Shown: piece by piece, positions 1 through 64,000 of the stretch
Numbering within the stretch: the first letter of the stretch is position 1
Layout of the letters: each line of letters begins with the position of its first letter
Source: a virus
Strand: one strand, 5' to 3'
Virus record (IMG/VR): IMGVR_UViG_3300025117_000038
Location: 1 to 64,000 of that record
Length of the DNA: 64,000 bases
Position numbers and translations under genes: made by a program
The notes under the pieces: model-generated
Told to the model about the DNA's origin: nothing
The model's database searches: none
What the model saw: only the letters and a program-made list of their open reading frames with translations

Positions 1-194
1 AATATAGGGATAATTTTCAAACTCCAAAGACAATTATTCTTCACAATGAAAATTATCCCTATATTGAGCGATTGGACAATATAATAGGGATTGAAGAATA
101 TGGACACCCAAAAGGAGAATATACTTTTCACTTGAAAAATAGTGAAATAGAAAAAAAGATAAAAAATATCGAACAAATGATTGTTTTGGATTAA
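1..194 (+). CDS. 3' end of an unidentified protein, cut by the window edge
   Basis: Frame 3 is open from the left edge to a TAA at 192-194 and encodes about 63 residues. The start lies outside the window. The tail is charged, with a Lys/Glu-rich helical stretch before the end. I do not recognise the family. It is followed 22 bases later by the next plus-strand gene, so it probably belongs to the same early operon. Confidence 0.5.
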   Translation, partial: YRDNFQTPKTIILHNENYPYIERLDNIIGIEEYGHPKGEYTFHLKNSEIEKKIKNIEQMIVLD

Positions 195-216
195 AGAATA
201 AATATTAGGATAAAAA

Positions 217-504
217 ATGAATAATCCAAAATTACCCGACCTTAATTTCAAACAAGAACAGTGTCAGGTTTGTGGAAGAATCAATGAGTACCTTGGCAAA
301 AAAAGAAAGGCATGTCATAGTTGTCGTGGGGTATTTGAGAATAGAATTGATATCGCTTATTGGGTAGCTCCTAAAGGGAAGTACCTTATTCAACACAACC
401 AAGAGATTAAAAGACTAAAAACACTTGCTGAATATAGTGAAGAAAGAAGATTACATTATCTTCAAATTAACAAAGAAAAAAAAGATATATCGGGGAAAAA
501 TTAA
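217..504 (+). CDS. Small zinc-finger protein, C-terminus probably frameshifted
   Basis: 95 residues with a CQVC ... CHSC pair near residues 17-36, typical of a treble-clef or zinc-ribbon knuckle. Function unknown. An AGGAT ribosome site precedes the ATG. The frame ends soon after an eight-A run at 476-483. Adding one A would continue the protein through a charged helix (IGEKLNELLEDLHGKVYPL) to a stop near 546, so the present C-terminus may be a sequencing artefact. Confidence 0.6.
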   Translation: MNNPKLPDLNFKQEQCQVCGRINEYLGKKRKACHSCRGVFENRIDIAYWVAPKGKYLIQHNQEIKRLKTLAEYSEERRLHYLQINKEKKDISGKN

Positions 505-569
505 ATGAACTATTAGAAGACCTTCATGGTAAGGTTTATCCACTTTAACATTTTTATTAGAAGATTAAA

Positions 570-1571
570 ATGACCAAAAAAGAAATCATCAAAGAATTGG
601 AAAGTGGTGGAATCATTCAACATGGAAATTTGGTTTACCAAGTACGGGATGGTAGACTAACATACGCCCAAATTGATAAACGGGACTATTGGATTTCCAG
701 TGTTTATGAAAAAACTTCTTTATTTGCTTCGGCAAATGTAAAGACGGCCAAAATTTTTAAGAGTGAGGTTAACATGACACTATCAGATTTATGGAAGGCA
801 ATGGAAAACGGGAAGATAGTTTCTTCCGAAGACGGTACTATCAATTATAAAATTGATAATGGTACTCTTTATAAAAAAAGAGGGAATAGTCCTGATTGGC
901 ATTTGAGTTTTCATAATTATATTACGTTTACCGACAAAGCTATCAATACTACAAAATATATTATTAATGGAAATCCCCTAAAGAAAAAGAAAACAATAAA
1001 AAAAGAGGAAACAATGGATGATGTTATGGTTGCAAGGCAAATTGGTGATGAAATTGGGGCAAAAACAGCCGAAGAAATTTTGCTGAATGGTGGAATTGTT
1101 TCAAAGGAAGCCTGTGGAGTAGTTTATTATAGACTTATCAATAACAATCTCGAATATTTGTACCCCTCAGAGGGGCATTCTAAGTGGGACGATGAGGGAT
1201 GGGATTTAGAAACATTTATTAAATATAACAAAAGTAATAAATTCAGAATTATCTCTTTCGGAGAAAAGGAAAATAAGAAAGCCAAGAAAACACCCAATAC
1301 AACCTATGTTAAGAGTGTCCTTGATTCAATGGGGGATAGTTTTTTCAGTATTAAGTACAAAACCAAAGATGGTCGTATCAAAGAAATGAACTGTCGTACC
1401 GGGGTCAGTAAGTACACTAAGGGTATTGAAGCTAATCGTGCTGAAACTGACTCTGACAAAGGGCTAATCACTCTTTATAGTTTGAGTGACCAAGGATATC
1501 GTAGAGCTATTCTTGAGAATATCATGGAAATAAGGGGGAAGGGGGCAGTTATTACATTCAAAAAGGAGTAA
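570..1571 (+). CDS. Repeat protein with C-terminal phage SH3-barrel-like domain
   Basis: 333 residues. The first 230 hold three diverged copies of a roughly 70-residue unit: a helix containing ExLxxGG or similar, a beta strand with N/YxxxNGxLxY, then a W-rich turn. The copies start near residues 5, 75 and 165, separated by Lys-rich linkers. The last 75 residues (KTKDGRIKEMNCRTGV ... KGLITLYSL) match a small beta-barrel domain common in phage hypothetical proteins. The same domain stands alone at 14439-14759. Probably a nucleic-acid or host-protein binding adaptor; that is inference. Confidence 0.65.
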   Translation: MTKKEIIKELESGGIIQHGNLVYQVRDGRLTYAQIDKRDYWISSVYEKTSLFASANVKTAKIFKSEVNMTLSDLWKAMENGKIVSSEDGTINYKIDNGTLYKKRGNSPDWHLSFHNYITFTDKAINTTKYIINGNPLKKKKTIKKEETMDDVMVARQIGDEIGAKTAEEILLNGGIVSKEACGVVYYRLINNNLEYLYPSEGHSKWDDEGWDLETFIKYNKSNKFRIISFGEKENKKAKKTPNTTYVKSVLDSMGDSFFSIKYKTKDGRIKEMNCRTGVSKYTKGIEANRAETDSDKGLITLYSLSDQGYRRAILENIMEIRGKGAVITFKKE

Positions 1572-1572
1572 T

Positions 1573-1779
1573 ATGTATTTTTCACTCGATTATAATTATG
1601 ACTTTGGCTTCCCTCTCTATATGGTTTATAGAGAGGGAGACTTGGTAAGAGTGTTTTGTAATCATCCTGATTATGGAAATGGGTATAATAACGCTGTAAA
1701 CTTTTTTAATCAATTGTCTATGGGGATGGTGACCGAAGAGGAAGTTACTACCCATAGAAGGAGATTGGGGCAGATATGA
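1573..1779 (+). CDS. Small hypothetical protein
   Basis: 68 residues, aromatic-rich N-terminus and basic C-terminus. The ATG lies next to the stop of the upstream gene, and its own end overlaps the next ATG by four bases, so it is translationally coupled on both sides. No recognisable domain. Confidence 0.55.
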   Translation: MYFSLDYNYDFGFPLYMVYREGDLVRVFCNHPDYGNGYNNAVNFFNQLSMGMVTEEEVTTHRRRLGQI

Positions 1780-1958
1780 CATACAAAGAACTTTTTGAAA
1801 AAATAAAAACATTCAATCAAAATGACCTAAATAAAGATGTTACTGTCTATGATAAAAATACTGATGAATTTTTTAGAGTTACTAATTTCGGTCGAATTGA
1901 TGAAAGTCACAGTGATATTCTTCAGTTTGGTCATCCTTTTATAGTGATAGGAGAATAA
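1776..1958 (+). CDS. Small conserved phage protein (MTYKEL type)
   Basis: 60 residues starting MTYKELFEKIKTF, with a central VTVYDKNTDEFF strand and a C-terminal GHPFIVIGE. Short proteins of this pattern recur in phage early regions; their role is not known to me. ATGA overlap with the preceding gene. Confidence 0.6.
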   Translation: MTYKELFEKIKTFNQNDLNKDVTVYDKNTDEFFRVTNFGRIDESHSDILQFGHPFIVIGE

Positions 1959-2192
1959 ATGGAAAAGAATTTATGTGGAAAGACGGTCAAGAAAGAAAAT
2001 CCATACGAGATATGGTCAAGTTATGATGGTAGTTGGAAATGGTATGTTCTAAAGAAATACCAGTCACCGTCAAAAGAAAAAATAAATCCTTACGCAAGAT
2101 GGTTTTGTTATGTAACATCACCATTGTGTGATGGAGAATATGGCGACGTTTATGTTAGTGAAATTAAAAGTGTAGGAGAAAAAATTAAATGA
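1959..2192 (+). CDS. Conserved phage small protein (NPYEIW...DGSWKW...YARWFCYV)
   Basis: 77 residues. NPYEIW, DGSWKWYVLKKYQ, NPYARWFCYVTSP and GDVYVSEIK form a pattern I recognise from many phage and prophage hypothetical proteins of unknown role. Immediately follows the previous stop and overlaps the next start (ATGA). Confidence 0.65.
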   Translation: MEKNLCGKTVKKENPYEIWSSYDGSWKWYVLKKYQSPSKEKINPYARWFCYVTSPLCDGEYGDVYVSEIKSVGEKIK

Positions 2193-2398
2193 GTTATATT
2201 AATCATCCGAATTTTCAAGGGTATGGGGACAATCTTGGAACTTTTGATTTGGGTAGAGAAGTTAATGGAGTGTGGGTAGTCGCACTACGAAACAAAATAA
2301 GAATAACCAGTGTCGATAGAACGGTCATTATAGGTGATGAACCAGTTATAAAGATTGACGACATCATCCACGTTGATGCAAAATATATCGAGAGGTAA
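2189..2398 (+). CDS. Hypothetical protein
   Basis: 69 residues, mostly predicted beta strands (VWVVALRNKIRITSV, TVIIGDEPVIKID), possibly a small barrel. Translationally coupled to the upstream gene. No family recognised. Confidence 0.5.
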   Translation: MSYINHPNFQGYGDNLGTFDLGREVNGVWVVALRNKIRITSVDRTVIIGDEPVIKIDDIIHVDAKYIER

Positions 2399-2400
2399 TT

Positions 2401-2466
2401 ATGGACTTTACATATCTCAATCAACCACCAAGAAAATGGACATTTGAACAACCACTGTGTTGGTAG
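2401..2466 (+). CDS. Possible 21-residue peptide
   Basis: ATG two bases after the previous stop, with GAGAGG about seven bases upstream. It encodes 21 residues rich in Pro and Trp. It fits the tight gene spacing but is too short to call real from sequence alone. Confidence 0.25.
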   Translation: MDFTYLNQPPRKWTFEQPLCW

Positions 2467-2479
2467 AAAGGAAACTATA

Positions 2480-2647
2480 ATGTCTAACATGAGTTATTGT
2501 AGATTTCGTAATACATTAAAGGACTTACAGGATTGCTATGATAATTGGGACAATGAAACATCTTTTGAAGAAGAGGTATCAAAAGAGAAATTAGTAAATC
2601 TTTGCCAAGATATCATTAGTGATTATAGTGAGGAAGAAGATGTTTAA
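2480..2647 (+). CDS. Conserved phage protein (MSNMSYCRFxNTLxDLQDCYxxW)
   Basis: 55 residues. I start at the internal ATG because AAAGGA precedes it and the family begins MSNMSYCRF. The pattern MSYCRFRNTLKDLQDCYDNW is widespread in phages and some bacteria; function unknown. The acidic C-terminus overlaps the next gene by eight bases. Confidence 0.7.
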   Translation: MSNMSYCRFRNTLKDLQDCYDNWDNETSFEEEVSKEKLVNLCQDIISDYSEEEDV

Positions 2648-2858
2648 TTCAGAACAAGAAGCATTGGATTGGTTTAATAGAGACAAAAACGACCAAGAGG
2701 AGATTTCGGTTTTTCAATGTGACTGTTGCGGTCAATGGTCGGCACTTGAAACAGATGATACAAATGGACAGATAGTTGAATTGCTAAATGGTAAATACAC
2801 CGAATATCTATGTATTGATTGCGAATCATTTTTATCAAGACCGGATAATTTTCAGTAA
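2640..2858 (+). CDS. Small zinc-knuckle protein
   Basis: 72 residues with CDCCGQW at about 24-30 and CIDC near 59-62, consistent with a single zinc-binding knuckle. The start at 2640 is chosen because GAGGAAGAAG precedes it. Role unknown; such proteins are frequent in phage early operons. Confidence 0.55.
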   Translation: MFNSEQEALDWFNRDKNDQEEISVFQCDCCGQWSALETDDTNGQIVELLNGKYTEYLCIDCESFLSRPDNFQ

Positions 2859-2896
2859 TATTTTCGTAAAAAATTTTAGAAAACAAAGGATAAACA

Positions 2897-3244
2897 ATGA
2901 CTACAATATACAGTAGAAATGCATCAACAAGAATTGTTAATGCATTTAATAATACCAAAGTTCCAATGTCAATGGTATTTCCAAAAGAAAGAAGAGATAT
3001 CGACACTCCGATACATGAAATCATAGAAGATTGTTTCTCTGATTTAATACAAGATTATCTGACAATGCGCCATCTTGTCCTTATAATATCACGTACTATG
3101 GGGAACAGGTCTATCGAACAAATAAGAAAGTGCGATGGAATTAATGATGGCCAAATGAAATCGGGGATATTGGGGGATATTATTGAAATGGCAAGAACTC
3201 GTGAAGAAAGAATAATTCCATTAAATAAAATTTATGGAGAATAA
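2897..3244 (+). CDS. Hypothetical protein, mostly helical
   Basis: 115 residues, with a central acidic helix (IHEIIEDCFSDLIQDYLTM) and a basic C-terminus. AAAGGA ribosome site. No domain recognised. Confidence 0.55.
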   Translation: MTTIYSRNASTRIVNAFNNTKVPMSMVFPKERRDIDTPIHEIIEDCFSDLIQDYLTMRHLVLIISRTMGNRSIEQIRKCDGINDGQMKSGILGDIIEMARTREERIIPLNKIYGE

Positions 3245-3300
3245 AAACTATGGAAATAGGAACAATTTTATACAAATTGGGAAATAAAGGAGAAAATTGA

Positions 3301-3597
3301 ATGATGAACTTTCATTATGAGGTTATAAGAGAGAAGTGGGCTAAACTCAAACGGCACAGATATTGGTTCGATGTTATCGACTTCAACATCAGGCTGTCAT
3401 ATTATTATGAGGAATCGCGCCCCACCACACGGCATAAATATAGAACAGACCGCTATTATAACTACTATGATAGACGCGAATCAAATATAAAAATTGAGAA
3501 CATCATTATTCCCGATGACGTGAAAAATGAAGCCCTTTTCAGGATTCGCTATATGATTGATTTTAAGGAGGACAAAAATGAAATTCAAAAAAGTTAA
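3301..3597 (+). CDS. Hypothetical Tyr/Arg-rich protein
   Basis: 98 residues with a high content of Tyr and Arg in the middle (residues 40-65) and a basic N-terminal helix. GGAGAAAA lies just before the ATG. Its end overlaps the next gene by 20 bases. No family recognised. Confidence 0.5.
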   Translation: MMNFHYEVIREKWAKLKRHRYWFDVIDFNIRLSYYYEESRPTTRHKYRTDRYYNYYDRRESNIKIENIIIPDDVKNEALFRIRYMIDFKEDKNEIQKS

Positions 3598-3976
3598 TCT
3601 AAGTGAACATCAGATAGGATTAGTTTACTACTTACTCAGAAAAGTAAGGGAGCACTTTCTTCTTAAGTCAAGAGAAGAGGATGTTTTCAGAGTAGATGAA
3701 ATCATCGAAGAGATTCTATTAAGATTTCACTTGAAGAAGAAAAATAACATCAACTACAAAGACCCCTCTGATATTGAAGATGATTGGGAATTGGAACCGA
3801 TGGTGGTTAAGGAATTACATACTGATAGAATCTATTCCGATGGAATAACTGCTCATTGTATTAAATGCAAATACAAAGGAGATGGATTCAGAGAATACAA
3901 CTTACATCACAGTGATTTACTATTAATCGAATGCCCACGATGTGGAGAGGGGAACTACTATCAAAAAGGAGACTAA
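3578..3976 (+). CDS. Hypothetical protein with C-terminal zinc ribbon
   Basis: 132 residues. Start chosen at 3578 because AAGGAGG precedes it. The first 60 residues are charged helices. The C-terminal 45 carry CIKC and CPRC separated by about 25 residues, a zinc-ribbon arrangement. Function unknown. Confidence 0.6.
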   Translation: MKFKKVNLSEHQIGLVYYLLRKVREHFLLKSREEDVFRVDEIIEEILLRFHLKKKNNINYKDPSDIEDDWELEPMVVKELHTDRIYSDGITAHCIKCKYKGDGFREYNLHHSDLLLIECPRCGEGNYYQKGD

Positions 3977-4180
3977 ATGTTCGCTTTTACGGTAAAAATA
4001 AAGGTCGTTTATAAAGGATGTCCATATGATGTCGGCACGATAGGATATTTTGGTGGGGTTGATTGTACCAATGGAATAGGATATTTCGAAAAACACAAAT
4101 CCCTTCTGAGGAAAAGATATAGACTACCATTTAAGAATGTGGAAATTTTAGGGAGAAATAATGATGAACAAATTTATTGA
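3977..4180 (+). CDS. Small beta-rich hypothetical protein
   Basis: 67 residues; a strand-rich core (FTVKIKVVYKGCPYDVGTIG) resembling a small SH3-like barrel. Abuts the preceding stop and overlaps the sigma-like gene by 20 bases. Confidence 0.5.
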   Translation: MFAFTVKIKVVYKGCPYDVGTIGYFGGVDCTNGIGYFEKHKSLLRKRYRLPFKNVEILGRNNDEQIY

Positions 4181-4661
4181 GTTACAAAATAAAACAATCA
4201 GAATAAGCAGAAGCAAATACTTTTCCAACATTGAGGATATTTTTGATGTTGAGGAAAGGATTCTCAACCGTATTACCAAACTAATAGAAGATGATACCAA
4301 TGGGAATAAATTAGAAGAACGAGACATTAACGTGTGGCAAATAGTGCGGTCTTCAGTGATTGATTCTGACAGAGCAGAAAAAAGGTTTTATAATTATTCT
4401 CAAGAAAAACAATCTCTTCATCAACTTCAAACACCAAAGGATTATACACTATTGTATCAGGCAATTGAAAACTTACCATATAATTATAAAAGAGCCATTG
4501 AACTTAATTTTTTCGATGGTTATCAAATACATGAAATTGCTCAGGTCATGGAATGTTCTTTGGGTACAGCCAGTCGATGGAGAAAAGAAGGCCTAAAAGA
4601 ATTGAAAAAGAAAATAGAAAAAACATCATCCGTATTAAAAGAATTCAGAATAGGAGAATAA
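4161..4661 (+). CDS. Sigma-70-like RNA polymerase factor (first of three)
   Basis: 166 residues. The C-terminal 60 (AIENLPYNYKRAIELNFFDG ... IAQVMECSLGTASRWRKEG) match sigma region 4: a conserved LP-x4-R-x-L helix then a helix-turn-helix with GTASRW in the recognition helix. The N-terminal half is too diverged to identify region 2 confidently. It could be an ECF-type sigma directing host polymerase to phage promoters, or only a region-4 DNA-binding protein. Confidence 0.6.
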   Translation: MMNKFIELQNKTIRISRSKYFSNIEDIFDVEERILNRITKLIEDDTNGNKLEERDINVWQIVRSSVIDSDRAEKRFYNYSQEKQSLHQLQTPKDYTLLYQAIENLPYNYKRAIELNFFDGYQIHEIAQVMECSLGTASRWRKEGLKELKKKIEKTSSVLKEFRIGE

Positions 4662-4663
4662 AA

Positions 4664-4870
4664 ATGAATAAAATATATTCAATCGAAACAGCTAAAGAAA
4701 GATTATACGGAAGACAGAAAGTAAGACGGGTTGATGGTACAATCTTTCATGCAGAAAAAGTCGGCAGGAGAGTCTACGTTTTCGCAAAACGTAAGGGTAA
4801 ACCAACACCATACTGTCCAAGTATCGGAACATTTGGTGTTTTGAATAAAAACATGAAATTCACAAAATAA
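4664..4870 (+). CDS. Small basic hypothetical protein
   Basis: 68 residues; the start follows AGGAGAATAAAA and the upstream stop by two bases. Basic, with strands (GTIFHAEKVGRRVYVFAKRK). Possible nucleic-acid binding from charge only. It sits directly before rtcB. Confidence 0.5.
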   Translation: MNKIYSIETAKERLYGRQKVRRVDGTIFHAEKVGRRVYVFAKRKGKPTPYCPSIGTFGVLNKNMKFTK

Positions 4871-4882
4871 AAGGAAAATATT

Positions 4883-6037
4883 ATGTATAAAATTTACAAC
4901 GCAATATCTTTAATCCCCGAAGAAGAAATTGAATTAAGTGCTTTAGAGCAGATTGCAAGAGTTTCAAAACATCCTTACTTGGACGCCCCGTTTATTATTC
5001 TCCCCGATGTTCACGCAGGTGAGGGGGCAACTATCGGGTCGGTTATTCCACTCATTAATTTTATTTCACCGAGCATGATTGGGTATGATATCGGATGTGG
5101 AATATGGTGTGAAAGACTTGACTTTGGACATGCTCCTTTTGATAACATCTCTCTTGCAAGATTGGAAGATTTTATCAGAACGAATATTCCACTGGGATTC
5201 AATCATCGTACAACCGTTGACGGTATTGGGGATTTTGTTTACAAAACAGGGCAAAGATTTATCAGTGAAACATTCGAAATAAACGAAAAATACAATCTCA
5301 ATGCATTACTCTCACTCGGTACTCTTGGCGGTGGGAATCATTTTATTGAACTTACCAGAGGAGATGATGGGTTTGTTTATCTATTAATTCATTCTGGGTC
5401 AAGAAATATCGGGCATCGTATTGCATCGGAGTATATGGAAAAAGCCAAAACTACGGCAGAATATACCAATGGGCTCATCCCAACTGGTTTAGGTGGGTTC
5501 TCCGAAGGCGATGATGATTATGATAATTACTATGAAGAATATCTTTATGCTACTTCTTTTGCTCATCAAAATAGAAACATCATGGCTAAATTGATTATTA
5601 ATTACATGGCTCAAGAAGGTTTAATCAGTGGTAGTTTGGGATGGATTGATACTCCACATAATTTTCTTCACGTCGATATTATTAACAGTCAAATAATTCA
5701 TTATAAAGGAGCCATTAATGCTTTTGATAGTGCTATCGTGGCCGGGTCAATGGGAACCAACAGTTATATAGTACAATCAACACCTGAAGCACAGAAAATT
5801 CATTGGGCATGTTCGCATGGTGCAGGTCGCAGATTTTCGAGAAAACAAGCTAAGGAGATTTTGTCGGTAGATGATTTTAAGAGGATGGTAAGAGATGTTT
5901 ATGGATGTCAAACTGACCAGAACCATATTGACGAGTCTCCTATGGCGTATAAAGATATCGAATATGTTATGGAATCGCAAGGAAAAACAATTGTCATTAA
6001 AACCAAGTTGACTCCATTTTTTAACATTAAGGGGTAA
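4883..6037 (+). CDS. rtcB: RtcB-type RNA-splicing ligase
   Basis: 384 residues. RtcB joins 2',3'-cyclic phosphate or 3'-phosphate RNA ends to 5'-OH ends using GTP and Mn2+. Visible family signatures: ILPDVHAGEGATIGSVIP and IGYDIGCG (metal-binding Asp, His and Cys), GTLGGGNHFIE (metal-binding His) and the guanylylation motif SHGAGR near residue 310. Shorter than the roughly 400-480 residues usual for bacterial RtcB but with all core motifs. GGAAAATATT precedes the ATG. In this genome the likely substrates are cleaved or interrupted tRNAs; that is inference from the tRNA array at 23-32 kb. Confidence 0.9.
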   Translation: MYKIYNAISLIPEEEIELSALEQIARVSKHPYLDAPFIILPDVHAGEGATIGSVIPLINFISPSMIGYDIGCGIWCERLDFGHAPFDNISLARLEDFIRTNIPLGFNHRTTVDGIGDFVYKTGQRFISETFEINEKYNLNALLSLGTLGGGNHFIELTRGDDGFVYLLIHSGSRNIGHRIASEYMEKAKTTAEYTNGLIPTGLGGFSEGDDDYDNYYEEYLYATSFAHQNRNIMAKLIINYMAQEGLISGSLGWIDTPHNFLHVDIINSQIIHYKGAINAFDSAIVAGSMGTNSYIVQSTPEAQKIHWACSHGAGRRFSRKQAKEILSVDDFKRMVRDVYGCQTDQNHIDESPMAYKDIEYVMESQGKTIVIKTKLTPFFNIKG

Positions 6038-6039
6038 TT

Positions 6040-6198
6040 ATGTCTATATTAGAAACACTTTTTGGTGCATTTATACTGGGATTGTTGCTTTTTATAAATG
6101 CTCTTATGGAATATCCAAGTCCTACATTTTTCGAAGGTATGATGGGTATTTTTATTATCAGAATACTACTTTATGTCTTTGACAAGGAAGATATATGA
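6040..6198 (+). CDS. Small membrane protein
   Basis: 52 residues with two hydrophobic segments (residues 4-22 and about 30-47) and a charged tail KEDI. Starts two bases after rtcB and overlaps the radical SAM gene by ATGA, so it lies inside the operon. No known family. Confidence 0.5.
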   Translation: MSILETLFGAFILGLLLFINALMEYPSPTFFEGMMGIFIIRILLYVFDKEDI

Positions 6199-7169
6199 AA
6201 TTAGAAGATATCGGTTTTTATACCTTATCAGATTATAGAGTAAGTCAAGCTTCGGCACAGTCTCCCCTGTGGCGATGTGAATTGATTTTGACTGATAGGT
6301 GCAATTTCAAATGCAACTATTGTAGAGGATTAAAAACAAACATACAAGGTGACCTTAATTGGAATGAGGCACATCGAATTGTTGATTATTGGATATCTCA
6401 GGGACTAAAGAATATTAGATTCTCAGGTGGTGAACCGATGGTGAAATATGACTTGTTGTGTTCTTTGGTCAGGAAATGCAAAAAAGCCGGGGTCGAACAC
6501 ATCGCCATATCAACTAATGGTTCTTATCCTCTTGGGAAGTATTATTACCTGCACTCTCTTGGTGTTAACGATTTCTCAATATCATTTGATAGTGCCTTTT
6601 GTTGTACTGCCGAATTAATGTCGGGGAAGTGTAATTCATTTGAAACCATCTGTACTAATATTGAAGAATTAGCACGTATTACATATGTAACATTAGGAAT
6701 TGTGTTTACTCCCGATAATGTTGGTCATGCTCTTGATACAATCGGCAGGGGACATTCTTTTAACCCTGCTGACATCAGGATTATTCCTTCGGCACAGTAT
6801 AACAAACAATTGTCTGATATAGGGAAAAATATTGATAATTCTCTCTTAGAGTGCCATCCCATTTTGAAATATCGGATAAATAATATTCGTGATGGTCGTC
6901 ATGTCAGGGGTATTGATAAATCTTGTGACAGATGTTATATGGCTCTTGATGATATGGCTGTGGCTCAGGGATATCATTTCCCTTGTATTATTTACATGAG
7001 AGAGCAGGGTGATTATATTGGTAAGATTGGTGCATTCACAAGACGAGACAGGTTTATGTGGGTAATCGGTCATGATATATCAAATGACCCTATTTGCAAG
7101 AAAAATTGTCTTGATGTTTGTGTTGATTATAATATGAAATTCAAAGAAAGGTTATTAAATGGACAATGA
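6195..7169 (+). CDS. Radical SAM protein
   Basis: 324 residues. The N-terminus carries CNFKCNYC, the CX3CX2C motif that binds the SAM-cleaving 4Fe-4S cluster, followed by FSGGEP, the SAM-binding GGE motif. The C-terminal third has further Cys (SCDRCY, FPC, CKKNCLDVC), suggesting a SPASM or twitch domain with auxiliary cluster. The substrate is unknown; tRNA or peptide modification are both possible. Coupled to the small membrane protein upstream. Confidence 0.8.
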   Translation: MKLEDIGFYTLSDYRVSQASAQSPLWRCELILTDRCNFKCNYCRGLKTNIQGDLNWNEAHRIVDYWISQGLKNIRFSGGEPMVKYDLLCSLVRKCKKAGVEHIAISTNGSYPLGKYYYLHSLGVNDFSISFDSAFCCTAELMSGKCNSFETICTNIEELARITYVTLGIVFTPDNVGHALDTIGRGHSFNPADIRIIPSAQYNKQLSDIGKNIDNSLLECHPILKYRINNIRDGRHVRGIDKSCDRCYMALDDMAVAQGYHFPCIIYMREQGDYIGKIGAFTRRDRFMWVIGHDISNDPICKKNCLDVCVDYNMKFKERLLNGQ

Positions 7170-7220
7170 AAGATTGGAAAAATTAAAAAATATGATAGAA
7201 AAAACCAAAGGAGAATAAAA

Positions 7221-7616
7221 ATGAATAAGTGGATGAAAACCGATAGGGAAATAATTAAAAAAACTATTCAACATAAAATTGACCCGTTGATAGGTGCAAT
7301 ACGAAGGGGAGATAAAAAAATCAGAGTCAGAGATATTATGGATGGGAATTCACAGAAAAAATCGAAAAGTCTTTGGACGTTTTTTAATTCTGTCGTACAT
7401 TGTGGATGTTGTCAGAAGTATCGAATTGAGGGGGGTAATTGTGGAAGTTGTCCCTTGTATGATAAATATACACACAAAGCATGTTGCGAAACCGATATTT
7501 ACAATCGGTGTGACAAAAGTATAAATGATTATGTATTTGAAAATGGTAGTCCAATCGTAGCGATTGTAAGTTTAATAGAATTAAAAAATTGGGTTTTTTC
7601 AAGGATAGGAAAATAA
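7221..7616 (+). CDS. Cys-rich protein, paralogue of the gene at 8169
   Basis: 131 residues: a basic helix, then a Cys-rich centre (HCGCCQKY ... NCGSCPLYD ... ACCE), then a C-terminal helix. The CxxC ... NCxxCPL ... C order recurs at 8169-8585, so the two are duplicates. Likely zinc-binding; function unknown. AAAGGAG ribosome site. Confidence 0.6.
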   Translation: MNKWMKTDREIIKKTIQHKIDPLIGAIRRGDKKIRVRDIMDGNSQKKSKSLWTFFNSVVHCGCCQKYRIEGGNCGSCPLYDKYTHKACCETDIYNRCDKSINDYVFENGSPIVAIVSLIELKNWVFSRIGK

Positions 7617-7805
7617 ATGGAAATAGAAGTCAGAGAAAATCCGAGGGTAGCTCATTCATATGATGTTATTGTATGGTTCAAAGATTTCCCATATGGGTTG
7701 AGCCATCATCTTTTAGAGAGACGGTCATATGAGGTAGCGGTTGAACTTGCTAACGAAATAAAAGACAGTTTAGTGTTCATGAAAATAAAAAAGAGGAGAG
7801 TATGA
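7617..7805 (+). CDS. Small hypothetical protein
   Basis: 62 residues; N-terminal strands then an amphipathic helix ending in KIKKRRV. Abuts the previous stop; ATGA overlap with the next gene. Confidence 0.5.
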   Translation: MEIEVRENPRVAHSYDVIVWFKDFPYGLSHHLLERRSYEVAVELANEIKDSLVFMKIKKRRV

Positions 7806-8188
7806 AAGTTTCAGCAAAAAAAATGAGAGAAAAATTGAGGGAGAAACATATTTTTAACTCTTTTCAGTTAGCTGGGCATGGAAATGTTTATATAACAAAA
7901 CAAAATCAAGACCGTGGAAGATGGTCACAACCTGCTAAATATGTAGTTGTTCGTCCAGGATTCATAACTAATTCTAGTGCTCCTTGGTATGATAGTGGTT
8001 GTAAGGTTTTTACTATTCGCGGCAGGGATGAAGAGAAGGGGTGTTTAGAGGAAGCACAAGAATGGGCATCCAAAAAGTATAATATCGAAGAGTGGGGTAA
8101 GACTCCATTCGGAACTTGGATGGATAGTAAGGTTCTATCAAAAAGATTAAAAGAGATAGGAGTGACAGATGATAGAAAAGGCAATTAA
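7802..8188 (+). CDS. Hypothetical protein
   Basis: 128 residues; basic N-terminal helix, strands (GNVYITKQ, KYVVVRPGF) and an acidic helix EEAQEWASKKY. GAGGAGAG precedes the ATG. No domain recognised. Confidence 0.5.
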   Translation: MKVSAKKMREKLREKHIFNSFQLAGHGNVYITKQNQDRGRWSQPAKYVVVRPGFITNSSAPWYDSGCKVFTIRGRDEEKGCLEEAQEWASKKYNIEEWGKTPFGTWMDSKVLSKRLKEIGVTDDRKGN

Positions 8189-8585
8189 ATTAACCATTAC
8201 TCACAAGATTATCCCTATTATCAATCGTGTAAAGCGAGGGAAGTGGAGAATAAGAGCCAGTACGTTTGCGATTGATAAGTATATAAACAGTATTAAATGT
8301 AATTCTGTTATATCCAAAAAAAACGATTTACAAAACGTAAGTGAGAAAAAAGAAAATTACGATTTACTTAAGTTTTTTGGTACTTACAAACATTGTGCTG
8401 TTTGTGTAGAAATGAGTTTCAATTGTATTGATTGTCCTTTGGGTGATTTTAGGGGCAAGAAGCAGATTCCATGTTTCCATAAAACTCTTTATAAGAGAAT
8501 TGAAAGGTTATTGAAAGACGAGAATCCATCGGTAGTCGAGGATTTGGAAAAATTAAAAGAATGGATGGAAGGAAAGATAAAATGA
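8169..8585 (+). CDS. Cys-rich protein, paralogue of the gene at 7221
   Basis: 138 residues. HCAVC ... NCIDCPLGD ... PCFH reproduces the Cys spacing of the protein at 7221, within a basic N-terminus and helical C-terminus. Probable zinc-binding protein from a local duplication with two small genes in between. Confidence 0.6.
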   Translation: MIEKAIKLTITHKIIPIINRVKRGKWRIRASTFAIDKYINSIKCNSVISKKNDLQNVSEKKENYDLLKFFGTYKHCAVCVEMSFNCIDCPLGDFRGKKQIPCFHKTLYKRIERLLKDENPSVVEDLEKLKEWMEGKIK

Positions 8586-9004
8586 AATATTTTCCAAAAA
8601 GTAAAGCAGGGTATCAGAGGGATAAGTGGTTAAGAATAGCGGAGGCATATTTAACTCCGTTTAGTGAGAGGGACGGGGTACAGAAAGACATTAGTGAAAG
8701 TGGACTATGTTGGGCTGAATTTATATTAAATCATGAACATATTTATATGCAGAGTAATTACTTGTTTTATTTTCATCCATCTTCTCCGGGATTTTCATAT
8801 TGGTGGCCTGTAAGAAAGTATATGGGTACTATCGCATATAGAAATTTCAGTGATAAGGATGGTATAATGGATAGTGAAGGTTGTGCAGTACCTTCTTTGA
8901 AGTTATCCCAAATAGTGATTCAAACAAGGGCTGACGAATTGCGCGGTTTGGTAGCTTGTTTTATAGCAACCATGCCAGAAGACATGAGGAAGGATTTTGA
9001 ATGA
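8582..9004 (+). CDS. Hypothetical protein, last gene of the early plus-strand operon
   Basis: 140 residues. Start at 8582 forms an ATGA overlap with the upstream gene. Rich in aromatic residues (YLFYFHPSSPGFSYWWPV), with a C-terminal helix. Unknown family. Transcription leaves coding sequence here for about 750 bases. Confidence 0.55.
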   Translation: MKYFPKSKAGYQRDKWLRIAEAYLTPFSERDGVQKDISESGLCWAEFILNHEHIYMQSNYLFYFHPSSPGFSYWWPVRKYMGTIAYRNFSDKDGIMDSEGCAVPSLKLSQIVIQTRADELRGLVACFIATMPEDMRKDFE

Positions 9005-9028
9005 TATCCCTTTATATATAACATTATA

Positions 9029-9078
9029 CCAGAGACTGACGTTAAATAACATTATATATAATATTATATATAACATTT
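9029..9078. repeat. Cassette A: CCAGAGACTGACGTTA plus 22-bp AT palindrome
   Basis: CCAGAGACTGACGTTA is followed by a perfect 22-bp AT-only palindrome at 9052-9073. The same two elements occur in inverted orientation at 32410-32458. Both copies lie next to ACTTGACG octamers (9087-9094 here). It may be a phage control or recombination site; the function is not visible from sequence. Confidence 0.6.
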
Positions 9079-9167
9079 AGTACTACACTTGACGTCTAAC
9101 CTTACTCTTCAAGTATAACGTCAAGAGTAGTTTCTTATTTTATTAATAAGATTAATAAAATAATAAA

Positions 9168-9184
9168 CACAGGGAAGCCCTGTG
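9168..9184. other. Perfect 7-bp hairpin
   Basis: CACAGGG-AAG-CCCTGTG. It follows the early operon but no clear T tract follows, so a terminator role is uncertain. It could also be the 5' boundary of the structured region that follows. Confidence 0.4.
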
Positions 9185-9620
9185 ACAATAATTATGCCGA
9201 ATTTTTTATTTGGATGAAATCGAGACGTTTGGTCTTAAAATACTGACGGCAAGGTGGTATGAATGGTCAGCATAAATAAAAATCAAGCAGACGTAAGGTG
9301 AAGGGCGCGGCCATTCAGTCGGCTAATCAAGTTGTTTTGGAAAATGCCCTACTACCCTTTTTTGTTCAAAACAAAGACCACCAATCGGTTGGAGCAGTTT
9401 TAGGAGAATTAACAGACTTGAAACGGAAGGGTAGAGCCAAAAAACAGTTAAAGAGGGGTTGTAAGAATGGGCAAAAAACTGCGAAAGAGGCTTGCTGTGG
9501 AGTTTTCTTAGTTTAACCCATAGATTGGTATGGATAACGGTAAAAAGTGTCTTAGAATCGAGATATGGCGGTTTTTTGAGGATAGGTAAAAGTGAACTGA
9601 ATCACAGATTGTCAAATTCG
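9185..9620 (+). ncRNA. Candidate structured non-coding RNA
   Basis: About 430 bases without a convincing gene, with a base composition less AT-rich than the neighbouring spacers. Long-range complementarity is visible on the plus strand: TGAATGGTC (near 9258) can pair with GGCCATTCA (near 9311) including a G-U pair; CTACCCTT (near 9351) with AAGGGTAG (near 9425); and CCAA/TTGG closes a four-base loop near 9390. A 72-residue frame at 9298-9516 starts at GTG without a good ribosome site and looks incidental. Large phage RNAs such as GOLLD and ROOL occupy similar positions, but I cannot assign a class. Confidence 0.35.
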
Positions 9621-9655
9621 TGAGGTTGCGTGGTTTTCGACTTTTTTTTCGAAAA

Positions 9656-9728
9656 GTTTTTCGAATTAGTTTTCAAAAAGATTTTCAAACAAATTTTCAA
9701 ATTAGTTTTTGAAAAAGTTTTCGAACAA
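9656..9728. repeat. Tandem duplication of a 37-base TTTTCRAA-rich unit
   Basis: Two imperfect copies (9656-9692 and 9693-9728) of a unit containing TTTTTCGAATTAGTTTT and ending TTTTCAAACAA or TTTTCGAACAA. Each contains several TTCGAA or TTTGAAA-type palindromes. It lies just upstream of the gene at 9761 and could be a binding or unwinding array. Confidence 0.5.
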
Positions 9729-9760
9729 AATTTCAAACTTTTGTTTAGAAAGGTGTTAAA

Positions 9761-10144
9761 ATGAGGTATTTTACTGGTGATATGGCAGGTTGTCAATCTT
9801 CGAGAAGGAAGGAATTTAAGGCGGTTTATTATCCCAATAAAGAGATTCCATTTAATGGTAAAGCGTTTGTAAGGTGGTGTGATTATTTTAGGTTGGACTC
9901 ATATGATATTATTAGGGTGGTGTGGAATTTATTGGGGGAGTTTGGTTGCCAATTTTACCGTTATCCATATCAATATTATAATATTGGTAATAATTGTCAG
10001 GGAATGCCTGTAATAAATCCCGATATATGGGAGGGGATAAAAAAATATTATAATAACCCTATATTTATAAAAGAAGATAAAAGGAGTGAGGAGTTTTTAC
10101 AGGCTATACTGTTTTGTCTGTATTCTCAAGGGGCGATAGAATAA
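9761..10144 (+). CDS. Hypothetical protein
   Basis: 127 residues, start preceded by AGAAAGG. Aromatic-rich centre (CQFYRYPYQYYNIGNN) and helical C-terminus. No family recognised. Isolated between repeat arrays, so it may be expressed from its own promoter. Confidence 0.5.
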   Translation: MRYFTGDMAGCQSSRRKEFKAVYYPNKEIPFNGKAFVRWCDYFRLDSYDIIRVVWNLLGEFGCQFYRYPYQYYNIGNNCQGMPVINPDIWEGIKKYYNNPIFIKEDKRSEEFLQAILFCLYSQGAIE

Positions 10145-10173
10145 TAGATAGTTATTAAAATAAGAAAGGAGCT

Positions 10174-10434
10174 ATGGTGATTAAAGAGAAAGACGATTTG
10201 GAGAAAAGTGAATCAAAACAATTTACCGCAGACAATTTAAGAGAATGGGCCGACTATCTTGACAATCGCACAATAATAAGACCTTCAGGGATTAACCCAG
10301 CCACCGCGCCGGAGACGCTGGAATTATTAAAAGATATTCTCGAATGGGACGGAATATTGCCCCACAGCAAAGAGAGAATCCGTGCCATCATTGCCAGAGC
10401 GGAGAAGGGGAAAAGTATTATATTCAAATCATGA
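10174..10434 (+). CDS. Hypothetical acidic protein
   Basis: 86 residues, helical (FTADNLREWADYLDN; TLELLKDILEW; RIRAIIARAEK). AAAGGAGCT precedes the ATG. Less AT-rich than its upstream neighbour. No recognised domain. Confidence 0.5.
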   Translation: MVIKEKDDLEKSESKQFTADNLREWADYLDNRTIIRPSGINPATAPETLELLKDILEWDGILPHSKERIRAIIARAEKGKSIIFKS

Positions 10435-10465
10435 CAAAATGGCAGTCCGACTGACATGTTGGCAG

Positions 10466-10483
10466 TGTGTCAAATTTGACACA
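10466..10483. promoter_or_regulatory. Operator-like 18-bp palindrome TGTGTCAAATTTGACACA
   Basis: A perfect dyad just after the gene at 10174. A copy with one broken position lies at 11656-11673. Paired dyads of this size usually bind a dimeric repressor. No repressor gene is obvious nearby. Confidence 0.5.
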
Positions 10484-10571
10484 GTTTGTCAAGTTTTCTT
10501 TACATAATGTGCGGTAAACCGAACATAGGTGTCGTGTATTTATAACAAACTGTTGTAAATATACAACAAGG

Positions 10572-10643
10572 TGGGAGAAAGTGGGGAAAAAGGGTAAGTT
10601 ATTGGGTATGAAATGGGTATAAAAGGGGTATAAAGGATACCCA
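10572..10643. repeat. Iteron-like GGGTA(T) direct repeats
   Basis: Four to five G-runs of the form GGGTAA/GGGTAT separated by A-rich spacers, ending in GATACCC. Short direct repeats near a parS-like site and palindromes resemble a plasmid-type origin or partition region. No Rep protein is seen in the window. Confidence 0.4.
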
Positions 10644-10718
10644 TTGCCTCATTACGCATACAACTCCTTAAACGCCAATGACTTACGCCTCCCCACCCTC
10701 TCTCTTTTTGCTCCTAAT

Positions 10719-10744
10719 ATGGATAAATATACCCATTTATCCAT
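10719..10744. repeat. 10-bp inverted repeat with 6-base spacer
   Basis: ATGGATAAAT and ATTTATCCAT flank ATACCC. It lies two bases from the parS-like site and carries the same TACCC core as the upstream iterons. Confidence 0.5.
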
Positions 10745-10746
10745 AA

Positions 10747-10762
10747 TGTTTCACGTGAAACA
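10747..10762. other. Perfect parS-like centromere site
   Basis: TGTTTCACGTGAAACA is identical to the chromosomal ParB-binding parS consensus of many bacteria. It is a fully symmetric 16-mer with the CACGTG centre. ParB binds such sites and spreads, and ParA then segregates the DNA. No parA or parB is visible in this window, so it may recruit host ParB or a partition protein encoded elsewhere in the phage. Confidence 0.75.
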
Positions 10763-10786
10763 TTTTATATATGCAAGTTTTTACAC

Positions 10787-10820
10787 ATACTAAAGAAGTG
10801 ATAACTTCTTTCGTTGTTCA
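10787..10820 (-). repeat. Free-standing copy of the 34-nt tRNA-inserted element
   Basis: Read on the minus strand it begins TGAACAACG and ends TTTAGTAT. It matches 30 of 34 positions of the block in the D-loop of tRNA-Tyr (25667-25700), and the preceding TTAG is shared too. It can form a 7-bp stem AAAGAAG/CTTCTTT; the outermost A-T pair is G-C in the tRNA copy, a paired change. It lies just beyond the minus-strand terminator. Confidence 0.7.
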
Positions 10821-10822
10821 CT

Positions 10823-10853
10823 AAAAAAAATCCCCTGTTTTTGGCAGGGGATT
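10823..10853 (-). terminator. Rho-independent terminator of the minus-strand four-gene operon
   Basis: AATCCCCTG and CAGGGGATT form a 9-bp stem around a 7-base loop (10829-10853). The A run at 10823-10830 is the T tract on the minus strand. It directly follows the last gene of the minus-strand set 11513-10873. Confidence 0.75.
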
Positions 10854-10872
10854 CTTAACGGACGTTGTTATC

Positions 10873-11013
10873 CTATTTAACTTCCCAATCGTCACACTTG
10901 TCTTTAATTTCAATGATTCGATTGTGGAGTTTACAGTAGCCAACACTGACTACCGATAAGCAAAATATACAGTTCTCACACCTTGCGGAATGGGGATGTT
11001 CACGTAAGTTCAT
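10873..11013 (-). CDS. Small Cys-rich protein
   Basis: 46 residues: RCENCIFC, then YC and KCDDWEV, the C..C..C...C...C..W spacing of small phage metal-binding proteins of unknown function. Starts one base after the upstream gene's stop and is the last gene before the terminator. Confidence 0.6.
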   Translation of the reverse strand: MNLREHPHSARCENCIFCLSVVSVGYCKLHNRIIEIKDKCDDWEVK

Positions 11014-11014
11014 G

Positions 11015-11194
11015 TTATCCTCTTACGAATATGGTTTCTGTCACTTTGTCAGCACTGACGCTGTATTTGGCATACTGGACGTGGCAGACCACGTTGACGT
11101 TGGTAAATCGATTTAGTCGGTACCAACAAGCTTTTTTCATTGCTTCTAAACGTGGGTTATTTACCTCTACAACATTTTCAAAGGGATTTTCCAT
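11015..11194 (-). CDS. Small hypothetical protein
   Basis: 59 residues, MENPFENVVEVNNPRLEAM followed by a basic strand-rich half. Second-to-last gene of a compact minus operon; spaced two bases from the upstream stop. Confidence 0.55.
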   Translation of the reverse strand: MENPFENVVEVNNPRLEAMKKACWYRLNRFTNVNVVCHVQYAKYSVSADKVTETIFVRG

Positions 11195-11196
11195 TG

Positions 11197-11340
11197 TTAT
11201 TTCTCAATCTCTTCCCAACTGATGATTACTATAAAATCTCTCATCTTGTGTTGCCATTCGACTATATCACTATAGCTTTCGAATAGCTTAATTCCCCTGG
11301 AACCTGACCTTTTGAAGCGGTAGATGACTCTAAAACTCAT
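11197..11340 (-). CDS. Small hypothetical protein
   Basis: 47 residues: a basic start (MSFRVIYRFKRSGSRG), then a helix and a final WEEIEK. ATGA overlap with the gene upstream at 11337. Unknown function. Confidence 0.55.
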   Translation of the reverse strand: MSFRVIYRFKRSGSRGIKLFESYSDIVEWQHKMRDFIVIISWEEIEK

Positions 11341-11513
11341 ACTTGTTTTCCCATCATATCAAAAGTTAACAAAACAAATGGATGAGAATATCCATCATTT
11401 TGTTGCATGACGGTGATTTTTTGGCCTGTTACAACTGCATGATGTTGTGCAAATAAACAAGCCTGTTCTCCATCATAAAATAATCTTCCAGAAACTCTAA
11501 ATCGTGGATACAT
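11337..11513 (-). CDS. Small hypothetical protein, first gene of a minus operon
   Basis: 58 residues from MYPRFRVSGRLFYDGE. Start at 11513 chosen because AAAGGAGATTT precedes it. Predicted beta-rich. It opens a four-gene operon running left to the terminator at 10823-10853. Confidence 0.6.
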   Translation of the reverse strand: MYPRFRVSGRLFYDGEQACLFAQHHAVVTGQKITVMQQNDGYSHPFVLLTFDMMGKQV

Positions 11514-11655
11514 AAATCTCCTTTCACAGTGCAAAATTTTCGCTGCTCCTGTGTATATAAGCTTAAATCGAAAAAATCAAAATTGCCCTGCTATTTTGTA
11601 TATTAGCTTAATAGGGTTTTTATTGTTAAATCTTCTATTGCGTATCTTTTGCGTA

Positions 11656-11673
11656 TGTGTCAAATTTGCCACA
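11656..11673. promoter_or_regulatory. Second operator-like palindrome (TGTGTCAAATTTGCCACA)
   Basis: Differs at one position from the perfect dyad at 10466-10483. It lies in the non-coding region between the minus operon start and the plus operon at 12312, where a repressor could control both. Confidence 0.45.
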
Positions 11674-11815
11674 CTTTTGATGGGTACAGCAAAAAATGTG
11701 CCGAAAATAAGAAAATTATTCAATCCAGGAAATAATTATAGACTTGGCACGATTTTTGAATTAGAGATTTTTGGATATAGTTATAGAAGACCGATTTTGT
11801 CCGGTTTTAGTTTTA

Positions 11816-11857
11816 TTTATCCGGTATCGGATAAAATGGATTATACTGTCCAGTATA
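11816..11857. repeat. Two adjacent short dyads
   Basis: TTTATCCG-GTAT-CGGATAAA (11816-11835) and TATACTG-TC-CAGTATA (11842-11857). They lie in a roughly 800-base stretch (11514-12311) with no convincing gene, and are good operator candidates. A 129-residue frame across them (11551-11940) lacks a ribosome site and is not accepted. Confidence 0.4.
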
Positions 11858-11953
11858 TCCAATTGTCAATTATCAAAATAACAAATAAGCAATATACTAT
11901 AATTAATACGTCGTCATTTGTCAAGATAAATTTAGCATAAAATAAAAAATAAT

Positions 11954-11970
11954 TTGGCATGTTTTTTGCA
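11954..11970 (+). promoter_or_regulatory. Possible sigma-54-type promoter element
   Basis: TTGGCATGTTTTTTGCA has GG and GC separated by ten bases, matching the -24/-12 layout. A weaker relative, TTGGCACGATTTTTGAA, lies at 11744-11760. AT-rich context makes chance matches likely. Confidence 0.25.
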
Positions 11971-12011
11971 TTTTTTTTTATCATTATATATATGTTTTTT
12001 GCTCAATTATA

Positions 12012-12039
12012 TTGACACTCAACCGATAATAAGTATATT
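12012..12039 (+). promoter_or_regulatory. Sigma-70-type promoter for the 12.3-15.0 kb operon
   Basis: TTGACA (12012-12017), a 16-base spacer and TATATT (12034-12039). It would leave a leader of about 265 bases before the ATG at 12312, which contains TTGCA/TGCAA and other small inverted repeats. Confidence 0.4.
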
Positions 12040-12311
12040 GAGACTGTTGAATGAAACCTGCTAATTGAAAACTAAATAGCTCTATTAAAAAGCTTGTGAA
12101 TCGCTTTTATTGCTGTATATCGGCTTGCAATTTGTACATGCAATCAAAACCGTACTTAGTGATAAAATCGACAAACAAGTCAATAATAGACGAAACGGAA
12201 AAATTGAATATAAAATTAATCTTAATATAGAGTAAAAACTACATGATACGTACAATTTGTTTTTTGTTTTTTTTGTTAACTATACCTATAGCTTTTTAAG
12301 ATGGTGAAAGT

Positions 12312-12887
12312 ATGGATAGCTTAGAGATTATTAAAAACGGCGATTATGTCATAAAAATCGTCCAAGATGATAACCCGGAAAGTCCTAGAGAATATGATAA
12401 TTTAGGTATAATGGCTTGCTTTCATGACCGGTACGTCTTAGGCGATAAAACAGATTTTAGAGATACCGGAGAATTATGCGAATTTATAAAAAAAAATAAG
12501 TCTGTTTATTTGCCTTTATATCTATTTGAACATAGCGGAATAAGTATATCTTGTAACGCTGAACGGTTTCGGGCGGTAGATTCGCAAGGCTGGGATTGGG
12601 GACAAGTCGGGATAATATACGTAACATATGACAAGCTACGTAAAGAGTATAGTCGTAGAAATATCACAAAAAGCTTCATTAAACAAATTAAAAAATATTT
12701 GATTGGTGAAGTCGATATATATGACAAATATATATCCGGCGAATGTTACGGTTATATTGTAGAAGACAAAAGTGGTAATTTTTTAGATTCGTGTTATGGT
12801 TTTTTTGACTTTGATGAATGTATTAGTCAAGCTAACGATTATGTAAAAACGTTGCCGCAACAATTAACCCTTAATATGGAGTATTAA
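12312..12887 (+). CDS. Conserved phage protein (DNPESPRExDNLGxMxCFHxxYxLGDK)
   Basis: 191 residues. The N-terminal DNPESPREYDNLGIMACF and YVLGDK are a signature I recognise from many phage and plasmid hypothetical proteins; function unknown. The centre (GWDWGQVGIIYVTYDKLRKEY) and the acidic C-terminus also fit. First gene of a seven-gene plus operon bounded by a promoter and a terminator. Confidence 0.7.
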   Translation: MDSLEIIKNGDYVIKIVQDDNPESPREYDNLGIMACFHDRYVLGDKTDFRDTGELCEFIKKNKSVYLPLYLFEHSGISISCNAERFRAVDSQGWDWGQVGIIYVTYDKLRKEYSRRNITKSFIKQIKKYLIGEVDIYDKYISGECYGYIVEDKSGNFLDSCYGFFDFDECISQANDYVKTLPQQLTLNMEY

Positions 12888-12889
12888 AA

Positions 12890-13087
12890 ATGATTAGCGC
12901 AAGTTATAAGACAAAAAAACAATTAAAAGAGAACGTCGGCAAGCCATTGAATTATGTCGAGACCTCCATTTTTGGCTTGGAGTATAAGGAAAATGGTCAT
13001 TTTTGTGTCGTGGGACCTTCACCATATATACGAAAGTGGTATGCCGAAGTTTATATGGAAAACGGTTTAATTAAAAAGGTTAAATAA
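12890..13087 (+). CDS. Conserved small phage protein (ASYKTKKxLKE...GPSPYxRKWYAEV)
   Basis: 65 residues. ASYKTKKQLKE, PLNYVETSIFGLEY and GPSPYIRKWYAEVYMENG form a recurrent phage family of unknown role. TGGAG ribosome site. Confidence 0.65.
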   Translation: MISASYKTKKQLKENVGKPLNYVETSIFGLEYKENGHFCVVGPSPYIRKWYAEVYMENGLIKKVK

Positions 13088-13088
13088 A

Positions 13089-13361
13089 ATGAAAATATCT
13101 CAATTCAAAAATAAAAACGGTCAGCCAATTCATAATCAATTTATTTTATACGATTCGGAATATACTGTTTTTCAGTCTTATAATTCCATTATCGTCAAAA
13201 TCATTTTTGAAAATGGTAAACAGCAAGTATATCTTGATATTAATACTTGGAATTATTCCAAAACCACAACTAAATATAGAAATCAATTTTTAAGCGAAAC
13301 CACAAAACAAACGCAAGCCAAAATTGATAATGGAATTTATAAGCTTGTTGACTTAAATTGA
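13089..13361 (+). CDS. Hypothetical protein
   Basis: 90 residues, beta-rich in the first half (FILYDSEYTVFQSYNSIIVK) with a Lys/Thr-rich second half. Part of the operon 12312-14964. No family recognised. Confidence 0.5.
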   Translation: MKISQFKNKNGQPIHNQFILYDSEYTVFQSYNSIIVKIIFENGKQQVYLDINTWNYSKTTTKYRNQFLSETTKQTQAKIDNGIYKLVDLN

Positions 13362-13363
13362 TT

Positions 13364-14014
13364 ATGAAAAAAAACAGATTCAATGGTCAATTTTTTACAT
13401 TCGGAAATCGAAAATTGCCGAATAATACGGCAATTTTTAACTTGGAACCGTCAACGTTTTGCTCTAGTCGCAAGCTTGGATATTGTCAATTGGATAATAT
13501 GCCAAGTGATTTATTAGACCGCAAATATTATAGCGGCCTATGTTACGCTTTGAAGGCGGAACGACTATATCCCGGTATTTTGGCATATAGAGTGCGCCAA
13601 TCGGTATTTTTTGAGAATTGTACTAGTACAAGCTTTGTGAATCAATTAATATCGGATGCAGGAACTAATATTGATTATATAAAGTACTTGCGGCTGAATG
13701 AGTCCGGTGATATTGGCAACGTCAATAATTTTTTTAAGTTAATCGACATTAGCAATAAACTATATAGATACGGAATAGTAACGTATTTATATACTGCTAG
13801 AAAGGATATATATAATATAGTCAAAAAATACGATTTTAGAAATTTAGTCGTCAATGGTTCCGGTTTTATGGCAGATAATCAATTCCAGATTATTTCAGCC
13901 AATAAACTAAAAGAGATTAAACAAAAAAATACTTTGGTATGTAAAGGCAATTGTAGATTATGCCATTTATGTACTATTAAAACGAACCGGATAATATACA
14001 ATATTATTCATTAA
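13364..14014 (+). CDS. GP88-like phage protein
   Basis: 217 residues. Layout matches the mycobacteriophage gene-product-88 family: FNLEPSTFC near the start, then CYALKAERLYP, a central region with LRLNESGDIGNV and a TYLYTARKD strand, and Cys near the end (CKGNCRLCHLC). The family's biochemical role is unknown. The start at 13364 is chosen over an overlapping TTG; no clear ribosome site is present, suggesting coupling to the upstream gene. Confidence 0.6.
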   Translation: MKKNRFNGQFFTFGNRKLPNNTAIFNLEPSTFCSSRKLGYCQLDNMPSDLLDRKYYSGLCYALKAERLYPGILAYRVRQSVFFENCTSTSFVNQLISDAGTNIDYIKYLRLNESGDIGNVNNFFKLIDISNKLYRYGIVTYLYTARKDIYNIVKKYDFRNLVVNGSGFMADNQFQIISANKLKEIKQKNTLVCKGNCRLCHLCTIKTNRIIYNIIH

Positions 14015-14029
14015 TTAAGAGGTTATAAA

Positions 14030-14437
14030 ATGAGTACTAGATGCCAAATTGGTTTTTATGAAAATGACACCGATAAATTATCAAAGTATAAAACTTTGAT
14101 ATATAAACATACAGACGGTTATGAGGAGGGTATCTTACCATTGCTTATACCATTAGTGCGCGATTTTAATAAATATCGCAATTCGAGCGACTGGGAATAT
14201 AAGGCCGCACAAGTCTTATATGCCTTTATGGACGCGACAACAAAATACGATAAAAAAAATGAATATTATAATGATATATCAAAATATATGGGTTATGGTA
14301 TATCGCGGTCAATTCAGTGCGATATAGAATACTATTATGCCGTATATCCAAGCTTTATTAAGGTATATGAAGCTAAAGCATATTTAAGCAAATTAAATAT
14401 GAGTAAATGGTCTTTAATTCAAACAATTGAGGTCTAA
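14030..14437 (+). CDS. Conserved phage protein (MSTRCQIGFYE)
   Basis: 135 residues. MSTRCQIGFYE, YKHTDGYEEGILPLL, GYGISRSIQCDIEYYYAVYP and VYEAKAYL fit a common phage hypothetical family. GAGG precedes the ATG. Unknown function. Confidence 0.65.
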   Translation: MSTRCQIGFYENDTDKLSKYKTLIYKHTDGYEEGILPLLIPLVRDFNKYRNSSDWEYKAAQVLYAFMDATTKYDKKNEYYNDISKYMGYGISRSIQCDIEYYYAVYPSFIKVYEAKAYLSKLNMSKWSLIQTIEV

Positions 14438-14438
14438 A

Positions 14439-14759
14439 ATGTCATATTCTAATCTGTCATTGAATAATCAGATTGCGTTACGTCGTGCGCTTTTAAGAAG
14501 TACAAATGGAAAAATTTTCGGCTGTACTTTCAAAAAGCAGAACGGCGATATGCGCCATATGGCTTGTCGTATCGGTGTTGCTAAGTACGTTAAAGGTACG
14601 GCGACACCGAACCAAAAAGCGGTCGATGATACATACGGTTATTTGACCGTCTATGATTTTAACTGTAAAGATTATCGAAAAATTAACCTTGCAAGTTTGA
14701 CCCGTTTTAAGTATGGAAGCTTCGAGTTAAGTTTGCCTATATTGGACAGCGAGGTATAA
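14439..14759 (+). CDS. Stand-alone phage SH3-barrel-like domain protein
   Basis: 106 residues. FKKQNGDMRHMACRIGV ... GYLTVYDFNCKDYRKINL is the same domain as the C-terminus of the 570-1571 protein, so the window holds two paralogues in unrelated operons. GAGG precedes the ATG at 14439. Confidence 0.65.
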   Translation: MSYSNLSLNNQIALRRALLRSTNGKIFGCTFKKQNGDMRHMACRIGVAKYVKGTATPNQKAVDDTYGYLTVYDFNCKDYRKINLASLTRFKYGSFELSLPILDSEV

Positions 14760-14763
14760 TAAT

Positions 14764-14964
14764 ATGAAGTATAAAATAATCGAAGCTGGAACGTGTCCCA
14801 AATGTTTTAGTAATGACATTGAGTTTAATTCGGCATCATTGATACATTACGATTCGTCATACCAAAACAAATGCAACAATTGTGGATTTGTTTATTATGA
14901 ATGCTATTCAATTGAATTTGTCGGGATAGTCGATAGTAATGATGACTTTTTTCCAGCAGATTAA
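14764..14964 (+). CDS. Zinc-ribbon protein
   Basis: 66 residues with CPKC (residues 11-14) and CNNC (near 38-41), then an aromatic strand. Last gene of the operon, ten bases before the terminator. Confidence 0.6.
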   Translation: MKYKIIEAGTCPKCFSNDIEFNSASLIHYDSSYQNKCNNCGFVYYECYSIEFVGIVDSNDDFFPAD

Positions 14965-14974
14965 ATAATAAAAC

Positions 14975-15007
14975 TTGCCCGGTCTAATCGACCGGGCAAT
15001 TTTTTTT
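14975..15007 (+). terminator. Strong rho-independent terminator
   Basis: TTGCCCGGTC and GACCGGGCAA form a perfect 10-bp stem with loop TAATC, followed by eight T. It closes the 12.3-15.0 kb operon. Confidence 0.9.
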
Positions 15008-15130
15008 GTACTATATATTCATATATAACTATATATCTATATTAGCATATGTATATATAGATATATGTTTATATTTATATATTATTATATTGATATATGT
15101 ATATATATTTATAATGGATTAATATATCCA
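15008..15130. repeat. Near-pure AT tract
   Basis: About 120 bases of TATATA-like low-complexity sequence with almost no G or C. The rest of 15131-15381 shows no gene I can support beyond a 16-codon minus frame. The tract separates the plus operon from the long minus-strand block and could be a DNA-unwinding or boundary element. Confidence 0.4.
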
Positions 15131-15381
15131 AGATTGAAAGAAGAGTGATAAGTCCAGGATTAAAGAGGATAATAAAGGTCATAATTGCCCATGATGACGG
15201 GGCTTAAACAGGACAAAAAAGGTCTTAATATCGAGGATATACTGTATAGTGGTCACCAAATATAACGTCCCCCCTTTTCCATTGACTCAATATGATGGAC
15301 TTTTCTTAAATCCCCTCTTGAAAAAATTTTCCGGCTCTATTTTTTGGCTGACTCATTCCTTTATATTGTTTATAAAATCCG

Positions 15382-15546
15382 CTAATCCGCTTTTACTATC
15401 AATAAAAATAATCCAAGTAATATTACAAAAGCAAGGAAAGATTGGGAAGATAGTAAAAATTTCCCATTAAATAATGACCATATAAATATTCCCAACTCTA
15501 ATCCCGTTATCAATAATAAAAAAATTTTTCCAAAATATTTCCACAT
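15382..15546 (-). CDS. Two-helix small membrane protein
   Basis: 54 residues with hydrophobic segments at about 7-26 and 36-52. Follows the 40-residue gene at 15561 by 14 bases. Its position after other membrane proteins makes a lysis-related role possible; no motif proves it. Confidence 0.5.
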   Translation of the reverse strand: MWKYFGKIFLLLITGLELGIFIWSLFNGKFLLSSQSFLAFVILLGLFLLIVKAD

Positions 15547-15560
15547 TTTTATTTCTTTTG

Positions 15561-15683
15561 TTATAATTTTATCATTTCTAAAATAAAAGGTTTTTCAATG
15601 ACAACTACTCTGATAAAGCTTTTTTCATTATCAGCGTTACTCTCAATTTGAATATCGGGCGCATTTTTTTGTTTAACTTCCAT
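15561..15683 (-). CDS. 40-residue hypothetical protein
   Basis: Starts in a TAATG overlap with the gene upstream. Sequence has a KSFIRVVVIEKPFIL strand pattern. Too short for a functional guess. Confidence 0.5.
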   Translation of the reverse strand: MEVKQKNAPDIQIESNADNEKSFIRVVVIEKPFILEMIKL

Positions 15684-16096
15684 TATATCCCTGCCATTTC
15701 TAAAATTAATTTAATTGCATAATATTCTGGATTCATGTAAATCTGTAACAAAGTAACTGAGTTTATTAAAGCTATCACAAAAATAAAAAGTCCCATTATA
15801 TAACATATCCACTTACCGACATCACATCCAATCCTACCATCTCTAGTTTCTGTATACTTTTTGAGTTTATTTATTACAAAACCTGCCGTAAAAAACCCTG
15901 CCATTATTACTAATGCCACTAAAACATCCCCAATAGCATCAACGTAAACTTGTTTGATTGCTATCTCCCATAATTTAGGGGCAGTTTGTTCTACCATTTC
16001 GGCTAACTTAGCAATGGCCGCGCTTCCCATATCGAGAGCTTTGTCCATTACTGAGGCAACCTCATAGTTGTTTACTACCGCCAACGAATCACCCAT
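15683..16096 (-). CDS. Phage membrane protein, holin-like
   Basis: 137 residues: N-terminal amphipathic helices, one membrane segment near 55-75, a soluble loop with ETRDGRIGCDVG, and a second segment near 95-115. AGGAG precedes the start. Resembles holin-like phage membrane proteins in layout only. Confidence 0.55.
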   Translation of the reverse strand: MGDSLAVVNNYEVASVMDKALDMGSAAIAKLAEMVEQTAPKLWEIAIKQVYVDAIGDVLVALVIMAGFFTAGFVINKLKKYTETRDGRIGCDVGKWICYIMGLFIFVIALINSVTLLQIYMNPEYYAIKLILEMAGI

Positions 16097-16104
16097 AATA
16101 ACTC

Positions 16105-16544
16105 CTAATTTCCATACTTTGCTTTAAGGGTTTCAAATAATTCTTTTTCCCGTTCATTTCTTTCTATCTCTTTTTTCTCTTGGTCTTCTCTTTTTTGTTT
16201 TGCCTTTCTTTCTTCTGTGTTTTTTTCTCAATCTTCTCTTTTTCTAATCTTAGTTCCTCTACTTTTTTCCAATCTTCCCAGAGATAAAACAAAGGAAAAT
16301 TAAAATGGTAAAAATCATCCTCGCCACAGTGGTATTCTTGCCACTCAATGGTGATATCTACCTTACTGATACTTATCCCATTGTATTCTTCTGAGGGGAA
16401 TACATTACTAAGAGATGGATAGTCCTTTCCTCTAAAAGAAGCAACATCTCGGCCAACATAATAAGCATTTTGTCTTAATATATCCATCTGTTCCTCTGCA
16501 AGATAAAAATCATCAATTATTTTCCGAATTTCTTGTTCTTTCAT
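16105..16544 (-). CDS. Hypothetical protein with coiled-coil tail, frameshifted in an A7 run
   Basis: About 146 residues if restored. The uninterrupted frame (16164-16544) has an N-terminal helix, strands and then a Lys-rich tail. Inserting one A (minus sense) in the run at 16220-16226 instead gives a charged coiled coil ending KELFETLKAKYGN, with a stop at 16105-16107, ideally placed before the AGGAG of the next gene. I regard the longer product as likely and the indel as probable sequencing error. Confidence 0.55.
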
Positions 16545-16559
16545 GGTATTTCCTTTGGA

Positions 16560-16739
16560 TTATCTTGTTAAAAATGAAAATATTAACATAACAATAATAA
16601 CAAACAAAATAAATATTCCTGTTATCCATAATGGTGACAATACCCACCACCACGACCAATCGATTACATGGGTTAATTTTAATATTATAAAAGTCAAAAT
16701 TAGTAATGTTAAGCCATCCACTCCACTTGATTGTGCCAT
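16560..16739 (-). CDS. Small transmembrane protein (Fragile-X-F type)
   Basis: 59 residues. MAQSSG start, LTLLILTFIILKLTHVIDW, then WSWWWVLSPLWI and a second hydrophobic segment. The WSWWWVLSPLWI pattern belongs to a widespread phage and bacterial two-helix membrane family labelled transmembrane Fragile-X-F protein; function unknown. Missing from a long-ORF search because of its size. Confidence 0.7.
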   Translation of the reverse strand: MAQSSGVDGLTLLILTFIILKLTHVIDWSWWWVLSPLWITGIFILFVIIVMLIFSFLTR

Positions 16740-16757
16740 TTCAATTTTCCTTTATAT

Positions 16758-17264
16758 TCATTTCGTTTTTGGAATTGGTAAATTGGGATTAATTCCCATT
16801 TTTTTTCTCATGGCGATAATAGCTTGTCTTTTCCATATCGTAGCCATTGAATTAGTTACTCCTCTTTCTTTGCTAACCTCTATCCCTGTCTTCCCTAAGA
16901 TATACGTATCAATAAGAAAATCTTTCAATTTTTTATCTATTTTATTTAAATTAATAAACAATTCTGTATAATAATTAGGAACATAAGAATAATTATTTAA
17001 AATATTATCACTTAATTCAATAAAATCTATCTTTTTAACACCCCTGCGACTAAGTTCCACATTATTCCTATAATAATCCCCAAATTCCCACTTAACCAAC
17101 TTTCTTAAATTAATTTTTTTATTTTTTTTGAATTGAATCCAATATCTTAAACAACAATCTCCGATAAAATCATCGGTTTTATTTTTTAGATAATGACCAT
17201 AAAATTTATAAGTATATTTCTTAATAAATAATATTGCATCTTTATGAGAATATATTTTATCCAA
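16758..17264 (-). CDS. Sigma-like RNA polymerase factor (second of three)
   Basis: 168 residues. N-terminal half basic and helical, like sigma region 2 (FIGDCCLRYWIQFKKNKKIN). The C-terminal 60 contain LKDFLIDTYILGKTGIEVS, then a helix-turn-helix (GVTNSMATIWKRQAIIAMRKK) like region 4. Diverged; could also be a plain HTH regulator. Would act with host RNA polymerase. Confidence 0.5.
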   Translation of the reverse strand: MDKIYSHKDAILFIKKYTYKFYGHYLKNKTDDFIGDCCLRYWIQFKKNKKINLRKLVKWEFGDYYRNNVELSRRGVKKIDFIELSDNILNNYSYVPNYYTELFINLNKIDKKLKDFLIDTYILGKTGIEVSKERGVTNSMATIWKRQAIIAMRKKMGINPNLPIPKTK

Positions 17265-17267
17265 TAT

Positions 17268-17585
17268 TTAAGTCCCTATCGTTGTATTCATCCATGCCCG
17301 ATATACAAATCCTGTTGCTACTGTAGTATTGGGATTTACGGTAGAGTAACCATCCCATGTACTGACTGTTGAACTATTGGTTGTGGCGGCAGCGACATAA
17401 TATGTTTGTATGCCGTTGCGTCTATCCCATCGGTCGGATGTAATTCTTCCATTTAAGACAACTCGGCAATGTTCGTGGCCACAATTGGGACAATGGAGAA
17501 CGTGATTACCGTTTAAGCTAATATCAACATTAAACTGAACATATTTATCACATTCATGACAATGTAGCTCTTGACGTTCAGTCAT
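17268..17585 (-). CDS. Zinc-ribbon phage protein
   Basis: 105 residues. LHCHECDKYVQF ... NGNHVLHCPNCGHEHCRVV is a conserved phage zinc-ribbon, followed by SDRWDRRNG and a Thr/Ser-rich tail. Common near virion or lysis genes; role unknown. GAGTGAGGA precedes the ATG. Confidence 0.7.
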   Translation of the reverse strand: MTERQELHCHECDKYVQFNVDISLNGNHVLHCPNCGHEHCRVVLNGRITSDRWDRRNGIQTYYVAAATTNSSTVSTWDGYSTVNPNTTVATGFVYRAWMNTTIGT

Positions 17586-17604
17586 TCCTCACTCCTTTCA
17601 GTTG

Positions 17605-17697
17605 TCATTTGCGTCTCCTTGCCGCCCACCATACAGCAGAGATGCAAACGACGCCACTCACGAGGTAGCCGATAAAAAAAGCCGTTTCAGCCGTCAT
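17605..17697 (-). CDS. 30-residue single-pass membrane peptide
   Basis: One hydrophobic helix (FFIGYLVSGVVCISAVWWAA) followed by RRRK. AAAGGAGAAACA precedes the ATG, and the start overlaps the upstream stop. Similar micro-proteins are common in phage operons. Confidence 0.5.
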   Translation of the reverse strand: MTAETAFFIGYLVSGVVCISAVWWAARRRK

Positions 17698-17900
17698 TGT
17701 TTCTCCTTTATCCCACACTCTTCATCTGAATATTGTCCATCATATTCCAATTCGACATCACCACACCGCTTGCACTTAGCAATGCACTTATACCCGGCTA
17801 TGGTTTTAGGCGGGGTCGTGAATCGGCGGCACTTGGGACATCGCGTATCAAATACTGCGTTACCGTTACCATCATCCTTGTAAGCAATAAGAGGACTCAT
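17694..17900 (-). CDS. Zinc-ribbon protein
   Basis: 68 residues from MSPLIAYKDD. Start at 17900 has a strong AAAGGAGAAGGG. CPKCRRFTTPPKT and CIAKCKRCG give four metal-ligand Cys. Less AT-rich than neighbours, as is the whole 17.6-19.8 kb stretch. Confidence 0.6.
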   Translation of the reverse strand: MSPLIAYKDDGNGNAVFDTRCPKCRRFTTPPKTIAGYKCIAKCKRCGDVELEYDGQYSDEECGIKEKQ

Positions 17901-17933
17901 CCCTTCTCCTTTAGTGAACAACTGTCGAAGTTG

Positions 17934-18287
17934 TCACTTCTTCAGTATGGCGACGATTAACTCAAAGAGAGCATCGTCGGGGGTGTCAGCGTAAACTTCG
18001 ATATTGTCAAACGTCCCCGTTCCGGTTGACCACACATGATATTTATTTTGGCGCGGGTCAAAAGCAATCCCCAAATGATATTCTGGCCTCAATTCTCTTA
18101 CCCACGCTATCAGTTCCCCCGTCTGGGGGATGTGGATATAATGGTCAAATGCAAGTCCTTCCATTCCAATATTCAATATAGTTCCAACGGGTTCGTCCTC
18201 ATCATCGTAATACCAGTCACCAATATCCAGCGTCTGGTCTGCGCCCAGCTCTTTCAGCTTTACGCACTCTTCAAGACTTAGCATCAT
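17934..18287 (-). CDS. Conserved phage protein (LSLEECVKLKELG)
   Basis: 117 residues. Start at 18287 follows AAAAAGGAGAACA. The N-terminus LSLEECVKLKELG and the C-terminal IEVYADTPDDALFELIVAI match a phage family in which a substrate-like beta domain is followed by a TPxEAL helix; function unknown. Confidence 0.65.
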   Translation of the reverse strand: MMLSLEECVKLKELGADQTLDIGDWYYDDEDEPVGTILNIGMEGLAFDHYIHIPQTGELIAWVRELRPEYHLGIAFDPRQNKYHVWSTGTGTFDNIEVYADTPDDALFELIVAILKK

Positions 18288-18325
18288 TGTTCTCCTTTTT
18301 CCGCCAGAAGGCGGCGTTAATTGTT

Positions 18326-18508
18326 TTATATTTTCCCCAATATCTCCGCAAACGATAATGATATAGATTCGTGTTTCTGTTGTTTGCAAGATGGACATTT
18401 AATATTTAAGATTATATCTACATAACCGGGTCTTAACTTTGTTCCGACAATAGTTTTTTCTAAATCATTCCAATCACCGTGTGTGCAAGCGCATGTTGAT
18501 TCCATCAT
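18326..18508 (-). CDS. Small Cys-containing protein
   Basis: 60 residues from MMESTCACTHGDW with C..C near the start and CPSCKQQKHE later, probably zinc-binding. Start chosen at 18508 because AAAGGAGAACA precedes it; the longer frame upstream belongs to a frameshifted neighbour. Confidence 0.5.
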   Translation of the reverse strand: MMESTCACTHGDWNDLEKTIVGTKLRPGYVDIILNIKCPSCKQQKHESISLSFAEILGKI

Positions 18509-18765
18509 TGTTCTCCTTTGGAAGGCGGGCAAGCTCGGCCTCGGCTTCGGCTTTTTATTTCCCGCCTTAAGATGTTCGATTTCGTCCTGATAGGCGTCCA
18601 CTTGGCCCTTATTCAATACCGCGACGTGGGACGCCTTGATATATTCGACATCGGTGTCATACATCCTATCCCGACACCATGTTATCTCTGCCGCTTCACT
18701 GAAGCCCCCCCATCATCTTCAGGGTCAACCTGCAACCATATTCGGTCGGGTGCTTCTTTACTCAT
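18474..18765 (-). pseudogene. Coiled-coil phage protein broken by two homopolymer indels
   Basis: Minus-strand pieces in three frames join into one protein: MSKEAPDRIWLQVDPEDDGG, then FSEAAEITWCRDRMYDTDVE and YIKASHVAVLNKGQVDAY, then KKAEAEAELARLPKEN. The first join needs one extra G in the seven-base run at 18705-18711 and the second one extra A in the run at 18552-18556. The restored order (WLQVDPEDDGG ... TWCRDRxYDTDVEYI ... coiled coil) is a familiar phage layout. Sequencing undercalls are more likely than true decay. Confidence 0.55.
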
Positions 18766-18916
18766 TGGCCCCCCATTCATCGCAAGTGTTGCGAGGTTTA
18801 ACAATCTGACCTGAATACGGCGATTTGCCGTTTGCACATTCAAGCGTATGAATGAATAATCGTCGGTATTGGATAGCCCAATTACAGGTCATGCACGTTC
18901 CGCATGTCTTACTCAT
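18758..18916 (-). CDS. Small Cys-rich protein
   Basis: 52 residues: SKTCGTCMTCNW near the start, then LECANG and a final TCDEWGANE. Same C..C..C...C...C..W plan as the 10873-11013 protein. Eight-base overlap with the upstream gene. Confidence 0.55.
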   Translation of the reverse strand: MSKTCGTCMTCNWAIQYRRLFIHTLECANGKSPYSGQIVKPRNTCDEWGANE

Positions 18917-19109
18917 CACAGACCTCCAGTTTTACCTTGACGGTGCGGACATTTTTGTCGTTGATTTTACGTCGCTCAAAATGAAAATGGCCAAAGGCAT
19001 TATTCCATAATTCAATCGACCTTCGACGCGAGTTTGAAAGGGTAAATATTTCATTAACCCATTTCCCATTATTGAGACACTGTTGCACAATGTAGAAATT
19101 CTTACTCAT
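18909..19109 (-). CDS. Hypothetical protein
   Basis: 66 residues from MSKNFYIVQQCLNNGKW; GAGGGGAC lies upstream of the ATG at 19109. Mixed strand-helix with a basic centre. No family recognised. Confidence 0.5.
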   Translation of the reverse strand: MSKNFYIVQQCLNNGKWVNEIFTLSNSRRRSIELWNNAFGHFHFERRKINDKNVRTVKVKLEVCDE

Positions 19110-19845
19110 TATTGTCCCCTCGCTTTCCGGCGGCTCTTTTAACCGCGTCGGCAAATTCCTCGGCTGTATCAGAGGTTACATCCAGAATGGATATTGGGGG
19201 TATAGCGTCTTCCCTTGACCATATCCTTATCATTCCAGCCGAATCAGGTGGCATGATAAGAATTTCGCCATCCTCATAATCAATGCGATGAAACGCCTTC
19301 TCTGCGGCGGCGTCCATAGCATCAGACAGTTCATCGAACATCTCGGCGGGTTCGCCCTGCGGCTTCGATATTATATGATTTGGCATTTCAGTTCGAGCCT
19401 CTGGCGTCAAATGAACCGTCACCATTCTCTTAGTTGGTTCGGGTGTTCCGCCCAATCCTTCCGCCGCTTCTACAAAGTCGTCAATCGTGGGTTCGCCCTG
19501 GGACTCGGTGGAACAATCGACGTGCAGTTTGTTGGGCTGGAAGTCTTTGGCGAACTTCTCAAACAGCTTGGTATCATCTGGCTTCCGTTCAATCGGGCCA
19601 TAAACAAACGGCTGTTTCCGCTCCAACTCGGCGAGGCGGGTGTCCACGTCCTTTGCTTGTCGATATAAACCTTCGACTAAATCAAACCGTAATTTCTTGG
19701 CATCCAATATTTCCGCGATGTGTTCAAGTCGTTCCATAATACCAAGTAACAATCTATCTTTATCATTGGGAAGCCACGGAGAGAGATTCCCTTCCTCAAT
19801 TCTTAGAAATGGGAAATCGTTTGTATTAACATAATATTCCATCAT
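19102..19845 (-). CDS. Hypothetical protein, helical
   Basis: 247 residues. N-terminal 90 residues suggest coiled coil (IMERLEHIAEILDAKK; LYRQAKDVDTRLAEL). The remainder is Pro/Glu-rich with a small strand domain (GEILIMPPDSAGMIRIW) near the end. Noticeably richer in G and C than flanking genes, suggesting separate ancestry. Function unknown. Confidence 0.55.
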   Translation of the reverse strand: MMEYYVNTNDFPFLRIEEGNLSPWLPNDKDRLLLGIMERLEHIAEILDAKKLRFDLVEGLYRQAKDVDTRLAELERKQPFVYGPIERKPDDTKLFEKFAKDFQPNKLHVDCSTESQGEPTIDDFVEAAEGLGGTPEPTKRMVTVHLTPEARTEMPNHIISKPQGEPAEMFDELSDAMDAAAEKAFHRIDYEDGEILIMPPDSAGMIRIWSREDAIPPISILDVTSDTAEEFADAVKRAAGKRGDNNE

Positions 19846-20027
19846 TCCCCCAATATCTCATATAAATCATTTTCTAATTTATCTAATTTTTCTCTTGTTT
19901 CTTTAAATTCTATCCATTTTTGTGCTAAATCTTCAGGTAATTCATCAACATCAATATAATCCTCAAATGAAAGATAATAAAATCCACCTTCTTCAAGAGA
20001 AATTTTTAAAAAGTCTTTTTTAGTCAT
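19842..20027 (-). CDS. Small acidic helical protein
   Basis: 61 residues, FLKISLEEGGFYYLSFEDY, then a long acidic helix. ATGA overlap with the next gene. No recognised family. Confidence 0.5.
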   Translation of the reverse strand: MTKKDFLKISLEEGGFYYLSFEDYIDVDELPEDLAQKWIEFKETREKLDKLENDLYEILGE

Positions 20028-20039
20028 TGTCTCTCACTT

Positions 20040-20495
20040 TCAAATTTTGTGAAACCATTTTATCCATTCCTCTAATTTTTCACCGTATTCTATTAGAAAA
20101 TCTTTTCCAAACAAATACATCAATGATTTTTTATCATCTCCTCCTTTGATGATTCTTATATATTTATAAGTAAATATCAAATGTTGTAAGATATCAACAC
20201 TAAACGAATAGATTTCTCCACCGATGGAGATAAACCAATAATCGGCTTCAGTCGTCTGAATGCCAGAAGGTTTTGTATTGTATTCAAACTCTATTGCTAC
20301 ATTATCAGTATATCCAGACATAATATCATTTTTTATCTCTATCGGGATAGTTATATCCCCTTTTATTACCACCATATCATAACTTCTGGAATTTATCAAT
20401 CTAGCGTGAATTTGGTTGTCGATAAATATCTCAAGAATTTTATTCTCAAGATATTGACCATCTTTTAAATCTTTATTAAAATCATAATGTGTCAT
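20040..20495 (-). CDS. PD-(D/E)XK-type nuclease candidate
   Basis: 151 residues. An N-terminal helix with E (DGQYLENKILEIF), then YDMVVIKGDITIPIEIKND: Asp followed by E-x-K on adjacent strands, then FEYNTKPSGIQTTEADYWFI, in line with the restriction-like nuclease fold. Could act in DNA recombination or packaging. Assigned by motif order only. Confidence 0.5.
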   Translation of the reverse strand: MTHYDFNKDLKDGQYLENKILEIFIDNQIHARLINSRSYDMVVIKGDITIPIEIKNDIMSGYTDNVAIEFEYNTKPSGIQTTEADYWFISIGGEIYSFSVDILQHLIFTYKYIRIIKGGDDKKSLMYLFGKDFLIEYGEKLEEWIKWFHKI

Positions 20496-20543
20496 TGTAT
20501 TACCCTAAAAAGAATTCACATAACAAGAGAATGACCACAATAA

Positions 20544-21668
20544 TCAATGAAAATCAGTATTATTTTTTAACAATAAATACTCAGGATTTATATGTTTTAA
20601 GACCATTCTGCCACATCTTCCCGTTTTTTCTATTAGCGTTTTAATAACAATTCCTTCTTTAAGCGGTTGTTCCTTTGAAATTTCCGAACCCTTATTAAAA
20701 AATTCGTCTAACAACTCTGGGTTCCATGGTCCTATGTATAATGTATGAGGTAAAATAAAATCTACATTCATAACAATATTATCAATATCATAAAACATGT
20801 CTCCAAAATCACCATCACTTAAATAGTGTGGTTCTTCCCCGTTTTCATAAACCATAATATCAAAAACCATTAAACCTCTTTTGTTTTTCATTCCGTATGT
20901 ATATCCGTTTTGAATACCATCACCAAAAATTTCCCCATAGATTACACATCCCATGGGAATAGCTTTTTTCAAATTATATTTCTCTACCGCTTCTAAATAG
21001 ACATTATTCGAATAGTAATGTTTTCGACGATTTGAAAATAACTGTAACTGTACATTATGAGAGCCGAAGACAAACTCGTATTCAGGAAGAATGTTAAAGA
21101 ATTTTTTTATCTTTTTCCACCATGTATTCGCTATGGTTGGAACCCATCCGGCTCTAAAGTTGGTTCCATGTACTTTTTCGGTGATAACAACCATCTCCCC
21201 ATCAAAAATGTTAGGATAGTTTTTGATGTTCTCAATATCGGTATATTTTCTAAAGAGAGGATGGGTTTTTTTCTTGCTGACTTGGTATCCACCCTTCATG
21301 GTAATAGAGACAGTCGGTTCAAATTTAGTAATACCCAGAGTTTTAGTTACATCAATCCCCTCTTCTCTGGTTGTGATTTGAACCGTATCCAAGTCAACTA
21401 AGATTCCCTGAGAAATAACACCCCTGAGTTTGATTGTCCTGACTCTACCTTTATCCAACTTTATTTTGGCATTGCCAAGGATTTTTTCTTCCAACTCAGG
21501 GGTGAGAATGGCATCAATCGGGATATAGACAGCAATATCTCCCGATTTGAATTGCCCCTTTCCAACAATACAAACCCATCCTCTTATATAAGCCACTTCC
21601 AAACGGTCGGCATTCGGATGTGGTTCGATTCTATCGATTGAGACTGTTTCTACTTTAAGTGTTGACAT
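20544..21668 (-). CDS. ATP-dependent RNA ligase, DRB0094-like
   Basis: 374 residues. The N-terminal domain (IEPHPNADRLEVAYIRGW ... GDIAVYIPIDAILTPEL) matches the OB-like domain of the Deinococcus DRB0094 RNA ligase family. The ligase core has nucleotidyl-transfer motif I ITEKVHGTNFRAG (nucleophile Lys), FGSHN, VIYGEIFGDGIQ, LMVFDIMV, EGIVIK and MVLKHINPEYL. Seals 3'-OH/5'-P RNA breaks, complementary to RtcB chemistry. An AGGATG precedes the ATG. Confidence high for RNA ligase, moderate for the subfamily. Confidence 0.85.
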   Translation of the reverse strand: MSTLKVETVSIDRIEPHPNADRLEVAYIRGWVCIVGKGQFKSGDIAVYIPIDAILTPELEEKILGNAKIKLDKGRVRTIKLRGVISQGILVDLDTVQITTREEGIDVTKTLGITKFEPTVSITMKGGYQVSKKKTHPLFRKYTDIENIKNYPNIFDGEMVVITEKVHGTNFRAGWVPTIANTWWKKIKKFFNILPEYEFVFGSHNVQLQLFSNRRKHYYSNNVYLEAVEKYNLKKAIPMGCVIYGEIFGDGIQNGYTYGMKNKRGLMVFDIMVYENGEEPHYLSDGDFGDMFYDIDNIVMNVDFILPHTLYIGPWNPELLDEFFNKGSEISKEQPLKEGIVIKTLIEKTGRCGRMVLKHINPEYLLLKNNTDFH

Positions 21669-21678
21669 TGCATCATCC

Positions 21679-21813
21679 TTATGTAAATAATATTATTGTT
21701 GCTGAGATTATCACAAACAATGTTAAAATCACATAACATCCGGCGATTATTTTCATAGCTATTGATAAACTTTGTGCTGTTGCTAAAAAATCTTCGAATT
21801 GTTGTGGTGTCAA
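21679..21813 (-). CDS. Small membrane protein, TTG start
   Basis: 44 residues: TPQQFEDFLATAQSLSIAM followed by one membrane helix (IIAGCYVILTLFVIISATII). The TTG overlaps the upstream stop as TTGA. It sits between two genes where otherwise 140 bases would be empty. Confidence 0.45.
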   Translation of the reverse strand: MTPQQFEDFLATAQSLSIAMKIIAGCYVILTLFVIISATIILFT

Positions 21814-22280
21814 TGTGTCCCCAAATAATTTTTCATTGCTTTTAAATATTTTACGCGACTATAAAAAGGCATTTCGAAAATTGGGTTTAAGAAATTTTCC
21901 ACATCTTGTGAAATTTCTAATTCTTCCGCTCTCTCAAAAGCAAAAATTAAATCTTTTATCATATTTTCAGTGGCAAATCCATATTTATAATCGGCTATAT
22001 CATATTTGACTATACCACTAGACCCGTATTTATTGATATATTGGAAAAGAGGACTATGACCCTTAATGGCATCACTAAACCGATGTCTATAGCTAGGAAT
22101 ACCCATTCTTGTGGTAGCCTTGTCAATCCCAATCTGTTTATTTCCATTGTCTTTTTTAGAAACAAAGGATAGTCCAAAACGATAGAGAACTATTCCCCTT
22201 ACTGTGGTATTACTACTATAAGTATCATAAACCAATGTGGCAAGTAACTTGCCTTTAGTCTTGAAATGTTTTATTTTCAT
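21810..22280 (-). CDS. Hypothetical protein
   Basis: 156 residues; basic strand-rich N-terminal half, helical C-terminal half ending PFYSRVKYLKAMKNYLGTH. The ATG lies 24 bases after the upstream gene's stop. No family recognised. Confidence 0.5.
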   Translation of the reverse strand: MKIKHFKTKGKLLATLVYDTYSSNTTVRGIVLYRFGLSFVSKKDNGNKQIGIDKATTRMGIPSYRHRFSDAIKGHSPLFQYINKYGSSGIVKYDIADYKYGFATENMIKDLIFAFERAEELEISQDVENFLNPIFEMPFYSRVKYLKAMKNYLGTH

Positions 22281-22304
22281 TTTTACTCCATTGGAATATA
22301 TTTA

Positions 22305-22784
22305 TCAAAAATATGAGCTAAAAATTTTTTCTATATATTCTTCTTTATCGTTTGATTTTACAAAACATTCGGGACATACTAAATAAGTGTCACCACCATC
22401 GTTCTCCTTAAAAACCATATATCTTTTCTTGTGGATGAAGCATTTCTTAAAAGGATTATTTTTGCGTATATATAATTTTCCATTTTTATTTAATAAATTG
22501 AAATCATAAAACATTTTATAGGTATTCTTACTAATACCCCAGTTCAACAATTGTTTTTCGTAAACAAATGACTTAATTGGCGTATAGAGAAAAAGGGGAT
22601 AAAAACTCAGCCAAATTGTGGAAATACTTGTTATTAGAGATATGTTTATAAAAATACTACAATCTTGTTGATTGACAAGGGCAGATAACCACATTAATCC
22701 AAATACAAAAGTAAATAATAGTCCAAACGTTAACAAAAACAGGCTTCTATTAGTCCAAGTTTCTCTTATTCTTTTATACCACAT
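22305..22784 (-). CDS. Membrane protein with C-terminal metal-binding domain
   Basis: 159 residues: two to three membrane helices in residues 15-75, then a soluble part with CFIHKKRY ... CPECF. Overlaps the preceding gene by eleven bases. Unknown function. Confidence 0.5.
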   Translation of the reverse strand: MWYKRIRETWTNRSLFLLTFGLLFTFVFGLMWLSALVNQQDCSIFINISLITSISTIWLSFYPLFLYTPIKSFVYEKQLLNWGISKNTYKMFYDFNLLNKNGKLYIRKNNPFKKCFIHKKRYMVFKENDGGDTYLVCPECFVKSNDKEEYIEKIFSSYF

Positions 22785-23049
22785 TTATTTTTACCCTCTT
22801 TCTTCTCCTATAAAAAATATACCATGGTATTAAAGCAAGAACAATTATATTTAAAGGTTCTCGGCATATCAATTCTTCCCAAAAAATTACATTATAGACT
22901 ATCGGGAAAAGAACCATCCCAATAAAAAGAAAATATTTCCACATTCTTTTCATAATATAACCAAGAGTCAAAACTCCACCTATAACAATAATAACAACAA
23001 AAGAAATAATTCCAATTATTGTATTACTTATCCATTTCAAAAATCTCAT
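22774..23049 (-). CDS. Small membrane protein
   Basis: 91 residues, three hydrophobic segments (WISNTIIGIISFVVIIVIGG; YFLFIGMVLFPIVYNVIF; IIVLALIPWYIFY) and a basic tail. TAATG overlap with the upstream gene. Confidence 0.5.
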   Translation of the reverse strand: MRFLKWISNTIIGIISFVVIIVIGGVLTLGYIMKRMWKYFLFIGMVLFPIVYNVIFWEELICREPLNIIVLALIPWYIFYRRRKRVKINVV

Positions 23050-23216
23050 TATTTTTTCCCCTTATTAATTTCTTCTTTCATTTCGTTATACAATGAAACA
23101 AGGCGTTTTTTAATAAAGTTAAATAATCCAATAATTTTGACTCGATTAGCATAGATTATTGATACAATAAGTATCCCAAGTCCAATTTTAGTGTACAGAC
23201 TTTTGATTTGAGACAT
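23049..23216 (-). CDS. Small membrane-associated protein
   Basis: 55 residues; one hydrophobic helix (IGLGILIVSIIYA) then a basic amphipathic stretch. First protein gene downstream of the promoter-like motif at 23315-23331 and the tRNA-like remnant at 23251-23311. Confidence 0.5.
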   Translation of the reverse strand: MSQIKSLYTKIGLGILIVSIIYANRVKIIGLFNFIKKRLVSLYNEMKEEINKGKK

Positions 23217-23250
23217 GTTTGTTCCCTTGTTAAATTTTGTTTTTTTGTAT

Positions 23251-23311
23251 CAAGGAGACAGGACTCGAACTTCAATCCTTCTGGATTGCGGACTACTTAT
23301 CCTACCCCTCG
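23251..23311 (-). tRNA. tRNA-like remnant lacking variable loop and half of the T-stem
   Basis: Minus strand: acceptor halves CGAGGGG and CTCCTTG pair (two G-U), D-arm GGA...TCC, a CAATC/GATTG stem and TTCGAGTCCTGT. The 5' half of the T-stem and the variable loop are missing, giving 61 nt, and the anticodon loop has no U33. A deletion-damaged tRNA rather than a working gene. Confidence 0.5.
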
Positions 23312-23314
23312 TTT

Positions 23315-23331
23315 CTATATACATTATACGC
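23315..23331 (-). promoter_or_regulatory. Promoter motif GCGTATAATGTATATAG (site a)
   Basis: Minus-strand reading has TATAAT preceded by GCG and followed by TATATAG. Near-copies stand before other minus-strand units at 26126, 28949 and 31195, and on the plus strand at 31280. Predicted start is about five bases before the tRNA-like locus. Confidence 0.5.
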
Positions 23332-23785
23332 TTATCTTATTATTTTTATTCATTTTTATATATCTATCAGATAAAATAATTGAACCAGCGACAGAGACAT
23401 TCAATGAAAAATCGTAAAGTGTTGGGATATAAACAGTTGGATATATATTAGTAATTTCCTTAGGGATACCATAATCTTCGGCTCCCAATAAATAAATCCC
23501 CTGTTCGGGATGGATAAAATTAGAAAGAGAATGAGAGGTTTCTGTTTTTTCGATACAAATAAGCCGTGAATCTTTGGGAATACTGTTTTCAAAAGTATTA
23601 AAATCATGATAATCAAAAAGAGGGATACTCAAATAAGCCTTACTGGTATCGGTTTTGTGATTTTTATATCGATTGCCAATTGTGAAAATAAACGAAGCTC
23701 CAAAAAGGTGTGCCGACCTCCACAATGTTCCTATATTTTGTGGAAACTTATTTCCTATGATTCCAATTCCGCAATAACCTCTCAT
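23324..23785 (-). CDS. SPOUT (TrmH-like) RNA methyltransferase
   Basis: 153 residues. IGNKFPQNIGTLWRSAHLFG is the SpoU motif 1 (N..R....FG), YLLGAEDYGIP is motif 2, and SLNVSVAGSIILSDR is motif 3 with the SLNVSVA knot. These trefoil-knot enzymes methylate ribose 2'-O in tRNA or rRNA. The compact length matches a catalytic-domain-only member. Its place in a tRNA array suggests a tRNA substrate. Confidence 0.8.
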   Translation of the reverse strand: MRGYCGIGIIGNKFPQNIGTLWRSAHLFGASFIFTIGNRYKNHKTDTSKAYLSIPLFDYHDFNTFENSIPKDSRLICIEKTETSHSLSNFIHPEQGIYLLGAEDYGIPKEITNIYPTVYIPTLYDFSLNVSVAGSIILSDRYIKMNKNNKISV

Positions 23786-23804
23786 GACTTAACCTTTTTA
23801 TATA

Positions 23805-23877
23805 CAGGTAGGGAAAGATTCGAACTTTCATTCTTCAGTTTTGGAGACTGATATTCTACCAATTTAATTACCTACCT
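23805..23877 (-). tRNA. tRNA-Trp(CCA)
   Basis: Acceptor AGGTAGG/CCTACCT is perfect. Anticodon arm TCAGT-CTCCAAA-ACTGA gives anticodon CCA. T-arm GAAAG-TTCGAAT-CTTTC. No 3' CCA encoded. A canonical member of the array. Confidence 0.85.
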
Positions 23878-23882
23878 ATTTT

Positions 23883-24059
23883 TTATGGTTGAGAACTTTC
23901 AAATTCACTTTCTTTAATACAAAAAAGATGTTCAATAGGATATTTAATTCTTTCTTCACCATTCTCAACACAAAACAAATCACCTTTAGTATAGGTTGAT
24001 TTTGCATTTTTAAATACTATTGGTTGGGATGCTCTTTGAAACCAAATTTTTACTACCAT
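23883..24059 (-). CDS. Small hypothetical protein
   Basis: 58 residues from MVVKIWFQRASQPIVF; the start at 24059 follows AAAAAGGAGTG. Short beta-rich protein between tRNA-Trp and tRNA-Leu. Unknown. Confidence 0.5.
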   Translation of the reverse strand: MVVKIWFQRASQPIVFKNAKSTYTKGDLFCVENGEERIKYPIEHLFCIKESEFESSQP

Positions 24060-24079
24060 TATACACTCCTTTTTATTTA

Positions 24080-24153
24080 TCCCCACAGGTGGATTCGAAC
24101 CACCATTGGAGGGTGTTTAAGACCCTTGCCTCTACCTGTTGGGCTATGTGGGG
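24080..24153 (-). tRNA. tRNA-Leu(UAA) with a short variable loop
   Basis: Acceptor CCCCACA/TGTGGGG; anticodon arm AGGGT-CTTAAAC-ACCCT gives UAA; T-arm GGTGG-TTCGAAT-CCACC. The variable region is only CCAAT, whereas bacterial tRNA-Leu normally has a long class II arm. The same body recurs in the UAG tRNA at 30291. Confidence 0.75.
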
Positions 24154-24575
24154 GTTGTTTTTTTGGGTTTTACTTTTGTGGTACAAAACCCATTAAAAAT
24201 GCCGTTACATTTTCTTGAACAGAAAGTATTTTTATAACCTTTTAATAATGGGGATTGATTTGCATATCTTTCAAATTTTATTCCACAATTTTTACAAATA
24301 AATATTTTTGTTGTTCTGCCGTTTGGATATCTTATTTTTCCATGAAGTCTTGCATGCTCTTTTCTTTTCATGATTTTTATATTTTCTGGTCTATTATCAT
24401 GTTTGTCGTGATTTATATGATGAGCAACTTCATCATCGTTTAGCAATCTTTTTATTTTATTTTCTGCAATAATGCGATGGGCAAGTACGTATCCATGTAT
24501 ATCGGCTTTTGGGTGTTCTGGAACAACTCCATATAAATACTCGCCTTTTTTAACAATTTTTTTTATAGTCCACAT
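24144..24575 (-). CDS. HNH homing endonuclease inside the tRNA array
   Basis: 143 residues. YVLAHRIIAENKIKRLL, then EVAHHINHDKHDNRPENI is the HNH core, followed by IKIMKRKEHARLHG as in phage homing nucleases. The C-terminal half has CKNCG and FCSRKCNG, a zinc-ribbon DNA-binding element. Its stop lies inside the 5' end of tRNA-Leu, suggesting insertion against the tRNA. Confidence 0.8.
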   Translation of the reverse strand: MWTIKKIVKKGEYLYGVVPEHPKADIHGYVLAHRIIAENKIKRLLNDDEVAHHINHDKHDNRPENIKIMKRKEHARLHGKIRYPNGRTTKIFICKNCGIKFERYANQSPLLKGYKNTFCSRKCNGIFNGFCTTKVKPKKTTPT

Positions 24576-24577
24576 AT

Positions 24578-24745
24578 TTATGTTTTCTCACCAGACTGAG
24601 CTACGAGAGATTGTTCCCTGTCTTCCCTTTTTTGATTACGACGAATCCATCTATTCCAATAGGTTTTGTACCATCTATTCCGTCTTTCTGGGAATCGACC
24701 ATCACCGTTATATGCCCATCGAATATGTTTTCTACGTTTTTTCAT
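24578..24745 (-). CDS. Small Arg/Trp-rich protein ending in a tRNA-like sequence
   Basis: 55 residues, strongly basic (MKKRRKHIRWAYNGDGRFPE; RRNRWYKTYWNRWIRRNQKR). The last codons (SLVAQSGEKT) are written in TCTCGTAGCTCAGTCTGG, which looks exactly like the 5' third of a tRNA, including the D-stem pairing GCTC/GAG. The gene may have captured a tRNA end when the HNH gene, which starts three bases later, was inserted. Confidence 0.5.
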   Translation of the reverse strand: MKKRRKHIRWAYNGDGRFPERRNRWYKTYWNRWIRRNQKREDREQSLVAQSGEKT

Positions 24746-24752
24746 AATTTTG

Positions 24753-24863
24753 TTTCCCCAACAGAACTTGAACCCGTAGTCGATGGATTAGTAAACAAAT
24801 TTTAATTTATTAATACTTATGCAATTAGAAATCCATTACTTTATCCAATTGAGTTATGAGGAA
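24753..24863 (-). tRNA. tRNA-Arg(UCU) interrupted by about 37 nt in the anticodon loop
   Basis: Acceptor TTCCTCA/TGGGGAA, D-arm with AATTGGAT, and T-arm ACGGG-TTCAAGT-TCTGT are all present. The anticodon stem ATGGA/TCCAT is intact but the loop reads TTTCTAA, then about 37 AT-rich bases ending TTTACTAA. Removing these gives ATGGA-TTTCTAA-TCCAT, a normal UCU anticodon arm. The block is bordered by CTAAT direct repeats. It is far too short for a group I intron. Its end abuts the stop of the macro-domain gene. Confidence 0.7.
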
Positions 24864-25391
24864 TTATATTGATATAATATAAAATCTATTGTCCATCCCT
24901 ATATATTTGTCTAAAAGACCTAAAACACTATTCCACGAAAGTTCCCCATTTCCACAACCTGGTCTTGGGATAATTATTTTTTTCCATTCATTTATGTCGG
25001 CTAAATAAATAATCTGCCTTAAAGACCTTTCTATAATTTCTAAAGTAGCTTTAGCAGCCCAACCTGGAACTATATCACCACATTGGAATTTATCAGCCAT
25101 GTGTTTTACCACATTGCTTTTATCTTCATAACAAATAGTTTGTCTTGGTTTTACTGGAAAAGAATAAATAGAATATTTATTATATTTAATAAGTGGAAAA
25201 ACGCTATTCCCAAAAAGAGAAATTCCCTGTCCCAAAATAGCCTCAAGATTTTGTCCCGGATATAATTTAACGGCTTGTTTGGCTACTCCCCTACCCATAA
25301 CCCCATTTCCATTGGCTTTTACGAATCCATTAGTTGTGACACAAATTACATCGGCTTTTTGTTGAAAAATATTTCCAGAAATAAGATGCAT
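24864..25391 (-). CDS. Macro domain protein
   Basis: 175 residues from MHLISGNIFQQ; AAGGAATGG precedes the start. DVICVTTNGFVKANGNGVMGRGVAKQA is the ADP-ribose-binding signature (VTTNG, GVMGRGVA), and a later PRPGCGNGELSW supplies the GCG.G loop. Macro domains bind or remove ADP-ribose. In a phage this could reverse ADP-ribosylation or sequester nucleotide signals made by host defences; that part is inference. Confidence 0.8.
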   Translation of the reverse strand: MHLISGNIFQQKADVICVTTNGFVKANGNGVMGRGVAKQAVKLYPGQNLEAILGQGISLFGNSVFPLIKYNKYSIYSFPVKPRQTICYEDKSNVVKHMADKFQCGDIVPGWAAKATLEIIERSLRQIIYLADINEWKKIIIPRPGCGNGELSWNSVLGLLDKYIGMDNRFYIISI

Positions 25392-25411
25392 TTTCCATTC
25401 CTTTATAAAAG

Positions 25412-25497
25412 AGGAAGGTGTAGGATTTGAACCTACGGGGGTTGTTAACCCCAATAGTTTTCAAGACTATCGCCATAAACCACTCGGCCAACCTTCC
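25412..25497 (-). tRNA. tRNA-Ser(UGA)
   Basis: Acceptor GGAAGGT/ACCTTCC; anticodon arm ATAGT-CTTGAAA-ACTAT; long variable arm TGGGGTTAACAACCCC; T-arm GTAGG-TTCAAAT-CCTAC. A complete class II tRNA without extra sequence, a useful contrast with the neighbouring Tyr gene. Confidence 0.85.
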
Positions 25498-25505
25498 ATA
25501 ATTAG

Positions 25506-25589
25506 CGGAAGGGGAAAGAATCGAACTCTCAGGCCAAATACATGGCCACAGATTAGCAATCTGTTGCATTACCATTATGCTACCCTTCC
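25506..25589 (-). tRNA. tRNA-Ser(GCU)
   Basis: Acceptor GGAAGGG/CCCTTCC; anticodon arm ACAGA-TTGCTAA-TCTGT gives GCU; variable arm GGCCATGTATTTGGCC; discriminator G. Complete. Confidence 0.85.
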
Positions 25590-25634
25590 AATGACAGGAG
25601 AAGGATTTGAACCTCCGAAGCTTGCGCGACAGAT

Positions 25635-25650
25635 TTACTGAAGTAATTCA
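25635..25650 (-). repeat. 16-nt block in the tRNA-Tyr anticodon loop
   Basis: TGAATTACTTCAGTAA on the minus strand. It shares its first four and last nine bases with the 34-nt D-loop block, as if an internal deletion derivative. With its flank ACTGTAAT it can fold into a stem with a three-base bulge. Confidence 0.65.
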
Positions 25651-25666
25651 TTACAGTCTGTTGCCA

Positions 25667-25700
25667 TTACTGAAGAGGTGATAACTTCTTCCGTTGTTCA
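25667..25700 (-). repeat. 34-nt block in the tRNA-Tyr D-loop
   Basis: Begins TGAACAACGG and ends CTCTTCAGTAA. It matches 30 of 34 positions of the free copy at 10787-10820. Contains a GAAGA/TCTTC stem in which one pair differs from the free copy by a compensating change. Confidence 0.7.
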
Positions 25701-25739
25701 CTAACCACTCGGCCATCCTGTCTAATTCTTATTTATTTG

Positions 25740-25903
25740 AGCAAAGTGGCAGGACTCGAACCTGCAAAAGGACTTTCTTGGTGGCATTTATTAGTTCCTC
25801 GGCCTTAAGGAATCCTTGCGGACGGCTTAGAGCAAGTAAGCCTACATCGCCACATCGCCGGTATTTCAACTTATCATAGCGTTTACATTCCGCCACACTT
25901 TGC
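25740..25903 (-). tRNA. tRNA-Leu-like gene with about 75 extra bases
   Basis: Acceptor GCAAAGT/ACTTTGC (8 bp with the next pair), D-region GTGGCGGAATGTAAACGC as in tRNA-Leu, and T-arm GCAGG-TTCGAGT-CCTGC. Total about 163 nt. The centre folds as separate hairpins: GGCTTA/TAAGCC, GTCC-GCAA-GGAT and TTCCT/AGGAA, enclosed by GTGGC/GCCAC. I cannot place a confident anticodon, so the amino acid is provisional. Confidence 0.5.
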
Positions 25904-25920
25904 TTTTTTAGGAAACAGAA

Positions 25921-25998
25921 GGAGTATAGTATCTCATATAAGCCGATATCAAGCTTCCACCCCTTTGATACAGGCTTGTGGCTACCCTTTTATACCCC
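25921..25998. other. Strong hairpin region between tRNA-like loci
   Basis: An outer pairing GGAGTATA/TATACCCC encloses an inner 13-position stem (25940-25977, AAGCC...GGCTT, one mismatch). The adjoining plus-strand sequence CCTGCTCCACCACG is complementary to the 5' part of an initiator-type tRNA (GTGGTGGAGCAGG), but no matching 3' half is present. Probably a tRNA remnant or structured RNA. Confidence 0.35.
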
Positions 25999-26023
25999 TA
26001 ACCTGCTCCACCACGAATTTTTT

Positions 26024-26126
26024 GGCAAAGTCTCAACAGATTCGAACTGTTCATGCAACCAGCACTATCCCGGATTCGAACCGGATGGGGTAGCTAACCC
26101 TCTTCGACCATCTCGTTGACTTTGCC
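26024..26126 (-). tRNA. Composite tRNA-like locus with two T-arms
   Basis: Acceptor halves GGCAAAGTC/GACTTTGCC pair over nine bases. Inside are a D-like hairpin CGA-GATGG-TCG, an arm GGG-TTAGCTA-CCC, a T-arm TCCGG-TTCGAAT-CCGGGA and a second T-arm AACAG-TTCGAAT-CTGTT. A normal tRNA has one T-arm, so this is either a fusion of two tRNAs or a tRNA with a T-arm-like insertion. It starts directly at promoter site b. Confidence 0.45.
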
Positions 26127-26140
26127 TATATATTATACGC
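26126..26140 (-). promoter_or_regulatory. Promoter motif GCGTATAATATATAG (site b)
   Basis: TATAAT occupies 26132-26137 on the minus strand, seven bases before the 5' end of the composite tRNA-like locus, which is the expected distance to a transcription start. Confidence 0.5.
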
Positions 26141-26178
26141 TCAAATTACATTTTTCACTTATTTTTTTATAAAAATTA

Positions 26179-26250
26179 TAGCTCTGCTGAGAATCGAACT
26201 CAGGTCGTAAGATTGAAATTCTCACATCCTATCCACTGGACGACAGAGCC
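26179..26250 (-). tRNA. tRNA-Glu(UUC)
   Basis: Acceptor GGCTCTG/CAGAGCT (one G-U); anticodon arm TGAGA-ATTTCAA-TCTTA; T-arm CTGAG-TTCGATT-CTCAG. Canonical size. Confidence 0.85.
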
Positions 26251-26254
26251 ATGG

Positions 26255-26327
26255 AACGGTGACAGGGATTCAAACCCTGACCCTCAGTTTGGAAGACTGA
26301 CATGCTATCGTTAAACACCATCACCGC
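26255..26327 (-). tRNA. tRNA-Gly(UCC)
   Basis: Acceptor GCGGTGA/TCACCGT; anticodon arm TCAGT-CTTCCAA-ACTGA; T-arm CAGGG-TTTGAAT-CCCTG. Canonical except for T-loop TTTGAAT. Confidence 0.85.
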
Positions 26328-26329
26328 GA

Positions 26330-26545
26330 CTACATTTGTTTTAAAAACTTATCTCTTTCGTCAATATCTAAAAATTGTTGGATAATTACAACCGCTTGTT
26401 GTAAACCTAACCCAATACCTCTATTAACACCATGTAGAAAAATTGCTTTTTCTTTTTCATCAAGATATTCTGGTTTCTTCTGAAGATAGTTTTGACTGAT
26501 TTTTTTCGTATCATCAAGTATTTCTTTTAATTCTTGATTTGTCAT
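26330..26545 (-). CDS. Small helical protein
   Basis: 71 residues, helical throughout (LKEILDDTKKISQNYLQKK; AIFLHGVNRGIGLGLQQAVV). ATGA overlap with the Lys-rich gene upstream. No family recognised. Confidence 0.5.
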   Translation of the reverse strand: MTNQELKEILDDTKKISQNYLQKKPEYLDEKEKAIFLHGVNRGIGLGLQQAVVIIQQFLDIDERDKFLKQM

Positions 26546-26670
26546 TTTTTCTTTCTTTTTTGCTTTTTATTTTTGGGGTCTAATTTATTTGTTTTCCCAG
26601 GTTCGTCACTATACGTTTTTTGTCTCCTGCCCTTATTGGCCGGAATCTTCTTTTGTTTTTTATCTCCCAT
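26542..26670 (-). CDS. Small Lys-rich protein
   Basis: 42 residues, over a third Lys or Arg, no predicted fold. GAGGTAAAA precedes the ATG. Possible RNA- or DNA-binding by charge only. Confidence 0.45.
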   Translation of the reverse strand: MGDKKQKKIPANKGRRQKTYSDEPGKTNKLDPKNKKQKRKKK

Positions 26671-26677
26671 TTTTACC

Positions 26678-27028
26678 TCAACTATATAAATATTCTAAAA
26701 TAATCTTAGCATCATCAATATTGATTTTACCGTCTTTATTTAAATCAAGACGATTAAACCAATTAGCGACATCATTAAGGTCAACTAAGTTATCTCCATC
26801 GCTATCAAATGATTTAATAAAATTAACCAAAAAAGTAAAATCCTTAAGATTTACCGTTTCATCTTGATTAACATCCACGTCATTTTTTAAAATTTCCATC
26901 ATCTTCCTCTTATATAAAAAACTTATTTCTTTTGATTCGCAAGATTTACATATTGGTAAATTATGAGAACAACTACTTTCCATCTCTTTATGGCAAACAA
27001 AACATAGTTTGAGCAACGGTTTAAACAT
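26678..27028 (-). CDS. Dockerin/EF-hand-like repeat protein with zinc ribbon
   Basis: 116 residues. The N-terminal 30 contain CFVCHKEM ... CKSCE, a zinc ribbon. The C-terminal 65 contain calcium-loop repeats: DVNQDETVNLKDF, DSDGDNLVDLNDV and DLNKDGKINIDDA, with D-x-N/D-x-D spacing and following helices, as in dockerin type I. Dockerin-like modules are unusual in phages and hint at calcium-dependent protein docking. Confidence 0.65.
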   Translation of the reverse strand: MFKPLLKLCFVCHKEMESSCSHNLPICKSCESKEISFLYKRKMMEILKNDVDVNQDETVNLKDFTFLVNFIKSFDSDGDNLVDLNDVANWFNRLDLNKDGKINIDDAKIILEYLYS

Positions 27029-27272
27029 ATATATTTATTTCCAAATCTTTTGGTTCAATTTTAAATATTTCCTTATTTTTTTGCACCAATATAATAAAGT
27101 CCACCTTAGAACTGTCTACTAATCTGGCATTTAGATACTCTTGTCCAAATTTGGATTTTAATTTGTAACCTATTTTTACTTTATAACTTTTTGGTACATT
27201 GTCAAGTTTTGTATCAGACGGAAAATGATGAGTAATCATTGGTTTCCCATTGCTTTGTTTTGTATTTTTCAT
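27021..27272 (-). CDS. Hypothetical protein
   Basis: 83 residues, a strand-rich core (YKVKIGYKLKSKFG; VDFIILVQKNKEIFKIEP). Overlaps the dockerin-like gene by eight bases. Unknown. Confidence 0.5.
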   Translation of the reverse strand: MKNTKQSNGKPMITHHFPSDTKLDNVPKSYKVKIGYKLKSKFGQEYLNARLVDSSKVDFIILVQKNKEIFKIEPKDLEINIYV

Positions 27273-27273
27273 T

Positions 27274-27477
27274 TTATTTCCTTATTATATCCAATTCATC
27301 ACAAAAAATTATTGAAATTGCATTATTAATATCTCCCCCCATCCGAGTATAATCATCACCGCCATCAATAAATAAATTTTTACATTTGCACCATCTAAAA
27401 TCATGTCGGTAAAATGAAAAAATTCTATCGTGACATTTGGGACATTCTATTCCATATTTAATGGGTTTATTTAACAT
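27274..27477 (-). CDS. DUF7695-like zinc-binding protein
   Basis: 67 residues. ECPKCHDRIFS, then RHDFRWCKC and FIDGGDDYTRMGG form a compact conserved pattern seen in many phage and bacterial small proteins with a predicted zinc site (two Cys pairs, one His). Function unknown. Confidence 0.7.
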   Translation of the reverse strand: MLNKPIKYGIECPKCHDRIFSFYRHDFRWCKCKNLFIDGGDDYTRMGGDINNAISIIFCDELDIIRK

Positions 27478-28061
27478 TATTGCCTCAAATCATAAGTATA
27501 AATATGTTTTCCTAAAGTATCTAAATAATATGCAACACCCAATTTAAGCATACTCTTTAGTTTTTCTGCAAATGGTTTTAGTTTCCCTTTATATTTTGTT
27601 CTAATGGCTTTATCGTGAAAAGTTTGTCCATTAAAGCGAATTACTTTTCCTGGTTTTGTCATTCCAAGGTATTTAAAATTAGAGGCCTTATAAATAGTCC
27701 CTACATGACCATAAGTAGCATCAGCATATGAAATAACCATTTTAATGTTCGTGTTTTTTTGGAGCCATTTTAAAGTCTTTCCTATAAAATAACTTTCAGT
27801 ATTTCGCGGGGTATTATCAATACAACATAACCTTCTTAATTCAATTATATCTTCCTGTTTATTAACATATCTTTTCCATACATTAGCCATTGCTATTTTA
27901 CCATATACCATGGCTCCTATTAAAGCATCTCCATCATATAAGCCAAAACAATAATCACTAATAATACCATTCATATTATGGGAATAATGCCACAACTCTA
28001 TAAAATTAGAAATTTCTTTTCTAGTACATGGCTTAACTGTGTATGTCCTAACCTTTCCCAT
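27477..28061 (-). CDS. Mom-like acetyltransferase-fold DNA modification protein
   Basis: 194 residues from MGKVRTYTVKP. The core FGLYDGDALIGAMVYGK, IELRRLCCIDNTPRNTESYF, VISYADATYGHVGTIYKASN and FKYLG match the Mom family (GNAT fold), which adds a carbamoylmethyl-type modification to adenine in phage Mu and protects DNA from restriction. Start at 28061 avoids running into tRNA-Asp. An anti-restriction role is inference. Confidence 0.7.
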   Translation of the reverse strand: MGKVRTYTVKPCTRKEISNFIELWHYSHNMNGIISDYCFGLYDGDALIGAMVYGKIAMANVWKRYVNKQEDIIELRRLCCIDNTPRNTESYFIGKTLKWLQKNTNIKMVISYADATYGHVGTIYKASNFKYLGMTKPGKVIRFNGQTFHDKAIRTKYKGKLKPFAEKLKSMLKLGVAYYLDTLGKHIYTYDLRQ

Positions 28062-28089
28062 AAATACCCTTTTAATAAAAAATTTTAAA

Positions 28090-28156
28090 CGGGAGCAACG
28101 GGATTCGACCCCCTGACGTGACAGGCCAGTGGTTGTATCCATTTAACTATGCCCCC
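28090..28156 (-). tRNA. tRNA-Asp(GUC) lacking a variable loop
   Basis: Acceptor GGGGGCA/TGCTCCC; anticodon arm CTGGC-CTGTCAC-GTCAG; T-loop GTCGAAT. Only 67 nt: the anticodon stem runs straight into the T-arm, so the variable region and one T-stem pair are gone. Probably a deletion derivative with doubtful function. Confidence 0.6.
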
Positions 28157-28425
28157 TCGGAATCTTCACAAGATTCATAAAACATATATCCACATTTATT
28201 ACATTCTATTCTTAATGTATCCCTATGTTCCATTGGTTCAAGTTCCATTTCTTTAGGAATATCCACAACTGTAAAATGTCCCATTGGTTTAAGTTTTATT
28301 TCTTTAGGAATATACACAACTGTAAATTGGTCGTCGCCCTCTATACAATTGGGATATTTTATAAACCTTGCTTTACCACATTTAGGGCATTTGGTAATTG
28401 TTTTATATCTTTCCACTTCCCCCAA
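28147..28425 (-). CDS. Zinc-ribbon protein with an internal tandem repeat
   Basis: 92 residues. CPKCGKARF and CNKCGYMFYE form a zinc ribbon split by two adjacent 17-residue copies (FTVVYIPKEIKLKPMGH and FTVVDIPKEMELEPMEH). The repeat is also clear in the DNA, indicating a recent duplication. Function unknown. Confidence 0.6.
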   Translation of the reverse strand: MGEVERYKTITKCPKCGKARFIKYPNCIEGDDQFTVVYIPKEIKLKPMGHFTVVDIPKEMELEPMEHRDTLRIECNKCGYMFYESCEDSEGA

Positions 28426-28744
28426 ACTCCTCTCTGTATTTTGCTTTTTTAGTTATCTTGTACAAAATCAAATAAGGAAACCAATGCCAAAATGTAATCG
28501 TAAAATATTTTCCATATTCCTGTAATTCCTTTCTTTGGATATAATGTTGAACAACATCATCAATCATCAACCATCCCCCAAATCCCAACAAAAAAATTAC
28601 AAGCCACTCGTACCATCCATTCATCGAGAGATTAAAAAAAATCATAACAAAACCAATTAAACACAATATCATTCCAGTAAAGAAATGATGAGATTCAAAA
28701 GAACTAAATTTAGTTCTGCCTATTGTATAATATCTATAATACAT
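28403..28744 (-). CDS. Membrane protein
   Basis: 113 residues with membrane helices near 22-42 and 48-65 and a C-terminal HWFPYLILYKI segment. Starts in a TAATG overlap with the 33-residue gene. Unknown function. Confidence 0.5.
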   Translation of the reverse strand: MYYRYYTIGRTKFSSFESHHFFTGMILCLIGFVMIFFNLSMNGWYEWLVIFLLGFGGWLMIDDVVQHYIQRKELQEYGKYFTITFWHWFPYLILYKITKKAKYREEFGGSGKI

Positions 28745-28845
28745 TAGTTATTGCTCTTTTTAGAATTTAATAACGCTTCAGCCAAAATCTTTGGATGAAT
28801 ATTTTTTAGTTTAGCCATTTTCTTGATGTTGTCAATCAATTTCAT
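28744..28845 (-). CDS. 33-residue basic protein
   Basis: Starts after GAAGGGATAATTTT; MKLIDNIKKMAKLKN then a helix. Coupled to the membrane protein downstream and overlapping the gene upstream by ATGA. Confidence 0.45.
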   Translation of the reverse strand: MKLIDNIKKMAKLKNIHPKILAEALLNSKKSNN

Positions 28846-28937
28846 AAAATTATCCCTTCAAAAATAATAAAATCAATTAAAGCAACTAATAGTAAGTTTT
28901 CATTTTCTTTGTTGATTGTTAATGTCTCTGATAGCAT
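28842..28937 (-). CDS. 31-residue hydrophobic peptide
   Basis: MLSETLTINKENEN followed by a hydrophobic stretch LLLVALIDFIIFEGIIL. AGGA lies ten bases upstream. First gene after promoter site c. Confidence 0.4.
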   Translation of the reverse strand: MLSETLTINKENENLLLVALIDFIIFEGIIL

Positions 28938-28948
28938 ATAAAATTATT

Positions 28949-28966
28949 CCTATATACATTATACTT
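28949..28966 (-). promoter_or_regulatory. Promoter motif AAGTATAATGTATATAGG (site c)
   Basis: TATAAT at 28958-28963 on the minus strand with the same GTATATAG trailer as sites a and b. The predicted start is about 14 bases before the first ATG (28937). Confidence 0.5.
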
Positions 28967-28989
28967 AACACAAATGGTATTAAAAAAAC

Positions 28990-29060
28990 AGGGGAGAAGG
29001 GAATCGAACCCCTATCTGGAGAGTCAAAGTCTCCTGTTATATCCATTTTCACTACTCCCC
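28990..29060 (-). tRNA. tRNA-Gln(UUG)
   Basis: Acceptor GGGGAG/CTCCCC with a seventh-pair mismatch; anticodon arm GGAGA-CTTTGAC-TCTCC; T-arm AGGGG-TTCGATT-CCCTT. Near-canonical. Confidence 0.8.
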
Positions 29061-29065
29061 TATGG

Positions 29066-29138
29066 TCTGGGCAACAGGACTTGAACCTGTAACACTTTGG
29101 TCCCAAACCAAAGACTCTACCATTTGAGCTATACCCAG
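29066..29138 (-). tRNA. tRNA-Pro(UGG)
   Basis: Acceptor CTGGGTA/TGCCCAG; D-arm GCTCAAATGGTAGAG; anticodon arm TTTGG-TTTGGGA-CCAAA; T-arm ACAGG-TTCAAGT-CCTGT. Abuts the stop of the exported FN3 protein gene. Confidence 0.85.
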
Positions 29139-29561
29139 TTAATTGAAAAAACCAAAATCTATAATCGCAGCCGGAGCTACGCAGTCCTGAGTTGTCTTAA
29201 AGATAACATTAGAAATGGGTGACCAATTGATAATTTCATCACCAACCCTCATGGCAAAATAATAAGTTTGATTACATTCTAAATTAATTGTAGTTGTCCA
29301 TGATTCTGATGTCCCGGCAGGAAGAGGAATAAGGGCGGTACAACCGGGAACTTGAGTAGCACTTAAAAATGCTGTACTATCGGCCAATGAATTCTTTCCA
29401 TATCGAATGTCGTAATGGGAAGCGGTTCCGGTAGTACCATCATCTCCACTTGCCGTCCATACAAAAGTCAATTCTACATTCTTGGTTTGTGCGTTACATG
29501 CTATATTAAACAACACCAACGCACTGATAACTAAAAAAAATACAGTCAAACACTTTCTCAT
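29139..29561 (-). CDS. Exported fibronectin type III-like protein
   Basis: 140 residues. An N-terminal signal peptide (basic MRKCL, hydrophobic TVFFLVISALVLFNIACNAQ) precedes about 115 residues with an FN3-like pattern: VELTFVWTASGDDGTTGTAS, YDIRYG, WTTTINLECNQTYYFAMRV, ISNVIFKT. Likely secreted or surface exposed. It could be involved in adsorption interference or cell-surface change; no direct evidence. Confidence 0.65.
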   Translation of the reverse strand: MRKCLTVFFLVISALVLFNIACNAQTKNVELTFVWTASGDDGTTGTASHYDIRYGKNSLADSTAFLSATQVPGCTALIPLPAGTSESWTTTINLECNQTYYFAMRVGDEIINWSPISNVIFKTTQDCVAPAAIIDFGFFN

Positions 29562-29580
29562 TATAAATCCTTTCTTTTTA

Positions 29581-29653
29581 AGCCCTTGACAGGAATCGAA
29601 CCTGTTGTATCCTGTTTACAAGACAGGTGCTTTGCCGATTAAGCTACAAGGGC
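29581..29653 (-). tRNA. tRNA-Thr(UGU)
   Basis: Acceptor GCCCTTG/CAAGGGC; anticodon arm CCTGT-CTTGTAA-ACAGG; T-arm ACAGG-TTCGATT-CCTGT. Canonical. Confidence 0.85.
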
Positions 29654-29657
29654 AATT

Positions 29658-29732
29658 TGGTGGAGTCGGAGAGAATCAAACTCTCAATCTTCTGCTTGCA
29701 AAGCAGGTGCTTTCTCGTTTAGCTACGACCCC
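29658..29732 (-). tRNA. tRNA-Ala(UGC) with encoded CCA
   Basis: Acceptor GGGGTCG/CGACTCC followed by ACCA. Anticodon arm CCTGC-TTTGCAA-GCAGA (outer pair mismatched) gives UGC; T-arm GAGAG-TTTGATT-CTCTC. The only array member in which I see a genomic CCA end. Confidence 0.8.
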
Positions 29733-29741
29733 GTTACTTTA

Positions 29742-29812
29742 TGGCAGGGATGGGATTCGAACCCATGAACTCGGCGTATGAGACCGATAAGTTACCGTTA
29801 CTTCACCCTGCT
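29742..29812 (-). tRNA. tRNA-Met-type (CAU)
   Basis: Anticodon arm TCGGT-CTCATAC-GCCGA gives CAU; D-arm AAGT-AACGGTA-ACTT; T-arm ATGGG-TTCGAAT-CCCAT; acceptor GCAGGG/CCCTGC with a mismatched first pair. Could be elongator Met, initiator or, after lysidine modification, Ile2; the mismatched first pair is reminiscent of initiators. Confidence 0.75.
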
Positions 29813-30053
29813 AAACTTCATCAATAATATCCTCTGAAAATTCTGACGGAAATTCATCATTATCCTGAGTGTATGCATAAGCATAGTAAAACTCATACGT
29901 AATATCTGCAACGGACTGTTCTCCACGAAGAAAAACTTGAAGAGCATCTAACAAAATATATGTATCTATTTTGGCACACTCTGTCATAAGATGTCCATTA
30001 AAGTACAACGCTTCCCATTCATCCCCCTCAACAATTTTGACTTCCAATATCAT
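29811..30053 (-). CDS. Hypothetical acidic protein
   Basis: 80 residues, MILEVKIVEGDEWEALYFNG then helices and a very acidic tail. The stop overlaps the end of tRNA-Met by two bases. Coupled (ATGA) to the gene at 30050. Confidence 0.5.
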   Translation of the reverse strand: MILEVKIVEGDEWEALYFNGHLMTECAKIDTYILLDALQVFLRGEQSVADITYEFYYAYAYTQDNDEFPSEFSEDIIDEV

Positions 30054-30274
30054 GATGGCAGACTCACTTTCCGAATCTCCATGGATTCCAAAAGAGGCTC
30101 ATTTTGCCAATTCTTCTGTAACTTTTTGGCATCAGGTATTGAATCAAAAAAAGCCGTTGAGCCATAAAATTCTTTTACCTTAGTTTTTTCCGTAGGAATC
30201 AGGGGAAGCCAATAAGAGTCCCCACTCTTGAACACTCCCCAAACTCCATACTTTTCGAATAAGTTTTTCTTCAT
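30050..30274 (-). CDS. Small hypothetical protein
   Basis: 74 residues, basic, with GVWGVFKSGDSYWLPLIPTE and a C-terminal MEIRKVSLPS. AAAGGAAT precedes the ATG. No family recognised. Confidence 0.5.
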   Translation of the reverse strand: MKKNLFEKYGVWGVFKSGDSYWLPLIPTEKTKVKEFYGSTAFFDSIPDAKKLQKNWQNEPLLESMEIRKVSLPS

Positions 30275-30290
30275 AAATTCCTTTCTTTTA

Positions 30291-30363
30291 TATTGGGAGA
30301 GGGATTCGAACCCTCACTGGATAGGGTCTAAGCCTATTGCCTCTACCGTTGGGCTACCCCAAT
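30291..30363 (-). tRNA. tRNA-Leu(UAG) with a short variable loop
   Basis: Acceptor ATTGGGG/TCCCAAT; anticodon arm ATAGG-CTTAGAC-CCTAT; variable region CCAGT only; T-arm GAGGG-TTCGAAT-CCCTC. Its D-arm (TAGCCCAACGGTAGAGGC) is nearly identical to that of the UAA tRNA at 24080. Confidence 0.75.
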
Positions 30364-31173
30364 AATATCTCCAATGTTACTTGACCCAAAACTAAACTGT
30401 AGTCCATTTCCATGGTGACACATGCTTGCCACCATTTGCAATAAAGAATCAGCCTTTTTATAATCAATCTTAGATGGTAAAACTGATTTTTCTCTTATAT
30501 TTTGTAAATCACTGAATCCATTTTCGGCCAACTCTTTTACTTCTTCCAATGAATATTTCCCCTCTTTGATATCCATTAAAAATTGATGGTCATTATCTCT
30601 AAAAATTTTAACTTTTCCGGTTTCAAGAATTTCTTTTCCCATTGTTAGCAAACGGACTAAATGAGAGGCATTCTTCGTATCGTAGCCATATCTTTCAACA
30701 AGAGCCTTTCTTTTTTCTCCCATATATCCCTCTCTATGGCCGTGTTGCATTTTTTGTAATTGAGAGTAGGCATATCCACTAAAAGCCTGATAAATTCCAT
30801 CAGTATAAAGGAACTCTTCTCTGTGGTCAATTAATATTTGCCCTGCTACTGTAATTGTTTTATAAAATTCTCTTTCATTCCATAACAAAGAAAATATATT
30901 AGGGTTACATTTCATTAACAATCGAAAAAACTTTTTTACCTCATACGAAACGATGTCATTGGGGTTATCTTTTGTTGGCAATTGTTCATATTGTTCTATT
31001 TTATTTAATCCATAATAATAAGATACCGGAGCCGAAAATACCCCAATCCAATCAATATCGTCAATACCATGCTCATCCATTGAGGGTTTATAAAGTCCAT
31101 GAGCAATACTTCCCCTTAAACAATACAACAAGTGTCTTTGCCCAATTTCTTCTTCTAATTTTGAGTCTATCAT
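30343..31173 (-). CDS. RlaP-like nucleotidyltransferase (RNA repair)
   Basis: 276 residues. RGSIAHGLYKPSMDEHGIDD followed by IDWIGVF shows the polymerase-beta superfamily G-S ... D-x-D metal motif, and SYYYGLNKIEQYE plus YEVKKFFRLLMKCNPN are typical of the RlaP clade. RlaP proteins are predicted to work beside RNA ligases in RNA repair or end processing. Transcribed from promoter site d; its stop overlaps tRNA-Leu(UAG). Exact reaction unknown. Confidence 0.7.
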   Translation of the reverse strand: MIDSKLEEEIGQRHLLYCLRGSIAHGLYKPSMDEHGIDDIDWIGVFSAPVSYYYGLNKIEQYEQLPTKDNPNDIVSYEVKKFFRLLMKCNPNIFSLLWNEREFYKTITVAGQILIDHREEFLYTDGIYQAFSGYAYSQLQKMQHGHREGYMGEKRKALVERYGYDTKNASHLVRLLTMGKEILETGKVKIFRDNDHQFLMDIKEGKYSLEEVKELAENGFSDLQNIREKSVLPSKIDYKKADSLLQMVASMCHHGNGLQFSFGSSNIGDIIGVAQR

Positions 31174-31194
31174 CTTTCCTCTGTTTTTATGGTT

Positions 31195-31209
31195 CTATAT
31201 ATATAACGC
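31195..31209 (-). promoter_or_regulatory. Promoter motif GCGTTATATATATAG (site d)
   Basis: Minus strand, 22 bases upstream of the nucleotidyltransferase start. Same GCG-(A/T)6-TATAG layout as sites a to c. Confidence 0.45.
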
Positions 31210-31279
31210 ACAAAAAAGAATAATATGCCAAAAAAAATGAAATTATTTCTAAAAAATGGTCATTTTTTGTGTTTTTTTT

Positions 31280-31295
31280 GCGTATTATAGTATAG
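31280..31295 (+). promoter_or_regulatory. Promoter motif GCGTATTATAGTATAG (site e)
   Basis: Plus-strand counterpart, divergent from site d, placed 26 bases before the ATG at 31321. AAGGAGG at 31310-31316 is the ribosome site. Confidence 0.5.
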
Positions 31296-31320
31296 GACAC
31301 AAAAATGGTAAGGAGGTTTT

Positions 31321-31824
31321 ATGAAGAAAGTGCTTATCATTGCTTTTGTTATGGTTTTAGGCACGATTTTTGCTACAAATTTATATTCTCAGACTAACCC
31401 ATTAGGTAACAGTGCTTTTGCTGGTGGTGGTTACGATAGTAATGCCGGATTTATTTTTAATGCCGGATTGGGTCAAAAAGTTAGTAGTTTTCTGTGGACA
31501 TTTGAAACTTTTGATATTGCCCTTGATAAAGACCTTGGGGCTGATTTGGCGGCTATGACAAGTCTTAATTTTATAGACCCCAAACTGGCTAATTTAAAGG
31601 TTGGTCTATTGGCAAGCCCAGGCGTTAATTGGGTTGCTAACGGGGAAACAGATGAAAATATTGATTATTTAGCTTATTTCCGAGGAGCCGGGGGTATTAT
31701 TGCAATTTATAACTTTACCGAAAGAATCGGTGTTATGGCGTTGAGTAAATATAAATTTGCCCTGAAGGATAATCAATATGAAAAACAATGGGCTGTTAGA
31801 GGAAACTTAGTGGTTAATTTTTAA
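31321..31824 (+). CDS. Exported beta-barrel-like protein
   Basis: 167 residues. Signal peptide MKKVLIIAFVMVLGTIFATN ending near YSQ, then alternating strands with aromatic residues (GGGYDSNAGFIFNAGLG; NIDYLAYFRGAGGIIAIYNF) and a final Phe, the hallmark of outer-membrane barrels. It has its own promoter and strong ribosome site. This suggests a Gram-negative host and a change of the cell surface, perhaps blocking superinfection; that is inference. Confidence 0.6.
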   Translation: MKKVLIIAFVMVLGTIFATNLYSQTNPLGNSAFAGGGYDSNAGFIFNAGLGQKVSSFLWTFETFDIALDKDLGADLAAMTSLNFIDPKLANLKVGLLASPGVNWVANGETDENIDYLAYFRGAGGIIAIYNFTERIGVMALSKYKFALKDNQYEKQWAVRGNLVVNF

Positions 31825-31923
31825 GGGGCTAAATGGTGTCGATTTGGGTGTTGTGACTCTTTGGGAGTTTGCCTGACAAGGCGGTAACACCCGAAGACCT
31901 CGGTTCGATTCCGAGTAGCTCCA
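31825..31923 (+). tRNA. Plus-strand tRNA (Asn-like) with about 30 extra bases in the anticodon loop
   Basis: Begins on the base after the barrel gene's stop. Acceptor GGGGCTA/TAGCTCC, T-arm CTCGG-TTCGATT-CCGAG, discriminator A. The stem GGGTG/CACCC encloses 37 bases starting TTGT and ending TAA; removing 30 would leave TTGTTAA, anticodon GUU (Asn), although other cuts would give GUG or GGU. The D-arm is short and irregular. Identity is provisional. Confidence 0.5.
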
Positions 31924-31930
31924 TTTTATT

Positions 31931-32053
31931 ATGAAAACAAAAAAAACAAAACAAGAAAAACAGTTTGAAAAAATTGTTAAAGAAATTAAGAAAAAAAAGA
32001 GTAAAAAAGAAGAAAAACAAGAATTCCGTAATCTTATAAGGGAATTCGAGTAA
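31931..32053 (+). CDS. Small Lys/Glu-rich coiled-coil protein
   Basis: 40 residues, over half Lys or Glu, ending FRNLIREFE. It starts seven bases after the tRNA and would be cotranscribed with it. Not recognised; may be a nucleic-acid-binding helix. Confidence 0.45.
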   Translation: MKTKKTKQEKQFEKIVKEIKKKKSKKEEKQEFRNLIREFE

Positions 32054-32093
32054 TTTTTACCCATTTTTGTGTAATTGGAAGTCTACTGTATAC

Positions 32094-32114
32094 GGTGGGG
32101 AGAAATTCCCCACC
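32094..32114 (+). terminator. GC-rich hairpin, weak terminator candidate
   Basis: GGTGGGG-AGAAATT-CCCCACC, a 7-bp stem. Followed by ATTTAAAATT rather than a T run, so it may instead be an RNA-stabilising hairpin before the next gene. Confidence 0.4.
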
Positions 32115-32135
32115 ATTTAAAATTAGGAGAAAAAT

Positions 32136-32411
32136 ATGGATTTAACACAATTAGTACCAGTCATTATTTCGTTTTTATCTGGCCCCGTTATTGCCCCTAT
32201 CGCGGAATGGATTAAATCAAAAATTCCAGAGGGGTCGCCGCTAAAAACTTTGGGAGTTGTCTCTATTTTGAACGCTTGTGTTGTAGTAATTCTAATGCTT
32301 AGTTTTGGTTTAGAACTAAACCTTTTGAATATTTTATCTCTTGCTTTTGGAACAAGCTCAACTGCCCAATTATCGCATGTTATTAAAAAGAATGTGGCAG
32401 AGAAAGAATAA
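32136..32411 (+). CDS. Holin-like membrane protein
   Basis: 91 residues: LVPVIISFLSGPVIAPIAEW and a second segment VVSILNACVVVILMLSFGLE, then a short soluble end with a KEK tail. Size and two-helix layout resemble phage holins. TTAGGAG precedes the ATG. Confidence 0.5.
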   Translation: MDLTQLVPVIISFLSGPVIAPIAEWIKSKIPEGSPLKTLGVVSILNACVVVILMLSFGLELNLLNILSLAFGTSSTAQLSHVIKKNVAEKE

Positions 32412-32458
32412 CGTTATATATAATATTATATATAACATTAATTAACGTCAGTCTCTGG
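32410..32458. repeat. Cassette B: inverted copy of the 9.03 kb cassette
   Basis: The same 22-bp palindrome (32414-32435) followed by TAACGTCAGTCTCTGG (32443-32458), the reverse complement of the flank at 9029-9044. Two CGTCAAGT octamers follow at 32492 and 32512. Bases 32459-32693 hold no gene that I can support. Confidence 0.6.
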
Positions 32459-32693
32459 AGTACTATATATTACGTTATTCATCATAGTAGTCGTCAAGTC
32501 TCTAAAGAAGTCGTCAAGTCTATGAATATTATTTTCTTAATTTACGTCTTCTTAGAAATTAATATTAATAAAATAATATTCTCGACGACTCCATTTTTTA
32601 GGAACGTTTGATAAAAGGGAAGAACAAAATTAACATTCTGTTGTTAGTTGAGTAATTAGTAGAAATTTTGCAAACATGAGGAAGGGAAGTTTT

Positions 32694-33434
32694 ATGTTAC
32701 CACCTATCAGCATTATTATGCCAGTATATAATCAACGTAAACATCTTCTTGAGGTTGCCGCGCGGTCGGCTATCAATCAGATTGGGGTCGAGGGTGAACT
32801 TATTATTATTAACGATGGTTCTACAGACAATTGCATGGAAGTCCTTAATTTTGTACCATCGAGCAGTAATATAGAAATAAAAGTTATAAGTAGAGTTGAA
32901 AATGGTGGTGTTGCCGCCGCATTAAACGATGGGATTAAGGCTTCTCAAAATGAATATATTGCATGGTTGCCTTCCGATGATTATTTTATGCCTGAAAAAA
33001 CATTGGTTCAATTATCTAATATGATAGAAGCAAAAACTTTGTTTTCTTTTACTGCCTTCCATCAACTGGTTTGGGAAAATGGAGTTCTTACTGAAGTTCA
33101 GGCAGTTCCCACCCCCTACCCATCGGGAAAAATTGGGGCAGTCCAGTTACATCAAGCATTATTAAATCGATTTCCTTCGTGTTTTCTTAACGGGGCATCA
33201 ATTATGGTACATAAAGAAGTTTTTAATAAGGTTGGTTTGTTTGATGAGGATTTAAAATATACCCAGGATTACGATATGTGGTTAAAAATAACGGAATATT
33301 ATGACACTTTTGTTAATGCTGACGCTTTAATGGTCAAAAATATCCACGACAATCAGATGGAATTTATCTTTAAAAATAAGACCGAACAAAGAGCAATAGA
33401 AGAGGGGATTTTAAAAAAGAGGTATTTATCTTAA
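32694..33434 (+). CDS. Family 2 glycosyltransferase
   Basis: 246 residues. PPISIIMPVYNQ and ELIIINDGSTDNC, then GGVAAALNDGIK and IAWLPSDDYF (the DxD-type metal site as SDD) define a GT-A family 2 enzyme. Start at 32694 chosen since AGGAAGGG lies upstream. First gene of the glycan island; its stop overlaps the next ATG. Confidence 0.85.
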   Translation: MLPPISIIMPVYNQRKHLLEVAARSAINQIGVEGELIIINDGSTDNCMEVLNFVPSSSNIEIKVISRVENGGVAAALNDGIKASQNEYIAWLPSDDYFMPEKTLVQLSNMIEAKTLFSFTAFHQLVWENGVLTEVQAVPTPYPSGKIGAVQLHQALLNRFPSCFLNGASIMVHKEVFNKVGLFDEDLKYTQDYDMWLKITEYYDTFVNADALMVKNIHDNQMEFIFKNKTEQRAIEEGILKKRYLS

Positions 33435-34399
33435 TGAATGTTGCTTTTATTTCCGATAAAGATGGAGGAGGAACCTTGGGGCATTATTCTTCCTTGATTA
33501 ACAAGTTTACTTCTCATCATAGCGACTGTATTGTTAATTACAATCCGTATCAATTTAAAGTAGATTATGAGAGTAGGGACTCAGATAACGGCAAAATAGG
33601 TACAATATGTCGGTATATTTTAACAAATGCTGACATTTTGGTTTTTAACAATGGCTATGAATCGGTTGATTTCGCACAACGGGCATTTGAGTGGAAATTT
33701 GATGTCACTCAAAAAAACTTTTTCTTTTATGGTGATATAAATTACTTTGAGGAAAAAAGAAAATATAACCTAAAAGTTCCCGTCCTTACTACTCAATACA
33801 TTATTAAGAATTTCTTTGATACATATGTTTACGAGGCAGACAAAACTATTTATATTCCAATTGCTATTGATACTGGTTCCGCTAATTATAATAACAAAAT
33901 AAAATATGCCAATAAAATTGGTATTGTTCATGCTCCCGCAAGTCGTCAGAATAAAAATACCGAAGGATTTCTTTCAGTTAATTCATATGTAGAAATGTTT
34001 TTTGATAGTGCAACTTTTGATATTATAGAAAATGTTTCTTGGAAAAAGTCTTTATCAGATAAAAAAAAATATCAAATCGGAGTTGACCATATTAATCCCA
34101 ATTATGGGTATTATGGCATAAGTTCACTGGAAAATTCCGCCATTGGATTATTTAATTGTGTTAATCTCCCAATAGACGAGGCAATTTATTTATGTAGTAT
34201 GGTTGAATGTGATATTATGCCATGGGCATTTACATCTGATGAAGGAGCTTTATATGAAGTTGTTGGTGCATATATTAAGAGTCCCGAAAGCCTTTTTCAA
34301 GACAGGGTAAGAACGAAGAAATGGTTTGATGAATCATGGGATGGCAAAAAAATTATCAATAAAGTAATGCAAGCTATGGAGGAAAGATGTACGATTTAG
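33434..34399 (+). CDS. GT-B type glycosyltransferase
   Basis: 321 residues. Rossmann-like start MNVAFISDKDGGGTLGHY, a central IGIVHAPASRQNKNTEG at the domain junction, and a C-terminal YGISSLENSAIGLFNCVNLP region. Same layout as the protein at 34755 (IVHSPTDRRVKNTSEF; YYSLSSVENGCLGLINVV), so the two are paralogues. Sugar and acceptor unknown. Confidence 0.65.
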   Translation: MNVAFISDKDGGGTLGHYSSLINKFTSHHSDCIVNYNPYQFKVDYESRDSDNGKIGTICRYILTNADILVFNNGYESVDFAQRAFEWKFDVTQKNFFFYGDINYFEEKRKYNLKVPVLTTQYIIKNFFDTYVYEADKTIYIPIAIDTGSANYNNKIKYANKIGIVHAPASRQNKNTEGFLSVNSYVEMFFDSATFDIIENVSWKKSLSDKKKYQIGVDHINPNYGYYGISSLENSAIGLFNCVNLPIDEAIYLCSMVECDIMPWAFTSDEGALYEVVGAYIKSPESLFQDRVRTKKWFDESWDGKKIINKVMQAMEERCTI

Positions 34400-34758
34400 A
34401 CCCCGATGGAGATTTTGGTTTTAATAAATATCAACAAAAGGCTCATGAAACTGCTGAGTATCCAAATATATATGTTGGGGGACATCCTTCTAATTATATT
34501 TATGCTGCCATGGGATTAGCGGGAGAGTCAGGTGAACTAATTGAAAAATTAAAAAAGGTTGTTCGTAACAAGAATGGTCTTGTTGCGGAGTCTGATTTAT
34601 TTGATATTAAAAAAGAGGTTGGGGATGTTTTGTGGTATCTGTCTGAATTATGTACCTGTCTTAATCTTAGTCTGAAACAAATAGCAAGAGAAAACATTAA
34701 AAAGTTATCTGATAGAAAAAACAGGGGTGTTATCAAATCGGAAGGGGATAATAGATGA
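34387..34758 (+). CDS. MazG-like nucleotide pyrophosphohydrolase
   Basis: 123 residues. GLAGESGELIEKLKK gives E-x-x-E and KKEVGDVLWYLSEL gives E-x-x-D, the four metal ligands of all-alpha NTP pyrophosphatases. Phage MazG proteins hydrolyse NTPs or ppGpp-like alarmones. It is embedded between two glycosyltransferase genes and overlaps both. Confidence 0.8.
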   Translation: MYDLDPDGDFGFNKYQQKAHETAEYPNIYVGGHPSNYIYAAMGLAGESGELIEKLKKVVRNKNGLVAESDLFDIKKEVGDVLWYLSELCTCLNLSLKQIARENIKKLSDRKNRGVIKSEGDNR

Positions 34759-35777
34759 ATATACTTTGGGTAGGAGCAGTCGATGCAAGTGGAGCCTGTA
34801 TGGCTTACTGCAATGCTATCAATAAAGGTGGTGAACATAATTGCCGTTTAGTGACTCAATTCGAAACAAGGGGATTTGATAGCGATATTGTTATACAAAG
34901 AGATATGTGGTCGATTCCCGATGGGAGAACAAAAGAGGATAAAATAGAGGAATTTAAAAGTTTGGTTGAAAAGGCTGATGTAGTTATTTTTAACGCTGCT
35001 CTTTTCCCTGGTATTGGGTCTTCCTATTCCCAGGTTGTATCAGATACATATGAAATGCAATGGTACGGTATCAATTGGTATGATTATATTGATAAAAAGA
35101 AATTTTTTGTATTTTTTTCTGGTTCTTGTTCTTTAAGGGGAAATTATCAGTATTATATAGATTTGCACACTAAATATAATATTCCTATTATTACATGTCA
35201 GACAGATGTATATAAAAATATTAAAAATTTAGCCGAAAATATTACCTATCTTCCAAACTTGATTAATAATAATCATCCTCGCTATTTAAGAACTCCTTCT
35301 TATGAAGAAAAAATTCATATCGTACATTCTCCCACTGACAGAAGAGTAAAAAACACCAGTGAATTCACGAGGGTTTGTCGTAGATTAAAGAGGGAGTTCG
35401 ATTACTTAGATTTTTCTCTTATTGAAAATAAAGGCTATAATGAATCTATTGTTATTAAGCAAAATAGTCAAATAGGTTTTGACCATATGCAGGGATATTA
35501 TAGTTTGTCTTCTGTGGAAAATGGTTGTTTGGGATTGATTAATGTGGTGGGGTTATCTGAATGGGGCATTGAATTTATTGAGGATAGTATCGGGGGAGGC
35601 TCTCTTCCTTGGGTTACCCCAAGAAATGAAGAAGAACTTTATGCAAATATAAAATATTTAGTTGAAGATAGAGAAAGGTTATACCAATTAAGACTACAAT
35701 CGTATAATTGGCATCACAAATATTGGAGAGATGATATTCATATTAAAAAGTTAATTAATGTTCTGGGGGGGAAATGA
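34755..35777 (+). CDS. GT-B type glycosyltransferase, paralogue of 33434
   Basis: 340 residues. MNILWVGAVDASGACMAYCN start, IHIVHSPTDRRVKNTSEF linker, and SLSSVENGCLGLINVVGLSE near the nucleotide-sugar site. A C-terminal helix bundle follows. ATGA overlaps on both sides. Confidence 0.65.
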   Translation: MNILWVGAVDASGACMAYCNAINKGGEHNCRLVTQFETRGFDSDIVIQRDMWSIPDGRTKEDKIEEFKSLVEKADVVIFNAALFPGIGSSYSQVVSDTYEMQWYGINWYDYIDKKKFFVFFSGSCSLRGNYQYYIDLHTKYNIPIITCQTDVYKNIKNLAENITYLPNLINNNHPRYLRTPSYEEKIHIVHSPTDRRVKNTSEFTRVCRRLKREFDYLDFSLIENKGYNESIVIKQNSQIGFDHMQGYYSLSSVENGCLGLINVVGLSEWGIEFIEDSIGGGSLPWVTPRNEEELYANIKYLVEDRERLYQLRLQSYNWHHKYWRDDIHIKKLINVLGGK

Positions 35778-36583
35778 AAGTTATAGGTATAGCACAAGTT
35801 TATAATGAAGCTATTAATTTAGAAAGATTTCTTAAATATTATAAAGAAATTTGCGATGATATTATCTTACTCGATGATGCTTCTACTGATAATACAGTTG
35901 AAATAGCAAAAAAATATACCGATAATGTTATTTCAAATAAAGAAAATAGATGGAAACATCAAATGGAAACTTTTAATAAAGATTTCTTATTGCAAGAAGC
36001 CAAAAAAATGGGGGCAGAATGGGTTGTAAATTTTGATGCTGATGAAATTTTTGAAGCACAGTTTAACAGAGAAAAATTAGATAAGGCAATTGATTGGGCG
36101 GAGTTTTCAATAAAAAGAGGAATTCCTACTTATTCATATGGAGCAGCGTGGATTAATTTGTGGTTGTCGGAAGCCTATTTTAGAGTTGATGGAGGGCTTA
36201 CTATGGTTTCTCCTCCAAGAATATATAAGGTTTTAAGCGATGCCAAAATAGAAACTGTTGGAGGATTACATAGAAGGTTGTGGCCTTCATATGCGGACAA
36301 TCCATATCAATTACCATTTAACTTATTACACTATAGTTCAGCTTCTCTGCCGGGAGTTATTTATAAAATTACTCGTTATTATAAGTTGGGTAAAAAATTT
36401 CCCAATATTGAGATGGCCAAACAGCACTATATTTATAATTTATTAAAAGGAACGCAGATTGCAAAAGTCCCCCCCCTGTGGTTCCCCAATGAACTAAGAC
36501 CAATATATAGTCCCATTAATTTAAGTGCTCTTCATAATGAAATATCTAACGCTATTGAATATATGATGGAGAATGAAAAATGA
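35774..36583 (+). CDS. Family 2-like glycosyltransferase
   Basis: 269 residues. IGIAQVYNEAINLERFLKYY, DDIILLDDASTDNTVEIAKK and WVVNFDADEIFE (DxD motif) fit the GT2 branch that includes LPS-core type enzymes. Coupled to both neighbours. Confidence 0.8.
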   Translation: MKVIGIAQVYNEAINLERFLKYYKEICDDIILLDDASTDNTVEIAKKYTDNVISNKENRWKHQMETFNKDFLLQEAKKMGAEWVVNFDADEIFEAQFNREKLDKAIDWAEFSIKRGIPTYSYGAAWINLWLSEAYFRVDGGLTMVSPPRIYKVLSDAKIETVGGLHRRLWPSYADNPYQLPFNLLHYSSASLPGVIYKITRYYKLGKKFPNIEMAKQHYIYNLLKGTQIAKVPPLWFPNELRPIYSPINLSALHNEISNAIEYMMENEK

Positions 36584-37671
36584 AAATACTTTTAGACAGT
36601 ATGTCAAGACGATTCGGGGATACCTTAACTGCTCTTCCTTTTACTTCTTTATTTAGAGAGAAATTTGGCAAAGATGTTCATATAACATTTGGAAGTAGTC
36701 CATATGAATCAGATATTGAGTTTTATCGACATATTTCGACTATTGATGATGTTGTTTTAGGAACTCTATATAATCCCTCTGGGCGTGGATACGATATGTC
36801 TTTTGATATAATTTTAAGAACATCTTTTGATGTTGATGTAAAATTTTCACCACATAAAATTTTTGGAGAACTAGATACAAAAGAGGGATGGGACATATGT
36901 ATGAAAAATTACCCTATAAAATTTTTATATTACAACAAATCACACAAATTTCCTAAAACAAAAAAAAGAATTGGTCTGTTCGTTAATTTTCCTAGAAAAG
37001 ATATTTCTATCCCAGTTGAAATTGGAGTTTATCCCGTTAACCTATGGCAACAACTTATTAATATTCTTAATAAAAAATATCACGTTTATGTTTTTACTGG
37101 GATGATGGAACCAGACTATAACTTCGACAATTGCCATAATCTTGGAAAACTAAAAGCCTGTGACGAATTAAGTGTTACTTCAAATATGGATATCGTAATC
37201 GGAACATCTTGTGGTTTTATGGATATGGTAGCAACTTTCGCAGATATTCCCAAAATAGTTTTAAGTAGTTGTGAAGAAGATGAAACATGTGTTTGGTCTG
37301 GAATACCCGATAAGTGTACCTTACCACAAAATAGATATAATTATTTTATTTCACCGAGGGATGATATGTATAGTTTTATTAAGCCATCGAAGGGAGCCAG
37401 ATTAGTTGAATGGTATTATCAACATCTTCTAAAAAAAATGCCATTGATTAGAAATATGAGAAGTTTAAGTGGAATTGACCCATTAATCATATCAGAACAT
37501 ATTGACTATCTTTTAAGTGGTGGAAAATCCGTAGAATGGTTTGTAGAAGGACATGTTTGTGATACATGTAAACTAAAAAAAGACTTTAATCAGTGTTCAT
37601 ATGTTTATAAGCCCTCTTTAAAGGATGGAAGTTATTATAAAGGAAATTGGGATGGATATAACACAAGATAA
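36580..37671 (+). CDS. Heptosyltransferase-like (GT9) protein
   Basis: 363 residues. MKILLDSMSRRFGDTLTALP corresponds to the GT9 N-terminal R-x-GD motif; KRIGLFVNFPRKD starts the second domain, and DIVIGTSCGFMDMVATFADI is the donor-site loop. The extra C-terminal CDTCKLKKDFNQC is unusual for the family and may bind metal. Confidence 0.65.
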   Translation: MKILLDSMSRRFGDTLTALPFTSLFREKFGKDVHITFGSSPYESDIEFYRHISTIDDVVLGTLYNPSGRGYDMSFDIILRTSFDVDVKFSPHKIFGELDTKEGWDICMKNYPIKFLYYNKSHKFPKTKKRIGLFVNFPRKDISIPVEIGVYPVNLWQQLINILNKKYHVYVFTGMMEPDYNFDNCHNLGKLKACDELSVTSNMDIVIGTSCGFMDMVATFADIPKIVLSSCEEDETCVWSGIPDKCTLPQNRYNYFISPRDDMYSFIKPSKGARLVEWYYQHLLKKMPLIRNMRSLSGIDPLIISEHIDYLLSGGKSVEWFVEGHVCDTCKLKKDFNQCSYVYKPSLKDGSYYKGNWDGYNTR

Positions 37672-37777
37672 AAATAGTTTAGAGATAATAATCACTGAGT
37701 TAAAACAGAAGATAGGTGATTTAGAAAAGAGAATAGAAAAAATAGAGTATTTTTTTAAGGGTCCAAAATCATGTTAA
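37652..37777 (+). CDS. 41-residue coiled-coil protein
   Basis: AAGGAAATTGGG precedes the ATG. Heptad-like ITELKQKIGDLEKRIEKIEY. Overlaps both the previous and the next gene. Confidence 0.5.
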   Translation: MDITQDKNSLEIIITELKQKIGDLEKRIEKIEYFFKGPKSC

Positions 37778-38724
37778 CCCACATTTTTATTATTACAATA
37801 TGTTCATATTTAATAACCCTATTGGAAAGAAGAGCGACATGGGATATTGGCCATCAGGCAATTGGGATTGGGGCTGTTAATAGAGTGGTAAATAATGAAG
37901 CGGGTATGCCTACTCAACATCGTCCATTGTCGTATTTACTTATGCATATTTTGAGATTAAATACTATAGATTGGCAAATGGGAGTCGTCTATCTTCCTCA
38001 TAGGAAAATTCACATTCATATAAAAGCAGATACAATAAATCAATACTATATCTTAAAATTTTTTCTAATATTGGGTTCATCATTGACCTTTTACTGGTAT
38101 CTGTGGATACTGTGTTTTAACCCATTGGTGGGGTCATTATTGTTTCTTTTGTTTGTATCGTTTGGGTTTATGTTTGATTATATAGACTGTTATCTTGATA
38201 TTATTTTTATTGGATTAGTTTTAATTGGAATTTTAAGTAATTTCCCTATGTGGATAATTGGCCTTGTGATTTTGATGGGGTCATTAAATAGAGAAACGAT
38301 TGTTGTTGTTGTTCCATTTGTTTTTTATTACTATGGATTACCCTATGGTATTGCTTTAACAGGAACATTTTTGCTTGGGAGATTTTTAATAAAAAAGATG
38401 TATCCACGGAAATATAAAATCAGTTTCGTTGGATGGGATGTTTATAGGGATATAAAAAATATTTATAAAGGAATAAATTCTCCAAAAGAAACTTTTATAA
38501 ATGAAGTTTGGGGAGGGGTTGTTTTTGTATTACTTTACATCTCTTTATTTTTTATAAATGAGAAATTTACAATAATGCCTATAGAAATACGCAATATCAT
38601 ATCCGTTGGATATATAATTTTTGGTATTTTCATAATTTTAATATCAATTCCCGGTGACATCAGAGAAATAAGAATATATTACCCAACTTTATATGTTGTT
38701 ATACCACTATTAATGTCTTTATAA
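37771..38724 (+). CDS. Polytopic membrane protein in the glycan island
   Basis: 317 residues with about eight hydrophobic segments (for example FLILGSSLTFYWYLWILCF; IIFIGLVLIGILSNF; WIIGLVILMGSLNRE). Resembles GT-C or flippase-like membrane proteins in layout. A membrane-embedded sugar transferase is plausible from context, not proven. Confidence 0.5.
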   Translation: MLTHIFIITICSYLITLLERRATWDIGHQAIGIGAVNRVVNNEAGMPTQHRPLSYLLMHILRLNTIDWQMGVVYLPHRKIHIHIKADTINQYYILKFFLILGSSLTFYWYLWILCFNPLVGSLLFLLFVSFGFMFDYIDCYLDIIFIGLVLIGILSNFPMWIIGLVILMGSLNRETIVVVVPFVFYYYGLPYGIALTGTFLLGRFLIKKMYPRKYKISFVGWDVYRDIKNIYKGINSPKETFINEVWGGVVFVLLYISLFFINEKFTIMPIEIRNIISVGYIIFGIFIILISIPGDIREIRIYYPTLYVVIPLLMSL

Positions 38725-38734
38725 TGGAGGAAAG

Positions 38735-38971
38735 ATGCAAACAATAGGAGAATTAATAGATAAATTGACAATAGCGAATATTCGGCTATGGCATCTGGAG
38801 GATATACGTAGAAACAAAAATTTGACAAATGATGAAAGGTTAAAGGCGTGTGATTCTGTTTCTGTTGTTAATAAGCAAAGAAATAATTTGATTGATGAGA
38901 TAGACAAATGTATTGACGATGCTATCCATAATGGAGAAGCACCAGTTTTTTTGAAGAATAAACTTTATTGA
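38735..38971 (+). CDS. Small helical protein found with glycosyltransferases
   Basis: 78 residues. TIGELIDKLTIANIRLWHLE, then VVNKQRNNLIDEIDKC, a pattern recalling short proteins in surface-sugar gene clusters. Biochemical role unknown. GGAGGAAAG precedes the ATG. Confidence 0.6.
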   Translation: MQTIGELIDKLTIANIRLWHLEDIRRNKNLTNDERLKACDSVSVVNKQRNNLIDEIDKCIDDAIHNGEAPVFLKNKLY

Positions 38972-38981
38972 AAGGAAAGTA

Positions 38982-39932
38982 ATGGCTAATATTGTTGTAA
39001 CAGGAGCGTTGGGGACTTTGGGTTCACCGTTGGTTAGAAAACTTGTTGAAGATGGGCATAATGTTTATAGTATAGACCTTATGCATAGTGGTAGACCAAA
39101 TTATATTAGAGCCGATGTTGGTGATTTTAGAGAAATTTCGAATGCTTTTATGGCGATAGAAAGTTCTCTTGTAAAACAGGGAAAGGGACATATAGATTTT
39201 GTCTATCATCTGGCGGCTGAATTTGGTCGTATCAATGGAGAGATGTATTATAATAAAGTATGGGAAACAAATGTCATAGGAACTAAAAATATTCTTGAAC
39301 TACAAAAGTTTGGGCTTTTTGATAAACTTATTTTTGCGAGTTCCAGTGAGGTTTATGGGGAAACGGAAGTTAATCCCATTAACGAAAGCTCTTTTGGCAA
39401 TCCATTAGTAGTTCCACATAACGACTACGCTATTTCAAAAGCAGTTAACGAGATGCAAATTATAAACCATCGTAAACGTAATGAGTTGCCAGTAATGACA
39501 ATCAGACTCTTCAATGCTTATGGGCCGGGAGAACATTACCATCCATTTAGAAGTGTTGTTTGTCTGTTTTGTTATTATGCGTTGAATGGACTTCCTTATA
39601 ATGTTTATGAAGGTTATCATAGGGTTTTTATGTATGTTGACGACTTGATTCCCACCTTAGCCAGATGTGCTGGACTATTTTCAGATGGACTTACTATTAA
39701 TATTGGTGGTGAGGAATATCGTTCCGTAAAAGAAATGAGTGATATTGTTCTTAAGACTATCGGTATCGATGATTCTAAGGTTAACTATCTTCCTCTTGAT
39801 AAGCACAATACCGTTAACAAAAGGCCCGACATAACACTTGCTAAAGAAATTTTAAAGCACAACCCCTCTACCACTCTTGAAGAAGGTATTCCAAAGACTA
39901 TCGAGTGGATGAAACGTGTTTACAACATATAG
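38982..39932 (+). CDS. NAD-dependent nucleotide-sugar epimerase/dehydratase
   Basis: 316 residues. VTGALGTLGSPLVRKL is the GxxGxxG Rossmann motif; HLAAEFGR, FASSSEVYGE and NDYAISKAVNE give the catalytic Ser/Tyr-x3-Lys set; RLFNAYGPGEHYHPFRSVV is typical of extended SDR sugar enzymes. Makes or converts an activated sugar for the island's transferases. Confidence 0.85.
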   Translation: MANIVVTGALGTLGSPLVRKLVEDGHNVYSIDLMHSGRPNYIRADVGDFREISNAFMAIESSLVKQGKGHIDFVYHLAAEFGRINGEMYYNKVWETNVIGTKNILELQKFGLFDKLIFASSSEVYGETEVNPINESSFGNPLVVPHNDYAISKAVNEMQIINHRKRNELPVMTIRLFNAYGPGEHYHPFRSVVCLFCYYALNGLPYNVYEGYHRVFMYVDDLIPTLARCAGLFSDGLTINIGGEEYRSVKEMSDIVLKTIGIDDSKVNYLPLDKHNTVNKRPDITLAKEILKHNPSTTLEEGIPKTIEWMKRVYNI

Positions 39933-39938
39933 GTAAAT

Positions 39939-41033
39939 ATGAAGAGAGTATGTTTAATAATCGGAGCGAGGCCAAACTTTGTTAAAGCGGCCTCGCTTTA
40001 TAAAGCATTTCAGGAGTATCCCGAAATAAAATTAACAATTGTTCATACTGGGCAACATTATACTGAAGTTTTGTCAGATGATATTATAAATCAAATTGGA
40101 CTTAAGGTTGATGTTAATTTGAATGTTTATTCATCTCTGTATTCCGATTTAATAACTGCAATTGATAAGTATTTATCTAAAAACGAGTTTGACATGATGA
40201 TTATTTTGGGTGATGTTAATTCTTCTTTTGCAGGAGCATACGTAGCTAAAAACAGGGGAATTCCATTGGCTCATGTAGAATCTGGATTACGTTCTGGTTT
40301 ATGGTATATGCCTGAAGAATTAAATAGGTTTCTTATAGATGCACTATCTGATTATTTATTTTTTACAAATGTAAGTGCGATGGGAAATGTTTCTGACGAA
40401 TTTGTTGACAAGAAAAAATTCTTAGTTGGTAATATTATGATAGACACATTAGTAGCGATGGAATCGTATATAAAAGAATCGGAATATAATGGGGAAGATT
40501 ACGCAATAGCTACTTTCCATAGGAAGGAAAATATCAGTACGAAGGAATCTATATTAGAGATATTAGACTTATTGAAAAGTATAAAAAAAATAATTCCTGT
40601 AAAATTTTATGTTCATCCACATTTTACTGTTAATATGTCAAGGTTTTTAACATCAACAGAACTAGAATATTATAGAGATGGCAACTTAATGGAATCTATG
40701 TATTCTCCGATTTCATATTTGGACTTTATTAAAGAACTCCATCATTCAAAATTTGTTATTACGGATTCGGGAGGAGTACAAGAAGAGTCATGTATTATGA
40801 ATAAACCCTGTCTTGTCTATAGGAAAAATACAGATAGACCTATTACAATTTTACTTTCTGGAACCGTTGTTACTCAGAATTTTGAAAAAATCATTGAATT
40901 TGCAAAAAAACAAAATAATATTCCAATCAATAAGAGCTGGGATAGCAAAGCCAAAAATCATATGTGGGGAGATGGTCAGGCAGGAAAAAGAATAGCAAAA
41001 ATTATTAACGATATACTAAAGGAAGGGAAATGA
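39939..41033 (+). CDS. wecB: UDP-N-acetylglucosamine 2-epimerase
   Basis: 364 residues. IIGARPNFVKAASLYKA, VHTGQHY, GDVNSSFAGAYVAKNRGIPL, HVESGLRSG, PEELNRFLIDALSDYLFF and ITDSGGVQEES are the hallmark motifs of the WecB/MnaA fold. Produces UDP-ManNAc or a related sugar. Full length for the family. Confidence 0.9.
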   Translation: MKRVCLIIGARPNFVKAASLYKAFQEYPEIKLTIVHTGQHYTEVLSDDIINQIGLKVDVNLNVYSSLYSDLITAIDKYLSKNEFDMMIILGDVNSSFAGAYVAKNRGIPLAHVESGLRSGLWYMPEELNRFLIDALSDYLFFTNVSAMGNVSDEFVDKKKFLVGNIMIDTLVAMESYIKESEYNGEDYAIATFHRKENISTKESILEILDLLKSIKKIIPVKFYVHPHFTVNMSRFLTSTELEYYRDGNLMESMYSPISYLDFIKELHHSKFVITDSGGVQEESCIMNKPCLVYRKNTDRPITILLSGTVVTQNFEKIIEFAKKQNNIPINKSWDSKAKNHMWGDGQAGKRIAKIINDILKEGK

Positions 41034-42004
41034 ATAAAAAAAGAATTACATTTTTATGTCCTAAGAGTCAGGACTCATTTTTATTGCCGATTATTGAGTA
41101 TTTCACTAAACATAATGAATATAAGGCGATTCATTATCATGGGGGTGACGACCAAGATTTCTATAAAACACTTCAGAGTTCTGATATTGCATGGTATGAA
41201 TGGGCCAATCAAGATGTTGTTAATATTAGTAGAGGACCGAGATATAGTAAGCAAATATGCCGATTACATAGTTACGAATTCTTTGAAGGACTACATTTAC
41301 AAATTAACTGGAATAAATTTGATAGACTTGTTGTTGTTAACGATAGCTTAAAGGAACTTATTTTGGGGGGTATTCAAAATATGATTCCTCCATTAAAAAT
41401 TTCTCCTGATTTTATAGAAGTTATTCCAAATGGGGTGGATGTTAGTAAATTTAATTTTAATGAAAATAAAACATATAACAAGAAAATAGCCTTTATCGGA
41501 TTTGTTAATCATAAAAAATCACCCGACTTGTTAATCCAATGTTTTAATGCTATCCATAAACTTGACCCTGAATTTACATTTCATATGGCAGGTTTATACC
41601 AAGACCCAAGAACTCTTCTAACTTTTAGATATCTTGAAAAGTATCTTGATTTTCCTATTAATTACGATGGATACATTGAAGATGTTAATGATTATTTCGC
41701 TGATAAAGATTATGTTATATCAACATCTTCATTTGAATCGTTCCATTATTCTATTGCCGAGGGCATGGCTTCAGGATGTTTTCCATTGGTCTATAATTGG
41801 TTTGGTTCGGATAATATTTACCCAAGGGAGAATATTTTCACAACAACTAATCAATTGGTTTCTATTGTTGAAAAAATAAATAACAGTAATCCAAATGAAA
41901 TTATGGAACAAAGAAACAAGGCAAGAAAATATATTGTTGATAATTTTTCACTTGACGGCCAACTAAAAGATATAGAAAGATTATTTAAAAATATTTTGGA
42001 GTAA
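41030..42004 (+). CDS. Family 4 glycosyltransferase
   Basis: 324 residues. RLHSYEFFEG and DRLVVVNDSL in the acceptor domain, VIPNGVDVSKFNF at the junction, KKIAFIGFVNHKKSPDLLI opening the donor domain, and STSSFESFHYSIAEGMASG as the E-x7-E motif. A typical GT-B retaining transferase. Confidence 0.85.
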   Translation: MNKKRITFLCPKSQDSFLLPIIEYFTKHNEYKAIHYHGGDDQDFYKTLQSSDIAWYEWANQDVVNISRGPRYSKQICRLHSYEFFEGLHLQINWNKFDRLVVVNDSLKELILGGIQNMIPPLKISPDFIEVIPNGVDVSKFNFNENKTYNKKIAFIGFVNHKKSPDLLIQCFNAIHKLDPEFTFHMAGLYQDPRTLLTFRYLEKYLDFPINYDGYIEDVNDYFADKDYVISTSSFESFHYSIAEGMASGCFPLVYNWFGSDNIYPRENIFTTTNQLVSIVEKINNSNPNEIMEQRNKARKYIVDNFSLDGQLKDIERLFKNILE

Positions 42005-42006
42005 AA

Positions 42007-42696
42007 ATGAAAATAGCAATAGTAGGAAGCGTATATAAAGATATCAACATTTTTAATAAAATTATTTTAGAAACAGATTGCGATGCTGTTTTATGTACAG
42101 GCAATGTTGGTATTAAAAATCATATATTGGCTCCATATATAAGTGGAGAAAAGGTTTTTAAGAAATTCATTTATGTTGTTCCTGGAATTATCGAAGATTT
42201 TAATCTTGTTGATAGTATAGTTAATCGAGAGATTGTTATTCCCAATTTTTTCATATTCAAACAGGGTCAAAAAATAGACATATCTCATAATGGAGAAACA
42301 GTTGGAGTTACTGGATTTGGGAAAGGGTTTAGTCCTGTAAGTTATACGAAAGATATATTAGAGGGGAAAAGAATTCGACATTTTAACAAAACAGAAATGG
42401 AAGAACTTAAAAGAAATCTTGCGACAAATATTATTTTAATGCACGAACTTCCAAACCAATGGCTTGGTAATAGTATGAATTTTTCCGATGATACTTTTGT
42501 TTTGTTACAAAATACCCTGGCTCTTTATCTTTTTTGTGGAAAGTATGAAAAATGGTTGTTATATAGACATAAAAATGGGATAAATCATTCAACCTATTTA
42601 ACCTTTTTGCCAAAAGCTAATTCCGATTATGGGATTCTCGATACAAAGAAGTGGAGTTTTAGCAGTATTAGTATAGTAAAAAACGAGGGAGCATGA
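42007..42696 (+). CDS. Metallophosphoesterase-like protein with altered metal sites
   Basis: 229 residues. IAIVGSVYKDINIFNKII, DAVLCTGNVG and FIYVVPGIIEDF follow the order of calcineurin-like phosphoesterases, but the expected D-x-H, GD and GNHE ligands read VYKD, GN and GIIE. A later IILMHELP keeps one His. Probably a catalytically dead relative, possibly a sugar or nucleotide sensor. Confidence 0.45.
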   Translation: MKIAIVGSVYKDINIFNKIILETDCDAVLCTGNVGIKNHILAPYISGEKVFKKFIYVVPGIIEDFNLVDSIVNREIVIPNFFIFKQGQKIDISHNGETVGVTGFGKGFSPVSYTKDILEGKRIRHFNKTEMEELKRNLATNIILMHELPNQWLGNSMNFSDDTFVLLQNTLALYLFCGKYEKWLLYRHKNGINHSTYLTFLPKANSDYGILDTKKWSFSSISIVKNEGA

Positions 42697-42839
42697 AAAC
42701 ACAAACAGTAAAGCCGATACCTAAAGAAGTCAATGTTATTGTTGAAGCATTGAATAGATTAACTGAAGCAGTTAATAAGATATATAAAGAACTAAAAAAG
42801 AACAATGAAAAAATCAACGATTATACCCCCGTTGATTAA
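42693..42839 (+). CDS. 48-residue helical protein
   Basis: ATGA overlap with the upstream gene. IPKEVNVIVEALNRLTEAVN then a basic helix. Last gene before the reductase. Unknown. Confidence 0.5.
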   Translation: MKTQTVKPIPKEVNVIVEALNRLTEAVNKIYKELKKNNEKINDYTPVD

Positions 42840-42849
42840 GGAACAATAA

Positions 42850-45798
42850 ATGGTAAGTAATAACGCACTCGAAATTCTTGAGAGAAGATATTTTTTCAAG
42901 GATAAAGATGGTCATATAATTGAAGATTTTGAAAAAATGTGCAAGAGAATCGCGAAGTTCGTTGCACAGAGAGAAAATAAAGATACTGAATTTACAAAAG
43001 AATATTATTTTGATAAATATTTTGACGTTTTATATAATTTGCGATTTGTCCCCAATAGTCCGACTCTTATGAATGCTGGAAGAAAAAACGGGCAGTTATC
43101 TGGGTGTTTTGTATTGGGTATCGAAGATAACATAGAAAGTATTTTAGATATACAGAAATACGCAGCTTTAATTCACAAGAGTGGTGGAGGTACTGGATTT
43201 TCATTTTCTAAATTACGTCCTGCCAATTCTATTGTCGGTGGAACCAATGGTGTTTCCAGTGGCCCTATTTCTTTTATGAAAATGTATAGTGCAACTACAG
43301 AAGCAATTAAACAAGGTGGAACGAGGCGTGGGTCCAACATGGGTATCTTGCGAGTTGACCACCCGAATATTTTAGAATTCATAGATTGCAAACAAGATAC
43401 AACTCAATTAAATAATTTCAATATTTCCGTTGCTATTACCGATGTTTTTATGGAAGCTGTTAAGAAAAATAAAAAATATGATTTAATTGACCCAAGAACA
43501 GACCTTCCGTATATAGATGTTGTTACCGGAAAGATTCAGCAACTAAATGCAAGGGAAGTTTTTGAAAAAATAGTAAACAATGCTCATGCGACCGGAGAAC
43601 CGGGGGTATTTTTTATTGATACTGCAAATAAAGCCCATCCTGATATAACAAAAACAGTTTTGGGTGACGAAAAAATAGAGTCAACTAATCCATGTATTAC
43701 AGGAGATACATTAATAGCTACCTTAAATGGAAATATTCCCATAAGAGATTTGGTTGGGAAAGAGCCAGTTTTAGTTTATACGTGGAATCCAAAGACTAAA
43801 TTACCTGAATTGTCTTATTTAAATAATACAAGAATAACCGATAAGAATGCCAAAATTATTAAAATAACATTTGATTCTGGTCTTGAGCTAAAGTGTACTT
43901 ATAATCACAATCTATTTACATTTCGTGGAGATAAAGTACAGGCTAAAGATTTAAAGATTGGGCAATCAATAAGAGCTTTTAGTGTCTCCTCTCATAGGGA
44001 TGGACACATTAGAATGCATGGTTGGGTTAATGGTAAGACAAAACATATTTGGGTGCATAGATTTTTGTGGGAATTATGTAATAATAAAAAGGTACCTAAG
44101 GGGTATGTGGTTCATCATATAAATGGGAATCCCAGTGACAATAGAATTGATAATTTAGAGTTGTTGCCCGAATACAAACATCAATCAATTCACTATCCAG
44201 AGAGAATGAAAAATGGTTTTAATTCTATTGGTGTCAACAAAAGCATTGAATGCGGTAAGAAGATTTCGGAATCATTAAAAAAATATTATACCAACAAAAC
44301 ATCAGAAACAATCAAGAATCATAAAATTATTGATATTCAAGATATGGGATATGATGCTGTTTACAATGCTACCGTTGAGAATACCCATACTTATATTATA
44401 GCTGATTCGTGTTATTGTGGTAAATGTGAGAACGGATTAATGAGTGGTATCGTTTCTGCAAATTGCGGAGAACAGCCCTTGCTTAACTTTGAATCATGTA
44501 ATCTTGGTAGCATTAATCTTGGAAAGTACTATAGCGAATCTAAAAATAGTATTGATTATGATTTGCTAAATAATGATATAAAAATTGCCACACATTTTCT
44601 GGATGCCATCATTGATTTAAATGAATTCCCACTGGATATTATAAAAAAGAAAACCCTAATGACTCGAAAGATAGGCTTGGGAATTATGGGTTTTGCTGAC
44701 TTACTTATAAAAATGGGGATTCCTTATGGTTCTTCGGAGTCTTATAAAATAGCCGAAAGTATCTCTAAAATATTAAGGGACGTTTCGAGAGAAGAGAGTG
44801 TAAATCTTGGTAAGATATATGGGGTTCCCGAAGTATCGGTAGATAGACGAAGGAATTTATGTACTACAACCATTGCTCCTACTGGTACTATTGCAATTAT
44901 AGCCGACGCCTCACATGGGTGTGAACCTATCTTTTCTGTGGGATATATGCGGTCATTAGCGGATGGTGGAAAAATGGAAGTCTTTCATCCTCTTTTTGTG
45001 GAGGCTATGGAAAAGAGGGGCATAAAAATAACACAAAAAATGAAAGATGATATTTTTGGTTCATTAAGTTTAAAAGATATCGAAGGTATCCCCGATGATG
45101 TTAAGAGAATTTTTATAACATCAAATGATTTAAATTATGAACAACACGTAAAAATTCAAGCATCGTTTCAAAAGTACGTTGATTCTGGGATAAGCAAAAC
45201 CATTAATATGCCCAAAGAAACTCCCGTAGGTGATATATACAAAGCTTTTATGATGGCTTATGACAGTAGTTGTAAGGGAATTACTGTATATCGATATGGT
45301 TCAAGACAAAATCAAGTTCTTACTAAAAAGTCAGATGAAAAAGAAACAAAAACAAGAAACAGAAAAAAAATTACCTATGGTTCTACAGAAAAGATACAAA
45401 CTCTTTTAGGAAAATTATATATTACAATAAATTCCAATAAACAAGGAGAGGAGCCTATTGAATTGTTTTTGAGATTGGGGAAAACGGGGACTACAATAAA
45501 TTCTTTTACAGATGCGGTTGGAAGATTAGTATCACTCTGTCTTAAGAGAAAAATACTCCCAAAAGATGTTGCCAAAGCATTGGTTGGTATTAAGAGTGAG
45601 GATACTGGATTTGATGGTGGAATAAAATATACTTCTATTCCAGATTTGGTTGGTAAGAAGCTATCTCAAAATGGGTTTAGTGAAGAGGGTGATAACGATG
45701 ATGATTCACAGGAAATAGCAGTATGTCCTAAATGTGATACCAAATTAATGATGACCGAGGGGTGCATGTCTTGTGTTTGTGGATATTCTAAATGTTAG
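42850..45798 (+). CDS. nrdJ: Class II (adenosylcobalamin) ribonucleotide reductase with intein
   Basis: 982 residues, 725 without the intein. FVPNSPTLMNAG, SGCFVL, HKSGGGTGFSFSKLRP, the active-site NP|CGEQPLLN and ESCNLGSINL, and ATIAPTGTI-like TTIAPTGTIAIIAD are RNR signatures. The C-terminus has CPKCDTKLM and SCVCGYSKC, the zinc and redox tail typical of NrdJ. Reduces ribonucleotides for phage DNA synthesis without a separate small subunit. An extein split lies exactly in the catalytic motif. Confidence 0.9.
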   Translation: MVSNNALEILERRYFFKDKDGHIIEDFEKMCKRIAKFVAQRENKDTEFTKEYYFDKYFDVLYNLRFVPNSPTLMNAGRKNGQLSGCFVLGIEDNIESILDIQKYAALIHKSGGGTGFSFSKLRPANSIVGGTNGVSSGPISFMKMYSATTEAIKQGGTRRGSNMGILRVDHPNILEFIDCKQDTTQLNNFNISVAITDVFMEAVKKNKKYDLIDPRTDLPYIDVVTGKIQQLNAREVFEKIVNNAHATGEPGVFFIDTANKAHPDITKTVLGDEKIESTNPCITGDTLIATLNGNIPIRDLVGKEPVLVYTWNPKTKLPELSYLNNTRITDKNAKIIKITFDSGLELKCTYNHNLFTFRGDKVQAKDLKIGQSIRAFSVSSHRDGHIRMHGWVNGKTKHIWVHRFLWELCNNKKVPKGYVVHHINGNPSDNRIDNLELLPEYKHQSIHYPERMKNGFNSIGVNKSIECGKKISESLKKYYTNKTSETIKNHKIIDIQDMGYDAVYNATVENTHTYIIADSCYCGKCENGLMSGIVSANCGEQPLLNFESCNLGSINLGKYYSESKNSIDYDLLNNDIKIATHFLDAIIDLNEFPLDIIKKKTLMTRKIGLGIMGFADLLIKMGIPYGSSESYKIAESISKILRDVSREESVNLGKIYGVPEVSVDRRRNLCTTTIAPTGTIAIIADASHGCEPIFSVGYMRSLADGGKMEVFHPLFVEAMEKRGIKITQKMKDDIFGSLSLKDIEGIPDDVKRIFITSNDLNYEQHVKIQASFQKYVDSGISKTINMPKETPVGDIYKAFMMAYDSSCKGITVYRYGSRQNQVLTKKSDEKETKTRNRKKITYGSTEKIQTLLGKLYITINSNKQGEEPIELFLRLGKTGTTINSFTDAVGRLVSLCLKRKILPKDVAKALVGIKSEDTGFDGGIKYTSIPDLVGKKLSQNGFSEEGDNDDDSQEIAVCPKCDTKLMMTEGCMSCVCGYSKC
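43693..44463 (+). mobile_element. Intein with HNH homing endonuclease in nrdJ
   Basis: 257 residues (282-538 of the precursor). Starts CITGDTLIATLNG (block A Cys1), has block B-like LKCTYNHNLFTF (T-x2-H variant), an HNH domain (HIWVHRFLWELC; YVVHHINGNPSDNRIDNLEL) and a C-terminal splice region YNATVENTHTYIIAD ... GIVSAN before Cys+1. The penultimate residue is Ala instead of His, and a CYCGKCENG insertion lies near the C-terminus. Confidence 0.9.
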
Positions 45799-45806
45799 GG
45801 GATGAT

Positions 45807-46304
45807 ATGGATGTAAATGATGTTTTTGAAGAAGCTAAATCAAAATGGAAAAACGGTCAAAAAACACCGTTTGACGATATTGATACTACTATAGGAGATA
45901 ATCTTGTTGGTGGAGAATTAAGAAAGAGGTTAGGAGAATTGCTTTCAGTTCACTCTACCTTAACAAGGGAAACGGCTTTTTATCGGTATCATGCTAAGAA
46001 GATGGAATTATTGAGAAAGTTTGTCAGGACTAAAGCCATGGAGGAAATTTTTTCCAATCAAGAATATAGTAAAATACCGATAAAGAGAAAAGAAATGATG
46101 GCAGAAACGCATAAAGTAAAACTACCAAATATGGAGGAACCTGTTTCTTATTTTAACATTGCCCTAAAGGGGTTGGTTTATGAATACTTTGCTGATGTCG
46201 GCGCAGGGAAGATTGTTGAAATCAGAAGTAGTTTGGAAGTTGGAAGAAGTTTGCTTTCGTGGGATAAAACAGAATTCGCAAAAGGAGAGATGAATGAAGC
46301 ATAG
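45807..46304 (+). CDS. Hypothetical helical protein
   Basis: 165 residues from MDVNDVFEEAKSKWKNG; AGGGGATGAT precedes it. Long helices (LRKRLGELLSVHSTLTRE; KKMELLRKFVRTKAMEEIF) suggest a structural or binding role. Overlaps the next gene. Confidence 0.5.
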   Translation: MDVNDVFEEAKSKWKNGQKTPFDDIDTTIGDNLVGGELRKRLGELLSVHSTLTRETAFYRYHAKKMELLRKFVRTKAMEEIFSNQEYSKIPIKRKEMMAETHKVKLPNMEEPVSYFNIALKGLVYEYFADVGAGKIVEIRSSLEVGRSLLSWDKTEFAKGEMNEA

Positions 46305-46566
46305 TGACCAGTTTATGATAATTATTGTTGCGCTTATTGCAGGAATTTCAGTGATATATTGGATATCTGGAATAGTTTTTATACCATTTACATTACTGTT
46401 GGCTGGAATTTTTATAATGTACATTATTAATTTTCAAGTTGGAATGGAAATACTAAAAAAAGAAATGAAATTAAGAGAATTAGAAATTTCAAGATACTGG
46501 AAGGCAATTGATAAAAATCCAGAAATTTTATCTAATATTAATTCAGGAAAGATGGGGTTTAGATGA
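46294..46566 (+). CDS. Small membrane protein
   Basis: 90 residues, two hydrophobic segments (FMIIIVALIAGISVIYWISG; FIPFTLLLAGIFIMYIINF) then a charged coiled tail. AAAGGAGAG precedes the ATG. Confidence 0.5.
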   Translation: MKHSDQFMIIIVALIAGISVIYWISGIVFIPFTLLLAGIFIMYIINFQVGMEILKKEMKLRELEISRYWKAIDKNPEILSNINSGKMGFR

Positions 46567-47111
46567 AAAAGAAAATAACAAATGTTGTTATTGTTTTGGT
46601 AGTGTCGTTTATTATGTATATAATCGGAGGCAAAACGGCCTCCGATGGTATCAATCCATTTTTTGAAACTGAAAAACCAGACACCGTTATGGCAACCAAT
46701 GTTGTGGTTTTCCATGATGTTATTAAAGATACGGTGGTTGTTAACGAAGATATTAAGTGGATAATAAAGACAGACACTCTTGTCGATACAACTTATATTG
46801 ACAGCATAAAGACCATCCATGTTACCGAAGCCGTAGAGAAACAGCCCGAACCGTTTGTTTTAAGTTTTAGTGACAATTCCAACAAATTCGTAAACATATT
46901 CGGCAATTACTGGTTCCCCCATAATAATATTGAATTTTATTATGTCAATAAGTACAAGGCAGAAAATTGGTATGGGAGGGTTTATATAACCGGAGGCATG
47001 ATGGGTGTAAAACCTGCTATTGGATTGTCGTGGTGTAACAGAAGAATTGTTGTTAATACAATGTATGCGGAAAAAAGAATGGGGGTTTCGGTTGGATACA
47101 GAATATTGTAA
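46563..47111 (+). CDS. Membrane-anchored hypothetical protein
   Basis: 182 residues: an N-terminal hydrophobic anchor (VVIVLVVSFIMYIIGG), a Val/Asp/Thr-rich stalk with repeated DTVV-type strands, and a beta-rich C-terminal domain rich in aromatics. Faces the periplasm if anchored as predicted. A spanin-like role is possible but unsupported. Confidence 0.5.
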   Translation: MKKKITNVVIVLVVSFIMYIIGGKTASDGINPFFETEKPDTVMATNVVVFHDVIKDTVVVNEDIKWIIKTDTLVDTTYIDSIKTIHVTEAVEKQPEPFVLSFSDNSNKFVNIFGNYWFPHNNIEFYYVNKYKAENWYGRVYITGGMMGVKPAIGLSWCNRRIVVNTMYAEKRMGVSVGYRIL

Positions 47112-47121
47112 GTTAAGTAAA

Positions 47122-56831: not shown

Positions 56832-57509
56832 ATGTTAGAAGTAAAAGTTCCCGGTTTTAGAAATGGGTACAGTTATAAAGCTGGCGAAGCTCTATTAATG
56901 GGTACAGTTGGATATATTTCTGGTATTGATTCAAGTGGATATTTTTTAATTAAAGCTCCTAGTACATCAACAACGGCTGCTTTAACTATTTATCCGTTTA
57001 AGAAGTATACAGATGATAATGAGGGCAGTGATACTGCTTCTGCTTACGAATCTATTCCTAGTGGCTCCGGTCTTGTCGTTTTTGAGGGATTTGGAGAATA
57101 TGTAACAGATAAGTTCGTTCATACTGGTCTTGTTAATACAAGTTCAACTCAGTTGTTCCACGATTCTGCTCAGTATGCATCAATGACATCTACGGCACAT
57201 TATACTACATATGGAACAAAAATGAAATTCCTGTATCCGTGTATTACTGCTGGAAAGCTTGGATATTTAGCTGGTACATCGACCAACGCTGGATTTGCTG
57301 ACGCTGCTTATACTGGTACTCAAATAAAGCCATCATGGAATAAGAATTTTATTCTTGTTAGACCTTATTCTGGAATGTATATCAATAACTCAAAGATTGC
57401 GTTCAGAACAGTGCCGTCGTCACCAGTTTGGGGTGGAATGTATGTTAGTAGCACAAATGCTGCTAATGGTAATCCTACCTTAGAAATGTCACCATATTAT
57501 AACAGTTAA
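56832..57509 (+). CDS. Capsid decoration or minor head protein
   Basis: 225 residues, beta-rich and Gly/Ser/Thr-rich (GEALLMGTVGYISGIDSSGY; PSGSGLVVFEGFGEYVTDKF). Immediately upstream of the major capsid gene, where decoration proteins are usually encoded. GAAAGGGGTG precedes the ATG. Confidence 0.55.
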   Translation: MLEVKVPGFRNGYSYKAGEALLMGTVGYISGIDSSGYFLIKAPSTSTTAALTIYPFKKYTDDNEGSDTASAYESIPSGSGLVVFEGFGEYVTDKFVHTGLVNTSSTQLFHDSAQYASMTSTAHYTTYGTKMKFLYPCITAGKLGYLAGTSTNAGFADAAYTGTQIKPSWNKNFILVRPYSGMYINNSKIAFRTVPSSPVWGGMYVSSTNAANGNPTLEMSPYYNS

Positions 57510-57534
57510 TATTAATTTGAAGGAGGTTGTTTTA

Positions 57535-58422
57535 ATGGACATTAAAGATAGACAAGCATTGGCAAAAGCATTTGCAGAAGAAGCTGCGAGTGCTATGGAA
57601 ACTCCCGAAACAAGGGAAGCCTTTGCTACGAAGATTGTTAAATATCTTCGAATGGACGTTCAACAGCGCGACCTTGCAGAATTAATGTTGACTAAGGATT
57701 ATTTTGAACTTGGACAAACGCCGGAATATACTGAGTTTGCCGGACTGAAAGCCCACTGGCATGAGCCGGGGTCATATGCACCAAGAAGTGCCATGACTCG
57801 TAAGGTTTTTACTGTTCCGACAGACATGATAAGTGTCCATCCAGAATATGAATTAGGGCAACTTAAATCTGGTCGCTACGGAACGATTTTAGACCAAATG
57901 GATTCAGCGAGAGATGAAATCCTCGGAGCTACCAATGCTCTTGTTTTTAACACTATTAAGGGGTCGATTGTGTCTGGTGATGCTAACTATTTCGCCGCAA
58001 GTGGACAGGTTACATTAGCGGCACTTGACCAAGCTATTAGTTGGGTTAATGACCACTCTAATGGTGTTAAGGCTATTGTCGGAAGGCGTAGCAGGTTGGA
58101 TAAGATTCTTGGTTTGAATACAACCAGTGGTCCTTATTCTGATAGAATTTTGGACGAAATCATGAGAACCGGAGTTTTGTCAATTTATAAGGGTGCTCCT
58201 GTTATTGGACTACCTCAATACTACGACGGTTTCGGTCAAGCTACAATATCCCCTGACGATATTATCGTTCTTGGTGATAATGTTGGCCGTTATGTTGTAA
58301 AAGAGGAAGTTCAACAAATGAACGATATCGACATTGATACACTAAATTGGCATATGCATGTGTGGAGTAGACTCGGTTGCGCGATTTTCAAGCCCGAAAG
58401 AGCTGCACGTATTTATATGTAA
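57535..58422 (+). CDS. Major capsid protein, HK97-type
   Basis: 295 residues from MDIKDRQALAKAFAEEAASA; GAAGGAGG upstream decides the start. An N-terminal arm, an E-loop-like region (APRSAMTRKVFTVPTDMISV), a spine helix (ILDQMDSARDEILGATNALV) and A-domain strands (PVIGLPQYYD; DDIIVLGDNVGRYVVKEEVQ) follow the HK97 order. The strong ribosome site fits high expression. Confidence 0.75.
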   Translation: MDIKDRQALAKAFAEEAASAMETPETREAFATKIVKYLRMDVQQRDLAELMLTKDYFELGQTPEYTEFAGLKAHWHEPGSYAPRSAMTRKVFTVPTDMISVHPEYELGQLKSGRYGTILDQMDSARDEILGATNALVFNTIKGSIVSGDANYFAASGQVTLAALDQAISWVNDHSNGVKAIVGRRSRLDKILGLNTTSGPYSDRILDEIMRTGVLSIYKGAPVIGLPQYYDGFGQATISPDDIIVLGDNVGRYVVKEEVQQMNDIDIDTLNWHMHVWSRLGCAIFKPERAARIYM

Positions 58423-58429
58423 TTTTAAA

Positions 58430-58445
58430 GGGGGAATTATCCCCC
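58430..58445 (+). terminator. G5/C5 hairpin after the capsid gene
   Basis: GGGGG-AATTAT-CCCCC with only a weak following T content. More likely partial termination or mRNA 3'-end protection than a complete stop, since virion genes continue downstream. Confidence 0.4.
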
Positions 58446-58465
58446 ATTATTAGGAGGAATGGAAA

Positions 58466-59086
58466 ATGGACGAGAAGAAAAGAGGAAGACCGAAAGGAAG
58501 TAAAAATAAATCAAAAGATAATCAAACATCTGTTGAAGTTACGCAACAGGAAAATAACAAGAGAATTGTCTTAAGACCAGTCAATGAAAGTGGTCGATTT
58601 ATTAATTCCGAAGGCGTTCTATATGAAGAAAAAGTTTTTTATAGCTTTAAGAATAGATTAAAAGGTGCATTTTTTTATAAGGGTGATGACGGTTCCGATA
58701 AAAAAATCGATGGACTAACAATCAGAAATGACATTACCCCAAGAGAAAGAGAAGATATTACCGGATGTCACGCATTTCAAGAAGGTTTTATAGTAGAGTG
58801 GGCTGATGATACTGTTAAGCCTACGAATTATAATGCCATGAGTGACAGGCAAATAGATGCAGTTATGAAAGAGTATGGTTTATTAGAAGATAAAGATAAA
58901 TTCAAAAACTATATTAACAGTATGACATCTATTTTTTCTCTTGAATATTTTAGGGACAAAGTAAAAGATACTTTACCGGGTTCGATTATAACATATATTG
59001 ACAGTCGCATTGGCGAATTAAGAGAAGCTGAATATGCGAAGTTAGCTGTCAACAAAAAAGAATATAAACAAGGTTTAAAAAAATAG
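58466..59086 (+). CDS. Virion-region protein with AT-hook-like start
   Basis: 206 residues. KKRGRPKGSKNK at the N-terminus is an AT-hook motif. The rest contains YEEKVFYSFKNRLKGAFFYK and helical C-terminal parts. A head-completion or DNA-contact role is possible from position. Confidence 0.5.
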   Translation: MDEKKRGRPKGSKNKSKDNQTSVEVTQQENNKRIVLRPVNESGRFINSEGVLYEEKVFYSFKNRLKGAFFYKGDDGSDKKIDGLTIRNDITPREREDITGCHAFQEGFIVEWADDTVKPTNYNAMSDRQIDAVMKEYGLLEDKDKFKNYINSMTSIFSLEYFRDKVKDTLPGSIITYIDSRIGELREAEYAKLAVNKKEYKQGLKK

Positions 59087-59100
59087 AAAGGAGATTATAG

Positions 59101-59724
59101 ATGGCAGCTACTTGGGAAGTTACTGGTATCGCTGGAGATAGTAATACCGCTACTGCTGGGGCTGTTAGGGTTCCCATTAATGCTACGTCAGCAATTGCAT
59201 TTGGTGGTGGAACGAGGGGAACCGCATTATTAACGGCAATTCAAAAAGATGAAGTCGCGATGTCGATGCATATTTGCGATGCCGCATCAGAATCTGCTCA
59301 TGATAGATGTGCTAGTCCTCATATGCATGTAATGGCATATGCAGCAACGGCAGGATATTGCTATAATGATACCGTATACGAAGCTATTTCGGTAGCATCT
59401 CCTCCAGCAGCAAGGGGTATTGAGTTTAGATTTGGATTTGATTCAGACGTTGAAATTACAGCATGTACAATTCATGCTGGAACTGGTGCTAATGTTGATG
59501 GTATGACTGAAAATTGTGGAATTTATTTTTGTGAAAGAAGCAATAGCAGTGCAGTGTGTGGGCAAGTTACATGGAGCAGAGCTTTTTACGGAAGTGCCTT
59601 AAGTCTACATCCATTTTCAACGGCAGCAAATTCAAGAGATTGGTATGTTGGAATTTCATTAAAAGCAACCGCAGTTGGTTTTGAGTCTGATAATAAAATT
59701 AAAATTGAAGCAACTTATCAATAG
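59101..59724 (+). CDS. Virion structural protein
   Basis: 207 residues, beta-rich and rich in Ala, Thr and Gly (GAVRVPINATSAIAFGGGTR; DVEITACTIHAGTGANVDG). AAAGGAGAT precedes the ATG. Pattern and location fit a head or tail surface protein. Confidence 0.5.
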   Translation: MAATWEVTGIAGDSNTATAGAVRVPINATSAIAFGGGTRGTALLTAIQKDEVAMSMHICDAASESAHDRCASPHMHVMAYAATAGYCYNDTVYEAISVASPPAARGIEFRFGFDSDVEITACTIHAGTGANVDGMTENCGIYFCERSNSSAVCGQVTWSRAFYGSALSLHPFSTAANSRDWYVGISLKATAVGFESDNKIKIEATYQ

Positions 59725-59732
59725 GTGGTAAT

Positions 59733-59933
59733 ATGGATGAAACAAAAGGCGCAAAGCCCCTTGAAATAGTTGGTTCCGTATCTGTTTCGATTATGTCAGA
59801 TGGGGTGTATTTATCATTTAGAGAAGAGCCTAAAACTGATGATGGTTGGGCGTCAACGGTTAATCTTCCATTTGCCATATATGAAAAATTTAAAGCTAAT
59901 AAAGTAAAAATAACTGTTTCGAAGGCAGAATAG
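59733..59933 (+). CDS. Small hypothetical protein
   Basis: 66 residues, beta-rich (EIVGSVSVSIMSDGVYLSF). Unknown; in the virion block. Confidence 0.45.
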   Translation: MDETKGAKPLEIVGSVSVSIMSDGVYLSFREEPKTDDGWASTVNLPFAIYEKFKANKVKITVSKAE

Positions 59934-59941
59934 GGGGGATA

Positions 59942-60232
59942 ATGGTTGGTTTTGTAACATTATTATCGAGTACTGATGCTCAAACAGCATTCCCTTCTGG
60001 TTCTCATATTAAAATTAATGGGATATACCCATATCGATTGGTTGGTACAGCAGAAGCAACGGCATCGTTCTATAACGCTAGTGATGGTTTGATATATTTC
60101 TATACGGCGTATCAAAACCACCCTACTATTCCTATTACATTCCCCAATGGAGTAGAAACAAATGGTTTTGTTGTTAATACCGGAACCAACATAGGATGCA
60201 CGATAGCGGTTGAATTTTTATACGCAAACTAA
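59942..60232 (+). CDS. Small beta-rich virion-region protein
   Basis: 96 residues, GFVTLLSSTDAQTAFPSGSH then strands and aromatic turns. Ends shortly before a large hairpin. Confidence 0.45.
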   Translation: MVGFVTLLSSTDAQTAFPSGSHIKINGIYPYRLVGTAEATASFYNASDGLIYFYTAYQNHPTIPITFPNGVETNGFVVNTGTNIGCTIAVEFLYAN

Positions 60233-60236
60233 AAAC

Positions 60237-60295
60237 GAGAAAGTATGCAGAAATCTCCTATTTGAACAAATGAAATATAAATAGGAGACTTTCTC
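60237..60295 (+). terminator. Long two-part hairpin terminator
   Basis: Outer GAGAAAG/CTTTCTC and inner TCTCCTATTT/AAATAGGAGA (10 bp), followed by TTATTT. It ends a virion transcript before the gene at 60312. Confidence 0.65.
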
Positions 60296-60311
60296 TTATT
60301 TGGAGGATAGG

Positions 60312-60773
60312 ATGAATAATAAGTGGATGGTGAGTTTGTCTGACGGTCAGACAATCGTTGAGACAAAACTTATCAACAACGGAAACAAGCTGAGTCCTTG
60401 GTTGCAATTATTGAATTACTTAAGGAAAAATAAGGACAAAAAAATCCTAAGTATTCAGGTGGTAATAAATGGGAAAATTTATAATACTCCACGACTGCAA
60501 CATAAAACTAATGCTAAGTTTGTTGATTCCGATAAACCAGATAGACTATGGTGTTCTAAAAAAGCATCACAGATATTTGTAGGGGGATGGACTTATTCAT
60601 CTTCTTACGGTTTATCTTATCGTTTTGGTGACTATCGACATTATTTGTGGATAGACGAAAAAACAAACGAAACTCATACCGAAATAGTTCCAATCAAGGG
60701 TCACAGAGAAGAAGTAATAGAAAAATTCTATGACGAGGTAGTTGGTAATGAGTGCGACATTTCAACTATATAG
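60312..60773 (+). CDS. Virion-region hypothetical protein
   Basis: 153 residues from MNNKWMVSLSDGQTIVE; GGAGG precedes the ATG. Basic strand-rich protein with W-rich centre. Similar opening (WxVSLSDGxTI) to the 61272 protein (WKILKKDGSIVTSDG), so both may share a small domain. Confidence 0.5.
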   Translation: MNNKWMVSLSDGQTIVETKLINNGNKLSPWLQLLNYLRKNKDKKILSIQVVINGKIYNTPRLQHKTNAKFVDSDKPDRLWCSKKASQIFVGGWTYSSSYGLSYRFGDYRHYLWIDEKTNETHTEIVPIKGHREEVIEKFYDEVVGNECDISTI

Positions 60774-61251
60774 AGATTATGGTGAAAGTCTTCACTCTTC
60801 CAGTAATACCAACTGGGTTGTAAATTTACTTAATGTAGATAGTGTTAATTGTATTTCAACAAATTACCCAATAGCCAGACCCGATGATGGAACTATTAAA
60901 ACTTCATATGAAGCTTGGACATATTTTTATATGACCAAAGCTCCCCAGACGAGATGTGAGAACTTCAAATTCTGGGGTCCCTCAGATAATGTAGCCCAAG
61001 GAGTAACTCTTTGGTGTTCTGCAATTCCCCGCGCAAGCGGACAAACCCCATCATTAACATCTTTAATATGCGTAACTTCCGCAAGACCGCACAATACCCC
61101 AGGTACATCGGTACTTTTGAATGGAAATTGCAGTGGTGTTGGAAGTCCCTCTGGTTATTTGGTTTTACAACTTAGAGTAGATAGCTCTGCTAATATAGGT
61201 CAAATAACCGGGGACACTATGGTTATGCATATCTCGTATGACGAATCATAG
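60748..61251 (+). CDS. Virion structural protein candidate
   Basis: 167 residues from MSATFQLYRDYG. Beta-rich with aromatic strands (TYFYMTKAPQTRCENFKFWG; LQLRVDSSANIGQITGDTMV). Overlaps the upstream gene by 26 bases. Resembles the 59101 protein in composition. Confidence 0.5.
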   Translation: MSATFQLYRDYGESLHSSSNTNWVVNLLNVDSVNCISTNYPIARPDDGTIKTSYEAWTYFYMTKAPQTRCENFKFWGPSDNVAQGVTLWCSAIPRASGQTPSLTSLICVTSARPHNTPGTSVLLNGNCSGVGSPSGYLVLQLRVDSSANIGQITGDTMVMHISYDES

Positions 61252-61271
61252 TCTCTCCACAAGGAGAGTAT

Positions 61272-61601
61272 ATGGGTCATAATTCAATCTATGAATGGAA
61301 AATTCTTAAAAAGGATGGTTCTATAGTTACATCTGATGGGAAAATTCTTTCTAATGTTAATCATTCTGAAATTGAATCGATTTTATTCTATCCTTTTACG
61401 TATAGATTCCCATCAATATATTATAAAACAGAAGGAAGAAAAATAATTCATTTTACCAGAGTTTTTTGTAATATTACCAATGGAGAGGTCGACAGGGTAC
61501 TTTACGTATTCGGAGTTGATGGTGATGATATTGATGTTATTGAGTATCCTTCTGGTAACTCATATAAGGTTAAAAGAATAGAGGATATAGACAATGTATA
61601 A
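61272..61601 (+). CDS. Virion-region hypothetical protein
   Basis: 109 residues. AAGGAGAG precedes the ATG. Strand-rich (SIYYKTEGRKIIHFTRVF). Overlaps the methyltransferase-like gene by eight bases. Confidence 0.5.
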   Translation: MGHNSIYEWKILKKDGSIVTSDGKILSNVNHSEIESILFYPFTYRFPSIYYKTEGRKIIHFTRVFCNITNGEVDRVLYVFGVDGDDIDVIEYPSGNSYKVKRIEDIDNV

Positions 61602-62217
61602 TATAGAAGAAATTAAAAATACAATAATTTGTGATGATTACAATAATGTGGTCGAGTCGATTCCAGATAATTGGGGACATTTGATTATCAGAGATTTTGA
61701 TGCTCCATTAATCTGTAACAGTAATTACAAAATTTTTGACTATTTAATTAACGAGATAAACAATATTGTAGTCAAATGGACGTCTAAACTTATTAATGGA
61801 TGTTTCTTTGTTTTTATTTTACCACAAGATTTTAGTGATGAAAATAAATATTGGAGTTATGTCTCAAATATTTCGGCTATATTTGATATGAATAATATTG
61901 TTTTACATGCTCATCAGAAAAATGCTCCAAACGGAAGACAAATTATAGTTGGAAGGAAAGGTAAAAAAACAAGAAAATATATATTTAGAGATGTAAATCT
62001 TTACGATGATACTACATATTATAAAGATGGATTGTTTTACCTACCTGTGGTAAAATTAGTTTGCGACATGACTGGTATTTCCGAAAATATTGTTGACCTT
62101 GGTTGTGGTGGGGGAACGATTTGCTTGGCAGCGAAGAAAGAGGGAAGAAATTTCATAGGGATAGATAATATAGCAGGAAACGTAAAAATATCGAGGAATA
62201 GGTTAAATGAGATATAA
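61594..62217 (+). CDS. Methyltransferase-like protein with partial motif set
   Basis: 207 residues. The C-terminus IVDLGCGGGTICLAAKKEGR and FIGIDNIAGNVKISRNRL matches the SAM-binding half of beta-class DNA N6/N4 methyltransferases. The N-terminal half shows no DPPY-type catalytic motif. It may be inactive, or the catalytic motif may be diverged. Overlaps the next gene by eleven bases. Confidence 0.5.
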   Translation: MYNIEEIKNTIICDDYNNVVESIPDNWGHLIIRDFDAPLICNSNYKIFDYLINEINNIVVKWTSKLINGCFFVFILPQDFSDENKYWSYVSNISAIFDMNNIVLHAHQKNAPNGRQIIVGRKGKKTRKYIFRDVNLYDDTTYYKDGLFYLPVVKLVCDMTGISENIVDLGCGGGTICLAAKKEGRNFIGIDNIAGNVKISRNRLNEI

Positions 62218-64000
62218 AATAGGGACATATAAAAGATGGGGTCATGCCGACTACTTTACCATTGGAGATAGTCTTTCTGGTGCTAATTACGGTGGATTGG
62301 GTCATAAATTTACCGGGAGAGGGAAAGAATTATACGGTATTTATTATGGGTATTACAATATAAACACAGCAAGTAAAACAACCAGTTATTTAAATTGGTG
62401 GTTAGCTTCTGTGACTGGGAGTGGAACCCCTGGTACAATCTTGGGGTCAAGTGGAGCTATTGCATTAGGAACGGAAGATGCTTGGAATTTTAGAGATATA
62501 CCGAATAGTGCTGGAACTGGTCATGTTACACTAAATAGTGGTGTAAATTATTGTGTTTATTGTACTCTTGGGGCTGGATGGGGAACTAAGTCTGCTCATT
62601 ATACAACATATTTTTGTAAACAACCTTTGGCAAATGGTATTATTCATGTGTCATCTGGGGAAAGTTGGATTGCTACTACTGACCCTAACTTTGATGGTAT
62701 TACAACTCCACCTTATTCACTGTCTCCTACATGGTCAGATAGAAATGCCATGTGGCCGATTATGTGTAGAAATACAGATGAATCCCTCTATGGTCACGGA
62801 TATTTAGATGAATACCAAGTAACTGAATCACAAGTTACGGATTATTTCCCAGTTTTTTATAATGATACCAATCGTAAGGTTGTCGGGGCTGGCTATTCTT
62901 ATTGGTATGGAGCCACTAACTTTACTAATGTGGGAGATTTAAGATTTAGAATTATTGAGGGACGAGATAATACCGACCCAACTGATATTGTTGGTACGTC
63001 ATTTACTATTAAACACTCCGCTTATTTTAATAATCTTTCTTCGGCATATGTTTCAACATCGTTAAGTGAAGCATCAATATACCCGGCTTCTGGTGGAATT
63101 TTGCTTGAAGCTGGTAAATGGTATACAGTGGGGTTCTATTCATGCAGTGCTTATCCAACAAGAATAGGGGGGACTGATGCCCATATTTATTCTCAACTTG
63201 CCACTACTTTAACTTATGATAGTGGAAATTCATATGTATACAAAAAATCAACTACCACAAGGAAAACTACTCATGATTTTCCTTATTATTTAGAAGTTGA
63301 AGATTATTATTCTTTAGCGTCTGTATACGGATATGTTTATTATTCCGATTATACAAAACCAATACAAAATGGACTAATAGATATATATTATAGTGGAGAA
63401 CTACAAATGACAACAACATCTGATGCGTCTGGGTATTATGAAGCCATTGCATCAACAGGTGGAATAACTCTTATCCCAAGGAAATATGATTTTGATTTCA
63501 ATCCACAATATTATAATATTAATTTACAAAACAAAACAGAACAATTAATTTATGCAAGTAGTCAATCTAAGTGGTGGAGCTATAGTAGTCCCACTGGGAA
63601 GGGTTCTTTATTTGCTTTTAGAGATTTAATATCCTTCACATCAAACCATGGAACAATTCCAAAGGGATACACCGTTAAAATAGAATTCCCCACTGGATAT
63701 CAGGAAAGATTTGCCACTTCTGCATATTTTAATGAATCTATTCAACACTCCATGGGACAAGGAATTATTTACTGTGATGGTAAGATACATGCATGTTATT
63801 TGGCTACTGGGGCAGGAGTAAGGGTCGCAACAAAAGACGAAACAACTAAAGAAATAACAGTTAATCGTATTTTTTCTAAGTCCGGCGTTGCTGTTTGGGA
63901 TACCCATTACTATCCTAATTTAGTATCTAATAAAAATAATTATATATATGTTGGTGTTGCTGGACATAATTCCGGTAAATTGGATTTGTTAAAAAGCGTT
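62207..64000 (+). CDS. Large virion protein with carboxypeptidase-regulatory-like domain, cut by window edge
   Basis: The frame is open from ATG 62207 to the right edge (598 codons, no stop). Beta-rich, Gly/Ser/Tyr-rich, with repeated units ending Y-x-W/Y. Around residues 365-440, VYGYVYYSDYTKPIQNGLID followed by TTTSDASGYYEAIAS matches a CnaB/carboxypeptidase-regulatory-like fold. Likely tail or adsorption protein. Its true length lies beyond the window. Confidence 0.6.
   Translation, partial: MRYKIGTYKRWGHADYFTIGDSLSGANYGGLGHKFTGRGKELYGIYYGYYNINTASKTTSYLNWWLASVTGSGTPGTILGSSGAIALGTEDAWNFRDIPNSAGTGHVTLNSGVNYCVYCTLGAGWGTKSAHYTTYFCKQPLANGIIHVSSGESWIATTDPNFDGITTPPYSLSPTWSDRNAMWPIMCRNTDESLYGHGYLDEYQVTESQVTDYFPVFYNDTNRKVVGAGYSYWYGATNFTNVGDLRFRIIEGRDNTDPTDIVGTSFTIKHSAYFNNLSSAYVSTSLSEASIYPASGGILLEAGKWYTVGFYSCSAYPTRIGGTDAHIYSQLATTLTYDSGNSYVYKKSTTTRKTTHDFPYYLEVEDYYSLASVYGYVYYSDYTKPIQNGLIDIYYSGELQMTTTSDASGYYEAIASTGGITLIPRKYDFDFNPQYYNINLQNKTEQLIYASSQSKWWSYSSPTGKGSLFAFRDLISFTSNHGTIPKGYTVKIEFPTGYQERFATSAYFNESIQHSMGQGIIYCDGKIHACYLATGAGVRVATKDETTKEITVNRIFSKSGVAVWDTHYYPNLVSNKNNYIYVGVAGHNSGKLDLLKSV

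What the first reader, a model, noticed from the sequence alone, without database searches (positions are those of the whole stretch)
10747..10762. Perfect chromosomal-type parS site in a phage
TGTTTCACGTGAAACA equals the widely conserved ParB site. A perfect 16-mer is very unlikely by chance in 64 kb of AT-rich DNA. The phage may be maintained as a plasmid-like element, hijack host ParB, or titrate it.
Basis: partly seen in the sequence, partly recalled or inferred. Interest (0 to 1): 0.75.

Follow-up and report, generated by a model that had tools for sequence, protein, structure and literature searches.

The report
Orphan chromosome-type parS in a phage
A 117-kb bacterial virus in which no ParA or ParB gene could be detected carries one perfect copy of the bacterial chromosome's centromere site, probably so that the host's own segregation machinery handles the viral DNA; phage phi29 is reported to do this, and the site turns up in many other phages here.

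Summary
TGTTTCACGTGAAACA lies at 10747-10762, the core of a perfect 20-bp palindrome. It is the only copy in the whole 117,395-bp virus record, where about 1e-5 copies are expected. The record's ends overlap, so the genome is probably complete. It has no detectable ParB_N, HTH_ParB, ParA-type ATPase or integrase family. The site is non-coding, between convergent gene ends, in the densest cluster of inverted repeats in the genome.

The wider survey is the strongest evidence. The same 16-mer occurs in at least 120 IMG/VR stretches, against 5 and 0 for two shuffled palindromes, and in 315 records of the GenBank phage collection, against 0 for three controls. Most parS phages checked lack ParB. 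Phage phi29, reported to use host ParB (Spo0J) to enter spores, carries four one-mismatch copies. Best reading: an orphan parS that recruits host ParB, most likely for genome positioning or segregation during a slow or carrier infection.

Weak points: two genome-scale relatives lack the site, the host is unknown, no ParB binding was tested, and only one copy is present. This is a new member of a known kind, within a pattern across phages that I did not find described.

The parts
10747..10762 (.). parS-type 16-mer TGTTTCACGTGAAACA (core of the perfect 20-bp palindrome 10745-10764)
   Evidence: Markov expectation about 1e-5 per record
10435..10872 (.). non-coding stretch between convergent gene ends that holds the site; 4 of the 29 perfect inverted repeats (9-bp arms or longer, loop 8 or less) of the whole record lie at 10466-10853
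10718..10745 (.). inverted repeat TATGGATAAAT-6 nt-ATTTATCCATA abutting parS
   Evidence: (I8)
10603..10645 (+). iteron-like repeats (two TGGGTATRAAA units and a third related unit at 11-bp steps, then inverted ATACCCATT; another inverted copy at 10729-10737); the full 11-mer occurs nowhere else in the record
   Evidence: function not known
10466..10483 (.). second perfect palindrome TGTGTCAAATTTGACACA
10789..10814 (.). inverted repeat (11-nt arms) between parS and the terminator-like hairpin
   Evidence: I13; hairpins in series, DNA folding z -7.4
10826..10856 (-). terminator-like hairpin (AAAAATCCCCTG/CAGGGGATTCTT followed by a T-run on the - strand) of the minus-strand genes
   Evidence: the consensus terminator scan did not list it, so this is read from the sequence
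10174..10434 (+). last + strand gene before the site, 86 aa, no PHROG or Pfam match
10873..11013 (-). small ORF (46 aa, Cys-rich) ending toward the site

Best explanation
The site is an orphan centromere that depends on a host protein. Host chromosomal ParB loads at the phage's parS, spreads as a CTP-dependent clamp over the neighbouring DNA, and brings host ParA and probably SMC to the viral genome. The phage gains positioning and segregation of its own DNA, most usefully when replication and lysis are slow or suspended (carrier state, starvation or, if the host sporulates, entry into the spore). Shown here: the exact site, its non-coding setting, the absence of detectable phage ParA, ParB and integrase families, and the very strong excess of this site in phages over control palindromes. 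Known from the literature for other elements: phi29 with Spo0J, and SGI1 with the IncC ParB. Inferred: that this phage's host has a canonical ParB, that it binds, and that the outcome is segregation.
For: Exact 16-mer, single copy, about 1e-5 expected. Non-coding and in the densest inverted-repeat cluster of the genome. No ParB_N, HTH_ParB, AAA_31 ParA, tyrosine or serine recombinase in a record whose ends overlap. Viral contigs: at least 120 stretches versus 5 and 0 for same-composition palindromes; 75 of 146 sites genic versus 90% for random positions. GenBank phages: 315 records versus 0, 0, 0. 15 of 16 sampled parS phages and 24 of 28 long IMG/VR contigs with parS have no ParB_N match; some have clusters, such as 4 sites in 1 kb in vB_BcoS-136, 3 in Bromius and 6 in a 6.2-kb inovirus. 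phi29 has four TGTTTCACGTGGAACA sites, and its spore entrapment by Spo0J is described, citing Meijer 2005, in PMC9437464. SGI1 carries parS mimics bound by another replicon's ParB (PMC10954446).
Against: Not conserved: two genome-scale relatives (111 kb and 103 kb, terminase 44-45% identical) have no site at up to 2 mismatches, and the 58-kb closest relative has none at up to 3; the site lies in a region with almost no counterpart in them. Only one site. Host unknown. Spo0A boxes occur at chance level, so the phi29 sporulation logic is not indicated. No binding or segregation data.
Confidence: 0.55

Rival explanations
1. Local ParB effects other than segregation: host ParB bound at the site spreads and silences or insulates neighbouring phage genes, or loads SMC to compact phage DNA, as a host-state sensor.
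For: The relation between ParB binding and expression near parS sites has been studied and found in some species (reviewed in PMC7022226). The site sits between convergent units with a terminator-like hairpin.
Against: Gene ends, not promoters, face the site; no strong promoter overlaps it. In B. subtilis, loss of Spo0J is reported in the same review not to affect expression near the sites.
Confidence: 0.15
2. Decoy or inhibition: the phage site draws ParB (and SMC) away from the host chromosome to disturb host segregation.
For: Multiplied phage genomes would supply many sites per cell; SGI1 destabilises its helper plasmid in this way (PMC10954446).
Against: Only one site per genome; a decoy would be expected to carry arrays. 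ParB loss is mild in many hosts (own knowledge).
Confidence: 0.1
3. The palindrome is an operator or structural element for a phage-encoded protein, or one of the stacked hairpins, and matches parS incidentally.
For: Several other palindromes and iteron-like repeats lie within 400 bp.
Against: A random 16-bp palindrome would be parS only about once in 1e5 (own estimate from base composition). The same exact sequence recurs in unrelated phages while control palindromes do not.
Confidence: 0.08
4. Chance match or neutral relic of captured host DNA, with no function.
For: Absent from relatives; many windows are read in such scans, so a 1e-5 event can surface.
Against: Chance rate in the same collection is at most about 5 per at least 120 hits, and lower for non-coding sites. 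The flanks match no plasmid record or phage record; bacterial chromosomes were not searched with the flanks.
Confidence: 0.12

Closest known systems
phi29 parS sites and Spo0J-dependent spore entrapment (Meijer et al. 2005, read here only through PMC9437464)
   Same: Virulent-type phage without ParAB carrying chromosomal-type parS; relies on host ParB. In this survey phi29 has four one-mismatch sites.
   Different: phi29 has four sites and its Spo0A-box control couples it to sporulation; this phage is 117 kb, has one perfect site and Spo0A boxes only at chance level, and its host is unknown.
SGI1 parS-like sites hijacking IncC ParABS (PMC10954446)
   Same: Parasitic element with parS mimics that gains stability from another replicon's ParB.
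   Different: Uses a plasmid ParB and plasmid parS, in an integrative mobilizable element.
Phage-plasmids such as P1, or ParB-only Lacachita-type phages (PMC10286716)
   Same: Phage genomes thought to use ParB-parS for inheritance.
   Different: They encode their own ParB (and mostly ParA); none was detected here.
Chromosomal parS (Livny et al. 2007 consensus)
   Same: Identical 16-mer.
   Different: On chromosomes usually several sites near oriC, with parAB encoded in cis.

Membership tests
Chromosomal-type parS site | Exact or near match to TGTTTCACGTGAAACA | tested here: met
   0 mismatches
Chromosomal-type parS site | Bound by a ParB of the cell | not testable with these tools
   needs a binding assay; host unknown
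Self-encoded ParABS (phage-plasmid type) | ParB gene in the genome | tested here: not met
   PF02195 and PF17762 absent from the record
Self-encoded ParABS (phage-plasmid type) | ParA-type ATPase gene in the genome | tested here: not met
   PF13614 absent; other partition NTPases (ParM, TubZ) were not searched genome-wide
phi29-type host-ParB hijack | parS without phage ParB | tested here: met
phi29-type host-ParB hijack | Coupling to sporulation by Spo0A boxes | tested here: not met
   TGTCGAA 6 and TTCGACA 7 against 7.7 and 8.2 expected
phi29-type host-ParB hijack | Host ParB needed for phage DNA inheritance | not testable with these tools
   needs infection of parB mutants
phi29-type host-ParB hijack | Site kept in related phages | tested here: not met
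   absent from two genome-scale relatives and the 58-kb relative; close relatives of this exact phage were not available

The most novel reading that the evidence does not exclude
Orphan chromosomal parS sites are a widespread, repeatedly acquired trait of phages: tailed, filamentous and microviruses, in hosts such as Listeria, Lactobacillus, Enterococcus and actinobacteria where phi29-type endospore entrapment cannot apply. They would let non-integrating phages ride the host ParB-SMC system, and this 117-kb phage would be one more independent case.
Probability: 0.4. Interest if true: 0.8.

Novelty: new member of a known kind. Interest (0 to 1): 0.6.

Why it matters
If host ParB handles this DNA, a phage with no detectable lysogeny or partition genes could still be inherited by daughter cells through a single 16-bp site, so lifestyle prediction from gene content would miss it. 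The survey gives a ready list of cultured phages (A511/P100, Bromius, vB_BcoS-136, Orchid, Huntingdon) and filamentous genomes with up to six sites in which the question can be tested now.

Tried and rejected
Relatives by neighbouring proteins (RtcB, 9761-10144, 12312-12887) in viral contigs: none confirmed. DNA similarity of the region to phages and plasmids: none. Host assignment through a terminase relative in bacterial genomes gave only a 30% match in an archaeal MAG, so the host stays open; Gram-positive is a guess from ribosome-binding-site usage (51 of 82 ORFs), G+C and distant Bacillus phage terminases. Sporulation coupling: Spo0A boxes at chance level. A 49-aa TTG ORF runs through the site (10644-10793) but has no ribosome-binding site in view and was taken as noise. 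The uniqueness of CACGTG in the record is not remarkable in itself (1 against 2.3 expected). The Meijer 2005 full text is not in the library. One of the three GenBank controls was 17 bp with a central base, not a strict permutation. Limits of the survey: some of the 315 records, especially the unannotated 'Listeria phage LM 4-11-1 / 4-14-1' contigs, look like bacterial contamination, and many are near-duplicates, so 315 is not a count of independent events; some IMG/VR contigs may include host DNA.

Full report
OBSERVATION. The 16-mer TGTTTCACGTGAAACA is present without mismatch at 10747-10762, is unique in the window and in the whole 117,395-bp record, and is the core of a perfect 20-bp palindrome. 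It holds the only CACGTG of the record; the maximal-order expectation for CACGTG is 2.3, so that uniqueness alone is not remarkable. The whole 16-mer is expected 3e-5 to 8e-6 times per record.

THE GENOME. The last 126 or so bases of the record repeat those near its start, so it is probably a complete, circularly closing assembly. It encodes terminase, portal and capsid proteins, DnaE-type DNA polymerase, primase, DnaB-type helicase and two clamp-loader-like proteins, a B12-dependent ribonucleotide reductase, RtcB, RNA ligase, and twelve or more tRNAs. Searches of the whole record for ParB_N, HTH_ParB, AAA_31 ParA, tyrosine integrase and serine resolvase were empty, while the named control genomes rang. 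It therefore looks like a non-integrating phage that makes its own replication machinery, without a ParABS of its own. Not every protein was annotated, and actin- or tubulin-type partition proteins were not searched genome-wide.

LOCAL ANATOMY. The site lies in a non-coding stretch between the end of a + strand gene (10434) and small - strand genes running toward it (from 11013 down). Around it are an abutting inverted repeat (10718-10745), a second palindrome (10466-10483), an iteron-like array with 11-bp steps (10603-10645) whose full unit occurs nowhere else in the record, another hairpin and a terminator-like hairpin. Of 29 perfect inverted repeats in the record, four lie in these 390 bp. 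This looks like a cis-acting control or origin-like region, but nothing here shows an origin.

IS parS IN PHAGES MORE THAN CHANCE? A palindrome with the same bases and the same CACGTG core gave 5; another gave 0. In the GenBank phage collection the parS query hit 315 records and three control queries none. In the 120 IMG/VR loci, 51% of sites are genic against 90% for random positions; among long contigs without ParB_N, 18 of 31 sites (58%) against 86%. Sixteen phage records were examined: in most the sites are intergenic, 15 have no ParB_N, and several carry clusters. Of 28 long parS-bearing viral contigs, 24 lack a ParB_N match. Redundancy and bacterial contamination inflate these counts, but not the contrast with the controls.

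PRECEDENT. phi29 surfaced in the similarity query with the site and its flanks and has four TGTTTCACGTGGAACA sites. PMC9437464 states that phi29 DNA is entrapped in the spore by Spo0J, citing Meijer et al. 2005. SGI1 shows experimentally that parS mimics can stabilise an element by another replicon's ParB (PMC10954446). Ten library searches found no general description of orphan parS sites in phages (last one); the library holds open-licence papers only, so this is weak evidence of novelty.

CONSERVATION. The closest relative found (65% terminase, 58-kb fragment) covers mainly the structural and sugar-gene part and has no site at up to 3 mismatches. Two relatives of 111 and 103 kb, both with overlapping or repeated ends, share most structural and replication genes but have no site and no ParB_N. 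Apart from one weak match to 8561-9004, nothing between 1 and 26 kb of the window has a counterpart in these two, so the site belongs to the accessory part. It is not a core trait of the group.

MECHANISM AND VERDICT. I think it most likely (0.55) that host ParB loads at the site and the phage genome is positioned or segregated by host ParA and SMC, with a benefit in slow, suspended or carrier infections. That the site is selected to meet host ParB in some way, whatever the consequence, I would put near 0.8 (the sum of the segregation, local-effect and decoy readings). The single site, the unknown host, the absence from relatives and the missing binding test keep it from being higher. As an instance it is a new member of a known kind; as part of the pattern across phages it is more interesting.

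Noticed in passing
whole record (window 1-64000 and L122-L124): GATC is completely absent from 117 kb (0 against 346 expected from trinucleotides) and CTAG is rare (33 against 167), while three relatives carry 183 to 251 GATC; strong avoidance of a GATC restriction system is likely.
   Followed up: partly
window 27477-28142 (-): Mom-family protein (Pfam 3.7e-40), i.e. a likely DNA-modification enzyme; the record also has a dcm-type cytosine methylase and an N6/N4 methylase.
   Followed up: no
window 31825-31926 (+): Rfam tmRNA match just above the gathering score (49.8 against 47 bits) over only 102 nt, right after ORF 31321-31824; ARAGORN did not report it.
   Followed up: no
window 42850-45798 (+) and L123:16341-19922 (-): Ribonucleotide reductase and DNA polymerase genes contain intein N-terminal and HNH endonuclease regions.
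   Followed up: no
window 32676-42696 (+): Cluster of glycosyltransferases, an NAD-dependent epimerase and a WecB-like UDP-GlcNAc 2-epimerase, conserved in order with the 58-kb relative.
   Followed up: no
window 4161-4661 (+): Short sigma-70 region 4 protein resembling ECF sigma factors, in the accessory region near the site.
   Followed up: no
L145 (PQ006097.1, 6183 bp): A filamentous (inovirus) genome carries six perfect parS sites in 6.2 kb and no ParB_N, a striking density that deserves its own study.
   Followed up: partly
L139 (MH884508.1 29256-30261): Bacillus cohnii phage vB_BcoS-136 has four perfect parS sites within about 1 kb, all intergenic by its annotation, without ParB_N.
   Followed up: partly

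What the first reader, a model, noticed from the sequence alone, without database searches (positions are those of the whole stretch)
10787..10820. Free-standing copy of the tRNA-Tyr D-loop element 15 kb away
30 of 34 positions match 25667-25700, plus the same TTAG before it. One stem position differs by a paired change (A-T versus G-C), which argues that the hairpin itself is under selection. A dispersed copy supports a mobile or guide-like element rather than random tRNA decay. It lies just past a terminator and 25 bases from the parS-like site.
Basis: seen in the sequence. Interest (0 to 1): 0.75.

Follow-up and report, generated by a model that had tools for sequence, protein, structure and literature searches.

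The report
Four-copy palindromic repeat in a phage
A 38-letter, nearly palindromic DNA repeat occurs exactly four times in this phage genome, three times near or between genes and once inside the D-loop of an otherwise intact tyrosine tRNA gene, so it behaves like a tiny dispersed (probably mobile) element and not like tRNA decay.

Summary
The 30/34 match is far above chance, and the repeat extends to 38 nt with four copies in the circular ~117 kb phage: 10787-10824, 17911-17948, 25667-25704 (D-loop of tRNA-Tyr) and G000:113174-113211. Each scores 49-53 bits; nothing else in the genome exceeds 17.2, and shuffles reach at most 21. No copy was found in the viral or bacterial genome collections, phage and plasmid records, or the nearest relative found.

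It is an imperfect dyad, AGTGANAAC-N7-GTTGTTCACT, paired in all four copies, with variation concentrated in its centre.

Removing 34 nt from the D-loop and 16 nt from the anticodon loop restores a canonical tRNA-Tyr, so both are insertions, each abutting a TA. Best explanation: a very small non-autonomous palindromic dispersed element (like REP or mitochondrial hairpin elements in behaviour) inserted at TA. No integrase, Y1 transposase or resolvase was detected, so the mobilising step is inferred. Main rival: a protein-binding site. "Mobile" is supported but unproved; "guide-like" has no support.

The parts
10787..10824 (+). copy 1 (the finding, extended to 38 nt): ATACTAAAGAAGTGATAACTTCTTTCGTTGTTCACTAA, between a parS-like site and a terminator-like hairpin
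   Evidence: PWM 49.4 bits; covariance model 61.0 bits
17911..17948 (-). copy 2: ATACTGAAGAAGTGACAACTTCGACAGTTGTTCACTAA; supplies the last codons and stop (ILKK*) of the minus-strand ORF ending at 17934 and abuts the ribosome-binding site of the next gene (ATG at about 17900)
25667..25704 (+). copy 3: TTACTGAAGAGGTGATAACTTCTTCCGTTGTTCACTAA, inside the D-loop of the minus-strand tRNA-Tyr gene (34-nt insertion; the outermost bases are shared with the tRNA)
25596..25722 (-). tRNA-Tyr(GTA) gene (limits approximate) interrupted by the 34-nt D-loop insert and a 16-nt anticodon-loop insert; canonical when both are removed
   Evidence: not detected by ARAGORN or Rfam as it stands
25636..25653 (+). 16-nt anticodon-loop insert with its flanking TA (TACTGAAGTAATTCATTA); its TACTGAAG end is identical to that of the element; possible short relative
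   Evidence: similarity of the whole insert is not significant
10797..10822 (.). conserved dyad AGTGANAAC-N7-GTTGTTCACT in the free copy (same dyad in all four copies)
10747..10762 (.). neighbour: perfect 16-bp parS-like palindrome TGTTTCACGTGAAACA, the only one in the genome
   Evidence: no ParB_N family protein in the phage

Best explanation
A very small (32 nt plus flanking TA; 38 nt as aligned), non-autonomous, imperfectly palindromic dispersed element. Shown: four copies in one circular phage genome, both strands, conserved arms with a variable centre, and one copy lying as an insertion in the D-loop of an otherwise intact tRNA-Tyr gene. Inferred: the copies arose by copying or transposition into TA dinucleotides, through a hairpin or dyad intermediate recognised by a host enzyme or by template switching during phage replication. 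The element then persists where it does least harm: gene ends, next to terminators, and the length-variable part of the D-loop.
For: Four and only four copies, 49-53 bits against at most 17.2 for any other site and at most 20.8 in 60 shuffles (covariance model 60-62 bits against 17.7). Removing exactly 34 nt from the D-loop and 16 nt from the anticodon loop gives the top ARAGORN score of 3,139 double deletions tried (116.6, tRNA-Tyr(gta)) with all stems paired, so these are insertions into an intact gene. Each tRNA-Tyr insert abuts TA on both sides while the joined site has one. Variation sits in five contiguous central columns (p = 0.007) and spares the dyad stem (p = 0.034). All four copies have TA at both ends. 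The relative G001 (TerL 64-65% identical) has ordinary, uninterrupted tRNAs and no copy.
Against: No tyrosine integrase, Y1 transposase or serine resolvase in the phage; other transposase families were not searched. No empty site in a close relative could be found for the non-tRNA copies (sought for the gene at copy 2; G001 lacks the flanking genes). TA at both ends could simply be part of a conserved site. Four copies is few for a mobile family. The arm-conserved, centre-variable pattern fits a protein-binding site equally well.
Confidence: 0.55

Rival explanations
1. A cis-acting DNA site: an operator, replication or partition-like site bound by a dimeric phage or host protein, spread to several control points. 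The copy in the tRNA gene would be a by-product of recombination.
For: Perfectly conserved dyad arms with a variable spacer; three of four copies lie in intergenic or gene-end positions, one 24 bp from a perfect parS-like site; all copies lie in one ~30 kb arc of the circular genome.
Against: The arms differ by one base in length in every copy, unusual for a dimer site; a copy inside a tRNA D-loop makes little regulatory sense; orientation and distance to genes differ at each copy; no ParB_N protein in the phage. No search of operator collections was possible.
Confidence: 0.25
2. An RNA-level element: a hairpin acting in transcripts (processing site, stability element or tRNA intron-like insert). 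The tRNA-Tyr inserts would be removed from the precursor by nuclease cleavage and sealed by the phage RtcB and/or DRB0094-type RNA ligase.
For: Phage encodes RtcB (PF01139, E 3.5e-72), an RNA ligase over the TIGR02306 cut-off, and RlaP. tRNA exons are intact; an anticodon-loop insert sits at or next to the classic 37/38 intron site, and at least two other tRNAs have anticodon-loop inserts.
Against: No archaeal-type splicing endonuclease domain (PF01974) in the phage. Three copies are not in tRNAs. The strand transcribed differs between copies (one sense inside the tRNA, the other in the gene-end copies). The relative G001 has an RtcB homologue although its tRNAs are uninterrupted.
Confidence: 0.12
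3. Chance similarity or random tRNA decay.
For: None beyond the small number of copies.
Against: Shuffle controls and four high-scoring copies with no intermediates; canonical tRNA recovered on removing the inserts.
Confidence: 0.01

Closest known systems
Repetitive hairpin-forming elements / double hairpin elements of mitochondrial genomes (PMC2800124)
   Same: Very short palindromic dispersed repeats, mostly intergenic, some inserted in RNA genes at tolerant places; suspected mobility
   Different: Mitochondrial; the passages read describe insertion in a ribosomal RNA gene, not in a tRNA D-loop; no sequence relationship tested or expected
REP sequences mobilised by TnpA-REP (RAYT), PMC3733652, PMC8266576
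   Same: 20-40 bp imperfect palindromes, extragenic, thought to be non-autonomous transposable elements
   Different: REPs carry a GTAG or CGTC tag and occur in high copy in bacterial chromosomes; no Y1 transposase in this phage; four copies only; TTAG, not GTAG, at the end
Small dispersed repeats of cyanobacteria (from memory, not read here)
   Same: About 21-27 bp repeats inserted into hairpin loops of RNA genes and between genes
   Different: Cellular genomes; no sequence comparison made
Archaeal protein-spliced tRNA introns (PMC4090602, abstract only)
   Same: Short inserts in tRNA genes with intact exons, one of them at the canonical position next to the anticodon; an RtcB ligase is present
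   Different: Bacteriophage; no splicing endonuclease domain; free-standing copies outside tRNAs; bulge-helix-bulge not demonstrated

Membership tests
REP / RAYT system | GTAG/CGTC-type tag at the foot of the palindrome | tested here: not met
   Ends are TTAG.../...CTAA and TWACT.../...AGTAW in all copies
REP / RAYT system | Y1 (HUH) transposase TnpA-REP in the genome | tested here: not met
   PF01797: no match in the phage; host genome unknown
REP / RAYT system | 20-40 bp imperfect palindrome, dispersed | tested here: met
   38 nt, dyad paired in 4 of 4 copies
Repetitive hairpin-forming elements (RHE) | Short hairpin-forming repeat in several intergenic copies, sometimes inside RNA genes | tested here: met
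Repetitive hairpin-forming elements (RHE) | Presence/absence variation between related genomes | tested here: inconclusive
   The relative G001 lacks the repeat but also lacks tRNA-Tyr and homologues of the genes flanking the other copies
TA-target DNA transposon derivative (IS630/Tc1-mariner MITE type) | TA target-site duplication and terminal inverted repeats | tested here: inconclusive
   TA at both ends of all copies and of both tRNA-Tyr inserts; inverted NTGAA ends in three of four copies; no empty sites for the non-tRNA copies; transposase family not searched
Protein-spliced (archaeal-type) tRNA intron | Splicing endonuclease EndA | tested here: not met
   PF01974: no match in the phage
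Protein-spliced (archaeal-type) tRNA intron | Removal of the insert from the tRNA precursor | not testable with these tools
   Needs RNA data from infected cells
Site-specific recombination (att) site | Cognate tyrosine or serine recombinase | tested here: not met
   PF00589 and PF00239: no match in the phage
Known structured RNA family | Rfam match | tested here: not met
   No Rfam match at any copy

The most novel reading that the evidence does not exclude
The element is a mobile mini-intron: a phage-borne family of 16-38 nt inserts that invades tRNA genes and intergenic DNA, and that is removed from tRNA precursors by a protein pathway using the phage's own RtcB or DRB0094-type ligase, so that an interrupted phage tRNA-Tyr is functional.
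Probability: 0.08. Interest if true: 0.88.

Novelty: new variant of a known kind. Interest (0 to 1): 0.47.

Why it matters
Very short dispersed palindromes are known from bacteria and mitochondria, but I know of none described in a phage, and an insertion in the D-loop of an otherwise intact phage tRNA is unusual. It gives a small, clean system (four copies, one with a defined empty site) for asking how such tiny elements move. Because the same phage carries RtcB, a second RNA ligase and several tRNAs with extra loops, it also makes it directly testable whether phages can use interrupted tRNAs.

Tried and rejected
Pattern scans of viral contigs and genome contigs found no copies elsewhere; blastn in phages and plasmids gave only partial, non-significant hits. 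TerL relatives: G001 useful, the others too distant; the DNA polymerase query found none. Homologues of the gene at copy 2, sought for an empty site, were not found. The idea that all anticodon-loop inserts belong to the same family is only suggestive: local similarity is mostly not significant (p 0.04-0.19). Ends anchored at TA match 7 of 8 for Tyr and Arg (about 0.3% of TA sites do so by chance), but the length and anchor were chosen after looking, and the reading of the Arg insert is ambiguous (35 nt gives an amber anticodon with a higher score). Resolving the odd tRNA-like genes at 25735-25910, 26015-26135 and G000:116820-116990 by single deletions failed, because arbitrary deletions score nearly as well. 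Recombination site, REP and archaeal-intron membership failed on missing enzymes.

Full report
The observation. Positions 10787-10820 match 25667-25700 at 30 of 34 positions, and the best match to the tRNA copy in 60 Markov shuffles of the window was 25. The match extends to 38 nt (10787-10824 and 25667-25704, 34/38). The window belongs to a virus record of 117,395 bases. Bases 14-139 repeat exactly at 117270-117395, so it is most likely a complete circular or terminally redundant genome. Two more copies exist: 17911-17948, and 113174-113211 of the record. A position weight matrix gives 49.4-52.9 bits for the four copies, at most 17.2 for anything else (an element read on its other strand), and at most 20.8 in 60 whole-genome shuffles. 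A covariance model gives 60-62 bits against 17.7 for the next match. So the family has exactly four members here, without intermediates.

What is conserved. Written in one orientation the copies are TTACTGAAGAGGTGATAACTTCTTCCGTTGTTCACTAA (tRNA-Tyr), ATACTAAAGAAGTGATAACTTCTTTCGTTGTTCACTAA (the finding), ATACTGAAGAAGTGACAACTTCGACAGTTGTTCACTAA (17911) and TTACTGAAGAAGTGAAAACTTATTCAGTTGTTCACTAA (113174). A second, overlapping dyad, AGTGANAAC-N7-GTTGTTCACT, is paired in every copy (100%), but its pairs hardly vary, so this is conservation and not covariation. The nine variable columns include a run of five at the centre of this dyad (p = 0.007 for a run of five or more), and only one falls in its stem (p = 0.034). 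The pattern is conserved arms and a free centre.

Where the copies lie. The finding lies between a perfect parS-like palindrome (10747-10762, the only one in the genome) and a terminator-like hairpin. Copy 17911 supplies the last codons and stop of a minus-strand ORF and touches the ribosome-binding site of the next gene. Copy 113174 lies between the stop of a RuvB-like gene and an evident terminator hairpin on the same strand (sequence; gene). The fourth copy is inside tRNA-Tyr, where the transcribed strand is the opposite one. All four lie in one arc of about 30 kb of the circle.

The tRNA. As it stands the tRNA-Tyr gene is not recognised by ARAGORN or Rfam. Deleting 34 nt from the D-loop and 16 nt from the anticodon loop gives a tRNA-Tyr(gta) with all stems paired. 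Among 3,139 placements of a 34- and a 16-nt deletion, those at the two inserts score highest. Thus the body of the tRNA is intact and the two stretches are insertions. Both inserts abut TA at each end, where the joined site has a single TA. The D-loop insert sits in the part of the loop that naturally varies in length (general knowledge of tRNA structure). The 16-nt insert begins with the same TACTGAAG as the element. Similarity of the other tRNA inserts to the element as a whole is mostly not significant; their TA-anchored ends are suggestively similar, with a choice made after looking.

Distribution. No further copy was found in 2.9 million viral contigs or in genome contigs, by exact patterns, which would miss diverged copies. 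None was found in GenBank phages or plasmids. The nearest relative found, G001 (58 kb, TerL 64-65% identical), has twelve ordinary tRNAs, no tRNA-Tyr and no copy.

Mechanism. The best reading is a very small non-autonomous palindromic dispersed element. Shown: number, conservation, insertion into an intact tRNA. Inferred: movement, TA as target, and the agent. No integrase, Y1 transposase or resolvase was found in the phage, so a host enzyme or template switching in phage replication would have to do the copying. The main rival is a DNA-binding site for a dimeric protein, which accounts for the conserved arms but not for the tRNA copy. An RNA-level reading, with inserts spliced out of tRNA-Tyr, is encouraged by the phage's RtcB, DRB0094-type RNA ligase and RlaP and by intact exons. 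It is weakened by the lack of a splicing endonuclease, the free-standing copies, and the presence of RtcB in the relative with uninterrupted tRNAs.

Known kinds. It works like the repetitive hairpin-forming elements of mitochondrial genomes (PMC2800124) and like REP sequences (PMC3733652, PMC8266576; abstracts). It is not a member of the REP/RAYT system on the features tested (no GTAG/CGTC tag, no Y1 transposase). I therefore call it a new variant of a known kind.

Noticed in passing
24752-24863 (-): tRNA with a 35-37 nt anticodon-loop insert ending TTTGTTTACTAA; becomes tRNA-Arg(TCT) if 37 nt are removed, or an amber-anticodon (CTA) tRNA if 35 are removed.
   Followed up: partly
G000:116496-116593 (+), L009: tRNA-Glu(TTC)-like gene with a 25-nt anticodon-loop insert forming the hairpin GTTTGTTCACTCAAAC.
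   Followed up: partly
25735-25910 (-), 26015-26135 (-), G000:116826-116986 (+): Three tRNA-like genes with large extra segments (the second has two T-arm-like hairpins); not resolved into canonical tRNAs.
   Followed up: partly
4883-6037, 20544-21668, 30343-31173, 24864-25400: Phage RNA repair set: RtcB, RNA ligase of the DRB0094 type, RlaP, and a macro-domain protein, in a phage with several interrupted tRNAs.
   Followed up: partly
31825-31926 (+): Rfam tmRNA match over the full model in only 102 nt: the tRNA-like part with almost no mRNA-like region.
   Followed up: no
10747-10762: Single perfect parS-type site in a phage without a ParB_N protein; might capture host ParB.
   Followed up: partly
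9029-9077 and 32410-32458: A second dispersed inverted repeat, 49 nt, 92% alike, containing its own AT-rich palindrome.
   Followed up: no
42850-45798: Ribonucleotide reductase large subunit with an HNH-type segment (residues about 375-455) inside it, perhaps an intein or in-frame homing endonuclease.
   Followed up: no
27477-28142 (-): Mom-like DNA modification protein.
   Followed up: no

What the first reader, a model, noticed from the sequence alone, without database searches (positions are those of the whole stretch)
25592..25722. tRNA-Tyr carries two removable blocks, in the D-loop and anticodon loop, with shared ends
The sequence shows a 34-nt block (25667-25700) and a 16-nt block (25635-25650). 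Both begin TGAA and end CTTCAGTAA on the minus strand, and removing both restores standard D-arm and anticodon-arm geometry. The smaller looks like an internal deletion of the larger. They are too short for group I or II introns. Either the phage tRNA is spliced by an unknown route, or a very small mobile element inserts into tRNA loops. I know of no described bacterial or phage element of this kind.
Basis: partly seen in the sequence, partly recalled or inferred. Interest (0 to 1): 0.9.

Follow-up and report, generated by a model that had tools for sequence, protein, structure and literature searches.

The report
Phage tyrosine tRNA with two mini-inserts
A virus of bacteria carries a tyrosine transfer-RNA gene broken up by two tiny extra segments that must be cut out to leave a normal tRNA; no such short, non-ribozyme tRNA insert is documented in phages in the papers I could search, and the virus also encodes an RNA-joining enzyme that could reseal the pieces, but splicing itself is not shown.

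Summary
At 25592-25722 (minus strand) lies a 131-nt gene that tRNA finders miss; removing a 34-nt D-loop block and a 16-nt anticodon-loop block leaves a textbook bacterial tRNA-Tyr(GUA), 21/21 stem pairs and 17/17 conserved bases intact. One correction: the D-loop block is best read as 25668-25701, because only that set of registers restores A21. The shared ends exceed chance. It is not alone: tRNA-Arg(UCU) at 24753-24863 carries a 37-nt anticodon-loop insert. Both anticodon inserts sit between direct repeats (GTAA; CTAAT), and all three can be removed by cuts at U^A. The 117-kb circular phage genome encodes RtcB with intact catalytic motifs, an Rnl5-type RNA ligase and RlaP. The inserts are not group I/II introns, have no bulge-helix-bulge motif, and the phage has no detectable EndA. 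Strict sequence patterns found no such tRNA-Tyr in IMG/VR or (anticodon-loop pattern) 85,000 genomes; 257 tRNAs from RtcB-bearing viruses included none. Best reading (0.45): short tRNA introns cut by an unknown ribonuclease and resealed by phage RtcB. The main rival, decay of a tRNA array that also holds visibly broken tRNAs, is not excluded. No transcript data exist here.

The parts
25592..25722 (-). tRNA-Tyr(GUA) gene with two inserts (131 nt; 81 nt without them); class II variable arm, no encoded CCA
25668..25701 (-). D-loop insert, 34 nt, GTGAACAACGGAAGAAGTTATCACCTCTTCAGTA (register restoring A21; equivalent registers 25669-25702 and 25670-25703; reader gave 25667-25700)
25635..25650 (-). 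Anticodon-loop insert, 16 nt, TGAATTACTTCAGTAA, compatible with position 37/38; direct repeat GTAA makes the register ambiguous up to 25639-25654; U^A register 25637-25652
24753..24863 (-). tRNA-Arg(UCU) gene with a 37-nt anticodon-loop insert; ARAGORN calls Arg(tct) after removal
24788..24824 (-). Insert of tRNA-Arg, TTGCATAAGTATTAATAAATTAAAATTTGTTTACTAA, between CTAAT direct repeats (U^A register 24790-24826)
4883..6037 (+). RtcB RNA ligase, 384 aa, catalytic motifs DIGCG, GGGNH, HSGSR, HN, SHGAGR intact
20544..21668 (-). ATP-dependent RNA ligase of the DRB0094 (Rnl5) family
30343..31173 (-). RlaP, RNA-ligase-associated nucleotidyltransferase, overlapping tRNA-Leu(UAG) at the head of the array
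24864..25394 (-). Macro-domain protein between the Arg and Ser tRNA genes (possible RNA-repair accessory; function inferred)
25411..25589 (-). tRNA-Ser(GCU) and tRNA-Ser(UGA), normal, directly downstream of tRNA-Tyr

Best explanation
The blocks are short introns of phage tRNA genes. The gene is transcribed with its array; a ribonuclease of host or phage cuts in the swollen D and anticodon loops at equivalent sites on both sides of each block (most simply at U^A within the flanking repeats, leaving 2',3'-cyclic phosphate and 5'-OH ends); the folded tRNA body holds the pieces together and phage RtcB joins them, giving a normal tRNA-Tyr(GUA). tRNA-Arg(UCU) matures the same way. Shown: the inserts, the canonical product, the repeats, an apparently intact RtcB. 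Inferred: transcription, cutting, cut sites, ligation, and the unidentified nuclease.
For: Removal of both blocks is needed and sufficient for a canonical tRNA. The body is perfect (21/21 pairs, 17/17 conserved bases); four random exon substitutions would leave only 2% of genes that perfect. A second tRNA has an insert in the same loop with the same solution. Anticodon inserts lie between 4- and 5-nt direct repeats (chance of ambiguity of 4 or more about 0.016 each), and one rule, U^A, fits all three. RtcB, Rnl5 ligase and RlaP are encoded. Lengths 16, 34, 37 lie in the 11-129 nt range of archaeal tRNA introns (PMC4090602). Similar introns at several tRNA positions, ascribed to transposition, are known in Thermoproteales (same paper).
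Against: No transcript evidence. No candidate nuclease: no EndA, no BHB motif in any register, unknown ORFs near the ligase gave no usable fold. RtcB is common in phages with normal tRNAs (633 of 50,697 records; 257 tRNAs surveyed without such an insert), and the nearest relative has RtcB and 12 normal tRNAs. The same array holds visibly damaged tRNAs (tRNA-Asp 28090-28156). UpA is a common dinucleotide, so the U^A rule is weak. Only one genome shows the inserts.
Confidence: 0.45

Rival explanations
1. Decay: short insertions (template switching, slippage or recombination between tRNA genes) killed tRNA-Tyr and tRNA-Arg recently and the bodies have not yet eroded.
For: The array holds other abnormal tRNAs: Asp lacking about 7 nt (28090-28156), an element with two T-arms (26022-26128), tRNA-likes not reducible to a canonical tRNA. 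The anticodon block has the form X-Y-X'-Y'-X (GTAA TGAA TTAC TTCA GTAA), as template switching could produce. Flanking repeats fit slippage. The relative shows normal tRNAs at the syntenic place.
Against: Two inserts in one gene plus a third in another, with the Tyr body perfect. The two Tyr blocks have had time to differ in their insides while 81 exon bases show no damage. All inserts sit in loops where a clean exit is possible.
Confidence: 0.33
2. Not a translational tRNA: a tRNA-shaped RNA with enlarged loops that acts as decoy or regulator, for example against host nucleases that attack tRNA-Tyr or anticodon loops.
For: The phage has other tRNA-likes with oversize interiors (L003:12826-12982, window 25735-25903), and two other phage contigs have similar ones (L148:6105-6229, L151:1316-1464). 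Retron-Eco7 depletes tRNA-Tyr and phage tRNA-Tyr counters it (PMC11555353).
Against: Anticodon, variable arm, A21 and discriminator base are kept as in a working tRNA-Tyr. In the cited study changing the anticodon or stem-loops abolished the counter-effect, so that role needs a translating tRNA.
Confidence: 0.15
3. Archaeal-type bulge-helix-bulge introns in a virus of archaea, cut by host EndA.
For: Size, position 37/38 and several introns per tRNA match; some named relatives of the ribonucleotide reductase are haloviruses.
Against: No BHB; class II tRNA-Tyr with G1-C72, Pol III alpha, DnaB, DnaG, RuvB and a tmRNA-like gene point to a bacterial host.
Confidence: 0.03
4. Assembly or sequencing artefact.
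For: Single metagenome record; a 17-nt fold-back artefact at the contig start.
Against: Inserts fall exactly in loops of intact tRNAs; long ORFs are open, so indel errors are rare.
Confidence: 0.04

Closest known systems
Archaeal protein-spliced tRNA introns (BHB type; multi-intron tRNAs of Thermoproteales)
   Same: Short (11-129 nt), in anticodon and other loops, more than one per gene, related sequence at different sites, RtcB-type ligation
   Different: No BHB motif at any register, no EndA in the phage, bacterial-type tRNA and virus
Bacterial and phage group I introns
   Same: Interrupt tRNA anticodon loops in bacteria
   Different: Far too small, no ribozyme match in Rfam; a 2014 review states that all phage group I introns then known were in protein-coding genes (PMC3984707)
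Bacterial 23S rRNA intervening sequences
   Same: Hairpin inserts in loops of a structural RNA, removed by a general ribonuclease
   Different: Those have long stems cut by RNase III and the reported product is a fragmented rRNA (PMC4990558); here stems are 4-6 bp and a working tRNA would need joining
Phage tRNA repair (RtcB, Rnl ligases, RlaP)
   Same: The same enzymes are encoded here
   Different: Known for mending tRNAs cut by host nucleases, not for removing inserts
Phage tRNAs altered to escape anticodon nucleases
   Different: Those are point changes; no insertion of 16-37 nt is described

Membership tests
Bacterial tRNA-Tyr(GUA), after removal of the blocks | Cloverleaf with GUA anticodon, long variable arm, A21, A73 | tested here: met
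   ARAGORN on joined exons; 21/21 pairs, 17/17 conserved bases
Archaeal BHB tRNA intron | 4-bp helix flanked by two 3-nt bulges at the splice sites | tested here: not met
   All registers of all inserts scored, none has 4/4 central pairs
Archaeal BHB tRNA intron | EndA-type splicing endonuclease | tested here: not met
   PF01974 absent from the phage genome at E up to 5; the host is unknown, so a host enzyme is not testable
Archaeal BHB tRNA intron | Length 11-129 nt, position 37/38 or non-canonical loop sites | tested here: met
   16, 34 and 37 nt; registers include 37/38 (PMC4090602)
Group I or II intron | Ribozyme core | tested here: not met
   Inserts of 16-37 nt; no Rfam match to an intron family in 23.7-32.2 kb at E up to 1
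Bacterial rRNA-type intervening sequence | Long terminal inverted repeat for RNase III | tested here: not met
   Longest predicted insert helix about 6 bp
RtcB RNA ligase | Family profile and catalytic Cys/His motifs | tested here: met
   PF01139 E=3.5e-72; DIGCG, GGGNH, HSGSR, HN, SHGAGR aligned with four other phage RtcBs
Spliced tRNA intron of any kind | Joined transcript exists | not testable with these tools
   No RNA data

The most novel reading that the evidence does not exclude
A bacteriophage has interrupted tRNA genes with tiny introns, two in one tRNA, removed in a bacterium by an endonuclease other than EndA and sealed by phage RtcB. The same genome may also carry a circularly permuted tRNA (G000:116382-116470), so discontinuous tRNA genes processed by cutting and resealing would exist outside archaea and eukaryotes.
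Probability: 0.35. Interest if true: 0.92.

Novelty: new variant of a known kind. Interest (0 to 1): 0.72.

Why it matters
Protein-spliced tRNA introns are known from archaea and eukaryotes; bacterial tRNA introns so far are self-splicing ribozymes (general knowledge; PMC4090602 and PMC3984707 are consistent with this). A phage that needs cut-and-reseal processing for its own tRNAs would give a biosynthetic role to the RtcB ligases that hundreds of phages carry and that are now seen only as repair enzymes, and would make the origin of tRNA introns testable in bacteria. If the genes are dead, they show instead how phage tRNA arrays decay.

Tried and rejected
Archaeal BHB model: scored over all registers, rejected. 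EndA homologue: none. Group I/II or other Rfam RNA in the inserts: none. Close relatives: RlaP, RtcB and terminase scans gave one usable relative, G001, with normal tRNAs and no Tyr or Arg. Tyr D-loop pattern gave only coding sequence; it requires CTGTANA and so would have missed this double-insert gene. Tyr anticodon-loop pattern gave normal tRNAs or coding sequence. The double-insert pattern recovers this gene and in IMG/VR gave only a two-tRNA span and an unrelated tRNA-like. Structure prediction of two ORFs near the ligase: pLDDT 41 and 33, uninformative. Hammerhead halves GGACGAAAC and CTGATGAGTCC near L003:12484 and 12619: no Rfam support, dropped. Mobile mini-element: no further copies. 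One or two excisions do not turn L003:12826-12982 into a canonical tRNA, nor does one excision for window 25735-25903, so these were not counted as insert-bearing tRNAs.

Full report
What was checked. The window is bases 1-64000 of a 117,395-base virus record whose ends overlap, so the genome is circular and near complete. A tRNA array runs on the minus strand from 23.8 to 30.4 kb. ARAGORN lists 12 tRNAs; Rfam adds tRNA-Arg at 24753-24863 and a damaged tRNA-Asp at 28090-28156. Neither tool finds the gene at 25592-25722.

The tRNA-Tyr gene. On the minus strand it reads GACAGGA TG GCCG AGTGGTTA [D block] ATGGC A ACAGA CTGTAA [AC block] ATCTGT, then the variable arm and T-arm. With intron search off, ARAGORN finds nothing in the raw gene or with one block removed, and a canonical class II tRNA-Tyr(gta) when both are removed. 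All 21 stem pairs form and 17 of 17 conserved positions are kept; in simulation one random substitution leaves 38% of genes that perfect, four leave 2%, six 0.3%. The anticodon block is ambiguous over five registers because GTAA stands on both sides.

Are the shared ends chance? The blocks share 4 bases at the start and 9 at the end. In about 2 million random block pairs from the array none share both. Allowing for the choice of register the match stays unlikely by chance; kinship, or selection for the same boundary, is probable. The claim that one is an internal deletion of the other cannot be tested with two copies. CTTCAGTAA is otherwise found once in the window, so this is not a dispersed element.

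A second case. tRNA-Arg(UCU), 24753-24863, has a 37-nt anticodon-loop insert between CTAAT repeats; without it ARAGORN reports tRNA-Arg(tct), and enumeration of excisions finds the same solution, which shuffled sequence reaches in 1% of trials. A third possible case, L003:12494-12592 (G000:116494-116592), has an anticodon-loop hairpin whose removal gives a good stem but no clear anticodon. All three inserts of Tyr and Arg can leave by cuts at U^A with correct products: GGUU^A...CAGU^A, CUGU^A...CAGU^A, UUCU^A...UACU^A. UpA is common, so this is a hypothesis about the cut, not evidence for it.

Enzymes. The genome encodes RtcB (4883-6037) with catalytic motifs conserved in an alignment with four phage RtcBs, an RNA ligase of the DRB0094 family, RlaP, a SpoU-type methylase and a macro-domain protein in the array. 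RtcB joins the ends that metal-independent ribonucleases leave (PMC7824862). No EndA-type endonuclease is present. RtcB alone is weak evidence, because 633 of 50,697 phage records have a relative.

How rare is it? A strict pattern for tRNA-Tyr with a D-loop insert gave only coding sequence in IMG/VR; it asks for CTGTANA and would not match this very gene. The anticodon-loop pattern gave only normal tRNAs or coding sequence in IMG/VR and 84,980 genomes. The double pattern recovers this gene and no other tRNA-Tyr. These patterns require exact matches to conserved tRNA-Tyr bases, so they are not exhaustive. Of 50 RtcB-bearing virus contigs, 31 have tRNA matches; 11 stretches of ten of them plus the relative hold 257 ARAGORN tRNAs, none with a short insert whose removal is clean. 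The nearest relative, G001 (65% terminase identity, own RtcB), has 12 normal tRNAs in a partly syntenic array and no tRNA-Tyr or tRNA-Arg, so it neither confirms nor refutes the blocks.

What kind of thing is it? Group I/II introns are excluded by size and Rfam. Archaeal introns match in size and position, but the defining BHB motif fails at every register. The host is most likely a bacterium: class II tRNA-Tyr with G1-C72, Pol III alpha, DnaB, DnaG, RuvB and a tmRNA-like gene. Bacterial rRNA intervening sequences rely on long RNase III stems (PMC4990558), which are absent here.

Weighing splicing against decay. For decay: the array contains tRNA-Asp with a deletion, a chimera with two T-arms, and tRNA-likes that no small excision makes canonical. 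For splicing: two tRNAs with three loop inserts keep good bodies, the inserts can all leave cleanly, and a resealing enzyme is present. I give splicing 0.45, decay 0.33, a non-translational role 0.15, and the rest to archaeal BHB and artefact. Nothing here shows a transcript.

A further lead. Near the contig end a 3' tRNA half (L003:12388-12419) precedes a 5' half (12426-12456) with acceptor GGGGAGA/TCTCTCC, a 6-nt linker and flanks TTCAAG/CTTGAA. Put in normal order, all 24 joins tried are called tRNAs by ARAGORN, although the T-stem has one defect, U33 is lacking in the simplest join and anticodons vary. If real, it would be a circularly permuted tRNA gene in a phage. Together with the inserts it makes this genome worth RNA work.

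Noticed in passing
L003:12382-12470 (G000:116382-116470, +): Circularly permuted tRNA-like: 3' half before 5' half, acceptor GGGGAGA/TCTCTCC joined by TTAATT, flanks TTCAAG/CTTGAA; ARAGORN calls a tRNA when the halves are put in normal order, with defects (4-bp T-stem, no U33 in the simplest join).
   Followed up: partly
window 31825-31926 (+): tmRNA family match above the gathering score (49.8 bits) but only 102 nt: tRNA-like domain with no apparent tag reading frame.
   Followed up: partly
L003:12826-12982 (+) and window 25735-25903 (-): Two tRNA-likes of 157 and 169 nt with good acceptor and T-arm but a large structured interior in place of the anticodon arm; not reducible to a canonical tRNA.
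   Followed up: partly
L148:6105-6229 (-) and L151:1316-1464 (-): Similar oversize tRNA-likes (125 and 149 nt) in two other IMG/VR contigs.
   Followed up: partly
window 28090-28156 (-): tRNA-Asp(GUC) lacking about 7 nt between anticodon stem and T-loop; probably broken.
   Followed up: partly
window 26022-26128 (-): Element with a 9-bp terminal stem GGCAAAGTC/GACTTTGCC and two T-arm-like hairpins, as if two tRNAs had recombined.
   Followed up: no
L003:12635-12813 (+): About 180-nt structured RNA closed by a long perfect stem (GAATTGAGTGCATC/GATGCACTCAATTC), no Rfam match.
   Followed up: no
L003:12494-12592 (+): tRNA-like with a 25-nt anticodon-loop hairpin insert; after removal the stem TTGGG/CCCAA is perfect but the anticodon is unclear.
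   Followed up: partly
window 20040-20495 (-): ORF beside the RNA ligase with a D-x(n)-ExK pattern recalling PD-(D/E)XK nucleases; relatives in Pelagibacter phages and Xanthomonas phage XacN1; fold prediction failed.
   Followed up: partly
L150:3456-3712 (+): Phage tRNA-Phe(GAA) with a 186-nt intron called by ARAGORN; no Rfam intron match among the listed hits; not examined further.
   Followed up: no
L146:5742-6071 (-): Class A bacterial RNase P RNA (191 bits) and a tmRNA inside the tRNA array of an RtcB-bearing virus contig.
   Followed up: no
L002:16341-19922 (-): DNA polymerase III alpha carrying an intein-like splicing domain.
   Followed up: no
window 1-140 and L003:13270-13395: The record's ends overlap: the genome is circular, with a 17-nt fold-back artefact at the start.
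   Followed up: yes
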